Shown here piece by piece: positions 1 through 64,000 of a stretch of DNA of 64,000 bases. The DNA is from Malania oleifera (Eukaryota; Streptophyta; Magnoliopsida; Santalales; Ximeniaceae). How positions within the stretch are numbered: position 1 is the first letter of the stretch; every line of letters begins with the position of its first letter. A program made the position numbers and the translations under genes. The DNA is taken from NCBI RefSeq assembly GCF_029873635.1, contig NC_080423.1:104699773-104763772 (forward strand), given 5' to 3'. The notes under the pieces are model-generated. The model was not told where the DNA came from and made no database searches. It was given only the letters and a program-made list of their open reading frames with translations.

Positions 1-705
1 CTTTGCTTTCAAAGATTAGCTTGCTTGAATACTCTCGTGCTTGATTAGATAAAGTCATTATATTGAGTGTAGATTGCACATATACACCACTGAACTTATA
101 GTTCTTACATGTATGGTGTAGATTGATTATTACTTGCGCATATTGGGTACATATCTGCTTTACATGAAAGCACAATCATTGTATCAACTTGACTGAGAAA
201 AATACTGTTGTATTTCCAGGCATGGGCCTAAAGAGGGAGACTAACCCTGTTGAATAGTCACGAATTGGCTTAGACTTGGTTAGGAAAGTTAGGTGCACCA
301 TCCTGGTAAGGTGTAGGTTGAGGTCCCCATTAATTGACCTGGTTGTAAAGGTCAACCCTGTGGTAATTGACCTGGTTGTAATCGGTGCCGCTCCACCCAT
401 TAAGTGAGCCTTTAGTGGAATCATCGGGTTTGTGAGCTAGAGGCGGGGACGTTGGCATAGTTGGCCGAACCCCGATAACATATCTTGTGTGCACTATTTA
501 TCTTTCTGCAATTTATATTTCTGCACATGTATGTTATAGCTGGTGAATGCTGCGCATGCTTTTAATTTTCGTACATTATATTTATCTGCGCATTTGGAAC
601 TGTATAGACAGACCCTAGGTTGCGAATATACTGCTGTTAGATTAGCTAAACCTAGGAATAAATTTTAAAGTTCCAATTCAACCCCCCTCTCTTAGGAATA
701 CACCA
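1..705 (+). mobile_element. Right end of a long Ty1/copia-type LTR (window-truncated)
   Basis: The last ~700 bp resemble the last ~700 bp of the LTR at 59508-61974. Both have short repeats around 'aattgacctggttg', a stretch ending 'ggcggggacgttgg', a 'gccgaacc' block, and a C-rich 'aattcaacccccctctc' tail finishing in CA. This layout is typical of long SIRE/Maximus-like copia LTRs, a family assignment by memory. It abuts the gag of the minus-strand copia remnant, so it probably inserted there or shares a deletion breakpoint with it. The left part lies outside the window. Confidence 0.5.
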
Positions 706-708
706 AAG

Positions 709-2110
709 CTAACATATTACATCATTATTTTCATCTGGATTTACAAGGAAATCAGCAACACCAAGATAAACAGAATTGGATGGTCCAACATCTATTGGAA
801 CAACATTATTAGCAAAATTTGTTTCAACCTCTTTATTCTTTTCCTTTTTTTTTTTTATAGATGCTTGGTATAGATTTACCAAGTGCCTGGGCGTACGACA
901 AGTACGTGACCAATGACATTTTCCTTCGCATCTATAACATTTCAGTTTCATGCTGCATGGGTTGCTGATTTTGATCATTTACCCGCTTCTGGGGGGCATC
1001 CCTCTTATGGGGGTTATCTCTCTTTTGGGGGATTGTAGCCTCACGTTGATGCCAGTGATTATTTTGATCATGCCCACGACCATGCCTGCGGCCTCTTCCT
1101 CGACTACGAGATGTATTCATATTCACTTTAGGGAATGTGGTCAAACCAATTGGACGAGTTTGGTGATTTTTCATCAAAAGTTCATTATTTTGCTTAGCGA
1201 CAAGAAAACATGATATAAGTTCATAAAATTTTGTAAATTTCCTCTCCCTATATTGTTGCTGCAGGAGCACATTAGTGAGATAGAAAGTAGAAAAAAAAAA
1301 AAAATTTTAGCATGTCTTCATCAGTAATTTTTTCACCACATAATTTTAGTTTCGAGCTAATCTTATGTAGGGCTGAGTTATATTCACCAACTGTTTTAAA
1401 ATCTTACAACCTTAGGTGCAACCATTCATATCGAGTTTTTGGTAAAATAACAGTTTTTAGGTAATCAAATCTATCCTTTAAATTTTTTCATAGGATAAGT
1501 GAGTTTTTAACAGTGAGGTATTCAATTTTTAATTCTTCATCTAAATGATGATGGAGGAAGATCATAATTTTTGCAAAATCCTGCAGGGATGCGTTATTTC
1601 CATTTAAAATAGTATCTCCCAAGTTCATTACATTTAGATGAATATCAACATCAAGAATCCATGATATATAATTGTTGCATTTGATATCAAGGGGAACAAA
1701 TTCAACTTTGCCTAGGTTCGACGTCTGAATAAATTAACAATAATAAAACAATTTAGAAAACATAATGTAAGAACTAAAATAAAATTGAGATAATAATATA
1801 ATAGTATTTCCACCCTTATGGGGTACTTAAATATGTTTCTTTAAGAACATTACTTTATTTTTCTCAATTTGTACTCTTCAGGAGCATGATTCAAATTTAC
1901 GATATTAAATTGAGTAATAATTTAACACTTCTTCTGGAGGTTAAATATATTATTTCATATGGAGAATAAATGTTTCACCTCTTCAGGAGGTCAAATTTAG
2001 CATCTCTTCGTGAGGTTAAAAATATAGACGGGAAATTTAAATATATTGCCTCCTCAGGAGGACTATCTCTTCGGGAGATATATATATACGGAAGATTTAA
2101 ATATATATAG
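709..2110 (-). mobile_element. Copia gag and leader, outer part of a split element
   Basis: Read on the minus strand, the stretch from about 1735 to 709 encodes a copia gag of the UBN2 type. It runs from an N-terminal 'ISWILDVDIHLN' block through 'LLQQQYRERKFTKFYELIS' to an RNA-binding Arg/Gly-rich linker and a CCHC zinc knuckle (CYRCEGKCHWSRTC). The bases 1740-2110 are untranslated leader. The rest of the element (more leader and the 5' LTR) lies at 13478-14122, beyond the inserted gypsy element. No pol is present on this side; the element is a broken fossil with few coding breaks in what remains. Confidence 0.7.
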
Positions 2111-2692
2111 TGTAACGTCCTGCTAATAATTTTATCATTTTTTTTCTTCTTATAAATACTATGAAATTCGACTGCTCCGATACTTTCTAATTAATATAAA
2201 ACTTTCAACCTAAGTAGCAGGAAGTTGAATATATACAAAAACATATCCACACATATATTACAATACCAGAGTGTCAAGCATTCCTCAAACTGTACAAACA
2301 CAACTATTCTCCAAAAATATACCCTACTGAAACTAGGAACATACAAAATAACCTCCCAAAAAACTCACTCTATTGTCAAGGCAGCACTGTAGCCCCTCTA
2401 CCTGCGAGCCTGATCTGCTCACCTAGTTGGATCACCTAAAAAATATTTAACCACTGGGATAAGACAAAGCTCAGTAAGACGATATATGCTATCGTTAGTG
2501 TGTGGCAAATGAGCTACATGCTTGTAAAATATGACTTAGAAAATACCATAAATATGAGAACTAAGAAAACTTGTGTACCTGCTGCAATATAAATCATACC
2601 TATGTTATTTAACATAAAGTGATTTTTCTGGATATTCAATTCATAACACTTCTAATATCTATAGGTATGTCTATTTTCTATAAATTTGATCA

Positions 2693-2761
<69 letters not shown>

Positions 2762-4054
2762 AAATTTCCCTGGATGGATAACTGAGGTCATGATTTAACC
2801 CCTCATGACAGGATTGTGCGGCCTGTAGGCGGGACCTAACTTGGTTGGCTGACCAGAGTAAGTCAACTGAACTCCGACAGTCAGATTGGCCCTCTCAAGC
2901 CATATCTGATGGGGAGTCTGTCCACAACATAGGCACGATCGACTTCTAAATACCACATACTATCTAAGTAATGTGGTTGCACTCTGAATTTGAATATAGC
3001 TATGGTACCGAGCTCTACTGATTGATCCGGTCCATTAGGGTCTGATACTATATAGGTAGCTGATATCTCTAAAATACTGTTTTTACCTTGATGTTAAAAT
3101 AACCATAACCCCGTAAAATTTATTTGAAAATCTGAATCACTAACTGAATATCTGGTTTCTGTATAACTGAATAGTTGTCTAAATATCTGAGTGTCATGGT
3201 ACTGAAATCATGATATTCTGAAATTGCTGAAAACATATATTTCTAAATATACTGTACAATTTCTATAAACATATAAATTCCATTCTATTTCTGCTAATAT
3301 GTTGTAAACATAGTGTTCATAAATTGTATAAATACTGTACTATTATCAACTCATGCCACACAAATAAATATTAATGTTATCAGGCTCCGAAAACTATATA
3401 TATAATCTAAATAATAATTTGATAAAAACATATAATTTGTACTGAAAACATAATAAGTTTCCGAACATAGCATATTTTCCTTACCTGATTCCTTCTAAAA
3501 TCCCCTATTGAGACTGGTCCTACACCCGCAGGGTTCTCCACTCAACACCCTAAAAACCATATATCTCAGAATAAAATATCACTATTTCTTTGACTATTAC
3601 ATTTCCTACAACTGCTGGAAAGCCTAATTTGGAACAAAAGACCTTACCTTGAATATGGGATGAAATTCAACTCAGTCCCACCAACGATCCGCTCCGGCAA
3701 ATCGGAGATAACTTTCCCAGGAGCGTCATGGTGGCCTTAGATAGTCGATCCGGCGAGAAACTGGGTCGGGATCGAAGAGAGAATAGGGAGAAACCGTAGA
3801 GGAGAGAGAGAGAAAGAGAGAGAGAGAGAATTTTGCTGATAATTTTGTTAAAAATCCGAGATTAGCACTATTTATACTATGGGCTTCATCGACGAGCCAC
3901 GTCACCTCGTAGACAAGACCAAGAAGGGGGTTCATCGACGAATGCCTTTTCCTTGTCGACGAAATTCAGAACTTGGAAAAACAACCTCTCAGTATCTTCT
4001 TGTCGACAAAACATGTCCTCGTCGATGAGATCCTCATGCCCTAAATAATTTACA
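2111..4054 (-). repeat. 3' LTR of the gypsy element
   Basis: This 1.94 kb repeat matches 9156-10416 plus 12722-13477. It contains a (TACA)/(TA) microsatellite near 2690-2755, a TATA-like 'tataaat' (minus strand, about 3870) preceded by several GTCGACGA palindromes (about 3890-4030), and a GA/CT-rich leader at 3800-3830. It begins TGTAAATT on the minus strand and ends CGTTACA. Confidence 0.85.
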
Positions 4055-4067
4055 TTTTCCACTCCTT
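4055..4067 (-). other. Polypurine tract of the gypsy element
   Basis: On the minus strand the purine run AAGGAGTGGAAAA lies directly before the 3' LTR and just after a 'TTTCGAGGATGAAATTT' stretch. That arrangement is the one usually seen at the 3' end of plant Tekay-type chromoviruses. Confidence 0.7.
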
Positions 4068-4319
4068 ACAAAATTTCATCCTCGAAATTTACTAGTCACA
4101 TGATCTATCATCCTTTAAGATAAGCGGTCTACTTATTTTATTACTTGCCTCCACTTATAGCGGAGGAATACTATGGTTACACAAATAGTTCTGGGAGATT
4201 ACAATTAGAAAGGAAAATTCCCTCAAAACCAAAATACTACCTATCTTATACTCTACATTACAATTACACTAAACTAAACAAAATAAAATCATTATCTTAA
4301 CATATACATCTCTGCTGTA

Positions 4320-7300
4320 TTTCATTAAACAAGTGGGGGTATTTCTGTCAAATTTCATCTTCAAGTTCCCAAGAAGTTTCTTTTATATCATGATTCCTCC
4401 ACAGAACTTTTACTAGTGGTATCTTCTTACCGCATAATTCTTGTTCTTTTCTATCTAGGTTCTGTACTAAAGCTTCCTCATATGCTAGAACATCACTGAG
4501 TTCCAATTCTACATAGCTGATAATATGGGAAGGATCTGGGACTTATTTCCTTAGCATAGAAATATGAAATACACCATGTATCATGAATAGATATGGTGGT
4601 AAAGCTAACCGATAGGAAACTGACTCAATCTTCTCAAGTATCTCAAATGGACCAATAAACCTAGGGCTTAACTTACCCTTCTTCCCAAATCTCATGATTT
4701 CCTTCAGTGGTGCTATTTTCAGAAATACATGATCACCCACTTCAAATTTCAATTCCCGATGGCGAGTATCTGCATAACTTTTCTGTTGACTCTGTGTTGC
4801 ATTGATTCTATCTTGAATAAGTCAAACTTTATCGTACGCCTGCTGTACTATTTCTGGCCCCAAAACTCGCCTCTCACCCAGCTCACTCCAGTATAAAGGA
4901 GAACGACACCTCCTACCATAAAGTGCTTCATAAGGTGTTATGCATATACTAGCCTAATAGATGTTGTTGTAGGCAAATTCCATAAATGGCAAATACTGGG
5001 TCCAGCTACCCCCAAAATCCAACACACACGCTCGCAGCATATCCTCAAGTACCTAAATCGTTCTCTCTGTCTGACCATCTGTCTGAGGATGGAAAGCGGT
5101 GCTAAATGCTAACTGAGTCCCCAAAGCTTCCTGCAAGCTCTTCCAAAACAGTGATGTAAAACGTGGATCACAGTCCGAAACTATGGATACCGGCACTCCA
5201 TGTGGTCTCTGCTAATTTGTTCATGGGGTAGCTAACTTTAATGGGCAGAAAATGAGCTGTTTTCATCAGCCTATCAACAATCACCAAAATGACATTCTGA
5301 CCATGCGGCGCTGGCAGTAGTCCAGTAACAAAATCCATGGATATGTGGTCTCACTTCCACTCGGGGATGAAAAGTGGCTGCAACTGTCTTGCCGACCTCT
5401 GGTGCTCAGTCTCAACTTGCTGGCACATCAAGCACTACTGCACAAATTCTACAATCTCTCTCTTCATGCCACTCCACTAGAAATACTTTCGCAGATCCCT
5501 ATACATTTTCGTACTGCTATGAACAGTGTATAAAAACCTGTAAGCCTCCTCTAGAATTGTTCTCCTAATGCTATCATCTACAAGCACGCACAATCTAGTG
5601 CGGAATCTCAAAGCCTCATCGCTAGAAATGTTGAATTCCTTTCCCTAACCATCTTATATTCTGGCTATTACTTCCGCTAATTCTGGATCATCCCCCTGAG
5701 CAGCTTTAATCATTTCATATAATGTAGGTTGTACAACCAGACTAGCAATAAAAGCCTGAGGATCGTCTTCCACCAACTCGATGTCGAGCCTTTCCAAGTC
5801 CATCTGAATTGGATGCGAAATTGCTACTGCTAATTGCGTTGTATCCTCTAATTTACGGCTTAGTGCATCAGCCACCACACTTGCTTTACCTAGGTGGTAA
5901 CTGATGATGCAATCATAATCCTTGATGAGTTTCAGGCATCTCCTTTACCGCATATTCAACTCTTTTTGTGTGAAGAAATACTTTAGACTCTTATGATCAG
6001 AAAATATTTCACATCCTTCACCATATAAGTAATGCCTCCAAATTTTCAGTGCGTGTACCACTGCAACCAATTCCAGATCATAAGTCGGGTAGTTCTTTTC
6101 ATATTCTTTCAACTACCTGGACGCATATGCTATCACCCTACCATACTGCATCAATACACAATCGAGCCCATTCAAGGATGCGTCACTGTAAATTACATAA
6201 CCATCACCTCCTAATGGAATTGTCAGTATTGGTGCAGTGATGAGTCACTACTTTAATACCTGAAAACTATGCTCGCATTCTTTATCCCACACAAATCTGA
6301 CATTTTTCCTGGTCAAACGTGTGAGAGGTACTGATAAAGCTAAAAACCCCTCAACAAATCAACGGTAATAACCTACCAGTCCCAAGAAACTTCTGACTTC
6401 CTGCATGCTCTTCAGCTTGGTCCAATTCACCACCACATCAATTTTGCTGGGATCCATTGAAATACCATCTCTTTAAAATCACGTGGCCCAAAAACGCAAC
6501 CTGCTCGAGCCAGAACTCACACTTGCTAAACTTGGCATAGAGCTTTTCCTCCATGAGCGTCTGCAGTACCTATCTCAAATGCACCTCATGATCATCTAGA
6601 CTCCTCGAGTAGACCACTATATCATCAATAAACACCACTACAAACTGATCTAGATACTGGTGAAAGACTCTATTCATCAAGTCCATGAACACAATTGGGG
6701 CATTTGTTAGATCAAATGGCATAACAAGGAATTCATAGTGCCCATACCAGGTTCTGAAGGCTATCTTCACGAAGTCCTTTGCTTTTACCATCACTTGATG
6801 ATAAACTGATCTAAGGTTGATCTTGGAATACACCCGTGTACCCTGGAGCTGATCGAACAGATCGTCTATACGGGGTAAGAGATATTTGTTCTTAATAGTG
6901 ACATTGTTTATCCCCCTGTAATCAATACACATCCTCATAGACCCATCTTTCTTCTTTACGAACAACACTGGAGCTCCCCACGGCGATACATTGGGTCGTA
7001 TAAATCCCTTGTCCAACAAGTCTTACAACTGATCCTTTAATTCTCCCAATTCAGCTGGAGCCATATGGTAGGGAACCTTAGAGATCGGTGCTGTCCCTGG
7101 AGGTAAACTTATAGCAAAATCCACCTCATGTTTGGGAGGCAATCCAGGTAGCTCCTCTAGAAAAACATTTGAGAATTCTCGTACTACTGGTGGACTGTCA
7201 AGCTTCAATTTATTTTCCGACACTTCCTTTACAAAAGCCACAAGCCCCTGACCTCCATCCAGGAGCAATCTGCTTGCATGTATGGCTAACACTAGCTGCG

Positions 7301-7770
7301 ATGGAGCACGTACACGTGAACCCACAAATCTGAATTCCTGTTCGCCAGGGGGTCTGAAAATTACTTCTTTCTAATGGCAATCAATACTGCTGTGATTAAC
7401 TGCCAACCAATTCATACCTAGTATTACATCAAACTCACACATATCTAACACGATCAGATCAGCTGGTAGCACTCTCCCCTGAATTTCTATTGGATAGCCT
7501 CCGAGTACCCTTTAACACCTCATCACTAATCCTGACGGTGTAACTACTGACAATTCTAGATCCAATGTCTGGGTCTCACTCCTAGATAATTTGACATAAG
7601 ACACAGATACAAAAGAATGAGTAGCACCTGAGTCAAATAAAACAATAACTAGATATGATAAAATAGTAAAAGTACATGTCACCTCATCCGCAACAGCCTC
7701 AACATCACCCAGCGTCAAAGCGTAAACTCTTGCTGGGACTACATTCCTCTGCTGGCCTCTATGAGGCACC
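4320..7770 (-). mobile_element. Pol region of the gypsy chromovirus (fossil)
   Basis: On the minus strand, in order: an aspartic protease with DSGATHSF (near 7650), a reverse transcriptase (about 7200-6570) with the segment FIDDIVVYS, RNase H (about 6500-5880), an ADALSRK linker (about 5860), zinc-finger and core integrase (about 5650-4760), an integrase C-terminal block with 'KGKLSPRFIGPFEIL', and a chromodomain-like end (about 4480-4330) closing with KYPHLF. The order protease-RT-RNaseH-integrase-chromodomain defines a Ty3/gypsy chromovirus. The region is broken in several places and is treated as a fossil. Confidence 0.85.
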
Positions 7771-7779
7771 TAATATCCT

Positions 7780-8852
7780 CCATGATAGGGCCTGGGAGCT
7801 AGAACCTGGTCTGACGATCCTGGGCATGCACGTGCCATGTGGCTGGATCTCCCACAATGGTAGTAAACATCTTTCCCTGCTCGGAACTCCCCCAAATGTC
7901 GTCTCTCGCACGTCTAACATACTGGAAAGGTCTGCATACCCTGATTCTCCCGAGGTCCTGTCGTCTGCCTCTCATCTCTCCTATCACGATCCCCTCTCCA
8001 TGGGACCCAACTAGAGTCTGCCTAGAAACCCTGATTCTCCCGAGGTCCTGTCGTCTGCCTCTCATCTCCCCTATCACGATCCCCTCTCCATGGGACCCAA
8101 CTAGAGTCTGCCTAGAAACCCTGAGATGCAGGTCTCTTTCTCTAGTTCTGAGCTACTATACCTCTTTATATACCACTCTCAATAATCGCAGCCCTATTTA
8201 CAACCTCCGAAAATGTCTGAGCCCTAAAACCAATCACCTGCTCAAATAAGTTCCACCTCAGACCCTCTTCAAACTTTTTTGCCTTTTTTTCTTCATCTGG
8301 TGCTAAATATGGGGCAAATCACGACAACTCGATAAATCGAGCTGCGTAGTGAGATACTGTCATCTACCCTTGTACTAGGTGCATAAACTCTGCTGCCTTT
8401 GCGCTTCGAATGATAAAAGGGAAATAGCGCTAGAAGAACAGATCCTTGAATCGGTCCCACATCACTAGCACTAGAGGCGGCCTCTGCTCCTCAATCAGTC
8501 GCGCTGATCTCCACCACCGTTTCGCCTCTCCTGTCAGTTTAAACGCTGCAAATACCACCTTCTGTTCATCCGTACATGGAAGCACAACCAACGTCTCCTC
8601 AATATCCTAGATCCAATTTTCAGTTATAATCGGGTCATCTCCTCTAGCAAAATATGGGAGCTTTATCCGCGTAAACTGCTCGATCGTGCAGCTACACTCC
8701 CTGGAGCTCTTGGCCATCTCAGCCATCACCTGCTGGGTGACGCTGCGCAGTACTATATCAATATCTCCACCTCCCATACTGGAAGGTCCTGGTTTGCCTT
8801 CCCCAGCGTTCGTGTCACTGCTTCCTAGGTTCATCTGGAAAACAAAGAGCAC
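7780..8852 (-). mobile_element. Gag region of the gypsy chromovirus (fossil)
   Basis: The minus strand from 8852 shows a gag start region ('[14 protein letters not shown]' resembles the usual 'F.G..DP..AE.W' block), a retrotransposon-gag-like middle (about 8600-8250), and a basic linker that contains a 90 bp tandem duplication. A zinc-knuckle-like CGRSSHMARAC lies near 7850, just before the protease. The reading is decayed. Confidence 0.7.
7939..8124. repeat. 90 bp tandem duplication inside gag
   Basis: The block starting 'ctgattctcccgaggtcctg' at 7941 recurs at 8031, and the two copies are nearly identical (one c/t difference seen) over 90 bp. Ninety bases is 30 codons, so the unit repeats in frame on the minus strand, duplicating an Arg-rich linker (EMRGRRQDLGRIRV) ahead of the zinc knuckle. 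Confidence 0.9.
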
Positions 8853-9139
8853 ACTTTAAGAACCTTATCTCCTGTACGAACCTAATCTATTTCATTCAAC
8901 TTGAATCCCATATTCCTAATTAACTACCTTCCCTTATCTTAATTCAAAATCCAGCTCTGCAACCTAGACACACGACTTGACAATAGTTTACTATGGTTTT
9001 CCTGAAATCGTTACCCTAGGAAAAATACAGAAACCACCACGGAAATCTTGTACCCAGACTACAGAGCAAAACCTCAATCATTTCCTATACTCTGGTATTA
9101 CTTCCGCTACACTCTAAGTCTACAGAACTTAGAAAACTT
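8853..9139. other. 5' untranslated leader of the gypsy element
   Basis: No coding sequence is seen between the gag start and the primer binding site. On the minus strand this is the transcribed leader of the gypsy element. Confidence 0.6.
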
Positions 9140-9152
9140 GGCTCTGATACCA
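9140..9152 (-). other. Primer binding site (initiator tRNA-Met type)
   Basis: The minus strand reads TGGTATCAGAGCC three bases after the 5' LTR. This is the classic complement of the 3' end of plant initiator tRNA-Met, used to prime reverse transcription in many plant retrotransposons. Confidence 0.9.
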
Positions 9153-9735
9153 AACTGTAATGACTTGCTAATAATTTTATCATTTTTTTGCTTCTTATAA
9201 ATATTATGAAATTCTACTGCTCTGATACTTTCTAATTAATATTAAACTTTCAACCTAAGTAGCAGGAAGCTGAATATATACAAAAACATATCCACACATA
9301 TATTACAATACCAGAGTGTCAAGCATTCCTCAAACTGTACAAACACAACTATTCTCCAAAAATACACCCTATTGAAACTAGGAACATACAAAATAACCTC
9401 CCAAAAAACTCACTCTACTGTCAGAGCAACACTGTAGCCCCTCTACCTGCGAGCCTAATCTGCTCCCTAGTTGGATCACCTGAAAAATATTTAACCACTG
9501 AGATGAGACAAAGTTCAGTAAGACGAAATATGCTATCGCTAGTGTGTGGCAAGTGAGCTACATGCTTGTAAAATCTAACTTAGAAAATACCATAAATATG
9601 AGAACTAAGAAAACTTGTGTACCTACTGCAATATAAATCATACCTATGTTATTTAACATAAAGTGATTTTTCTGGATATTCAATTCATAACACTTCTAAT
9701 ATCTATAGGTATGTCTATTTTCTATAAATCTGATG

Positions 9736-9805
<70 letters not shown>

Positions 9806-10416
9806 TAACTGAGAAATTTCCTTGGATGGATAACTGAGGTCATGATTTAACCCCTCATGACAGGGTTGTGCGGCCTGTAGGCGGGACCTAACCTGGTTGG
9901 CCGACTAGGGTAAGTCAACTGAACTCCGACAGTCAGATCAACCCCCTCAACCCATATCTGATGGGGAGCCTGTCTACAACATAGGTACGATCGACTTCTG
10001 AATACCACATACTATCTAAGTAATGTGATTGCACTCTGAATTTGAATATAGCTACGATACCGAGCTTTGCTGACTAAATCTGGTCCATCAGGGTCTGATA
10101 CTATATAGGTAGCTGATATCTCTAAAATACTGTTTTTACCATGATCTTAAAATAACCATAACCCCGTAAAACTTGTCTAAAAATCTGAATAACTAACTGA
10201 ATATCTGGTTTCTATATAACTGAATAGCTCGGCGTCATGGTATCGAAATCATGATATTTTGAAATTGCTAAAAATATATATTTCTGAATATAATGTACAA
10301 TTTCTATAAACATATAAATTCCATGCTATTTTCTGCTAATATGCACTAAACATAGTGTTCATAAATTGTATAAATACTATACTGTACTGTTATCAACTTA
10401 TGCCACACAAATAAAT

Positions 10417-11244
10417 TGTAACGACCCAAATTTAAAATGAAATTTAAATAATAAGGAAAGGGAAATGGAAACCGGAAACAGAAGGAGGTCGTAGACTTCG
10501 TCGACGACATTGCATTTTGGAAGAGAAAAAAAAACAAAAAGGGGGAGTTTCAGGGCTTCGTCGACGAACACAGGGGGCTCGTCGACGAGAAAATACCGAG
10601 AGAGGTTCTGAGGCAACCTGAATTTCATCGACGAACACAGGGTTTCGTTGACGAAATTTGTGAAGGATTCGTCGACGAAGGTCGGGCTCGTCGACGAAAT
10701 CTTGTTTTATAAGAATGAAAAATCCGGGAGAAATATCATTTTTTTACGAAACCTCTCTCTCTTCTCTCTACGTTTTCGGCCCCACCAGTCGTCCAAATTG
10801 ACGATCCGAAGTCACCATGACACTCCTGGAAGAGTTCTCTCCAAATTTGCTGGAGCGGATCATGGGAGAAAGTTAGTTGGAAATCATCCCAAAGTTGAGG
10901 TAAGGCTTTTTAATCCATATTTGGTCTTGCGCTAGTTAGAAGAATTGTTGTGCGTATGAAAATACTGAAGTTTAATACTGAGGGTTTTCAGTTTCAGAGT
11001 ATTGGTTAGGGAACCCCTCAGGTGTTAAACTTGAATGCTTTTGGGTGAAAACTTTCTACTCAATATACGGGTTTTTGACAGTTGAGAAAAATATTGTATG
11101 CTTAGAAATACTGAACTTTAATTCTGAAATTTTTCATTTTCAGGGTGTTGAGTTAGGAACCCTGCGGGTGCAGGAAAATTTTATTAGGGGCTTTCCAAGA
11201 ATCAGGTAAGGGGATAAACTAAACTAGTACTGTTTTGGAAAATG

Positions 11245-11280
<36 letters not shown>

Positions 11281-12721
11281 TCATTTGATTTATGGAAAAT
11301 GTATATGATTATATATATATATATATATATGTCTTATATTTGCAAAATATAGTGAAAATGATTGTATGTTGAATATGTGAAAAATTTACTGTGTGGCATG
11401 AGTAAAAATGTTGTGAAACGCTGTTTTTAGGGAATGTGGATGATATGGATTTCTATGATGGAAAACCGGAGAACAGGCCAAGATGTTTTACATATATATG
11501 GATGTGATTTGCCGGCGTATGGGCCGTGCTATGTGATTTGCCGGCGTACGGGCCATGCTATGTGATTTCCCAGCATACAGGCTGTGCTATGTGGTTTTCC
11601 AGCGTACGGGCTGTGCTATGTGATTTGCCGGCGTACGGGCCGTGCTATGTTAAAATGTGTAATACTGGCGTACGGGCCGATGATTTTCAAGGTACACGTA
11701 TATATATATATATATATATATATATGTAAATGATATGATCGATGTGAAAATGATTGATATGAGATATCTATATATCACGATTTTAGTATATGTATATGAT
11801 ATCAGAACCTGGTTGGCTTGGTTTAGGCTAGCACTTGCACGGTACCGTTGCTATATGTCCATTGTCCTCGTGATCATGATATCTGTGTTAACACCGCTAT
11901 ACGGAGTGGTGTGAGATTGGATGGTCGATGTGGTTATGTTCGAGGAGTGTGCTGTTATCGCCCCTAGTGTACGAACCAGTCTGGGTAGACCCATCGGACC
12001 TACAGACTAGACTATCAACTTGGCAGTGGTCAGCCAACCATTACCAGGTCCCGCCTTCGGGCCACACAACCCAGTCATGTGGGGGTAATACATGACAACA
12101 GCCAGCTAACCTACCAGGATTGTTTTATGTTATTATTATTATTATTATGACATGAGTAATGATATGTTATGAAAATGCAGTAGGTTCTACCATGTTGATT
12201 TATATATATATGTTTTCCCAGATTTGATGAAACAGTACTAAATGTGTTATATATATGATATATGTTGAACACGAATTTCTCATGTTGCCACACACTAGTA
12301 TTAATTTATTTCTCTTACTGAGAGGTGTCTCACCCCTAAATTTCATTAACTTTTCAGGAGCCCCAAATAGGAGAGCGGGAAAAGCCCCGCAGAATTAGTG
12401 TTGGTTATCTGCCCTTTTTGAAGGGTAAGCTTTTGGTAGGGATAGTATGTTTTGTGGGAATTGTCCCTAGATTCATTTTTGGGATGTATATATTGAGAGA
12501 TAGTGTTTGTAGTACTATGGTATGTGTTATGCACATTATGATGAGATGTATATGATTTTATACTTTCTGCTACATAGGCTTCTGCTGTATGTTTTGTTAT
12601 ATCCCTGGTACCCACGAGTCCAGGTGGATGGTGACCTGCTGAGCTGGATGTAGAGCATGTGTTATTGATATGTTTAAAATATATATATATATATACACAT
12701 GAAAATAAATAGATTGTGACA
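10417..12721 (+). mobile_element. Solo LTR of a related gypsy family, nested in the 5' LTR
   Basis: The insertion begins TGTAACGACCC and ends TTGTGACA. It is flanked by a perfect 5 bp duplication TAAAT at 10412-10416 and 12722-12726. No primer site or coding region is present, so it is a solo LTR of about 2.3 kb. Its leader ('caccatgacactcctgg', then 'ctggagcggatc') is similar to that of the surrounding LTR and of the solo LTR at 14855, which makes the three sister families. It carries seven TTCGTCGACGAA-like palindromes (10497-10698) just upstream of a TATA-like 'tttataag' near 10705, and a 29 bp tandem repeat. Confidence 0.88.
11504..11648 (+). repeat. 29 bp tandem repeat, five copies
   Basis: Five consecutive copies of a 29 bp unit starting 'gtgatttgccggcgtacggg' fill 145 bp inside the solo LTR, with a few substitutions. 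A diverged relative of the array ('gcgcagatgtcg', 'gcgtagatgccg') lies at about 15865-15945 in the other solo LTR. Confidence 0.9.
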
Positions 12722-13477
12722 TAAATATTAATGTTACCAGGCTCTGAAAACTATATATATAATCTGAATAATAATTTGATAAAAACATATAATTTGTACT
12801 AAAAACATAATAAGTTTCCTAGCATAACATATTTCCCTTACCTGATTCCTACTAGAATCCCCTACTGAGACTGGTCCTACACTCGCAGGGTTCTCCACTC
12901 AACACCCTGAAAACCATATATTCCAAAATAAAATATCACTATTTTTTCGACTATTACATTTCCTACAACTGCTGGAAAGCCTAATTTGGAACAAAAGACC
13001 TTACCCTGAATCTGGGATGAAATTCAACTCAATCCCACCAACAATCTCCTCCGGCAGACTTGGAGAGAACTTTCCTAGGAGCGTCGTGGTGGCCTTAGAT
13101 CGTCGATTCGGCGAGAAACTAGGCCGCGATAGAAGAAAGAAGAGGGAGAAACCGTAGAGGAGGGAGGGAGGGAGAGAGAGAGAGAGAGAGAGAATTTTGA
13201 GAATTTTGCCGATAATTTTGTTAAAAATCTGAGATTAGGACTATTTATACTATGGGCTTCGTCGAAGAGCCACGTCACTTCGTCAAAGAGGCCAAGAAGG
13301 GGGTTCGCCAACGAATACCTTTTCCTCGTCGATGAAATTCATAACTTGAAAAAACAACCTCTCAGTATCTTCTCGTTGACGAAATGTGTCCTCATGGATG
13401 AGATCCTCATGTACCCTCGTCGACGAATCCCCTGGTTTCGTCGACGAGGCCCTGAATAATTTTCTTAGGTTATTACA

Positions 13478-13686
13478 TATAACCTCTTCAGGATGACTGT
13501 TATACCATCTCTTGTGGATATATATATAGGCGGTACAGAAATAAAATCGGCCATTTTGGCAATATAAATAGAAATAAAACCATCCATTAAGGCGGTATAT
13601 AGAAACATATTAGTCGATTAGAGTCTCGTGAATTAAATAAGAATTAAAGAAATATGTCAGCTGGTTAGAGTCTCGTGCTGATAACG
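13478..13686 (-). other. Copia leader and primer site region
   Basis: This is the continuation of the copia remnant that begins at 709. On the minus strand the sequence next to the LTR is CGTTATCAGCACGAGACTC, a primer-site motif common in one group of plant copia elements. It is followed by leader that resumes at 2110. Confidence 0.6.
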
Positions 13687-14122
13687 TGCTATAAAAATGC
13701 AGAAAATAAATAGAGACAAGATAGAAATTTTACGTGGTTCGGCTGTGCCTACTCCACTAGGAGATGAGATCAAAACTTCACTATCACTGGAGGGATTACA
13801 ATAGGATATGAAACCGGCCTTGTACAAGATATCACTATCTCCTCTTTATCCCTTGTTCACTTTATCTCTCCTTTTCTCTTATCCTCATTATATGTCTGCT
13901 TACATGGAATCATCAAAATGTGTCCCAAATCAAAAGGGGAGTTATAGGGAAATATGGATAGCTAAGAGTTTATTAGGGAAAAAATCAAAGAGGTGGAAGA
14001 TGGGGTGACATACAATTTATAAGTACAAACATATGGGGCAGGTTCACATGGGACATGAATTAGTGTACATATAAGGTAGGTTCATAGTTGACGTGGGAGA
14101 CATCCACCTATATTTCATAACA
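13687..14122 (-). repeat. 5' LTR of the outer copia element
   Basis: On the minus strand this 436 bp block begins TGTTATGAAATATAGG and ends TTTTTATAGCA, directly followed by the primer-site motif. It includes the 'ttttacgtggttcggc' and 'cactatcactggaggg' blocks that recur in Ale/Retrofit-type copia LTRs. The matching 3' LTR is not in the window. Confidence 0.65.
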
Positions 14123-14178
14123 CTTAAATCATTTTCTCTTATCTTTTGACAAAGCAATTCAATCGAAGGTGGGATCAG

Positions 14179-17100
14179 TGAGTTTTTTCCCATTTTAATT
14201 TTATTATATAATAAAATATTAAATAATACTTTGTTTGGGGAAAAAATTCCCATTTTAAGGCTTATGTAATCTTGCAGGATGGTCCTGTGAGATTTAAACA
14301 AATCTCGCAGAACCATCCTACGAGATTTAAATGGTGAGGGAAACTGGTGTGGTGACGCATGGTAGCCAAATCTCGCAGGATGGTCTTGTGAGATTTGCAT
14401 GGTCATTGGCATGGCAGTGTTTTTCCCCTCCCGACGGGTTTAGTTTGTTGCTAGCACAAATAGGAGAATATCCCATTAGCAGCCGCTCCCAAATCTCCCA
14501 AATTGATGGGTGACAAAAATCGGCTCGCGTCCAGGCACAACCTATAAACCTCCTCCAATCCATTCGTCGACGGAGATCTGTGTACAATGATGAATTTCCC
14601 GATAACCTAAAACTTCAAAACGATAGTGGGTACGATGGTGAAGCCGGAGTGGGAATAGAAGGTGAATGACATCGAGGGAAGGGCTATGATGGAATGAATG
14701 GCTATGATTAAGACTTTGTTCCAGTCATGGCCATGATGTAGCAGCCGACGGCACCTGCGGGGGCACCGAATAGGGAGACGTCGTGGGCAAGTCTTCACCG
14801 GCTTCCTACAAGTTTGTGAGTTTGCTTTTGTTACTTACCTGCAACAACTGCAATTGTAGAGACCCGAAGAATTATAACAATTATATAATAAAAGAGGGAG
14901 AAAAATGAAATTTTAAAAAGGGTTCACAACAAGATCTCGTCAACGAACGCTAAGCAGCTTATTGGGATTGTCGACGAGGAGTCGTGTCTCGTCGATGAGG
15001 AATTACCGAGAGGCGTGTTTCAGGGCCTAAAATTCGTCGACGAAGGTTATGAGTACGTCGATGAACTCCCTTCTTGACCTCGTCGATGAAGTGACATGTC
15101 TCGTCGACGAGGGTAGGTGTATAAGTATGCCAAATTCAGATTTCAGCGCAGAAAATTTGCATGCAACTCTTTCTCTCTCTAAATTTTCGCTCTCCTCTAT
15201 CTTCTCTCTAAGTTTTTGGCTCGATTCTTCATCGGATCAATGATTCCAAGCTGCCACGCTACTCCTGGAAAGTTTCTCTCCATTTCTGTAGGAGTGGATC
15301 GTTGGTTAGGCTAACTTGGGAATCATCCCAAAATTTGGGTAAGTTAGTTAATTTCAATGTTATTGGGTATTTGGTATTTCTATACTGTGGAGAATATGTT
15401 AGAAAAGATAATACTGAAGTTTTTTTGGGAAAAATGTTAATTTCAGAGTGTTATGCTGGGAACACTGCAGGTGTAAGAATCGGGGGTTTTGTGGGCTTCT
15501 TAGTAAGTCAAATAAGAGGATAAACAAAGTCAAAATTTTTCATGAAATTATTTATTATTTTACAACATTAAATTTTAGGAAAGTACATATATTATATAAT
15601 TATGTTTGGGAAATACTATTATGAACAGGGATATGATTTAAACGAGTTTAATCAGAAAATATGATTTTAGAACAGATTTTACATTCAGGAGGTTACCCAT
15701 TTTGTGTGGCATGAGTTTAATTTCCAATTGTGTATATCATAATAGAATGTTTTTCCCAGATCAAGCATGATATGATAGTTTTCAGGGCAATTATAAAACA
15801 GTACAGGAACCATGATTTTACATATTAAACAGTACATAAAAATTATGTTTAGTATATTATGTTATGCAGGCGCAGATGTCGTGTTTCATGTTATGTTATG
15901 CTAGCGTAGATGCCGAGATTCATGTTGGCACAGATGTCATAATCATATATGATGAAACAAAATTTATGAAATATGTACATGATAGTTATTATTATGAAAT
16001 ACGAAACAACTATGTTCAGTATATGGAACTTATTATATGATATCAAAACACGGTGACATGGTTTAGTTTAGTTTTAGGAGCATGGTACCGTAGATATACG
16101 TTCATAATTATGATAGTGCTACCACACGACCAATAATGTGGGAGATGACAGTCGATGTGGCTTTAGTATAGAGTGGAGTAGTCCCCTTGGTAATCCAGGA
16201 CCAGGTAGGGACAAACTCATCGTACTTATAGACTTATGATTGATCTAGCATGGTCGTCCAGGTATTGCTAGGTCCTACCTTTGGGCTGCACAACCTAACT
16301 ATCAATCATGGGTGTTATTTTAGTGTTGTACAATTATATAAGATGATTTTCATGTATAGCAGTCTAGTATGCTTTATTATGATATGACAAATCATATTTT
16401 ACTCAGTTATGTTACAGATAGATTTTACCAAATATGTTTATCATACTATTTATATATATAACACGAAAATGCTCATAACGCCACATACTGATATTAGTTT
16501 ATTTCCCTTATTGAGAGGTGTCTCACCTAAGTTATATAAACATTTCAGGAAATCCAGGTAGAGGAGCGGACAGAGCTCCGCGACAGTAGAGACTGATGGG
16601 GCTACCCTGTCTAAAGGGTAAGTTGTTGAGCTAGGGTCAAGTTTATTTTTGGGTTATGACCCTAGGGTTCATATGACCTTTTTGGTGGATGATTGTATAT
16701 ATAACAAGTTTAGTATAACTCTGGTATTGTGGTTGGCTGGATGATATGTATGTGATTACATTTCCTAATGCATAGGTATCAAAATGGTATTTTGGATATA
16801 TCCCTCATACACATGGGTTTAGGTTGATTATATTATTCAGTTGAACATGATTTCATATTATTATTATATTAAATAAAAAATATATATATGGTAAATTAGA
16901 CAGGTCATTACAACATCACACATTAAATTTTTTTTTTCTCATTTAATGGATAATATTCTAAATTATTTACTGGTATTTATAATAAATGTAGAGTTAATTC
17001 TTTTTAAAAAAAAATTGTAAATGCTGGGTAATTTTTGCAGTGGGTTATGATTGATAAACATGGATAATTAGATTGCAAACATTTTAATTTTTGAGGATTA

Positions 17101-17921
17101 AAGAAGAGCATAAGTAGGTGTGTAATGGTGGCTAGTCCTCTGTTCTTTGGGCAATATTAATTGCTTTATCTTCAAAAACTGGAATCCAACCACAAAAAAT
17201 ACCAAAAAAGAAAGAAAAGAAAAACAGAGAGAAACAGGGGAAAGATAGGCAGATATTTAATATTGAAAACAAAGGACCACGACGTCTACCCATCCGGTGC
17301 TGCCGCAGGTGCCGTCGACTGCCGCATCATGGCCATTTGTTGCAATCACTCCGCCATACCTTCACAGATCCATTGGTTGAGCCGCTGAAGACCAACCCAC
17401 TCGAAATCGAAAGTAGCATCGGAGACGAACCCACTCGAAATAAGCGAGGTTGTGGAGGAGGAACTGAGGAGCCCACCGTTTTCTTCTTTCTTCTTTCTGA
17501 TTCCGGCGGCCAGAATCATCTCTCCCCCATCTGCAATGGCCGGAAACTCCCGCTCACGTTGTCGCCGTCGAGCCGTTACGTTGGAATCATGGATTCCATG
17601 GTGATGCAGCACTTGCAGACGGACTCAAATCCTTCACCCTCTGGGAACGTTGAAGCCATTGATCACCGGTGGAACCAGCATGGGACATCGTTGGGTGATT
17701 TAGGTCCTCATATTTTGTGCTGCCGCTACTGTTACTCCTTCTCCTTCTCCTTATTCTTCTGGAATCTGTTCTCCGTCCTCTGTCCCATGCAAAAATGTTT
17801 TTTCAAAAAAATTTCCCAAATGACTAACTTGCAATATTACGTAAGCCTGGAAAATTTTTTCCCAAAAAAAATATTATTTAATATTTTATTAAATAATAAA
17901 ATTAAAATGGGAAAAAACTCA
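14179..17921. mobile_element. Inverted-repeat (foldback/DNA-transposon-like) element split by a solo LTR
   Basis: The left end (14179-14275, TGAGTTTTTTCCCATTTTAA...) matches the reverse complement of the right end (about 17830-17921) over roughly 95 bp. An inner pair also matches inverted: 14733-14786 against 17278-17335. Without the nested 2.06 kb LTR the element is about 1.7 kb. The flanking octamers gggatcag and aggataag agree at six of eight positions, which is only weak evidence for a target duplication. No transposase is recognisable. The left arm contains several 'aatctcgcagga'-type palindromic stretches (14270-14400). A non-autonomous Mutator-like or hAT-like element would fit; the superfamily is undecided. 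Confidence 0.55.
14855..16912 (+). mobile_element. Solo LTR of a Tekay-like gypsy family
   Basis: The block begins TGTAGAGACCCG and ends GGTCATTACA. Inside are GTCGACGA palindromes (14937-15115), a TATA-like 'gtataagta' near 15120, a leader matching the solo LTR at 10417 ('gctactcctgg', then 'aggagtggatc', then 'aatcatcccaaa'), and the same downstream landmarks ('gtgtggcatgag', 'gagaggtgtctcacc', 'gagctccgc'). It has no coding sequence. The flanks do not show a clear 5 bp duplication, so it is older or its edges are eroded. Confidence 0.75.
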
Positions 17922-19080
17922 AGGATAAGTTATATGAATCCTTTTTCACTAATAAACATCAAGAAGTGCATTTTCCTCCTTTTATTTTCATTTTTAGTTT
18001 ATAGATTCATGTTTTTTTTTTTTCATTTCTTTTATATCATTTAATTGACATTAGATCATTTTAAATGTTTTTTTTTCTAATTTAAGTTTCAACAATTTTA
18101 TATTTAAAAATTTATATTATGAAAATGCTAATTTTATCTTTATAAAATATAATTTCACAACTAGAATTTGAATAGAATAATTATTATGAGAATTCAAAAA
18201 AAGTTTAACTAACAAAATTTTCTGCATATAAAGAAAAAATTACTATCTAATATAAGAAGAAATTTAAAAGTGTTTGTGGTTTGAAATGAAGATCTAAAGT
18301 AACAAAGTTGTTTGAAAAAAATTTTCTTGACCCTGATTGGATCAAGTATTTTATATGACGAAAATTAATTTTTACTCTAATTTTTCTCTATATCAAATAC
18401 AATCAAAAATAAAAAAATTACTCTAATACATATGAATTATTAATGGTCAATTAAAAGTTGAAAAATTGAAGCGAAAACTTGACAAGTTACAAATTCAGGC
18501 TTGTTTGGTGTTACTATAAAAAAATAGAGAAACAAAACCAAAAATGAAAATAAAAAATCAGAAATAGAAATTAAAAACTAGAAACTACCAAACTATTTGG
18601 CTAACGTTTATGAAAATAATAAAAATTAAAAACTTAATAAAAAAGTGCTCATTTTCATCTTTAAATAAAAAATATTATAAAAATTTGATTAAAATATTAA
18701 AATTACAAATAGTGCACATTAAAAATTAATATAATAAAAATGAAATTTATTATAATTATTCACTTAATTGTTTTACTTTTAAAATTTATTTTAAAAAATA
18801 TCTATTAGATATTATATATATATATATATTAATTATATTTATATTTATATAATCATTTAATTTTAATTTTAATTTAGAACTCTGAATATTAAATTTTTTT
18901 GTAATTAAGAAATCATAAAATCAGATTTTAAATTTTTTGGTAAGCAGTTAAAAATCAGAAACAAAAACAAGAAACTGAGAACAAAAATTAACCTCTTTTT
19001 ATATTCTGTTTTTTTAATGTTATAAAACACGAAACACGAAACAACGACTATACGGAAACCTCTTTTTTGAACTATACTCT
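17922..19080. other. AT-rich spacer upstream of ATG16
   Basis: No gene is seen. The segment about 18500-19045 has loosely matching inverted ends ('gtgttactataaaaaaatag' against the reverse of 'ctgtttttttaatgttataaa'), so it may be a decayed MITE. The ATG16 promoter should lie in the last few hundred bases, but no convincing TATA box stands out. Confidence 0.35.
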
Positions 19081-19213
19081 AATTTTCTTGGAAGCCAAAA
19101 GACTTCTCGCTCTTCGATTCTTTCCATTATCAATATCCTGCGATCAGACTATCATTTCTCTTCGAAAACCCTAAATCGAGCGAATTGCTAAAAATCAGCT
19201 CGATTGGATCGAT

Positions 19214-22200
19214 ATGTGAGTACATGATATCCTGGAAAAAGTTCGTGTTCTTTGTTCTTTGCTTTTGTGGGCATCGTTTGTTAAGAGAATCGAGAGTAAA
19301 ATTGCATTAACTTTAGCTATTCGAAGGAAGAAAAAAAAACTTGCGTGATGCCAAGACAGGCAGTTGTCGATGTTCTTCGCTCTTTGTAGTGATAATTTTG
19401 TGTTAATTTTGTTAAATGGATCTGTCAGGTCCCAGGACGATTTAGCAAGGGAAGCTATTAGGCACGCTCTGAAGGCCCTTCGCAAGCGCCATCTGCTTGA
19501 GGAAGGAGCACATGGTCCCGCTTTCATCGCTCTCTCCAGGCCCCTCGTTTCACAGGTTCATCCTCCACCTCCTCTCGCTTGTTTGTCTGTCTAGATTTGG
19601 ATATTGTTGTAAAAAGGGTGGTATCGAGTGTACTTGGAGTAGCTATGTTGCATTAAAAAACAAACATTCCGGAAATTTTTAGCACCTAAGTGCGAGAAAG
19701 CACTCTCAAAGTCCTAGCCATACAGTAGCTGATTTTTTTCTCTTAATGTGGGAAGGCAACATGGTGAAGTTCAAATTTTGGAAATAGTATTGTTGCTGCC
19801 AAATATTTAACGGCTTTCTCGTTCCTGATCACGATCACCTGAAAAGGAACAAATAATAATGACTTGGAGGACCTAGGGTCTATCCCGGGGATCAATGCCT
19901 AAGTTAGGAACTGTGGGAGGCTCTAGGTTGCAACAGTAAATGTGAATGAGTGAGAATGAACTTTACCTCTCCCTATGACCCCCTTTTTATAGTAATGAAG
20001 GCAAACCCTCCTTCAGCTTGACATTCATGAGGTACCTTTATGTCTAGGGGATTACAAGCAACTCATGAGTTGCAAGTAACTCATGGGCGGTTTATGTAAG
20101 TCATCAATTGCAGTCTCTATAACAGCACCAGGGATTATTTATTGTTTAGTGGGAGTTATGCAAGACATCAATAGTAGTTCTCTTGTGACCGTACCATTAA
20201 GCTTAGGGGGGTTATAGGTAACTTAAGGGCGGTTACGTGAGACATCAAATGTTGGTCTTATAACTGTTCAACTCTATGAGTGTTCTTATCAATTTTGGGT
20301 GTATTAGTTGCCCACTCAAATACTCTCGAATGTTCGAAACAGGGTTTTGAGAGTTATAATTCGAACTAGTTCCTTAAATAACCAATAAAGGTCAATTCCA
20401 ATTAATTCCGGCCCCATCCATGCAAGTAGGCCTTTTAGTCGAGGTTTATTTGATAATCAGCTCAATCTGAGCCAGGTCCTCCCCGAATTGGCTCAGTCCG
20501 AGCTGATCAGTGTTTTTACCTTATCTGTTCTATACCTCTGCTTGATTTGAGCAGCATGCTTTGTGATTTCTTAGATTAAATTTTATCTGCCTTATGAGCT
20601 GTGCTCATCAGTTGGATCGGTTTTTCGAGTCTCATGAGCGGTGCTCATTAATGGACCATTACGAGTGAGTCGTGCTCACTCCTTTGTGCCTCATAAGTTG
20701 TGCTCATCAAATGGGTAAGTTTTTAAGGCCTTATGAGTTGTGCTCATTATATGGACCATTACGGGTGAGCTGTGCTCACTCCTTTGTGCTTCATGAGCTG
20801 TGCTCATCAAGTGGGCAGGTTTTTAGGGTCTCATGAACTATGCTCATCATATGGGCCATTACGAGTGAGCCGTGCTCACTCCTTTGTGCCTCATGAGCTA
20901 TGCTCATTAAGTGCGTAGGTCTTTAGGGCCTAAGGAGCGGTGCTCATCAGATGGGCCATTGTTGGTCTAGGTATGTTGATCCACGCCGTTGGGATTTGCA
21001 TTATTGTGATTCGTGCCATTGGGGTTTCACGCCATTGGGGTTCGCGCACCGTGAATCTATAGGTTGCTTCCTTCCCTTCCTTGGCCGCTTCATCCAGGTC
21101 CCTCAAATTTTCCCTTTTTAGATTGGTCCGACCCCTTCTTGTGGTCATGATCAAGGATAGAAAACCTCCCATAGGTTCCCACAAACGGCCCCAACTGTTG
21201 CTGCCAAAAATCGAATGGCTTTCACGAATCATTCCTCGATCATGACCACCTGAAAATGAACAAATAAGAATGGTTTGGAGGACCCGGGGTGTACCCTGAG
21301 GGATCACTCCGATGCCTAATTTAGGAACCGTGAGAGATTCTAGGTTGCAACAGTAAATTTGAATGAGCGAGAATGAGCTTTACCTCTCCTTATGACCTCC
21401 TTTTTATAACAGTGAAGGCAAACTCTCCTTCAACTTGACATTCTTGAGGTACCTTTATGTCTAAGGGGTTACAAACAACTCATGAGTTGCAAGTAACTCA
21501 TGGGCGGTTTATGAAAGCCATCAATTGCAGTCTCCATAACCGCACCAAGGATTATTGATTGTTTAGTGGGAGTAATGCGAGACATCAATAGTAGCTCTCT
21601 TGTAACCGTACCATTAATTTAGGAGGGGGGAGGCTATAGGTAACTTAAGGGCGGTTACGTGAGACATCAAATGTTGGTCTTATAACTGTTCAACCTACAT
21701 CCAAAATTGATAGGAACACTCATATGGTTGAACAGTTATAAAACCAACATTTGATGTCTCACGTAACCGTCCTTAAGTTACCTATAACCCCCTTAAGCTT
21801 AATGGTACGGTTACAGGAGAGCTACTATTGATGTCTCGCATAACTCCCATTAAACAATCAATAATCCCTAGTGTGGTTACGGAAACTGCAATTGATGGCT
21901 TACATAAACCGCCCATGAGTTACTTGCAACCCATGAGTTGCTTGTAACTCCTTAGACATAAAGGTACCTCATGAATGTCAAGCTGAAGGAGAGTTTGCCT
22001 TCACTACCATAAAAAGGGGGTCACAGGGAGAGGTAAAGCTCATTCACATTTACTGTTGTAACCTAGAGCCTCCCACAATTCCTAATTTAGGTATCAGAGT
22101 GATCTCTCGGGTACACTATGGGTCCTCCAAGCCATTCTTATTTGTTCCTTTTCACGTGATCGTGACCACGGAACGATTCGTGAAAGCCGTTCGATTTTTG

Positions 22201-25200
22201 GCAACAACAAGTATTTTCAGTGCACAAGGTAATACAGGGTGTTTCCTGTTTTTGGCTGTTAAATGAGTGTTTGTATGTAGAATACTGCAACCTCACCTGG
22301 TATGGTTTTTTAGAGGATTTCTGTTTGTGATTTATTTTTCCCCTGGAATCATATTACATTCTATTGTCCGACACTTTGAAGGGATTTTAGTTTAATTTGA
22401 ACGTCCAAGCTAGCAAGAATAAAAAATTTGAAATAGTGAGGTTTTTGTTAAATGCAAGGAAGGGGTGATTGGATTTACATGCTTGAACATCAAAGCTATT
22501 AAGAAAAGAATTGCAGTATCTCCATCTTTGACCAATTGTTAATGTCCTATACCAACTGCACTAAATTGCGTTCGAGGATTTTTCAGGGCCATTTAAGCCC
22601 TATTAGAGGCTCAAATTTTGTTCAAACCTAATTTAACATGTCATTCTCATTGCCTTAGGCATTGGTCTACGTTGCAATTGAGCAAACCAGGTTGGACATA
22701 TTCTCTGCATTTTACCCTTGTTTTGTGCTAGTTACAGCTTCTCATGATTGCTATTATTTTTACTTGATTGTCCTACAATTTTTAGTGCAAAATATGCTTA
22801 CCTGTACTTTCCATTATGGTGAGCAATTCACGACTTCTTCTCTACTGTGTGCTACATACATGGTAACTTTGTTTCTTTAACTAGTAGGAGGCACGCGCAT
22901 TGCCTGTGATATTTAAAAAAAAAAAAAAAACTAATTTACTGAAGATATGGTTGGATGTAGATTTTCCTTATCATTTTATTATATCTTCTTGCTACTTAAT
23001 GAAATATAAGAACAATTTTACTATCAAATAACTATGAATATCCTCTCATGTAAATGATTATGTACCCCTTTAGTTGTATAACGAAACAAAGAGAGTTTTT
23101 AAGAAAAAATTAAAAAGGAAAGACACAATAAACAAGTATATATAAATGTGCGCAAATGTGCACATATGGATCATTTTAATCAAACACATCATAGAAGTCA
23201 ATTTATCATGAAAATATATGCCTACGACTTCATGTTTTCAATCGTGATAACCATTAAATTAATTCGAATCAATGGCCTAGCATGCAAAACATGTGGTGTG
23301 GTGTAGATTTGATGCATTTGGTATGAAATAACTACTATGAAAGTACCATTGAAAATGTATTGACCAAAATGATTTTTGAAAAATACAAAAATTTAATCAT
23401 CACTCAAATTTTTTTTTAAAAATTGCCTAAAATAACAAAAACTACTAGAAAATTAGGACGTGTTAAATAAGATTCACTAAGAGTCCTTCAAGAAAAAAGG
23501 GGGTAAATTGCATTTTGAATGTAACTTTTTTTCCCTTAATGATCCAAGAATTGTTGTGCTTGGTGACATAGATGGATTTGAAGAGTAAGTTGTGCACATG
23601 AAATCATGAATTTCACAAAAATCTCATTTTTTATTTAAGAAAAAAAAACTCTATCAAGTTGTAAATCAATAGAGGAACAAAAATTAAGGCACACGAAAGA
23701 TAGTCACTTGAATTTCAACATTTGTAATTTCCAATTGATTGATATGCTTACAAAAGAGACTTACATAAAGAGGCTTGGAAAATCTCTTTCTTTTTAAAAC
23801 CTTAAGAGAGAATAATGATTGTTGTCAAGCTAAGGATTCTAAATTTATATGGTAGTTCTTAGTCTAATTAAAAAGACATGATGATTGACTCAAATATAGA
23901 AACTTTGGAAGGAAACAATTTCTTGGATTTAAATTAAAAGACTTAGCGAAGAGGATGTGTGAGGTGCTTGTTGGTACCATTTGTACTACTCAGAGTGCAT
24001 TCCTAGAGGGGAGGCAAATAGTGGATGTTGTTGTTAGATTACCACTTTTTCTAAAAGATTAAGTTGTTAGGCTGTGGGACAACAATGTATATCAAGCTTT
24101 AACATTCCCCTGCATGTGTAGCTTGATAGCACGTGGAGAGATAAGATACAATAAATAACACCCATTACAGGCAACATACAATAAATGAGGGCAAATAGAC
24201 TAGAACCTAGGACCTTCTGGTAAGTAGCTTTGATACCATGTTAGATTACCACTAAAAGCTTAAGTTATTAGGAATATGTATCAAGCTTTAACACTCCCTT
24301 GCTTGTGCAGCCCAACAGCATGTGGGAAGATAAACACACGATAAATAACACTCATTACAGGTTATATGATAATATTTTTTTAAACACCACACCATAAAGC
24401 AGGTAACAAGACTAAAACCTAGGACCTCTTGGTAACCAACTTTGATACCATGTAAGGTTATCACTTTGCCCTAAAGCTTAAGCTATTACATTAGGGCCAA
24501 CAGTGTATATCAAGCTTTAACACTCCCCCCCCCCCTCCCCCATGCAGCATGACAGCATGTGGAGTGATAAACACACGGTAGATAACACCCATTATAAGGG
24601 ATACAATAATTTTTTAAAAACCGCACAATAAATGCAGGCAGCAAGACTAGAACTCAAGACCTCTTGGTAACCATCTTTGATACCAAGTTAGATTACCACT
24701 TTACTTAAACGTTTAAGCTATTAGATTGCGGTCCAACAATGTGTCTCAAGCTTAATACTCCCCCGCACGTGCAACCCGATAACATATGGAGAGATAAACA
24801 CATGATAAATAACATTCGTGATAGGTAACACGATAAGTTTTTGAACATCACACAATAAACACGGGCAACAAAACTAGAACCTCCTGGTAACCAACTCTAA
24901 TGCCATGTTAGAGTACCACTTTACTTAAAAGCTTAAGCTATTAGGTTGTCAGACAACAATGTATATCAAGCGTCAACACTTCCCCGCACGTGCAACTCAA
25001 AAGCATGTGGTTAGATAAACACAAGATAGATAACATCCATCACAAGGAATTCAATAATTTTTTAAACACCACACAATAAATGAGGGCAACAAGACTAGAA
25101 CCCTGTTCAGACTTGGATCGGAAGAAGAATAGCTTGGCTCAAGACCGAGCTCAATTCATTTCGAGCTCCAAAAATTAAGCTCGAGCTTGACTCAAGCTCA

Positions 25201-28200
25201 ACTCAGTCTAAACCACAAACCAAACAAATTGGAGGCCAGCAACTTAATTTTTAAAATTTTAAAGGCCTTTCAATGTTAGTTAGGCTTAAAATAAAGTATT
25301 AAAGCCCATTAGTAAACATGTCCAAATATAATTAAAAATACCCAAGGAAAACCCACAAGAAAAGAGGCCCACAATTTTAATAAAACATTTAGCAGGCCCG
25401 CAATGGAGCTGGCCGGCAGCCATGGGAAAGGTGGAGGAAAGGGGTAGTTGGGCAAGAGCTTTTAGGCGTTGTGGATTTCTGATGTGGTACAAGAGCATGT
25501 AGGTGTAATTTTTTGCCTCTCTCCCTATGCTTTCTCCCCACTTCGGCTCCATATCCCACATTGGAAGATTGAACTCTTCCTAGGTCTTGCCTCTTCTATA
25601 TTAGCTTCCTTTCCTGCATTTGATTAATGAATAAATAAACTAATAATTATTTGTTATTGTTGAGTTTATTACTATTTGATTATTGTTGATTTGTGTGAAG
25701 CAATAGTTAATGAACTTAAATAAATAAAATAAAATATTTTAAGAATTAAATTTAAAATCAAGCTCATTACTGAGCCTAATCGATCTACTCACGAGCCTAA
25801 AAATTGAGTTTAAGAATCACTTTAGATAATAAACGAGCCTGAACGAGCTCTTACTGAGCTGAGCTCTCGAGCCACTCATGAGCGGCTTGGTTCGTTTGCA
25901 ACCCTAACCTCCTGGTAACGACCTCTAATACCATGTTAGATTACCGCTTTACCTAAAACTTAAGTTTTTAAGTTGTGGGCCAACAATGTATATCAAGCTT
26001 TAACACTACCCCACATGTGCAGCCCAATAATTTGTGGGGAGATGCACATGATTGATAACGCCCATTTCAAGGAATACAATAATTTGTTTATTTTTTAAAA
26101 AAAACATCACACAATAAACATAGGCAACTAGACTAGAACCCATGAGCTCTTGGTAAAGAGCTAAGATACCATGTTAGATTACCACTTTATCTAAAAGTTG
26201 AAGCTGTTAGGTTGTGGGCCAACAATGTGTATCAAGCTTTAACGGCTATACTTGTGGCCAATGAGGTGGTGGAGGATGTTTGTAGGAAGAAGAAGAGGGG
26301 TTTTGCCTTTAAATTAAATTTCATGAATGCCTATGATAGAGTAACTTGGAGCTTCTTGGATAAAGTCCTTTAGAGAGAGGGTTTTGGCAAGCGTTGGTGT
26401 CAGTGGATTAGGGGCTGCTTGTCTAATGTGTGGTTCTCGGTGATTGTTAATTGTGAGCTGAAATCTTGGTTTGGAGCCTCTAGGGCATTAGACAAGGTGA
26501 GCCTATATCCCACTTTTTCTTTGTCCTTGCAACTAATGTGTTGTGGAGGATGGTGGAGAGGGCTGTGGAGAGGGGGTTGGTTAAAGGTCTAGAAGTAGGG
26601 GAGAGGGAGTGGTGGTTTCTCATCTTCAGTTTGTTGATGACACCATTTTCTGCCTTGACGATCAGATTCATAGCTCTTTAGGAGAATTTTGGGTGTTCTT
26701 CAAATTTTTCATGGGTTGTCGGGCCTTAAATTAATTTGGGAAAGAGTGGATTAGTAACTTTGAATGTGCTCATGGAGCAAGTAGGGAAAGGGCCACTAAA
26801 GTGGGGTGTGGCATTCTGGATTGGCCTATGACCTACTTAGGGGTCCCCTTGGGGGCTAATTCTAGAGCAGCAGATTTTTGCAATCTGGTACTAGAAAGGG
26901 TGGCTAAAAGTCTAGCTAGTTGGAATAGGGGGGTGGAATAACCTTGATCCAGGCTTATCTTTCTAGCATTCCATTATATTTCTTGTCTGTATTAAGGATT
27001 TTGATGGGGATTGCAAACAAACTTGAGAGAATCATGAAATGCTTTTTGTGGTTTAGTAGGGGGGATCATAGGGACTACTTAGTTAGCTAGGGTGAGGGTT
27101 TGTAGGTCAAAAAAAGAGGGAGGGTTGTGTCTAGGGAAGTTGGTGTATAAAAACATGACTCTTTTAGCTATAAATGGCTATGGTGTTTCCCTCTAGAAGA
27201 ATCTTACCTTTGGCATAAAACTTATAAGAAGTAAGTTTGGGTTGGATGAGAATGGGTGGGATACCAATATTATTTTAAGATATTCTTTGGGTTGTCTGTG
27301 GAGGTCCATTTCTCAAATTTATCCTTCTTTCATCCCTCACACTAAATTTGAGGTGGGGAGGGGCTCTCAGATCCATTTTGGAAGACCCTTGTTGGGTAAT
27401 GCATCCTTATCCACTTCATTCCCTTGTCTTTTTCGACTGACCTCTGGGAAAAATAGAGCTATATCTTTCTTTCTTTTGGGGATTTGAGTAGTCCATTGGT
27501 TTCCTAGAATATCCATTTTAGAGGACCTCTTAATGAAAGGAGTTGGTGGAGCTGCCTTCTTTGTTATCTCTATTGAATGGGGGTAATCTTTCTTCGGGGA
27601 GGGATGTTTAGTCTTGGTCTTTGGGTCAATCAGGAGTGTTTTCTTGTAAATCTATTTTTTGAATTTTTGACTCACTCCAATTCTTCTTTCCCACTCTAAC
27701 GTTTCATCTAAAAGGCTAAGGCTTGACCAAAATTAAGGTTTTCACTTGGTTGGTTGTGCTCAATAAAATTAATACTATAACTTGCTGCAAATTAGGAGAC
27801 CTTTGGGCTCTCTCCCCTGATGTATGCGTGCTCTGTTACAAAAATTCTGAAATGGCTTCTCATCTTCTTTTGCAGTGATTTCTAGAAGTATTCGGAATAT
27901 GCTTTTTGGTATTTCTGGAGAGAGTGGGTTTGCCCTTCTTCGGTTGATGAACTGTTAGCTATTTCCTTCACAGGCTTTGGTAAGAGAAAGGATGATAAGG
28001 CAGCCCCATGGACGTGTGGAATACTTGCAGTTTTATGGGGGTTATGGTTGGAGTGTAATGCAAGGATTTAATGGGAAGAAATTAAATTGGGTTCTGGTTT
28101 GGGATAAAAATTCAGTATTTGGCCTCATGGTGATGATTTGGGTTTTTTCAGAGGAATTAATTAGTTTCAACAAGTTACATATAGATTGGAGGAATATTTT

Positions 28201-31200
28201 GGCCTGTTGTTTTTTCCCCTGGATTGCTCCAGGCCTTTCTTGGGAGATATCTCATTCTCCCTCGTGTAAATTCTCTTCCTTTTAATGAAATATTCTTTTT
28301 CTGTTTAAAAAAAAGAAAAAGAAAAAGACTGGTGTGGTACAGAACTCTAGTTTTACATGACTACTATTCTGAACTCTGAATTTATTGTAATTCTGCACCC
28401 AACTTCTCAATAAAATTGAGATTTTTAAAATTGAGAATTGTTATTACAAAGTTTCTTGTCCATCTAAGGTAAAAAATAATAAAACTGAGGAATTTGAAAA
28501 ACAGATCAACTCCAGACAAATTGAAAAGAATGCAATTGGCTGATGAGCCTTTCTAGTCATGTGCATTATTTTATCATAGGAGACAAATTCATTCCATAGT
28601 TGTAAGACCAACCATACTTCATGTACCATCTAATGATACTAAAAAGGCATAATGTCCATGCCCAGAGCATAATCTGAATTCAGGCGTAGACAGATGATGC
28701 TAGACATTCTGAGGTTTAGTCATTTTAAATTCATAACTGAACCTACAAGTGTAGCATGGATCTAGTTGATAACTACAAGGATAAGAAGGAGGCTACAGTA
28801 GAATGGATCTAGTGGACCACTACAAGGGTACGAAAGAGGCTACAGTAAACATGGTTTGAGTTTGTGGAGGAATACTTGATTTTCTGCCTCAACAATAAGC
28901 ATGAAATTCTGCATAAGCATGAACCTTGACAAAGTGGAATGGTAAGGACATAACCATCAATCCCTAGTGGTAAACTATATATTATGTATAGACTAAGCTA
29001 GAAATATAATACCTCATAATTATAAGTCCTTTAAAAACATCATGAAGATGAAATATTTTCATTGCATTATAAATAACACCACAAGTGTGCATTTCCTTTT
29101 CATGATATAAATGAGTTTTCTATATCAGCAATGCGAAGGCCAAATAAGATTCAGAAATTCACCAATCAAATCTAGAGCAACTAAAACTGAGAAGCTGCTA
29201 TTACCTCGTGCTTCCGTATTCAAAGTGTCAACACCATGACAAACAGTGTCAGAGCCATTCTGCAAACCAACAATTCACACTCATGTAAGTGAAGTTCTTT
29301 ACACCATTTATTCCTCAATACCTATATGACAGCATATATACTAGTGTCCAACTATATTTTTGTATGAATGAGATTAAGAAAAAAATCAGAAAGGGAACCT
29401 GAGTAGTAAACAGATCTATTGCAGAATAGTGTTCAAACATGAAAATATTAGGATCACTTACAGCTGCCTCCAATAGAGCCCGCTCGATCTCTCTCCCAGT
29501 CAGATCAGCAGCATGAACTATTCTGTGGTGAAGAGTGACCCCCTACCCTTGCAAGGTGCTGGTAGTGTTTCAAATTTTCTGGTGGTTTGGTTTTTATGAA
29601 CTTAAATTCAGGTAGCAGATTCAGGTTGTTAGTGCAGTTTCAAGTTTTTCCAAACTTGCAAGGTGCAAGTTCCCCATCTTCCCCAAAATAAAATGACACA
29701 CCCATAGCAATCAATTCTCTAATTCATTCAGGTCCTTCTGTGCATACCACCTAGAGAAGCAGAAAAGTTGAGGAAAGGTGATGGTTAAGCTAGAGAAATG
29801 ATAGAACATGCTCAAATATATTTGACATTTCTAGCACGTAACAACAACTACGGAAGCAAAATGTTGCATTTTCCAATGTCATAAGAAATCAGAATTTATA
29901 TAACAAAGTTTGGAAATGCCAATTTTCAAAAGAATGTAAATAAACTCTTGAAGAATTATACTCTAAAGAGTCCACACTGACCAGATGAGAATGGGAGGAT
30001 TCAAAAATATTGCCTGGAAGATGACTGCTTCTAAGCAGGATTTCTGGGATGCCTGGATATTGACTTGACTAGTTATAACAGATCTACTAACTGCCTCTAG
30101 CATGAAATATCTGTTCCATATAGAATGCAAGACCGATTAGATATTAACAAAGTAACTTGGCACTTGTGAAATATGACCAACTTCCTGACAACAATAAAGA
30201 AGTATCAATCTCTTACTCTTTAGATAAGATGATCTCTAACAGCATCAAAAATCTAAGTCATATCAGTTTGAGTGATTCTTATGGCTCCCTACTTAGGAAA
30301 ATCTTAAGATTTTCATTGAACCTTTGTTTCATAGAATTAGTCAAAACATTTTAATATATTATTTTTATTCTGTAAAACTGAAAATGGTACGAAGTCTCTT
30401 CATATAATATCATTTTTGTATAAGACTTATATGTATGTGCGTATGCTGTCTCGCAGGAGTCGTAATAAAGATGATATCTTATTATTACAACCTGTGACTT
30501 GAATCAATTGTAGTTGTTCCATTAATTAGAATATTTCCCCTTATTATAGAACATTAATAGAATTATTGTCCACCAAGGCTAAACTGTGCGCTTAATCATA
30601 AGTCTGCAAACCATGTGATTGGCTAAGTAGGGTGCACCACCAATATTATTTGGGCTGGTATCATTTTACCAAACTGTGGCTTAAATTTTTACAGTTAAAC
30701 AACCTGTGTTTGCACTGTCTTGTACTGTTATATGTCATTACACACCAACAAGTGCTATTCAATTCATTTTAGTCACAAAATTATGGAAAAATTGAAACAA
30801 ACAGCCTTTAGATATTTATTTATAAAAAATATCTAACTGAAATTTTGTCAAACACCTACAGCACATGAATCATAAGATTGCATAATAAGATAAAGTATTG
30901 AAACTTTTTAAAAATAATGCAGCAGGGGACCATGATAAAACAGACTTTGTGAACAAAATATTAAAGAAGTGATAAAACACAATCCAAAATAGAAATCAAA
31001 CCCAAAGTGTCTGCAGCTAAAATTTGGTGAAACACAGATGTTAAGCTCAAAGTCAAGGGTGTATCTGATTCTCAATTAACATTATACATTTCAGAGAAAA
31101 AATCTGTGTTCAAATTGACATGCAATCTCTTTTAAAAGCCAACTACCAATAGTCTTGGAACTAAAGGCCTCCATGTTTTCTGAACAGTAGATCCAAAAGC

Positions 31201-34200
31201 CCAAAGCATGCCACACTAATCCAATAACTGCATTCGGGGAAAAAAAAAAAAAAAACTGTCAATCAACAGAGAAGAGTTGCTAAAGTGCGGCATAAGCCCT
31301 ACATATCTCAAACAATTATTTTTTCTAAGACAGAAGCCTTAATGTTATTCAATTCTTCCATGTCAAAATTATTCTCTCAGATTGCCTATCCCAGTTGGTT
31401 ATAGACTTTAAAACTGGAATTATCCCGATATGGCCCAACAGTGCTGTCATTATATCCAATATGAGGTACTTACATACTTCAAGCTGCTACTTGCATTATT
31501 TTGCTTCTTGTGTTTTTGTTATTGCAGGATGGATTCTTTTATAGTTTTTATTTTTGTAATTGTCAATAATTTTGAATATAGTGATTGATTGAGTTCTAAT
31601 ATTTGCTTAAAGGGCTCGGAATGGAAAGAAAAAGCCGAAAGTCTTGAAGTGGAACTTCAGCAGTGCTACAAAGCTCAAGCTCGTTTATCTGAGCAGCTTG
31701 TGGTGGAAGTTGCTGAATGTAGATCTTCAAAAGCGTTAGTTCAAGAAAAAGAAGTGGTCATCACTGATTTGCAAAATGAGCTAACTCAAATGAGGTTCTC
31801 TCTGGTTTAATATTTTTGCCTTAGGGAATATCATCCCAAGTTGTTGGGTGAATGACTGAAAATTTGGTATATCCTGCAGGGATGAATGCTCCCAATTAAA
31901 AGAAATGTTAGATGAGAAAATTAAAGCTTTAGAATTGGTTTTAAGTGAGAACCAGGAACTAAAAACACAACTTGAAGACATGACAGTAAGGGCTAAAAAT
32001 GCGGAGTCTGAAAACAAGATGTTGGTTGATCGCTGGATGTTACAGAAGATGAAGGATGCTGAACGCATGAATGAGGTATTAAATGTTATCTTGTTTTTGA
32101 ATGTTACTTAAAATACAGATTGTTCTGGTTCAAGGAACAAAGCGGGATTGTGGTGCTCTGTGTGGTACAGTAGGGGTATAACTATGTAGATATATTGGTG
32201 AAAGTGTGAAATGGCATGTGTACATTTGATTATAGGTGATTGAGATGTTTTTAAATGTAAAAGAGATTTTATTTGTTGAAGTAGATTAATAATGGCTGAA
32301 AATAAAATATAATGCAGTAAATCTCAATTTTTATTAATAAATAATGTTACGCAGAAAAAAATTGAATTAAAATTGTGTTTATTACTAGATTTTGTATTCC
32401 AGAATGAAAATATGCCACGTTTCAGAACCTTCATATCAATTTGCAATTCCATGTGCTTTTAGTAATTTTTGGTAATCTTCTTCTTCTTCTTATTACAGTT
32501 CCTATGAATGACTCATGGCTCTAAGGAAATTAAGTTGAATTAGGATTTCTTTTGAAGGATCCTGAGGAAATTATTATTATTATTTTTATTATTATTATTA
32601 TTATTGCAGTTCTGATGAATGACTTCTGGCTCTGAGGAAATTAAATTGAATTAGGATTTCTTTTGAAGGATCTATTTGACATTTTGAAAAGAAAATAAAA
32701 ATGTATTATTAGAATTTGGACTGCCATGTCATTTCAAGTTATACAACAACAACAACAACCAAACCAAACCTTAAGTCCCACTAGGTGAGGTTGGCTATAT
32801 GAATTCCTTTCTGCCAATTTATGCAATCATGGATCATTTCTTTTGACAAATTCAAGGCTATTAAATCCTTACTATTTCATTTCAAGTTATTTTAGGTCTA
32901 ACCTTACCCCTTCTATCGCTCCCGACAGTAACTAACTCAATCTTCTTCATTGGTGCATTATGTAGCCTACGTTGCAAGTGTCCAAACCATCTGAGTCGTC
33001 CCGCCATTATCTTATCTTCTATAGGAACTACACTTAACTTACCACGAATATGTTCATTCCTTAATTTGTCTTTCAATGTTATACCACTCATCCATCTAAG
33101 CATTCTCATCTCGGCAGCTCTTACTTTTTGGATGTTTTGTTTCTTCGTTGCCCAACATTTTGATCTATATAGCATAGCTGGTCTTATAGCCGTCTTATAA
33201 GACTTCCCTTTTAATTTTAAAGGGTATTTTGCGATCACAAAGTACACTTGAAGCACTTCTTCATTTTATCCAACCTGTTTTAACTCTATGCATTACATCA
33301 TCTTCAATGTCTCCTTCAACTTGCATAATAGATCCAAGGTATTGAAATCTACAAGTGCTATTTTTTTTTTTCATCATCAAGTTTAACTTTGTCTCCAATA
33401 TTCTTCCTACCATTGCTGAAATTACATTTCATATATTCTATCTTATTTCTACTTATCTTAAAGCCTCTAGATTCCAAAGTTTCTCTCCATATTCTAACTC
33501 AACATATACTTTGCCTCTAGTTTCATCAATCAATACAATATCATTTGCAAACAATATACACCATGGAACCTCATTTTGAATGCTCTAGCCTTAATCTTTG
33601 TTCAACTACCCTTACTCACAGTTTCATTGTATGACTCATATGTTTAATTCCACAATAGGTATTACAATTTTGAATCTCTTTTGTTCTTGTATATAGGTAT
33701 TAAAGTATTTTTCCTCCATCCATCTGGCATTTTCTTAGTTTTTATAATTGTGTTAAATAAATTAGTTAACCATATAATTCCGTTATCACTTAAGCATTTC
33801 CAAACTTCAATTGGGATGTTATCTGGTCCTATAGCTTTTCTATTTTTTATTTTTTTAGTGCAAACTTAACTTCGTTAACTCTAATTTTGCAAATATATCT
33901 CATATTTTCAATCTTTTCTTCATATGTTAATTCTAAGTTTAAGCCTTCCATTTGGTTTTCATAAGTAACTTTGTCATATTTCTTTTATGTCTTTGTCCTT
34001 AACCATGACAATATCATCCTCACTTTTTATACATTTTACATTTCCTAAGTCCTTACTCTTCCTTTTTTTAGCTTTAGCAAGTTTAAATATATCTCTTTCC
34101 CCTTCTTTTGTATCTAATCTATTATACAAACTATTAAATGATCTGTGTTTAGCTTTACTAACGGTTTTTTTTGCATCTTTTCTCGCCTCTTTATACTTTT

Positions 34201-37200
34201 CAAAGTTATCCATGTTTTTTATATTTTTGTCATGTTTTATAACAAATTCTTTTTTGTCTTTACGGCTTTTTGGACATCTTTATCCCACCACCAACTTTCT
34301 TTTCTATTTGAGAATCTTCCCCTTGATCACTTAAAATCTCTTTTGCTATCATTTTAATAAAGTTAGCTAATCTATTCCAAAGAATATTTGTATCTATCCC
34401 ATCCTCTATAGTCCAATCCCCATCTTTGATCATTTTATCTTTAAATTTTTTTATATATTCTCCCTTTAGGTTCCACCACCTAGTTCTTCTTCATTGGTTT
34501 ATTTTATCATTTTCTTCCATTTTTTAATACATATATCTAACACTAAGACTCTATGTTTTGTAGTTAGGCTTTCACTTGGAACAATTATACAATCATTACG
34601 TGATAAACGATCTAGCCTTCTAGTTTAAAAAAAAAATTCTATTTGACTTCTATTTTGTCCACTTTTAAAGGTTATTAAGTGTTCTTCTCTCTTCTTAAAG
34701 CAAGTATTCATTATAATAAAATCATATCATATAGCGAAGTTTAAGATCATCTCCCTAGGCTCATTTTTGTCTCCATTTCCATATCCTCTGTGTATTCTCT
34801 CATAGCCTTTATTATCCCTTCTAACATGTCATTTTAAGTTATCATGTGCATAATTCGTCATTCTGCCTGATGTGTGACTGCACAAGGATATAAATCTACC
34901 AGTAATAAGTATCCAGGGCTCTTTAGTTGAAAGCAAGAGACAGGAACACCAGCTTTTTCCATCGCACAGCCTAATGCCATCAAAGATATAATTTGTTGAC
35001 AAAAGTGGAAGTGGATGGTGTGCTCTTTGTGGAGGAGAGAGATGTTAGAAGGGGTATATGCAGTTTCTACAAAAATCTGTATACTGATAAGAAATCTTGG
35101 ACACCAATGGTATCGCTTTCAAAAATTTGAACTTCTCCATGGCTCGATGACTCGAGAGATCCTTTGTGGAAGAGGATATTGTTTTAGCTCTCAAGAGCTG
35201 CAACAGGGACAAGGCTCCAGACCTGTCTCTAACCCCTAAAAGTGCAGGGGCTCTAAGCATTAAAGACTTTTGTCCCAACAACCTGGTTGCTAGCTTGTAT
35301 AAATTTCCTCTCCAAAGTTCTAGCAGCCAGGCTCAAATTGGCAATTTCAGAAGTGGTTGGGAAGTACCAGCATGCCTTTGTGGCAGGCAAATAGATTACG
35401 GATGCCGACTTTATTGCGAATGAGATTGTTGATACCTATTTAAAGGGAGGAAAAGGAGGATTAGTTTGTAAATTTGACGTGGAAAGGCCTTTGACCACAT
35501 GAATTGGAATTGTCCGCTTTATATCCTCAAAAGGATGAGTTTTGGGGAAATTTGGTGCAATTGGATCAGTTGTATTTCCACTGCATCATTCTCTGTGTTA
35601 AATTAATGGCTGCCCTATGGAGTTTGTCAGATCTTTGCACGGTTTGAGGCCAGGAGACCCCCTCTCCCCTTTCTTATTTATCTTGGTTATGGAGGTTTTG
35701 AGCCATATGATAACCAAGGCAAACGAAGGCGGCCTTCCTAAGGGGCTTAACATTGGAAGGAGCAGAGATAATTTTGTAGCCTCCCATCTCCTTTTTGCCG
35801 ATGGTACCATTATTTTCTGTGAGGATGATCCTGAACAAATTCTTAACCTTAGATGCATACTTCTTGGGTTTGAAGCAGTCATAGGACTAAAGGTGAATTT
35901 GAGCAAGAGTGTTATCATTCCTATGGGGACTTGTGTTTGTGGTCCCCTCGCAGAAATTCTTGTCTGCAAGTATCATCTTTTGTGAGGTGGGGGGTTGTCA
36001 AACAACCCATGCAAAAGGGAGGGCTTGGTCTTAGATCCCTTCTTACTTTTAACAAGGCACTCTTGGGAAAATGGCTCTGGAGGTTCATGTCTGAGAAAAA
36101 TCATTTTCGGAGGGAAGTTGTTACTTGTAAATATGGCCTTCCCCACAACAGTTGATCCTCCAAATAGGTGACCAATGGCTATGGTGTTTGGGTATTCATC
36201 ATAAAAGGGTGGGAGAACTTTTTTCCTCACATTCACTTCAATGTGGGAAATGGGGAGGATGCATTTTTTTTGGCACAATGTTTGGTTTGTTGGCTCCCAA
36301 CTTAGCGCTTCATTCCCTTCTATTTATAGACTTGCCAACAATAAAAATGCCCTTGTTTGCCAACTTCAGGAACGCTCAACACGTGTGACTGTATGCACCG
36401 TTCCCCTAATTAGAATGTTGTTGACTGGGAGATTGATACTCTTATTTATTTTTACAGCTGGCTTTATAATGTTAAGAGCCAGGGTTCCTCCAACAATCCC
36501 AAGTGGTCCCTGAGCAAGGAGGGAACTTTCACAGTCAAGTCCTATTATGACCTCCTTTGCTGCCCAATGGAGTGCATCAGCTCTTTTCCCTGGAAGCACA
36601 TTTGGAAAACAGCAGCCCCTGCCGAGGTTATTTTTTTCACCTGGTGGGCTGCTCTAGGGAAGAACCTGACCCTTGATGACCCTCAAAGAAACCATGAATA
36701 GGTGTTTCCTATGCCTTGAAGAAGCATAATCTGTGGATCACATCCTTCTTCACTGCCCCTGGACCAGTAATCTCTAGAGGTTAGCCATTTTCTTGGTCGA
36801 TCAGAAATGAGTCATTGCAGCTTCGGTTGTGAGTGAGATTTAGGTTTAGAAATGGATCCATGCCAACAAGCTCAAAAGGAGAGCCTGTCCTCATATTCCT
36901 CTTGCTATTTTTTGGGCAGTCAGGAGAGAGAGGATCAGAAGGGCTTTTGACAGGATGGTCTCTTCTTTGCAGGCAGTCAAAGATAACTGTATTTTTATGA
37001 TCTCTAGCTGGCATAGTGGTATGTATGAGAGCAACTTGTTATTCTTGATTTCCTGTATGTACTCCAGCAATTGGTGTTTTTTTTTAGTTTTTTGTTGTTT
37101 GTGTTGTACTTGATAGACATCTTCTTGATGCACAGTTTTCTCTAAAAAAGTTTCTTTGCTGAAAAAAAAATCCACAAAAAAGAAAAGCTGGTGATCATCT

Positions 37201-39219
37201 TGGATGTGTATTTAGTGTGCTTGAATGTGAGAAAGTGCCTAATCTCCCATCCTGCCACAAGTTAGTGATCACTTCATGAGCTGTGTTTGTTACACTAAAA
37301 AATAGTGATGTCCATTATGTGAATTTAGATATTCAGTTCTCTTAGTCTTTTTAACTGAAGTTTCAATATTTTCTCCCCACCCCCTCTCTCATTTTATAGT
37401 TATCTTCTCACAAGTTAGTGATCACTTCATGAGCTGTGTTTGTTACACTAAAAAATAGTGATGTCCATGATGCCAATTTAGATATTCAGTTCTCTTAGTC
37501 TTTTTAACTTAAGTTTCAATATTTTCTCCCCACCCCCTCTCTCATTTTATAGTTATCTTCTCACAAGTTAGTGATCACTTCATGAGCTGTGTTTGTTACA
37601 CTAAAAAATAGTGATGTCCATGATGCCAATTTAGATATTCAGTTCTCTGTCTTTTTAACTTAAGTTTCAATATTTTCTCCCCACCCCCTCTCTCATTTTA
37701 TAGTTATCTTCTCACAAGTTAGCGATCACTTCATGAGCTGTGTTTGTTAAACTAAAAAATAGTGATGTCCATGATGTGAATTTATATATTCAGTTCTCTT
37801 AGTCTTTTAAACTGAAGTTTCAATATTTTCTCCCCCCCTCTCTCTCATTTTATAGTTATCTTCTCATAGGTGGTTGTAAAGTCAAAAAATGAAATTTTGC
37901 AATGTCTCGTTTAAGTTTTGAAATTTAAACCATGCATTTTACCATCAGTTTGAATGTAAATAACAAATTAATCAAGTTGATGGATTCCAAAATCTAAGAA
38001 TGGATTGCTCCCCACCCTCTTGTCTCTAGAACCTTTACCTGCATGTCGATGGTTGGGTGGGTGGGTGGGTGGGTGTATATGTTGTTTGATTAAATTCCAC
38101 ACTTTTGATTCTATGAATGTGTTCACATTAATTTTTTTTTGTGCAAACAATTTACCTACAATAACAATTGAACTATTGTACTGTAAATATTTTTAGGCTA
38201 ATGCACTCTATGAGGACATGATTGATCGGTTGAAAGCGAGCAGTATAGAGCAGCTTGCTCAGCAGCAAGTGGATGGTGTGATCCGCCGAAGTGAAGAAGG
38301 TGCTGAGTACTTCGTGGAATCAACTATTCCCACAGCTTGTGAGCACAAGATTACTGCCCATGAAGGTGGATGTGCTTCAATTTTGTTTGAGCACAACTCA
38401 GGCAAATTGATTAGTGGGGGACAGGACCGTACTATTAAAATGTGGGATACAAACACGGGTTCATTAAGCCGTACTCTTTATGGTTGTCTGGGCTCTGTTT
38501 TAGATCTCACTGTTACTCATGATAACAAATCAATCATTGCAGCTAGCAGCTCAAACAACTTGTACGTGTGGGACGTAAACTCTGGTCGGATTCGTCATAC
38601 TCTCACTGGCCACACTGATAAAGTCTGTGCTGTAGATGTGAGTAAGGTTTCAAATCGTCACATTGTGAGTGCAGCTTATGATCGCACAATAAAAGCTTGG
38701 GATTTACAGAAAGGTTACTGCATCAACACAATTATCTTTCCCAGCAACTGCAATGCTCTTTCCTTCAGTGCAGATGGGCAGACCATTTGCTCTGGTCACG
38801 TTGATGGGAATCTTCGGCTGTGGGATATCCAGACAGGAAAGTTACGAAGTGAAGTTGCTGCTCATTCGCTTGCCATTACTTCAATATCCCTGTCTAGAAA
38901 TGGAAATATAATATTGACAAGTGGGAGAGACAACTTGCACAATTTATTTGATATGCGATCTCTGGAAGTTTGTGGCACTTTAAGGGCAAATGGGAACAGA
39001 GTGGCATCTAATTGGAGTCGGTCTTGCATCAATGTGGATGACAACTATGTTGCTGCTGGATCTGCTGATGGATCTGTCCATATTTGGTCATTAAAGAAAG
39101 CTGGTATAGTTTCCACTCTACGTGAACATACTGCTTCTGTCCTGTGTTGTTCATGGAGTGGTCTTGGGAAACCTCTAGCTTCCTCCGATAAGAATGGAGT
39201 TATTTGTCTATGGGCATAA
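19214..39219 (+). CDS. ATG16: Autophagy-related protein 16 (WD40), five exons
   Basis: ATG16 joins the ATG12-ATG5 conjugate and directs ATG8 lipidation to the forming autophagosome membrane. Coding exons: 19214-19215, 19429-19555, 31613-31794, 31880-32075, 38197-39219. They total 509 codons plus stop, the length I recall for Arabidopsis ATG16. Residues 1-43 hold the N-terminal ATG5-binding-like helix (HALKALRKRHLLEEGAH), about 44-185 a coiled coil (EWKEKAESLEVELQQ to DRWMLQKMKDAER), and about 215-509 a seven-bladed WD40 propeller (repeats ending KMWD, YVWD, KAWD, RLWD, HIWS, CLWA). All junctions are GT-AG and keep frame. The ATG is read as AT|G across intron 1, giving MSQDDLAREA, close to other plant ATG16 starts. 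No breaks are seen. Confidence 0.93.
19429..19555 (+). CDS. ATG16: ATG16 exon 2 (N-terminal region)
   Basis: The acceptor is tctgtcag and the exon ends cacag before gttcat. It encodes SQDDLAREAIRHALKALRKR and the LLEEGAHGPAFIALSRPLVSQ region that in other ATG16 proteins contacts ATG5. The first base completes the initiator ATG begun in exon 1. Confidence 0.88.
19791..22209 (-). mobile_element. Short non-autonomous LTR element with a third, inverted LTR
   Basis: Three related LTR copies are present. A is 19791-20318 (minus sense), B is 21196-21694 (minus sense) and C is 21695-22209 (plus sense). A and B bracket about 880 bp without recognisable genes. Next to B, on the minus strand, is TTGGGGCCGTTTGTGGGAAC, a primer-site-like sequence common in gypsy-type elements. 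C is joined head-to-head to B, and both lack a short piece of the LTR edge at the junction. The outer ends of A and C are TGTTGCTGCC and GGCAACAACA, flanked by a perfect 5 bp duplication AGTAT (19786-19790 and 22210-22214). The whole palindromic block therefore looks like one insertion. It is a LARD/TRIM-like fossil. Confidence 0.75.
20575..20960 (+). repeat. 100 bp tandem repeat inside the short LTR element
   Basis: The marker 'gg(a/g)ccattacg' recurs at 20653, 20753, 20853 and (as gggccattgt) 20953, an exact 100 bp period. Each unit contains two or three copies of the shorter motif 'catgagctgtgctcat', giving a nested periodicity. Confidence 0.88.
22215..23929. other. ATG16 intron 2 sequence with no recognised element
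   Basis: The segment is AT-rich with an A-run at about 22916-22931. No gene, splice signal or repeat is recognised. Confidence 0.4.
24032..26243 (-). mobile_element. Tandem array of a TRIM/SMART-like mini LTR retrotransposon
   Basis: Seven LTR copies of about 72 bp (24032-24104, 24239-24293, 24451-24522, 24686-24757, 24906-24978, 25934-26005, 26172-26243) alternate with six internal segments of about 134-166 bp. On the minus strand each LTR runs TGTTAAAGCTTG to AATCTAACA. It is followed at once by a TGGTATCAGAGC-like site (tRNA-Met primer site) and preceded by a purine run such as GCGGGGGAG. No coding capacity exists. The array interrupts the RT of an L1 LINE, and its fifth internal segment carries an 800 bp insertion. 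Adjacent copies share one LTR, which fits unequal recombination between LTRs. Confidence 0.85.
25105..25905. mobile_element. 800 bp insertion in the TRIM array, hAT-MITE-like edge
   Basis: The TRIM internal sequence breaks at 25104 and resumes at 25906. The hexamer aaccct is present at both edges (25099-25104 and 25900-25905). The right end reads inward, on the minus strand, as 'agggttgcaaacgaacc', a terminus style common in plant hAT-type MITEs. Both ends contain many gagct/agctc stretches. A 'tcccacattgg' block occurs at 25555. No transposase is seen. Confidence 0.5.
28331..29200. other. ATG16 intron 2 sequence with no recognised element
   Basis: The segment is AT-rich. A local near-duplicate, 'atggatctagt(t/g)ga(t/c)(a/c)actacaagg', occurs at about 28757 and 28802. 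Nothing coding is recognised. Confidence 0.35.
29203..29535 (-). other. Two antisense exon-like segments of an unknown gene
   Basis: On the minus strand, about 29527-29465 is preceded by an acceptor-like ccaccacag, encodes IVHAADLTGREIERALLEAA and ends at a gtaagtg donor. The segment 29258-29204 follows an acceptor ggtttgcag, encodes NGSDTVCHGVDTLNTEAR and ends before gtaata. The two join in frame. I do not recognise the protein. It could be a captured gene fragment or part of a real gene lying antisense in the ATG16 intron. A third possible exon ('WYAQKDLNELEN', near 29740) lacks a good donor. Confidence 0.3.
29536..31612. other. ATG16 intron 2, distal part
   Basis: No gene or repeat is recognised. 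The segment is AT-rich with an A-run at about 31240-31255. The last bases form the acceptor of ATG16 exon 3. Confidence 0.4.
31613..31794 (+). CDS. ATG16: ATG16 exon 3 (coiled coil)
   Basis: The exon encodes GSEWKEKAESLEVELQQCYK through LTQMR. It is rich in Glu, Lys, Gln and Leu with heptad spacing typical of the ATG16 dimerising coiled coil. It ends with a split Arg codon (AG|G). Confidence 0.9.
31880..32075 (+). CDS. ATG16: ATG16 exon 4 (coiled coil)
   Basis: The acceptor is atcctgcag. The exon continues the coiled coil (DECSQLKEMLDEKIKALELV ... ENKMLVDRWMLQKMKDAER) and ends MNE before gtatta. The motif ENKMLVDRWMLQKM is strongly conserved in plant ATG16. Confidence 0.92.
32495..32675 (+). 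repeat. Imperfect direct repeat with ATT-rich microsatellite
   Basis: The block 'acagttcctatgaatgact' followed by 'attaggatttcttttgaagg' (about 32499-32562) recurs as 'gcagttctgatgaatgact' followed by the same 'attaggatttcttttgaagg' (about 32607-32671). The copies are separated by an (ATT)n run. Each copy is preceded by a pyrimidine/AT stretch and an AG, like an intron acceptor. Confidence 0.75.
32735..34840 (-). mobile_element. RTE-type LINE, antisense, degraded
   Basis: On the minus strand the C-terminal block (33256-32882) reads KLKGKSYKTAIRPAMLYRSK ... RWFGHLQRRLHNAPMKKIE, a hallmark of plant RTE LINEs. The N-terminal RT linker (34213-33974) reads KEARKDAKKTVSKAKHRSF and DIFKLAKAKKRKSKDL. 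The 3' end has the typical 'cctcacctagtgggactt' and a (GTT)n tail near 32740-32760. Sequence between these blocks matches the RT core in several frames, so it is dead. The 5' part beyond about 34840 is missing. Confidence 0.82.
34960..37185 (+). mobile_element. L1-type LINE (RT and zf-RVT), 5'-truncated
   Basis: The plus strand gives 'VDGVLFVEERDVRRGICSFY' (about 35000), 'EEDIVLALKSCNRDKAP' (35166), an RT core with 'GLRPGDPLSPFLFILVMEVL' and a downstream FADGT in place of the usual FADDT (35617-35985), the 'QKGGLGLRSLLTFNKALLGK' block (36010), and a zf-RVT region ('FTVKSYYDLLCC', 36520). It ends in an A-rich tail at about 37159-37185. Frameshifts and stops occur throughout. Confidence 0.82.
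37259..37868 (+). repeat. Tandem repeat, four copies of about 152 bp, in ATG16 intron 4
   Basis: The motif 'gttag(t/c)gatcacttcatg' starts at 37261, 37413, 37567 and 37718. Each unit also contains 'aaaaaatagtgatgtccat' and a pyrimidine-rich 'tctccccaccccctctctc' followed by 'attttatag'. The copies are over 90% alike by eye. The array ends about 330 bp before exon 5. Confidence 0.92.
38197..39219 (+). CDS. ATG16: ATG16 exon 5 (linker and WD40 propeller)
   Basis: A single 1,023 bp exon encodes the last 340 residues, from ANALYEDMIDRLKASSIEQL to the stop TAA. The WD repeats are recognised by GH/D...WD endings: GGQDRTIKMWD, SSNNLYVWD, AAYDRTIKAWD, GHVDGNLRLWD, SGRDNLHNLFD, GSADGSVHIWS, SDKNGVICLWA. 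The frame is open throughout. Confidence 0.95.
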   Translation, partial: ANALYEDMIDRLKASSIEQLAQQQVDGVIRRSEEGAEYFVESTIPTACEHKITAHEGGCASILFEHNSGKLISGGQDRTIKMWDTNTGSLSRTLYGCLGSVLDLTVTHDNKSIIAASSSNNLYVWDVNSGRIRHTLTGHTDKVCAVDVSKVSNRHIVSAAYDRTIKAWDLQKGYCINTIIFPSNCNALSFSADGQTICSGHVDGNLRLWDIQTGKLRSEVAAHSLAITSISLSRNGNIILTSGRDNLHNLFDMRSLEVCGTLRANGNRVASNWSRSCINVDDNYVAAGSADGSVHIWSLKKAGIVSTLREHTASVLCCSWSGLGKPLASSDKNGVICLWA

Positions 39220-39700
39220 CAATGCCAAGTCTTCAAGTATAATAAACATTTCTTTTACAGCATTAGGGATCAGGCGGTGACGGGGAATTATATTTACTTG
39301 AACACAGGGAAGCGTTTCAAGTTGCTGCCCTGCTGCTTGCTTCACTTCGAAGTAATGCTGTGTTTAGGAACAGATGTATATGGGGCTTCAGGATGTTAGC
39401 TTGGACCATTGCCAGTCATCTGCTGTGTACAAGGGATGGAAGTTGGAAGCAAAGTCAGTTATGGCTGTATATAGGCTACATAGAGTATGAATGTAAATGT
39501 TTCACGATATATGCCGAGTATTAAGGGGAATTAGATTAGGCTTTGATTGGTGGAAAAAAATTATAATTTATAGATATTTACTACTTGAAGGGTTATTGCT
39601 TTTTGAAGAATGAATGAAATATTTGTTATATTGTCCGAGTTCAACACTGATAGACTTGGTTGTTGAGAGGTTCTCGTAATAAAGCAGTATGGTGAATATA
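39220..39700 (+). other. ATG16: ATG16 3' UTR (approximate)
   Basis: Non-coding sequence follows the stop, with AATAAA signals at 39241 and 39679. The second is the more likely polyadenylation signal because of its distance from the stop; this is inference. Confidence 0.5.
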
Positions 39701-39929
39701 CATTTAACTGGTAAATTTATTTCTTGTATTGTGTGCATTGCTGATGTTTGTCAATGTGCCCCTGTGAATGCTCAAACATTTAATTGGTGAGGTTTTATTT
39801 TTTGGTTTTTGGTTCATTTCCATGAAAGATAATGTGCTCATTTTTGTGATAAATGAGTAAATGGGGGGCTTCTCTTTGGCAGGACTTCAAAAAAGGAACT
39901 TACGAGAAAGTTCTTTAATGAAAGTAGGA

Positions 39930-41485
39930 GTGTAGTAGAATCTAAATTATAAATACAAAAAAAACTTTTAAAGTGTTGAGTAGGAATGAAATAGGATATA
40001 CAAAAATGTAACTCTAGTCATGTAAAGAGGAATGTTGAAGATAATATTAGACTTGATAATTAAGAAATTAATATTATTAGTAGATTTTGGTATTTTGGAA
40101 TTATTATGCAAGCAAAAGGAGAAATTAAAAAAGGATATGATACGTAGTGTTAAAATAGTAATGCATCAAGCGTGCTAATGTGATCGTAGAATGCCCTTAA
40201 AATTAAAATGAAAATTTTGTAGGATGATGATAAGATCAACTATACTCTACAAATCAAAATGTTGAGCAACTAAGTAACCACATATCCAGAAAAGAAAAAT
40301 CGCCGACATGTGAAAGTTAGGATGCATAAGTGTATAATATTAAAGGTTAAATTAAGGAATGAATCACTTGTAATAGGGCATATTATCAGTAGAAGATAAG
40401 ATAAGGAAGGAGCATCTAGATGGTTTGGACATTTGAAATGCAAGTCAAGCAACGCACCAATGAGAAATAGTGAGTTTGTTATCGTTACTGTAATAGAAGC
40501 GATAGGGGTAGACCTAAAATAATATGGACTAAAGTAGTGAGAAAGGATTTAGTAGTTCCCAAGTTAGTCAAGGAAAATGCCTGATGCGAACCTCAAACGA
40601 CACGCATTGAGACCCAGCAAACAATATTGGAATGCTTGTCCAAGAAAGCTAAAATTCATATTTTTGGATAGATATGAATGGTAGACCTCGACCCGTTGTT
40701 TACGACAAACAAGAACTTTGGTATATACGACCTCAACCCGTTGTTTGGTGCGAAACACGAACCTTAGTATAAGGAAGACGCCACAAATGGTGGTGGAAAG
40801 CCGTTTGATAAGTCGCTGGTGAACGTCACGGGAAATCCCGATAAGTTCGAAAAGTTCTTCAAAAGAACCAAGAAGAAACAAAGCCTCAAAGCCTCACATT
40901 TTTATTCCATTCTCTTCAATCTTACAATGGTGAGATATATAGAGCTAGTATGGAAGACAAGGACATTAAACACTTAACAATTCCCACACAAACATGAGAG
41001 ACAAGAACATTAAATACTTAACAATTCCCATATAAACATGGGAGACAAGGACATTAAATATACCAACTTACTAGACACATTAATGACTCTCACAACTTAC
41101 TAAAATCCTATGCAAGCTAAGTTGCTTTGCAATACATAATTAAGTCAAATCCCATATTTGAATTAGCACACAATTATTAATAAGAAGATTAAAGCCATTA
41201 AGTAGGATTAGCTCCATCACAAACTTGAATTAAGTTTAGTAAGTCTTCATCTTTCTTTGGGCCATGCTTCGAGTGCCCCATTTTTTAATAAGCCCAAATA
41301 TCTTGAATCGGCCCGTGACGTATTTCTTTGATCTTTTTGGATCCCGCTCTGATAATAGGCCCAATTGAAACATGTAATGGATCCTTCCATGGTACTTATT
41401 GATTCTCATCAATGCCCTTGATCATGTTTATTGGCAAAAAATGATTCATGTAACCAACCTCACCTAATAGGACTTAAGGCTTGCT
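39930..41485 (+). mobile_element. RTE-type LINE fragment split by a solo LTR
   Basis: The pieces 'NVEDNIRLDN' (40030), 'MQAKGEIKKDMIRSV' (40110), 'MPLKLK' (40195) and 'RWFGHLKCKSSNAPM' (about 40420, across frames) follow the RTE C-terminal order. The 3' end resumes after the solo LTR with 'aaccaacctcacctaatagg' and 'acttaaggcttg' (41455-41485), the usual plant RTE terminus. Many stops and frameshifts make it an old remnant. Confidence 0.65.
40582..41411 (-). mobile_element. Solo LTR with perfect 5 bp target duplication
   Basis: The block begins TGATGCGAACCTC and ends GATTCTCATCA. It is flanked by ATGCC at 40577-40581 and 41412-41416. On the minus strand a 'ctctatata' TATA-like site and a GGAATAAAAA signal are in the order expected of an LTR, so it is read as minus. 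It has no coding or primer site and is inserted in the RTE remnant. A ~50 bp unit ('ggagacaaggacattaaa') repeats about three times at 40950-41060. The family is not assigned. Confidence 0.72.
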
Positions 41486-42070
41486 GTATTTAATGCAAGT
41501 ATCTCTTCTTTCATTCTATCCCTTTTGATCAAGCCTCAACAATGCAGAAACCACTTGATCTCCCTCTCTCTTTACTCCCTTTTATGTTTGGTTTAGTGAT
41601 AGAAATTCAACTAAACCTGGTTGAGTAGTGAAAGGGGTCAAAAGCCCTTGCTACGAGTGACTAAATCCATCAAAGAGTCGTAAATTTAATGCGAATGTAT
41701 TTTAATTTTTTATTTGATGTGATACATCCTTAGTCATCTATGACTTAGACCAATTTATCTCCATTTTTCCAATATATATTAGGAAACTTTTCATTACTAT
41801 TAAGAATACATGACTTTGATCATGTACCTATCACCTATTCATGAATTAGAATGTATTTAATTCTCAATTATATATATACTTATTAAAATCCAACAATACT
41901 ATGATTGTTGCAAATCAACAAAAGGCATGGAATTGAAGCATGTATCTACATACATTCTTGGAATGGAGGATTTTTAGTAACATCTGAATTCAATTAAGGT
42001 AATAATATCTTTTGATAAGCTCCTTGTACCTTGGATGTGTGATTCAATTCAGGAGTTTAATTTGGTGAAC
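41486..42070. other. Intergenic, no feature recognised
   Basis: The segment is AT-rich. Nothing coding or repetitive is recognised. Confidence 0.35.
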
Positions 42071-42074
42071 ATTG

Positions 42075-43058
42075 TACCCTAAATCTTTAACAATATTTAT
42101 AAGTATGAAGATCCACAGGGTTTTGACTTTACTAAAAATATTTAAGAAAATTTCAAGATTAAAGATCAATATGTCCAAGACTAGATTTACAGATGTTAAT
42201 TTGAGTAAGGGCATTTTAGAGGCTTTTGCTAATATAGTTGGATTGCCCTTTAACTTATGTCCTTTAGGTGGCAATCCTAATTCATCTTCTTTTTGAGAAC
42301 CATGGTGGAGAAAGCGGGTAGAAGGTTGGAAGATTAGTGGTTGTTAACTTAGAAAGAATTATGAGGGATTTTTTAGAAAAGAGATCATTTAGTTTGTCAA
42401 AAGAAGGTGAAAAGACCTAAATTTGAGGGGTTTGGATCTTGGGAACTTGGAATCTGGAAACATCTCCTTTGTTGGTAAATGACTTTGGAAGTTTTCTTTG
42501 GAGGTTGACTCTTATGGCACATGGTTATTAACAGTAGGTGTGGATTGCATCGACATGGTGTAGGTGTGGTGGTATTGTTTCTTATGTTAGCCTTGAAAAT
42601 TCATTTCTCAGGTAACCTAGTTGGTTTTTTTCTTTTTCTTTTTCTTCTTCTTCTTACTTGCTATCGTGTAGGAATTGAGAATCATATATTATTCGCTTCT
42701 AAGAAAATATTTGGGTACGTTAAGGTATTTTTGGAATCGTTGTTCCTTAGTCTCTCTTGATTGTCCCCGTTGCATAATGCACTAACTAATGCTTTCTATT
42801 CTTTTGAGGGGGATCTCTTTCTTGGCATTTTCATTTTTAAAAGAAATGTTGTTTTCAAATCTTCACGAGGCTTGGAAATGGACTTTGTCATAATTATTTT
42901 TTTACTTTTGACTTCCTTGCTTGTTTTTTGCATTTTTTTATGTGTTAGGGATTTTTTATCCTCCTTTCCATATAATCCCTTTTTTTCTCTATAAATTGAT
43001 GAATTTTCTTTTTCTATCAAAACAAGTATCATCTCTTATATTAAAAAAAATATATACA
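42075..43058 (+). mobile_element. L1-type LINE 3' fragment
   Basis: Recognisable blocks are 'LKINMSKTRFTDVNLSKG' and 'LEAFANIVGLPF' (42145-42250), 'PLGGNPNSSSF' (42262), 'LDLGNLESGNISFVGK' (42435) and 'LWKFSLEVDSYGTW' (42480). They occur in the order of the region after the RT core in plant L1 LINEs. The 3' end has TTTCTTTTTCTATC and an A-run near 43043-43050. Stops and frameshifts are present. Confidence 0.7.
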
Positions 43059-44684
43059 TAATCAAATAATCAACAATTGCTATTGTTGCAAAAATGTTGG
43101 CCTGTCACTACAATATCAACAAAAAACACCTCTTTCTTACAACATTGTTGTCATTCTCCTGCCACAACCATCACTAAAATGTTGATGAACATATAAATCC
43201 GTGAGCATTCTCTTGGACATTTCTACAACCACCTTCTTAGCAATACAAACTCTGCTCGTCTCTACATAAGCTACCAACATTATATTCCAACTTAATAGAC
43301 AATATTGGCACAAAACTATCAACATTGTACTACAAACATTTATTGGGGGCATTTGAACAAATTAATCCAGAGTTTGTTTATCTGAGCGAGACAATGGATC
43401 TAGAAGGATATGATAGAGGGGAGCGGGGTATCGATAAGGTAGCTACATGGGAAGTCCAAGAGCTTGACGTCAGTGAGGAAGCAATGGTGATTCAGGATAG
43501 ACTTGTCAAATCAGATCGAATTGAATAACTTATGATGAATTAGATAAATTATTGAGTAAAAAAATTACAATTCATATGCGACTCATTTAAGTGACGAATT
43601 TATGGCATAAGTATGTTTTGCTGCCAAATATATTGGCCTAATCCCAAAAGCCCAACAACATTATGTGGGCTCTTGTTAGGCCAATGGCCCAATAAACCTA
43701 GGTCAAAATTTGCTCTCGTTGTGACTGATTGTTAACCACAACAAGCTAGAGTAATTATTTTGATATCTTAATTAATTTTTGTATGATTTGGGAATCTGAA
43801 ACTAATGAGGAAAGAACTATTGGCATTTTTTTTTTTCTGTTGTGGGATTGCTAGGTAAGAGCTATTGGCCTTGCAATACCATAAAAGTTGTCATTTGCAA
43901 AAACTTCTTCCATCTTTTGTTCTTCCTTCTATGGTAAAGAGTAACCCTGATTCACCAATGCACTCCATATGTCTTCCCCACAAAGCAAGGAAGTTTTTGG
44001 GATTTTGGAATGGCATATTATATGCCATTCAAATTAACTCATTGATTAGGTGGGAGCAGAGAGACAAACACTCAAAATTACAATCAAATTAAATGTTCAA
44101 AATTCATTGAAAAATTGGACCAATATTGCTTTTGGCTAACCCTTATTTTAATTTCTTACTGTTAACCAAATCCAACAATAAAGTTTTAGAAAGTTATAAT
44201 TTTCATGGTATTTTTAAGATATATAATATGTATATTCAAAATATTTATAATATAACAATTTGGCTCAGTTCAATTACAAAATGTTGATCAATTATTACTC
44301 AAATTTAGAAAAGTGATCAGCTAAAAAGCTCTTCACACATTATTTTGAACTAGGAAGTTTTGAAATTTTCACATTGAGGCTATATATATATATATATATA
44401 TATGTTTATCACCAAGGATTAAAACTTGAAATCATAAAACAGTTTCATTAAAAATATAGTATAGATTTTGCAAAGACTTCGCGCACACATTAGTAAATCA
44501 CATAAATGGTTATTTTTCTTTTGATTCGCTATATGTCTACACATAATCTTATGACATGTATCACAACATGAAAATTGTTAAACTAAAACTAAATCATTTA
44601 ACTCAAAATTTAAAAATTAGAACCCAAACTGAAATAAACAAAAATAGTTCACCGATTTTTTGACCATCCATCATATAAATAATG
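43059..44684. other. Intergenic, possible CACTA-like terminus
   Basis: At 43106 the sequence CACTACAATATC resembles a CACTA transposon end. It is followed by several 'caacatt'/'aatgttg' motifs in both orientations (43090-43340) that could be subterminal repeats. No opposite end is found. The rest (43350-44684) shows no recognised gene and contains (AT)n at 44382-44402. Confidence 0.25.
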
Positions 44685-45191
44685 GCAGGGGTGACCAAAC
44701 GGAATGAAGGGTCAGATTTGGACGGGACAAAAAAGGGTGGAAGTTAAACGGGTGGGTTTGAGTTGACCCGTTTATTAACGGGTGACTAATCTATAAACTC
44801 AAACCTACTTATTTAATGAAGCGGTAATAAACTAATACCTATTAAGCACCGATGTAAAAATATAATTTATTTATTTTAATCTTTCTTTAATATTTCATTA
44901 AAATTGGCTTAATTTTTCTTATAAAAAACAACAACATTTAAAAAAAAAAAAAAAAAACAGCCTAAAAGTGGATGGCCCAAAGGCCAAAAAGCCTGAAAGT
45001 AAAAAAAGAAAAAGAAAAGAAAATATAGACAAATCACCCAATGGGTAATCGATCCAAATCTGTCTAACTCATTTTTTAAACGGGTCAGGTTTGAGTTGAC
45101 CCATTAATAAACCAATCTTCTCCTTCCAAATGAACCCGCTCTAAACAGGCGAGTGACGGATCACCCGTTCAAAATCCCGTTTGCCACCCTT
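44685..45191. mobile_element. hAT-type MITE with 8 bp target duplication
   Basis: The left end 'gcaggggtgaccaaacgg' is roughly the inverse of the right end 'cccgtttgccaccctt'. The flanks AAATAATG (44677-44684) and AAATAACG (45192-45199) match at seven of eight positions, the size expected for hAT elements. The interior is AT-rich with 'gggtttgagttgacccgttt' near both ends and no coding. The terminal style and the internal 'acccgtttatt' blocks match a widespread plant hAT-MITE group. Confidence 0.78.
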
Positions 45192-45199
45192 AAATAACG

Positions 45200-46389
45200 G
45201 GATCCCAACCCCTTACTCTCCCAAAGAAATAAAAATAAGAATAAGAAAGTGTGTCGCTAAGATTAGTATTGAACAAATTAGAAGAAGAGGTGGAGCATGT
45301 GTTCATTATGGAGTTTGAAGTAGACTTGGGGGTGGTGGAGGTTTCAGCTTTTATTTTCTTATTATGGTGTTTTGAGCAAGCAAGGCAGCTATCCATTTCA
45401 TGGGAATGTAAATAAATAAAAGGGGCAGTGCATGGGCTTCCCCTTCTCTCAAGGAAAGATGTCATCATCACTCTTTCTGGAGTTTGTAGAAACCAGAAAA
45501 TTGGAGTTACAACTGCACAAGTGACTAGTCCCCCAACACATTACGCTTCAATGCTTTACCTACCTAAGTAACAATCCATCATCAAACACCACCCCCCCCC
45601 CCCCCCCCCCCAACTATTTCACAGCCAAGGCACAAACAATGTTCATTGCGGGTAGGTCAGGAATTCGAACAGTTGTTGAGTATAAAAATGAAAGAAATAG
45701 AGTGAAATAGAGAACCTATCATGTGATTTTCTTACGTTTTTGATTCATATTTTGTTTCAAGAAACATTCTTGCTTCATATTTTTATTTCATTCTATTCTT
45801 ATTCTATTGTTTCGTAAGCCAAACATGGCTTACGAGATTACTTTCTACTAAATTAATACATGTTAAGGGAATACTAACATGACCTTTATTAATCTATATA
45901 TATATATATATATATTCATCATCCACTTTTGAGAAATTTCACTAATCAAGTTATGATGTCAAAATCACTCCTATGAATATGCAGTAAAATGATGAAATGA
46001 TGGGCATTTAGAAAGCTGCAACTGATCTTATATATGAAAATTTTCACAAATGGAAAAAGTGGCATTTATGACATCTTTATTAAGATTTTATTAATTTTTT
46101 ATTTGGGTAGCTATACCCAAATAAAAATAATAATGATTAAATGATGGGTACTTCAAAAGCTTCAATTTTATGATTATGATTATTATTATTATTTTGTATT
46201 TGGGTAGTGTATCCCCACTTGGGGCAGAGTTCAATAAATAGAAGCATCCAACGCATTTCACTCAATTATTTCAAACCAGCATTTGGATTTAAATCCTTCT
46301 TCCCACATCTACAAGACATTGCAGTTTTAGGAACCCTTTTCCCACTTGCAAGGAAATTGTGGCTTATGGCCCCTGATGATGTTACCATG

Positions 46390-46390
<1 letters not shown>
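45200..46390. other. Spacer upstream of the cysteine protease gene
   Basis: The segment contains a run of 20 C (45592-45611), a (TA) run at about 45895-45914, and a 12 bp perfect inverted repeat at 46098-46125. A short minus-strand open stretch (45190-45471) encodes a Ser/Thr/Asn-rich peptide that I do not recognise and would not call a gene. Confidence 0.4.

Positions 46391-46443
<53 letters not shown>
46391..46443 (+). repeat. (CT)n microsatellite in the protease promoter
   Basis: About 53 bp of uninterrupted CT dinucleotides lie about 435 bp upstream of the protease ATG. CT/GA repeats in plant promoters or leaders are known targets of GAGA-binding BPC proteins; a role here is inference. 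Confidence 0.85.
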
Positions 46444-46445
<2 letters not shown>

Positions 46446-46816
46446 GTTTGGCATGAAAAAGTGTTTAAAATTTATTCACATGTTTTCCTACTCACATGTT
46501 TTCTATGGTGAGAATATGAACTCCTAAAGGAATAACTACTTCCCCTAGCTTTTTTTCCTGTCAAAATTCTTTCGATTAATATGCTTTAACTCACCCTACA
46601 CTGCTTGTTCTCCATGATCTCCAACACCTTTCTTTTGTTAAAGCCTAGCCCCCTTTCCTATGAACTGCAAACCCCATCATGGTATCTTTCTCCACTCCCA
46701 TTTGTTGTTGATTCCCACAAGAAACATTTGCCTTCGTCATTTATTGTCACTTGTTCTGTTCTTCTGGTGTCATCACTATCTTCTATTCTGGTTCTTCTTT
46801 CATCCTTCCACACCTC

Positions 46817-46824
46817 TATATAAG
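46817..46824 (+). promoter_or_regulatory. TATA box of the cysteine protease gene
   Basis: TATATAAG lies 55-62 bp upstream of the ATG at 46879. This gives room for a 5' leader of about 25-30 bases if transcription starts the usual ~30 bp downstream. Confidence 0.65.
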
Positions 46825-46878
46825 AGAACTCTCAAGTCCCTAAACTACCATATTGTGGGGATTCCCAAAGCAATAGAA

Positions 46879-48663
46879 ATGAAGATGCTTTTACTAGCTG
46901 CCCTCTCATTGGCTTGTGCTCTTGAGATTGCCCAGAGTTTCGATTTCCATGAAATCGAACTGGCAACCGATGAGGGCCTGTGGGATTTGTACGAGAGGTG
47001 GAGGAGCTACCACACGATTTCTCGCAGTCTTGACGAAAAGCACAAACGCTTCAATGTGTTCAAGGAGAATGCTAAGTATGTCCATAATTTCAATAAGATG
47101 GATAAGCCGTATAAATTGAAACTGAACAAGTTTGCAGACATGACTAACCATGAGTTCAGAAGCACTTATGCGGGCTCAAAGATAGACCACCACAGGATGT
47201 TCCTGGGGAGTTCACGTGCGAATGGGAGCTTCATGTATGAGAATGTAAATAATATCCCACCATCTGTTGATTGGAGGAAGAAAGGTGCTGTCACCAATGT
47301 CAAGGACCAAGGCCAATGTGGTAAAGATTACTCGCTCTTCCCATTACTGATCATGTTGCCAGTATTTCCCATAATATGAGCATTCCTTTCATTTCTCATA
47401 CAACAACCCAAATGGTTTGCTATATAAATGTATCATTCCAAATCAATGAGACAGGTTGAAATGCAAGAATGGGGTATTGGCTGCGACTCTTCTTTGTCAA
47501 ACACGGCATTTGTTTCATTCTCAAACAAGAATGGGGTATTGGCTGCGACTAAATCTATTTTCGGTAATTTGCAGGCAGCTGCTGGGCATTTTCAACAGTT
47601 GTAGCGGCTGAGGGCATTAATCAAATTAAAACACAAAAGCTAATTTCTTTGTCAGAGCAGGAGTTGGTTGATTGTGACACAGCAGAAAATGAAGGATGCA
47701 ATGGAGGGATGATGGATTATGCATTCGAGTTTATCAAGCAGAAGGGGGGCATAACCTCAGAGGAGATTTACCCATACAAAGCCGAAGATGGGACCTGTGA
47801 TACAGCGAAGGTAAATTATGAAGTACTTAATCTTGATTAGCTTTGACTTTATAATTGGTTTGTTAAGTAAAATTGCCCAGCGGTTATCCTCGTGAAATTA
47901 TGGAAATGAAATAATGTAAGGTGTTTTTGCAGGAGAATTCTCCAGTAGTATCAATTGATGGGTATGAGAAGGTACCTGCCAACAATGAAAATGCACTGTT
48001 GAAGGCTGCTGCAAACCAGCCTATCTCTGTTGCCATAGATGCTGGGGGTTTTGATTTCCAGTTCTACTCAGAGGTGAGCACACGCTCAGTCTACCATGTA
48101 GTAAACCTTATGGTTCATCATTGTAGCTTGCAGTCACTAATAATAAGTCACAAGATCGGTAAAAAGAAAGTAGCAATTCTTTTGATACTCCTTTTCGTAT
48201 AAAGGTAGATTCTTTTCAAATCAAAAGCAACCTGTATAAGAATAAAATATCAGAAATCATTCGTAAAATTTAATGAACTGTTCAACCTCCTGTAGTACAC
48301 TGAGTGTCCGGGTGACTTGTGCACAGTTCTTTCTGTCTGGTTCGAAATATTCTTCAATAGAACTGAATTATCCCTTAATTTGATTGAATATGACGACAGG
48401 GTGTCTTTACTGGAGATTGCGGCACAGAGCTGGATCATGGAGTGGCAATCGTGGGCTACGGAGCAACCATTGATGGAACTAAATACTGGATTGTGAAGAA
48501 CTCGTGGGGAGCTGAATGGGGAGAGAAGGGCTACATAAGGATGCAGCGTGGAATTACTGCTAAGAAGGGACTCTGTGGCATAGCAATGGAGGCCTCATAT
48601 CCTATCAAGACCACCGCAACTAACTCTATAGGACCTTCATCCTCCCCCAAGGATGAACTCTAG
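46879..48663 (+). CDS. CEP: KDEL-tailed papain-type cysteine endopeptidase (CEP/CysEP), four exons
   Basis: A vacuolar/ER-derived protease of the C1A family, in other plants packed into ricinosomes and released during programmed cell death. Exons 46879-47320, 47575-47810, 47933-48073 and 48400-48663 give 360 residues with GT-AG junctions. Residues 1-20 are a signal peptide, about 35-125 an I29 inhibitor prodomain (ERW...[18 protein letters not shown]), then the mature enzyme from [10 protein letters not shown]. The catalytic set is complete: oxyanion Gln in DQGQCG, Cys150 in GSCWAF, His286 in [11 protein letters not shown], Asn307 in [16 protein letters not shown] is also seen. The last four residues are KDEL, the ER-retention signal that defines the subfamily. 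It closely resembles castor bean CysEP from memory. A 25 bp direct repeat lies in intron 1 (about 47466 and 47527). Confidence 0.95.
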
Positions 48664-49308
48664 ACCATAGTCACCATTTATTAGAGCTTTGCTCTCAATT
48701 GCAACTATTATTCACCATGTACAAGTTGCATGTCTCATTTAAGTTAGTTCGTCACTTTGTCTCACAAAATTATACTGCAATCAGTAAATGTATCCACTAT
48801 GATCTATTTGGTGTGTAAATACAAAATAAACTTTTACCCAATGTTTAACTTTACGCAGCTGAAAAATCATGGGTCTTGCGGAGTGAAAAAGTGAAATACC
48901 ACCTGCTATTTGAAAGAATTAGCACACCAGCTGAAGTCGATTCATTCTTCAAATGAAATTGTTTCAAAAATCCACACACACAAAAATAGATCTGCAAGAT
49001 ATTATGGCTACTGGATCTTAATTCTTAAGCATAGATGGTGGCGATCACGAAAAGCTACAAAATGGTCAGAGCATGCGATGGATTCTCCTGCATCCGTGCC
49101 TTAATCAAATCAATCAGGCACCATAATATGCTATAATGGTACTTATCAATGCACCAAAAATTCAGACGAAACACAGAACCATAATCTTACTGAAATGATT
49201 CCAAGAAAACGTACAACACGTCACTGTTTGTTAATTATTAAATTGCAACTACCAGACAAGGAGCTCAACAAACATGGAACCCTAAATTGCATCAGCACAC
49301 ATATGTTG
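48664..49308. other. Convergent 3' spacer between protease and MsrA genes
   Basis: The two genes converge here, so the segment holds both 3' UTRs. No other coding feature is recognised. AATAAA at 48826 on the plus strand may serve the protease transcript. Confidence 0.45.
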
Positions 49309-51756
49309 CTAACCATAGCACCGGATGGGGTCCCGGCAGTTCTTTTCAGCAGACTGTTTTATGCCTCCACCTCCGCCCTTTTCTAGATACTGCTGATGAT
49401 ACTCCTCTGCCCTGTAGAATTTCTTTGCTGGAAGAATTTCTGTCACAATCTTCTTATCTTCCAACTCAATCTGCTTTGCTACCAGGGATTCATGGGCCAA
49501 ACGAGCCTGTTCCTCATTGTAGTAGTAGATTCCGGATCGGTATTGCGTACCAACATCACCCCTCTAGCACACAAACACATCATGAATTGCACGAAATGAA
49601 TTGCCCAGTGTTTGATGACCAAGTGAGTGTACTAGTTCCCATACGTGCAAATGGTCTAAAATAGTATTACAAATACACAAATATGCATCAAGTTGAAAGA
49701 ATTATGGCAAGGCACACTCGGAAATTTATCCACACCCAAATAACATTTTTACTAAATATGAATAAGACATCAATGTTTTAACAATTCCAAATAACCTAAC
49801 TTGTCAGAACTCATCAAAGGCCAAAAACCACTTGCTTGGGGTAGCACAAACGGGTACACAAATCCTCACCATTAAGCTATATATATATATATATATATGA
49901 GAATTGTGGGAAGAACTTCTGCTAGCATTGAGAGATCTATAGTTCAAAGTGGAACATGTTTACAGGGATGCGAATAAAAGTACAGATTTCTTTACCAAAT
50001 ATGATGAATCTGGTATTTCTCGATCATATAATTGTCAGGATGATCTTTTTCAGCAAGTCAGGAGAATGATTCGATTAGATTTGTTGGAATCACGGTATTC
50101 CCCCCATCATAAGTGAGGGGTTTTCTAATAAACTTAGGAGGTGCCGCTCTCTTTTACCAAAAAAAAAAAAAAAACATCTTTAGTTTAAGGGTACAACAGC
50201 CTATGACAACATATTATTTCTTGTATTGTCTAATTGCCCACTTGCCATAAACCGAGTCCATTGACCCTTCTTTTCTTTGTAGAGCCTTCAACCTAAATCG
50301 TAAACCAACCATTCCTTCTCACAATGTCATAAGGTAGATATTTTGGGGAATCTCCCAACCATCAATTCACCTGTAAACCTCCTTTCTTTATCCCTAGTGT
50401 TGCGAATATGACATGTAGGACCACCCATCACATGACAAAATAAAAACAAAAATAGTACAAACCAAAAGAAAAACACACAAGAATTTTATGTGGTCAGAAG
50501 TGCACCTACACCGACAGCACCTTTTGGGAAAAAAAAAAAAAACCCAGTAAACGAACTTACAAACAGCCTCAGCTTTCAACCCTAAGTTACAAACATAAAT
50601 AGCCTTCGTGTGAAAAATCCAAAATACCTTTTATAAATGCCTCACTCATACACTGATTATGCTCCACCACTGGATAAAAATATTAACCACAAATTAAATT
50701 TTACTATAAGCTTGGTACATATAATTGGGATCCGGAAGGGAGAAAAATCAAATTTATCAATCGTCGATCATTTCAGACTTTTCATTCAAATTCTCAGTCC
50801 ATATATTCTTTATCTTATTTCAATCTGCAAACCACACATGACATTAAGATTTTCCGAAGGGCATTTAGACCACACAAGTTCCCTTTTCTAATGATACCCA
50901 ACTAGTAATCACTTGAAAATTCTTTCTCATTGAGTCCTCCATAATGAAATAAAAAACACTAAAGGAGGGTTTGATAGCATGGATTTCAGATCTTGAATTT
51001 GAATTTGAATTTGGATAAATTTTAATACAGTTTTATACTACATCTCATCTAAATCCAAACAAATTCAAAGTCTCCACTATCTTAAATTTGAATTTGTGTG
51101 AATTTATATGAAGTGATATAAGAAAAAAATTATATCAAATTTTACTCAAATCCACCCATTCAAGATACAAAATCCATGCTCCCAAAGCCAACATAAATAA
51201 AAAATTGTCAATTCTATTTGATGCTAGCCAAACAAAGAAGTTAAAAAATCTGCCAATTCTATTTGAGTGCTATTATTTTAAAATTCCAAAAATGAATATC
51301 CTATCTAAAGTAGGGCTTAAGTGCCTAAAAATTCTTTCTTCTAGCGCTTACAAAACAAAAACAAAAACCCATGATATTGACATTCCAGTGAATATAACAA
51401 TGCATGTATACCTGCCGATTGAGGCTTGTGGGATCATGGCGGTTCCAGAAAACAGAGAGGAGGGTTGTGTAAGGGCAAGCATTCGGGTCGAACTGGACCC
51501 GGACGACCTCAACGTGGTTGGTGGATCCGGAGCATACGAGCTGGTAGGTCGGATCCGGAGCGCGGCCCTGCGAGAACCCCACCTCGGTCTTGACCACTCC
51601 CGGCACCCGCTGGAACGCCAGTTCCACTCCCCAGAAGCATCCCGCCCCGAACTGGGCGAACTGGTGTCCCGGGTGGTCCGGAGCATCCGGATCCGGACCC
51701 AGCGCCGGGTTGGCTTCGCCGCCAATTTTGTTGCTCCCCTCTCGGACCTCGCCCAT
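49309..51756 (-). CDS. MSRA: Peptide methionine sulfoxide reductase A, two exons
   Basis: It reduces methionine-S-sulfoxide in oxidised proteins using thioredoxin. Minus-strand exons 51756-51412 and 49563-49309 give 199 residues. The catalytic motif GAGCFWG places the nucleophilic Cys at residue 40. Other conserved blocks are [51 protein letters not shown]-like, [36 protein letters not shown], and a C-terminal Cys pair in [10 protein letters not shown] that can act as resolving cysteines. The start at 51756 gives the length of cytosolic plant MsrA. An in-frame upstream ATG (51846) would add 30 residues rich in His/Arg/Ile, which I consider less likely. Exon 1 is far more GC-rich than its surroundings. 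The donor is CAG|gtatac and the acceptor ctag|AGG. Confidence 0.93.
49895..50175 (+). mobile_element. Extreme 3' end of an L1-type LINE (RNase H tail)
   Basis: The plus-strand translation '[19 protein letters not shown]' followed by '[17 protein letters not shown]' resembles the RNase H C-terminus of plant L1 LINEs (usual 'VYREANxxAD.LA'). It ends with an untranslated tail and an A-run at 50159-50174. It is a strongly 5'-truncated copy of under 300 bp. Confidence 0.6.
50967..51189. mobile_element. Small MITE in the MsrA intron
   Basis: The first ~32 bp ('gggtttgatagcatggattt' onward) pair with the inverse of the last ~32 bp ('aatccatgctcccaaagcc'). The interior is AT-rich with repeats of 'aatttgaatttg'. 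No clear target duplication was found, so the superfamily is open. Confidence 0.65.
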
Positions 51757-52399
51757 GGGTATTGCACTTCTCCGAATTATCTCATGGAAACATCGTACAA
51801 TGATTTTATAGTGTGTGTGAGAGTGGATACGTAGCATGGAAGGCACGCACGTGTTATTCTACACGTGCCAACATGCACGAACCTTGCCTTAAAGCCGTCC
51901 ATATACAATAAATTTTTTGGGTGATTCTAGTTAGTCACGTTATAGATTTTTTCGTATTTAATTTTAATTTATTTAAAGATATTTAAGAAAAGTTCAAGTG
52001 GAATTTAATTCCCCATTTGATGTGTCCTAAAAAGTATTAGACCGTCCCGCATTTTTTAAACAAAAGATGTTGGATGGTCCAGCGTCTTTTAATCTAGGAG
52101 AGGTCACCGCTGTTTAACGCATGACAACCAAAAATACTGGATAGTTTATCGTTTTTTGCTATGCTATTTGACGTCTTCCTCCTTCCTTTTTCTTTGTGAA
52201 TCGCAGAGCAAGCCAAGGCCGATAAGGAAAGGACCGTCGCAGAGGCGGGATGATCTGAAGGGCTCAGACCTTGCAGGCGACCATTGCTTCAGATTGGAGA
52301 GCCGACTTTATGAGACAAAGTTGAATCCAAACTTTGGGGAAGGTATTATATAAAGGAGGGAGATGAGGTATGTTTCTTAAATTTAAAATATTATTATTT
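51757..52399. other. Intergenic spacer, including MsrA upstream region
   Basis: The segment contains the promoter side of MsrA. No gene is recognised on the plus strand. A palindromic-looking 'acgcacgtgttattctacacgtgcc' region (51845-51870) includes two CACGTG-like G-box cores close to the MsrA start. Confidence 0.45.
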
Positions 52400-52434
52400 T
52401 TTTGTTAAGATTCAGAATTTGGAATACAACTTTG

Positions 52435-52887
52435 TGTTGAGATTGTAGGTGTGGAGTTGCCAACAGCCGCACCAGCCCAGTCGCTAACTTGGACATTGAA
52501 GACCGGCGGCCACCTACTCTGCAGACTATGCTGAAACTGCAGCCACCGTCTTTGAATTTTTCCCCTCCCTGTGTATATATATATGTGCGTGTGTGTGCAG
52601 CAGTGTGTCGTGAGTGGTGTGAGAGATGTGTATGTAGTGTGAGTGCTGTAAGCGTAGAGTCTTGTGTAGTGTAGAGAGTTGAGGAGTGAGAGAGAGAGAG
52701 AGAGAGAGAGAGTTGAGTAGAGCAGTGTGGCTACTCCTCTGTAATTCTTCTCCCAGTATAGTGTAGTGGTGTGTGCTCCCGTGGACGTAGGTCGATTCGA
52801 TCGAACCACGTAAATCCGCTGTTCCAGTATGGATGTGTTTGATTTTTCTTCATGTGTGATTATTACTCCAGGTTTATCACAAACAAT
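52435..52887 (+). repeat. 5' LTR of the copia element
   Basis: A 453 bp LTR with a (GA)n run (52686-52712) and a TG-rich stretch (52580-52610). It ends CACAAACA two bases before the primer site. Confidence 0.88.
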
Positions 52888-52889
52888 TG

Positions 52890-52902
52890 GTATCAGAGCC
52901 AA
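52890..52902 (+). other. Primer binding site of the copia element
   Basis: TGGTATCAGAGCC is complementary to the 3' end of initiator tRNA-Met and lies two bases after the 5' LTR. Confidence 0.9.
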
Positions 52903-53518
52903 GTTGGAGTAGAATCGCCAGATCAGAGAAAAATTCCCGAATTTTGAGCCTCTGTCCAGTAGCTCAAAATTTAATTTTGAGGCTACCATCGAACTCCTTT
53001 CGTTCAAACGAAACTAACGGTGGCAACCGGAGCTCCACACGACCACAGACGAGACCTTACGCGCTGCCAACGATTAGGGGATGTTCCCACGCCCCTGCAC
53101 GCGCCGACGGAGACACCGCAGGTCCTTGCACGGGCAGCCACGCGCAGGAGAACAGACGGAGGAAGAAGACGCTCCACGTCAGCCCACGCCACGTCAGCGC
53201 CACGTCAGCAGTGGGTCCCACAGTCACCCGCCAATAGGTGGGCCCCACAGTTCCACGTCAGCAGTGGGCCCCACATGCCACGTCACCAGACGGTGCAGTT
53301 AACGACGTCACTAACGCCGTCAAAGAATATTCCGTCTGTGAGAGGAATATTCCATTAAAGTTGACCATGTTTGACCAAGAGTTTGACCGGGCTTTTTGAA
53401 GCCATTTCGGGTTCGGTTTTCAAACAACTTAAGTCATTTATAGGGTTTTTGGTTGTTCCGGATCCAACTGTGCTGTCTGATTGTGCTAATTCTATCTCTA
53501 AATTAGCAAATCGAGATG
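52903..53518 (+). other. Leader of the copia element with CCACGTCA-type repeats
   Basis: This is the leader and gag N-terminal region. It includes a GC-rich stretch (53090-53320) with about six copies of a 'ccacgtcagcagtgggccccac'-like unit (shortened here to CCACGTCAGC). Such a block is not usual in TNT1-like elements and may be a captured or expanded sequence. Confidence 0.55.
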
Positions 53519-53578
53519 TCGAAAGAAAAGAGCTCTTAGATCGAGATGTTTGACGACACGAACTTCGATTTCTAGAAA

Positions 53579-54289
53579 ATGCAGATAGAGGACTATTTAT
53601 TTGGTAAAGAGTTACACTTACCACTGATGAAGAAGCCAAAATCCATGAAGGAGAGCGAGTGGGAGTTGCTTGACCGAAAAGCCCTCGGAGCCATCAGAAT
53701 GACGTTTTCGAAATCTGTGGCATTCAATATCAAGCATATAACATCCACCAAGTCTCTAATGGATGCTCTCTCTAATATGTACGAGCAGCCTTCAGTCGCA
53801 AATAAGGTACATCTCATGAAAAGACTATTTATGATGAACATGTCTGCAGGTGAAAGTTTTAGCAGGCATTTTAATAACTTCAATGAGTTGTCTTATCAAC
53901 TCGCCTCAGTCGAGATAACGTTTGATAATGAGATTTGGGCCTTGTTGATTCTCAGTCAGTTGCCTGAAAGTTGGAATGGTGTTGTTACTGCCATCAGTAG
54001 CTCCGCAGGAAAATCAAAACTTGTATACGATGAGGTCATCAGCATGATTTTGACGGAAGAAATCAGAATGCAGTCAAACCATGGCTCCACTTCAAGTTCA
54101 GCCTTGAGCATGGAAAGTCAAGGTAGAGGAAACAGGCATGGACAATCAAACAACCGTGGAAGATCTAGGCCCAGGCAGTCTAAATCCAGAAATCCCAGAG
54201 GTACTCAGGATACAGGTTCCCAGAGCACAAAAGTTATTGAGTGCTGGAACTATGGAAAAACTGGTCATTGCAAGAACCAGTGCAAAAGT
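53579..54289 (+). mobile_element. Copia gag region (fossil)
   Basis: The region shows a UBN2/gag-polypeptide core (ALGAIRMTFSKSVAFNI, MYEQPSVANKVHLMKRLF, LASVEITFDNEIWALLILSQL), an Arg/Ser/Gln-rich basic linker, and a CCHC zinc knuckle (CWNYGKTGHCKNQC). It is the nucleocapsid/capsid part of the element. Confidence 0.85.
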
Positions 54290-54359
54290 TAGAAGAAAGA
54301 GACGAGGGCAAAGACAGAAGCAAATATTGCTTCCGAAAATGATGATTTGTTGATCTGCT

Positions 54360-57300
54360 CTTTGGAGAGCAAAAGGGAGTCTTGGGTGTTAGACTCTGGA
54401 GCTTCATTTCATACCACTTGCAGCAGAGATTGCCTGGAGGAGTATACATCAGGTAATTTCAGTAAAGTATATCTGGGCAATGATCAACCTTAAGACATTG
54501 CCGGAAAGGGGACAGTGAAGATCAAAATGAATGGGTCAGTATGGAAACTGAGAGATGTCAGGTATATTCTAGACTTAAGGAAGAATTTGATCTCAGTCGG
54601 TTAATTGGCAGATAAAGGTTATAACACATCTTTCATTGGTGATGAATGGAAGATTTCGAAGGGTGCATTGACAATTGCTTGAGGTAAGAAAAGTGGTACT
54701 CTTTATGTAACTCCTGATGCATGTATGTTTATTACAGTCGCTACAGGAAATGATGATAGCAACCTATGGCATCAACGACTCGGACACTTAAGTGAGAAGG
54801 GACTCAAGGTGATGCACTCAAAGGGTAAGTTGAATGATTTACAATCAGTGAAGATTGACACATGTGAGGATTGCATATTTTGGAAAAAGAAGAGAGTCAG
54901 TTTCTAGAGAAACAACAGTACCCCGAAGAAGGAGAGATTTGAGCTAGTCCATTCAGATGTATGGGGACCAACAACCATTTTGTCTACAAAAGGAAAGCAT
55001 TACCTCATCACGTTTATCGATGATCATTCACGGAAGGTATGGGTTTACTTCCTGAAGTATAAATCTGATGTTTTTTATGCTTTTAAAAATTGGAAAGCAA
55101 TGGTAGAAAACAAAACTAGTTTGAAAATCAAGAAGCTGAGAACATATAACGGTGGAGAGTATGTTGACACCAAGTTCAAGAAATTCTGCTTCAAGCATGG
55201 TATCAGAATGGAAAGGACTGTGCCAAGTACGCCTCAACACAACGACGTAGCCAAGCGGATGAACAGAACGTTGATAGAAAAAGCCAAAAGCATGCATATG
55301 CAGTCAGGCTTGCCAAAGATGTTTTGGGCAGATGCTGTCAACACAGCAGCTTATTTGATTAATAGAAGTCCTTCAGTACCATTGGACTATAGTCTAGTAG
55401 AAGAAGTTTGGAGTAACAAAGAGGTAAGACTTTCACATTTGAAATTTTTTGGTTGTGTTGCATATGTACATATCAATGATCATGTCAGGGATAAGTTGGA
55501 TCCAAAATCCCGGAAATACACTTTCATCGGTTATGGTGGAGATGAATTTGGATACCGTATTTGGGATGATGAAAACAAAAGGGTGATCAGAAGCAGAGAT
55601 GTGATTTTTAATGAAAATGTGATGTACAAATATAGGCACACAGCAGAATCCACCGAACCAGTTCATAGAGAATCAACCTATGTAAATATGGATAATGTCC
55701 CAGAATGTGTCGGGACACACCAGCAGAATGCCAAGAATCCTCAGGCGGAGGAACCAGTGGAGCAGATCGTCGCACCACCGCCTCTTACTCCAACTCCAGA
55801 GCTTAGGAGATCTACTCGGCCCCATGTACCAAACAGAAGGTATATAGATTATTTACTTCTTACAAATGAAGGAGAGCCCGAAAGCTATGATGAAGCATGT
55901 CAAGCAGGAGATGCGAGCAAGTGGGAGCTTGCAATGAAGGACGAGATGAAGTCCCTCGCCTCCAACAGAACGTGGGAACTAGTTGAGTTGCCCAAAGGTA
56001 AGAAGTCCCTTCACAACAAGTGGGTGTACAAAATCAAAGAGGAGCATGACGACTCCAGAAGATACAAGGCTCAGTTGGTAGTTAAAGGCTTCGAGCAGAA
56101 GGAAGGAATTGACTACACCGACATTTTTGCACTAGTTGTGAAATTGACAACCATCAGATCTATTCTGAGTATTATAGCCTTAGAGGGTTTACATCTTGAG
56201 CAGTTAGATGTGAAGACGGAGTTTCTTCACGGTGATATTGATGAGGAAATCTACATGCATCAACCAGAAGGATTCTTAGAGAAAGGTAAAGAGAATTTGG
56301 TGTGCAGGTTGAAGAAGAGCTTGTACAGTATCAAACAAGCTCCTAGACAATGGTACCGGAAATTTAATGGCTTTATGCACAGGAATGATTTTCTAAAGTG
56401 TAACGCCGACCACTTTTGCTACTTCAAGAGGTATCAATATAGCTATATCATTCTGTTGTTATATGTGGATGGCATGTTGATTGCAGGACCAGATATAGAA
56501 GAGATCAGGAAATTGAAGCAGCAATTGTCAATGGAATTTGACATGAAGGACTTAGGCTCAGCGAAGCAAATACTTGGGATGCAGATCTCCAGAGATAAGC
56601 GATAAGGAACATTGCAGTTATCTCAGTCGGAGTACATTAGTCGTGTTCAACAGAGGTTTAACATGAGTAGCGCCAAAGTAGTAAATACACCTTTGGCAGG
56701 ACACTTTTGCCTCTCCAAGGATCAGGTTCCCCAGATAGATGAAGAGAAGGACTTCATGGCTAAGGTACCTTACGCCTCAGCCATTGGAAGTCTCATGTAT
56801 GCCATGGTTTGTACCAGACCGAACATTGGCCAAGCAATGGGAGAAGTCAGTAGATTCTTGTCTAATCTAGGGAAGACTTACTAGAAAGCAGTGAAGTGGA
56901 TCTTCAAGTACCTCAGGGGCACTATTGATAAGTGCTTATGTTTCGGCAAAGGAGATTTGAAAGTCAAAGGGTATGTAGATGCCGATTTTACTGGTGAAAT
57001 TGATCACCGCAGGAGCACCACTAGATACGTGTTCACTATTGGCACAATAGCTGTTAGTTGGATGTCGCAGATACAAAAGATTGTTGCCCTATCCACTACA
57101 GAAGCTGAGTACGTAGCAGTGACAGAAGCCAGCAAAGAGATGATTTGGCTTCAGGGTTTGTTGACAGAGTTTGGGTTAAAGCAGGAGAGGAATGTTTTGT
57201 ACAGCGACAGTCAGAGTGCGATACATCTGACAAAGAACTCTACATTTCACTCCAGAACCAAAAATATCGGATTGCGTTATCACTTCATCAGATCTTTACT

Positions 57301-57424
57301 AGAAGATGGAGTACTGACACTTGAAAAGATTCAAGGTAGCAGAAATCTAGCTAACATGTTGATGAAGGTAGTGACTACAGAAAAGCTAAAGTTGTGCTCA
57401 ACTTCAGTTGGTCTTCATGCTTGA
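54360..57424 (+). mobile_element. Copia pol region (fossil)
   Basis: In order: aspartic protease (WVLDSGASFHTT, 54386), GAG-pre-integrase (LWHQRLGHLSEKGLKVM, 54765), integrase core (LITFIDDHSRKVWVY from 55000, then VPSTPQHNDVAKRMNRTL at about 55225), a long linker with RRSTRPHVPNRRYIDY, reverse transcriptase (WELVELPKGKKSLHNKWVYK at 55975, QLDVKTEFLHGDIDEEIYM at 56200), and RNase H (GYVDADFTGEIDHRRSTTRY at 56970). This order is diagnostic of Ty1/copia. The region is broken in several places. Confidence 0.88.
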
Positions 57425-57493
57425 AGACAGACATGAGCACATCATTTGCCTATACACTGGTTGAGATGTTGTCTCCGTCTCCAAGTCGGAGAT

Positions 57494-57634
57494 TGTTGAG
57501 ATTGTAGGTGTGGAGTTGCCATCAGCCGCACCAGCCCAGTCGCTAACTTGGACATTGAAGACCGGCGGCCACCTACTCTGCAGACTTTGTTGAAACTGCA
57601 GCCACCGTCTTTGAATTTTTCCCCCCCTTGTGTG

Positions 57635-57691
<57 letters not shown>

Positions 57692-57781
57692 GTGTGCAGC
57701 AGTGTGTCATGAGAGGTGTGAGAGATGTGTATGTAGTGTGAGTGCTGTAAGCGTAGAGTGTTGTGCAGTGCAAAGAGTTGA

Positions 57782-57833
<52 letters not shown>

Positions 57834-57994
57834 GAGTAGAGCAATGTGGCTACTCCTCTGTAATTTTTCTCCCAGTATAGTGTAGTGGTGTGTGCTCCCG
57901 TGGACGTAGGTTGATTCGACCGAACCACATAATTCCGATGTTCCGGTGTGGATGTGTTTGATTTTTCTTCATGTGTGATTGTTGCTCCCCAACA
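57494..57994 (+). repeat. 3' LTR of the copia element
   Basis: A 501 bp LTR. It is longer than the 5' LTR mainly because of expanded (TG)n (57650-57690) and (GA)n (57787-57832) runs, plus a small difference near the 3' edge. Confidence 0.88.
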
Positions 57995-58345
57995 CTTTGT
58001 GTTAGTTCGTGGTAGAAATTAGTATTTGCTACATTAAATTTAATTGTATTGAATAATATTTGGTGATTTGAACCATCATTTGGGAACCCCCAATTTGAGG
58101 TTAGGGTTTTTTTTCATATCTTAATTTGTTCATATTTAATTTATTTGAACTTGTTCTTATTTTGTTAAGATTTGGAATTTTGAGTACAAATTTTTGTTAG
58201 TTCATGGAAGAAATTAGTATTTGATACGTTGAATTTGATTGTGTTGAACCAAATTTGGTGATTTGAATCATAATTTGGGAAACCCCAATTTGAGGTTAGG
58301 TTTTTTTCATGTCTTAATTTGTTCATATTTAATTTATTTGAATAA

Positions 58346-59180
58346 ATGATGAATGCATATGAAATTGTGTGTTTGATAGCATGAAATTTTATTATATGAT
58401 TTGTATTTTTTTTTTTTATCTTTTATTTATGTTAGAACACTAAAAGGTTGTCATGTATGCATTTGCTAAATTTATTTTGTTTCCAAATTTTTAATAAGCA
58501 TGTGATGAACTTAGTCCGATTGTTATGGTAGATATTAAATAGTTCGTGTTGTTTCTTCTCTATTAGGTCTACCTTCGTTATACTAGGTATTTGTCGTATT
58601 AATAAATCCTCAATATTTTAGTAAGTGCATCCATCTGAGTGGGGGCAACTATTTGTGAAGGTTGCAAGATTTGTATACTTCAAATTAGAAATTGTTGATT
58701 GTGTACAATGTTCGGCTACACATAACATCGTTTGTAAAGTTGATGGGAAATGGTAAACACAACATGACAACACGTGCAACATATGAAACGTCACTAGTTT
58801 TATTAAAAGAAGAAACTTTAATAAAATGTTGTCATTTTAGTTTCCTTTTTTGTGAAGAAGTCATGCAAAGTATGTTGAATAATTATAATTATTATTATTG
58901 AAATTATGATAATGATATTGGCCTATATTCCATATTGCATACAATTTTACAACGAGGGCATGCCATAGACGTAGGAATGTGCAAATCAGTTGGTTCGAAG
59001 GGGCAAGATTTAGGGAAGGTGTAGGATATAGGAAAGAAATTATACAAGGGATCTGTCCCTCCATATGCCTATGTACCTGTTTTATAGGGGTAAAATATAA
59101 AGTCAATGTTTCCATATTTATTAACATTGAATGTAAGAGAAGCATGACATAGCGAAAATTATATCTACTTGCCTTTTGAT
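58346..59180. other. Intergenic, no gene recognised
   Basis: The segment is AT-rich with a T-run (58408-58419) and (ATT)n (58885-58900). No coding feature or named repeat is recognised. Confidence 0.35.
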
Positions 59181-59189
59181 TAAGGACTC

Positions 59190-59395
59190 TTCGATGGGGT
59201 GTCAGATAACAACAATCAAATCCACCTTAACCAAAGAAGATTAAGGTGATAATTAGGGTGATGGAATCCTCTGTTTCGCTTCCTACTTATTAACTCCAAC
59301 ACTACCAAAACCCCAAAGCTAAAGACATCATATTTTATAGAGTACAACCCATCAATTGCGTACTATGGGGGGCATGTAGTCATATCATATTAACT
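59190..59395 (-). pseudogene. Fragment of a G-type lectin S-receptor-like kinase
   Basis: The minus-strand translation [19 protein letters not shown] followed by [19 protein letters not shown] matches kinase subdomains VIII-IX of plant S-locus/G-lectin receptor kinases (usual '[20 protein letters not shown]' and 'GKRNRGFxHPDHxLNLLGHAW'). Only about 65 codons remain. The preceding YMPP block is out of frame, and a stop follows LRWI. It is a gene fragment, not a gene. Confidence 0.6.
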
Positions 59396-59507
59396 GTGCA
59401 AAATAGTTTGTTGTTTTCTTTATATATTTAAAAGTAATACTAAAATATTATTTTCCAATTAATTGAAGTCTAAAGGATACAATTTTCTATTTTTCATAGG
59501 TCTTTAC

Positions 59508-61974
59508 TGTTGACTTTTTGAGTCTGATCCTTGTTTTGATAATGACAAACCACAATATCCCACTTATGTAATTGAGTGTGAACAGGTTTATATTTCTGTA
59601 AGCACAAGTGATGAATGCAAAATGGAAGTCGTAAAGAGCACTAAGAAGAACACCAATCGGCATATTCCATGGAGCATTGAGGAGCAGAAGATACGAAGAC
59701 TTTATTTATTTTTTGGGTTGTAATAGTAATTAGGGTTGAATGTGCATGCAACTTACATGATTTAAAATTGAAGCTCTACCTGACCTTAGATTGACCATAG
59801 GACCTCCAAATAACATGAAAAACTCTATTCATAAAATTTCTAACTTATACAAAGGTTTTTAAATGGTTTTAAAGTTAAAAGAAGGCAAAAACTAAATTTT
59901 TCAATGGGGTCAGTCAACCAGCCAGTCGACTGAATGTTAGAAATGAGCAATTTTTTCACTCAATTAGATCTCATCTCAAACCATGTTCAACATAAAAATT
60001 GTGGAATTTTCCCATAGCTTGAGTTTGATACTAAGAACGTCCAAATTGGAGTTACACAAAAAAAGTTATGGCCAAAACACTGAAACGTGTCTGTAAGAGA
60101 AAAAATCCCTTCCTGTTTCTTCCATCTCATTGATGGGCATTTTTCTCAAATCAAAACTCATTATCTTAAAATTTGTTCAACATAAAAGTTGTGATATTTT
60201 CTCTTATATTTATATTTATATCAAGAACATCCAATTTAGAGTTGTATATAAAAAGTTACGGCCAAAACACTAAACAGTGTCCGAGTAGAAAAGTCAAGGC
60301 CGGTTGACCTAACCTTCACTACGGTTGACCGAAACTCGTGGATTTCAAGCCTCGATCGACCGTATCTTGAGCCTAGTAGACCGACCTTCTCTGGAAAGTG
60401 TTCCAATGGCCGAAAAATGGCTAGTTTTTAAAATAAAAATATATTTTAAGGTCCCAATGGCTATATAACGGTCACAAGGGATTTTTGCCTATAAATATAA
60501 CCCCAAAACACTTGAAAATTGCTGGAGAATCCCTTTGTTAATTTAGTTTATCATTCTTTGATTCTCCCACACTTCTATACCCCATTTGTTCTTTAACTTC
60601 TCATCTTTCTCCTACTCTTCTTTTATTTGAAAATCATTTTGGGAGAAAATATTCTTGGGGGTTTTATGTGAAGAGGCTTGAGCATATATCATATACATAT
60701 ATATTGTTTGATGACCTTCTTCTTTCATTTGTGATATATTTTCAAAGATTAAAATTTCTCCTATTCTCTTCTTTTGAAAACCATTTTTGGGGAAAATATT
60801 TTTGGGGTTATATTTAAAGAGGCTTGAGCATATGACATTCTCTATATGTATATTGCTTGAAGGCCTTTCTATTTTTCATGTTTTCAAAGATTAAATTTCT
60901 CCCATATTCTTTTAATTGGAAAAATATTTTTTGGAGAAATTTATTGTGAATAATGTCTTGAAAGCTTGGGCTAATATTCTTGCTCATATATTTTGCTTGA
61001 ATGCCTTCTTGGGATTAATTTTACTAAGGTCAATCATTTTGAAGAAAACCCTAATATTCTCCTACTCTTATCTTGAACTACATTTGTTGGAGAATTTCTT
61101 TGGGTTATACAAGAGGGAGCCTTGAGCATATATCAATTTAATATACACTTGCTTGAGAAGCTTCTCCTTCTATTTTTTAAAGGTCAATCATTTTAGAAAA
61201 GAAAATCATTTTCCAAACTCTCAAGTTTTACTTGAAAAATATTTTGAGAGAAAACTCATACTCTACATGAGCTTCATTTCAAAATCATATGAGAATGCAT
61301 ATTAGATTTTAATGTTGTACATCTCTGCTTGTATTTCAGAAGCATATTTTATATACAAAATGATTTTATTGTAACGGTTCGATTCAGCCTATTAATTGAA
61401 CTGGGTAGTCTCAGCCCCGCAAGTGAGACTGGTTCAGTTCAGCCCGTTAATTGAATTGGAGAGTCTCAGCCCCGCAAGTGAGACCGGTTCGGTTCAACTC
61501 GGAATTGAACTAGGGAGTCTCAGCCCCGTAAGTGAGACTAGTTTGGATCAGCCTAGTAATTGAGCTGAGGTTTTCCTCGCCCTGTAAGGAGAGGATGTAA
61601 AAGGCTTTTGCTCCGTCCAGTTAAGTGAGCAAGTATAGTGGAATTCTTGGGGGTAAGTCCAAGGCGGGGATGTAGGCTGGTTTGGCCAAACCTCGATATC
61701 AAATCTGGTGTGTTTCTTTCTAACTTATTTAAATTCTTGCACTTTAATTTCAGCATGTGTATGAATGTTTATTTAATGTCGAAATTATTTTCATGCATAC
61801 ATTTGATTTAAATAAGATACTGCACACGTGTATGTTTGCTTTTATTGTTAAACTCGCTTTACATACACGTATACATGTTGAATGGGATATGATATTGTGG
61901 TGAATCGACGAATTGTTTAAATTAGCCAAAAAGTTTTTAAAACCCAATTCACCCCCCCTCTTGGGATCACACCA
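59508..61974 (+). mobile_element. Long Ty1/copia-type LTR (2.47 kb), solo or truncated
   Basis: It begins TGTTGACTTTTTGAGTC and ends CTTGGGATCACACCA. It contains blocks usual in long SIRE-like LTRs: 'ttttgataatgacaaacca' near the start, 'gtcgac'/'gtcaacc' motifs (59920-60370), a TATA-like 'cctataaatata' at 60488-60499, repeats of 'aggcttgagcatat' (60670, 60825, 61118), and a C-rich end. The sequence at 1-705 matches its right end. No primer site or coding region follows, and no clear target duplication was found. Confidence 0.62.
61375..61580 (+). repeat. Tandem repeat of ~65 bp inside the LTR
   Basis: The unit 'gagtctcagccccgcaagtg' followed by 'agac(t/c)ggttcggttcagc' occurs three times, with a diverged partial fourth. 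The palindrome-like 'gtctca...tgagac' in each unit could form a small hairpin. Confidence 0.8.
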
Positions 61975-61975
61975 A

Positions 61976-63310
61976 TTCTTATGCCATATGTGCCACCGAT
62001 TGTTAGGAGTTGTGCCATTTGACACTGCGATGCATGGTTCCCGCATCCACATGCGATATCTACAAACGCAATTCAGTCATTTACCAGCAGATGCATATGA
62101 TCATACAATCGTCTTCTTCGCATGAGCCCACATTTTGCGCTTGATATGTGGGGCATTATTTTGCGATATGTCGAGCAGTACGCCCATATAATGTTCCTCC
62201 CCTTGTTAGAAACCTTACGTAGATTAGTTTGTATAGCTGGGGATCGGCAACTTTGGCGTGGTTATACAGAGAGATGTGTCGCGCCACAAACCCATTGAGG
62301 AGGGAGATCTCTGCTCTACGTTTACTTCAAATCTGGGCATGGGAGAGATGTCTCTCCCTAGCTCCTTCACGCCTGGGTATGCTGCAGATTGAAAGGATGC
62401 AAGCAGTCATCCAGTTGAGCGATTACCACTAGCATACTGGTTAGTAACAACTTCTGTTATAATGGAGTTGTGCTCTATAACATATGAAGTAGTACTTACT
62501 ACTAGGTTACATTCTAATATTTATGTTTTCATTTTGTACGGGTGGAGGGACGACATGAGGGCTCCATTAGTTGCAGAACATACATTACCCTGGTACAAGT
62601 TCGAGTTGGACATTTACCAGGATCATGAGGTATTTTATTCAAATCATAGTTTAAGTTCATAACACATTATCTATTTTTCTGTAGGAGATATGTATAGTCT
62701 ACTTAACTTTTTTTTTTTTTCTGTTTATGTGCAATTCATATGAAGGTCGTACACTGATGAGATTATAGTTGACTTATCCATTAATTATCACGTCGGGAGT
62801 GACTTGTGGGTACCTTGAGTTCCACTCATATGTTTTCATATTTTGGAGTGGCATCTCCCTAACTGATTTTTGCATCAGTTTGGCTATCGGCAAGGCATTC
62901 CCGACCCCTTCTCTACATAGGGGGTACATCTTCATGGGTACAACCTCCATATAGTTGACAGATGAGGTCGAAGGATGACCGGTTGGATGACTTTTCATAG
63001 GATGTATGTGGATATGTGGTCGGATCGAAGAGAGCATATCATCCTAGTGAAGTTTGAGAATGGTCCTTTGCGCCCCGATGACCCATACTTCAGGTGGTAT
63101 AAGTCCATCACACGATGCTTCATGGATAGGACTGCATCTCTATATATAAGCCTCGTAAATAGACATTGACCCACGCATTGTACTTATGTTATGTGGATTT
63201 TATGGAGGCTATGTACTAAATAAATTTTGTTCTATACTACAGGCAGACACACTAGAGGAGGTAGATTTGATCTCGCAGTACAGGGATTGGTGAGGTCTGG
63301 ATTGAGGATT
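61976..63310 (+). pseudogene. Plant mobile domain (MAIN-like/PP7-long-form-like) pseudogene
   Basis: The plus strand shows plant-mobile-domain blocks in order: EQYAHIMFLPLLETL (62172-62216), YSWGSATLAWLYREMCRATN and LQIWAWER (62232-62350, another frame), RAPLVAEHTLPWYKFELD (62551-62610), YTDEI (62755), ICFHILEWHLPN and FGYRQGIPDP (62828-62910), MWSDRREHI (63015), NGPLRPDDPYFRWYKSITR (63058), MDRTASLYISLVN (63122). Splice-like sites occur (gaggtatttt at 62628; an acceptor before gcagacac at 63243). Frame changes between blocks mark it as a pseudogene. In plants this domain occurs in MAIN-like nuclear proteins and in genes carried by Mutator-like and gypsy elements. It is squeezed between two LTRs. 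Confidence 0.6.
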
Positions 63311-63339
63311 GTCCATGAGGATAGACGACGGACACATGT

Positions 63340-64000
63340 TGTAATAACCCGAAAAAAAAAATTTTAAAAAAATTTAAAAAAAATTAATTAATTAAAATTA
63401 TCAATCAATTAATTAGTTAAACATTATTAAATTAATATGTTAAATAAACAAATAAAAAGGAAATAGTATGAAAAAAAATTAAGAGCAATTATTAATTAGT
63501 TAATTAATTAATTAATTATTATTAAATTAATTAATTAAATTAAGAAGTAAAATAAATAGTATGATAAGGAAAAAAACATATTGAAATAAGATATATATAT
63601 ATATATAGGTAAGTTATTATAATATATATAAGTTCAAGTAAAAGCAAAAGAAAAAAAAGAAAAAAGAAAAGAAAAGAAGGAAGCTGAAGCTTCCTCGAAT
63701 TGCAAAGATCTCTCTTTGCGTCTCACTGTGCTCTCTCCTGCTCCTCGTCCACTCTCCGTCTCCGCCTCTCTCTCCCCTCATTTCTCGACGAATATTCGAC
63801 CTATCGGGAAACGGAAGGTGTCATTGGGTTTCTAACTCTGCCACCAACTATTCTACTGGAGTGAATTTATCGTGGGAGCGGCATAAACATCATTCCTAGG
63901 GAAAGGTATATTTTTCCTAATTTCTCAATTTCTGGTTAAATCTATTGTTGAATCGACGATCAGACACCACCACGAGGTCCTAATCGTCATCGTCGTCATT
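63340..64000 (+). mobile_element. Start of a gypsy-type LTR (window-truncated)
   Basis: It begins TGTAATAACCCG, the same style as the LTR starts at 10417 and 14855. Next come an AT-rich stretch with ATTAATTA runs, a pyrimidine-rich leader (63700-63780) with 'ctcgacga', and a 'tatcgtgggagcggcataaa' block that is comparable in position to the 'ggagcggatc' of the other LTRs. The rest is outside the window, so the call is provisional. Confidence 0.45.

What the first reader, a model, noticed from the sequence alone, without database searches (positions are those of the whole stretch)
24032..26243. Tandem array of seven mini-LTRs: a multimerised TRIM/SMART retrotransposon
Seven ~72 bp LTRs alternate with six ~150 bp internal segments. 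Each has a tRNA-Met primer-like site touching the LTR and a purine tract at the other side, all in minus orientation. Such elements normally have two LTRs; this array is a 6-mer with shared LTRs. Copies differ, so the order of amplification could be dated. To my knowledge this specific array is undescribed, although tandem TRIMs are known as a class.
Basis: partly seen in the sequence, partly recalled or inferred. Interest (0 to 1): 0.72.

Follow-up and report, generated by a model that had tools for sequence, protein, structure and literature searches.

The report
Tandem array of miniature plant retrotransposons
A stretch of plant DNA holds six copies of a tiny non-coding retrotransposon joined head to tail and sharing their end repeats; it is an old example of a known kind of structure, and related arrays in the same genome give clues to how such chains form and grow.

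Summary
The finding holds. Window 24032-26244 is a minus-strand array of seven LTRs (six of 72-73 bp, one of 55) and six internals of 134-166 bp (L7I6). It is not a satellite: 61 of 75 elements annotated at 68 other loci are the plain two-LTR form (~300 bp), and 15 of those 61 have TG...CA ends plus a perfect 5-bp target duplication (0.15 expected from cross-paired flanks). The array sits in a LINE reverse transcriptase remnant: removing it plus one 5-mer restores the reading frame, so one integration is the simplest reading (duplication GCTAT, now GTTGT on one side).

The hoped-for order of amplification cannot be read: units share almost no derived changes, so the array probably multimerised at or soon after integration and then stayed frozen. 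Other arrays differ: L074 carries a 411-bp dimer twice at 98.3% identity, the mark of later unequal exchange.

This is a tandemly arrayed TRIM, described in 129 subfamilies by Gao 2016 (PMC4717578). New member of a known kind. Whether this array integrated as a concatemer or grew by early unequal crossing-over is unresolved.

The parts
24027..24031 (.). left copy of the target site duplication, GTTGT (decayed)
   Evidence: differs from the right copy GCTAT by two transitions
24032..24104 (-). LTR1 (3' terminal LTR of the array)
24105..24238 (-). internal 1 (private deletion of about 23 bp)
24239..24293 (-). LTR2, shared, internally deleted (55 bp)
24294..24450 (-). internal 2
24451..24522 (-). 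LTR3, shared
24523..24685 (-). internal 3 (purine tract expanded to a long G run)
24686..24757 (-). LTR4, shared
24758..24905 (-). internal 4
24906..24978 (-). LTR5, shared
24979..25104 (-). internal 5, 3' part (ends in AACCCT, first copy of the direct repeat)
25105..25899 (.). 795-bp insertion of another, unidentified element into internal 5; flanked by AACCCT at 25099-25104 and 25900-25905
   Evidence: genome search for relatives did not complete
25906..25933 (-). internal 5, 5' part with PBS
25934..26005 (-). LTR6, shared
26006..26171 (-). internal 6
26172..26244 (-). LTR7 (5' terminal LTR of the array; last base G for A)
26245..26249 (.). right copy of the target site duplication, GCTAT; fits the LINE frame
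23937..28300 (+). decayed LINE (non-LTR retrotransposon) reverse transcriptase remnant into which the array is inserted; outer limits approximate
   Evidence: translation; RVT_1 E 1.2e-5 (below the curated cut-off) for the joined flanks; frame pieces

Best explanation
The array is a tandemly arrayed TRIM (L7I6). A non-coding, roughly 300-bp LTR retrotransposon, moved in trans by the enzymes of an autonomous LTR element, was primed by initiator tRNA-Met and integrated once into a LINE copy, making a 5-bp target duplication. Shown here: element anatomy, dispersed two-LTR copies with TSDs, a LINE frame that closes over the array, no clear later exchange between units. Inferred: trans-mobilisation, priming, and that the six units arose at or very soon after integration. 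I think an already concatenated cDNA slightly more likely than a quick series of LTR-LTR unequal crossovers just after insertion. The units then decayed independently, and a second element later inserted into internal 5.
For: Two-LTR copies dominate: 61 of 75 elements at 68 loci; perfect 5-bp TSD plus TG..CA in 15 of 61 against 0.15 expected from cross-paired flanks, and 4/5 TSD with TG..CA in 16 of 61 against 1.4. PBS majority TGGTATCAGAGC over the first internal positions of the genomic copies. Joining the flanks with one 5-mer kept restores the LINE frame across the junction; the joined 72-aa peptide hits RVT_1 at E 1.2e-5, below the curated cut-off, while the two short pieces alone (42 and 30 aa) hit nothing at E up to 1. 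Star divergence: in-array LTR mean 0.161 against 0.172 expected for independent lineages (shared path 6.5%, bootstrap 0.5-13%); internals 0.245 against 0.243 (shared -1%, -5 to +4%). Window internals do not form a clade (p-AU 0.044; 0% of 200 bootstrap trees). Arrays of this family with perfect TSDs: L075 CATAG, L076 ATAAT, read by eye from the flanks.
Against: The array's own TSD matches in only 3 of 5 bases (two transitions), and alone would be weak. The LTR shared-path interval excludes zero by a little (0.5-13%), and the blocks LTR2-INT2 and LTR4-INT4 share four rare states (INT columns 116, 122, 132; LTR column 15, also in LTR7), which could be the relic of an early two-unit duplication; but INT4 also shares four rare states with one unrelated locus (L035). 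No autonomous partner was sought. The concatemer step is not directly observed. Relatives were picked by similarity to the queries, so the sample is not random, and INT5 entered the distance comparisons with its 3' part only.
Confidence: 0.82

Rival explanations
1. Stepwise growth in place: a two-LTR TRIM inserted and LTR-LTR unequal crossing-over added units over a long time.
For: The process is visible in this family: L074 (L5I4) carries a 411-bp LTR-INT-truncated LTR-INT dimer twice at 98.3% identity while the two units inside a dimer differ by 24%. L030 internals 1 and 3 form a 100/98-supported pair while internal 2 falls elsewhere.
Against: The window array shows no such pair: the smallest internal distance is 0.209 and the shared path is near zero. 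Growth spread over time should leave close neighbours or a lag pattern.
Confidence: 0.25
2. Heteromeric concatemer: the units come from different TRIM RNAs joined by template switching or by recombination between different elements.
For: Window internals group with different loci in the tree (INT4 with L003 99/84, INT6 with L063 96/84), and one-clade is marginally rejected (p-AU 0.044). Internals of the three-LTR arrays L017, L073, L075 and L076 differ as much (0.185-0.219) as internals of unrelated loci (median 0.185). Transversions too are more frequent between internals (0.056) than between LTRs (0.041) of different loci, so some source diversity is not excluded; L077 and L079 share a gap that looks like a subfamily trait.
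Against: The bootstrap had not settled, and the rare states shared by those pairs are few and all transitions (3 and 2). The ratio of internal to LTR divergence in the window (1.52) is like that of arrays whose internals are clearly close copies (from values: L078 1.5 with its three full LTRs, 0.9 if the truncated fourth is counted; L079 about 1.9; L077 about 2.2), so faster decay of internals can explain the excess.
Confidence: 0.15
3. A satellite that only resembles LTRs.
For: Head-to-tail repeats of about 220 bp, found by Tandem Repeats Finder.
Against: Dispersed two-LTR copies with TSDs, PBS and purine tract, insertion into a LINE.
Confidence: 0.01
4. Fusion of two or more neighbouring TRIM insertions by recombination between them.
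For: Separate TRIMs do lie within 1 kb of each other at L037, L046 and L061.
Against: The LINE frame is continuous across the array once one 5-mer is kept; fusion of separate insertions would be expected to delete the LINE sequence between them.
Confidence: 0.04

Closest known systems
Tandemly arrayed TRIMs (TA-TRIMs), Gao et al. 2016, PMC4717578 (abstract, section 5 part 1, section 8 and passages seen)
   Same: Alternating shared LTRs and internals, TSD around the whole array, L3I2, L5I4 and inverted forms; 129 subfamilies in 35 of 43 genomes; smallest TRIM 233 bp with 52-bp LTRs
   Different: Here L7I6; the family's sequence could not be compared with their 156 families
Wukong TRIM of maize, PMC4528315 (abstract, section 11 part 1, section 20 seen)
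   Same: TRIM with up to seven LTRs in one element; other transposons inserted into some elements
   Different: Wukong LTR 230 bp and internal 72 bp; here LTR about 73 bp and internal about 150 bp; most dated Wukong copies are under five million years old
SMART / FRetro129, PMC3281118 (abstract, sections 5 and 6 seen)
   Same: 292 bp total, 85-bp LTRs, TGT..ACA ends, 5-bp TSD: nearly the same dimensions
   Different: Reported only in grasses; sequence homology not tested
Cassandra TRIM arrays, PMC7215508 (abstract and Discussion seen)
   Same: Long tandem arrays with shared LTRs, up to 12 repeats
   Different: Cassandra LTRs carry 5S rRNA; no 5S match here; Cassandra arrays are described as almost identical units, this one is 20-29% diverged in its internals
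Tandem LTR-retrotransposons of rice, PMC11899658 (abstract, sections 8 and 13 seen)
   Same: Shared internal LTRs, single insertion with TSD; origin by concatemer or unequal recombination left open
   Different: That paper is about LTR-retrotransposon families of rice, among which gypsy elements form tandems more often than copia; here a miniature element

Membership tests
TRIM | two short direct LTRs with TG...CA ends around a short non-coding internal, under 1 kb | tested here: met
   61 of 75 elements are LTR-INT-LTR, mostly 289-303 bp; TG..CA kept in 38 of 61, the rest decayed or not fitted
TRIM | primer binding site next to the 5' LTR | tested here: met
   majority TGGTATCAGAGC in genomic copies; complementarity to the plant initiator tRNA-Met 3' end is recalled, not computed
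TRIM | polypurine tract before the 3' LTR | tested here: met
   GGGGGAG-type tract seen in the sequence at the LTR border
TRIM | 5-bp target site duplication | tested here: met
   15 of 61 perfect with TG..CA against 0.15 expected; the window array itself matches 3 of 5
TRIM | mobilised by an autonomous LTR retrotransposon | not tested
   no partner search was made
TA-TRIM | three or more LTRs sharing internals, inside one TSD pair | tested here: met
   L7I6; LINE frame restored on removal with one 5-mer kept; the TSD itself is decayed to 3 of 5
SMART (FRetro129) | sequence homology to FRetro129 | not tested
   its sequence is not in the text that I saw
Cassandra | 5S rRNA sequence in the LTR | tested here: not met
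   no Rfam match in the window at gathering thresholds; the five-locus search to E 10 listed no 5S match either
Helenus (TRIMp3, PMC10886601; abstract and part 1 of 6 of the text seen) | tRNA-derived sequence in the LTR | tested here: not met
   no tRNA match in the window nor in five loci to E 10; a B-box-like GGTTCTAGTCT lies in the internal, not in the LTR
satellite DNA | occurs only as tandem arrays without insertion hallmarks | tested here: not met

The most novel reading that the evidence does not exclude
The six-unit array integrated as one preformed concatemeric cDNA, possibly of mixed source RNAs, and never exchanged units afterwards, while sister arrays of the same family (L074, L030) visibly grew by unequal exchange. 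One genome would then hold both proposed mechanisms of TA-TRIM origin, told apart by star against lag-patterned divergence.
Probability: 0.4. Interest if true: 0.45.

Novelty: new member of a known kind. Interest (0 to 1): 0.32.

Why it matters
The papers on tandem LTR elements that I saw (PMC11899658, PMC7215508) leave open whether arrays arise during reverse transcription or by later unequal recombination. A family with a frozen star-like seven-LTR array and an array with a 98%-identical dimer repeat lets the two be told apart by the pattern of divergence between units. The structure itself is ordinary for plant genomes.

Tried and rejected
Pol III or tRNA-head reading: the internal just after the PBS has an A-box-like and a B-box-like stretch (GGTTCTAGTCT, in the best conserved window of the internal; the box consensus is recalled), which made me consider a Helenus-like element; Rfam gave no tRNA in the window or in 5 loci to E 10, so this stays a motif resemblance. 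Mosaic (heteromeric) origin: considered because internals diverge more than LTRs; the internal/LTR ratios of other arrays show that faster decay can be enough, but transversion-only distances are also higher for internals, so it is not excluded and is kept as a rival. A fuzzy regex scan of the window was uninformative. The plasmid collection gave no match; the viral-contig pattern scan gave one 18-base hit, L009, with no LTR or internal profile hit. Pfam on single flank pieces gave no reverse transcriptase (one search gave one sub-threshold YhfC match, ignored). Relatives of the 795-bp insert and of the LINE were never obtained, because the genome search did not complete. Of the 54 matches of the junction query I did not fetch several that may also be shared LTRs: C13:62231013 (38-174), C8:54820951 (9-168), C4:79644918 (1-153) and five of the six that end at 158, ten bases or so into the PBS; the sixth lies in L049, where a PBS-like site does follow the LTR.
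Full report
What is there. Reading the region and scanning it with profiles made from its own units gives seven LTRs and six internals, all in minus orientation, from 24032 to 26244. LTRs are 72-73 bp except LTR2 (55 bp, internal deletion); internals are 134-166 bp, the fifth being split by a 795-bp insertion at 25105-25899 with AACCCT on both sides. LTR pairs are 75-92% and internal pairs 71-80% identical. Tandem Repeats Finder and self-BLAST confirm that the repeat is far beyond chance.

Is it a retrotransposon? The window lies in a held 1.49-Gb genome. Three searches of that genome gave many relatives; only the best 40 candidates were scored each time, out of 1454, 2052 and 1651 first-look candidates, so copy number is not known. 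I took 71 loci into the first annotation and dropped three before counting: L042 (the window itself), L067 (same place as L010) and L009 (a viral contig without a profile hit). The 68 left carry 75 elements: 61 LTR-INT-LTR, 9 with one LTR and one internal, 2 lone LTRs, 2 with three LTRs (L017, L043) and 1 with four (L030). Of the 61 two-LTR elements, 15 have TG..CA and a 5/5 target duplication and 16 have TG..CA and 4/5; pairing the left flank of one locus with the right flank of another gives 0.15 and 1.4. Without TG..CA at both ends the test is less informative (8 with 5/5 against 2.2, 8 with 4/5 against 15.4).

How did the array get there? The flanks read as a decayed LINE reverse transcriptase. 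If the array and one 5-mer are left out, the frame runs on as ...LAKRMCEVLVGTICTTQSAFLEGRQIVD-AILVANEVVEDVCRKKKRGFAFKLNFMNAYDRVTWSFLDKVL. That joined peptide matches RVT_1 at E 1.2e-5, 25.5 bits against a curated cut-off of 29.6, so below the cut-off but aligned from residue 4 to 71, across the junction; the separate pieces, of 42 and 30 residues, match nothing. The right 5-mer GCTAT fits the frame; the left 5-mer GTTGT differs from it by two transitions. The simplest reading is one integration with a 5-bp duplication. I could not check an uninterrupted LINE copy, because those genome searches did not complete.

When did it multimerise? In this family the LTRs of one locus differ as much (median 0.10, 80 intra-locus pairs, some of them between neighbouring elements or within arrays) as LTRs of different loci (0.111), so the sampled copies look like one old burst, with some subfamily structure (starred clades; a gap shared by L077 and L079). 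If the window units shared a history inside the array, they should be closer to one another than their distances to outside copies predict. They are hardly so: LTRs 0.161 observed against 0.172 expected (shared path 6.5%, bootstrap 0.5-13%), internals 0.245 against 0.243 (-1%, -5 to +4%). Rare derived states shared per pair average 0.53 among window internals, against 0.23 to 0.42 between each window internal and genomic copies and 0.28 among unrelated genomic pairs. In a tree of 77 internals the six window copies do not group (the bootstrap had not settled), and holding them together is marginally rejected (p-AU 0.044). So the order of amplification cannot be read, and the units probably separated close to the time of the burst. 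A weak contrary hint is that LTR2-INT2 and LTR4-INT4 share four rare states. The outside copies were chosen by similarity to the queries, one of which was part of internal 5, so they are not a random sample.

Other arrays of the family. A query spanning internal-LTR-internal led to eight further stretches, picked from the scored places whose match crosses a shared LTR; L030 was already held, and some further candidates were not fetched (named in Tried and rejected), so the number of arrays is a lower bound. L073, L075 and L076 have three LTRs, L078 four with the last cut short, L074 five, L072 at least four plus inverted LTR pieces on both sides, L077 two LTRs with two internals, and L079 units in both orientations. 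L075 and L076 carry perfect 5-bp duplications around the whole array (CATAG, ATAAT, read by eye from the flanks); L030 and L017 do not (3 of 5). L074 is the telling one: its units 1-2 and 3-4 are a 411-bp dimer repeated at 98.3% identity, with the same truncated LTR twice, although the two units inside a dimer differ by 24%. That is what unequal exchange by two units leaves behind. The window array has nothing like it.

Mechanism. Shown: TRIM anatomy, a LINE frame that closes over the array, star-like decay, an insertion into internal 5. Inferred from the biology of LTR retrotransposons: priming by initiator tRNA-Met and mobilisation in trans. Multimer formation at or just after integration is inferred from the star; a concatenated cDNA and rapid early LTR-LTR exchange both fit, and I lean slightly to the first because exchange in this family left clear traces elsewhere and no clear one here.

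Known or new. Tandemly arrayed TRIMs are described in 129 subfamilies and 35 of 43 plant genomes (PMC4717578, section 8), with seven LTRs in one maize Wukong element (PMC4528315, section 11), up to 12 repeats in Cassandra (PMC7215508, Discussion), and in larger elements (PMC11899658). A TRIM with 52-bp LTRs is known (PMC4717578, passage in section 23), so the LTR here is not the smallest. I did not look for this family by sequence in print: four literature searches were by words only, and supplementary sequence files were not open to me, so whether the family is one of the 156 already listed is unknown.

Noticed in passing
window 25105-25899: 795-bp insertion with AACCCT direct repeats; a 22-nt inverted pair (77%) lies about 35-45 bases inside its two ends (25147-25168 / 25845-25866). 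It carries TCCCACATTGG followed by a TATA-like stretch, a motif recalled from plant snRNA-type promoters. Unidentified.
   Followed up: partly
L074 303-1198: TRIM array with a 411-bp dimer repeated at 98.3% identity and the same truncated LTR twice: the mark of unequal exchange.
   Followed up: yes
L079 430-1342 and L072 317-1320: TRIM arrays with inverted LTR pieces; the LTR core holds a palindrome (AGCTTAAGCT, by eye; seen as overlapping hits on both strands) that may favour such inversions.
   Followed up: partly
L077 and L079: The two internals of L077 and the four full internals of L079 share the same 32-column gap, so a short-internal subfamily seems to exist and to form arrays.
   Followed up: no
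window 2111-4038 with 9156-10416 and 12721-13411: Direct repeats of about 1.9 kb (88-91%), perhaps the LTRs of a large element, the right one interrupted by another sequence.
   Followed up: no
window 52435-57988: Copia-like element (named by eye from the frames): 83% direct repeats at 52435-52869 and 57494-57988 around gag-like and integrase/RT-like frames.
   Followed up: no
window 37256-37866: 153-bp unit in four copies at about 96%, just upstream of an uninterrupted frame at 38197-39219 that looks WD40-like by eye.
   Followed up: no
window 19790-22210: Repeats of about 500 bp at 87%, direct (21196-21694) and inverted (22210-21696), plus a 100-bp tandem at 20588-20960.
   Followed up: no
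internals of the family, first about 45 positions: B-box-like GGTTCTAGTCT lies in the best conserved part of the internal, although no tRNA model matches.
   Followed up: partly
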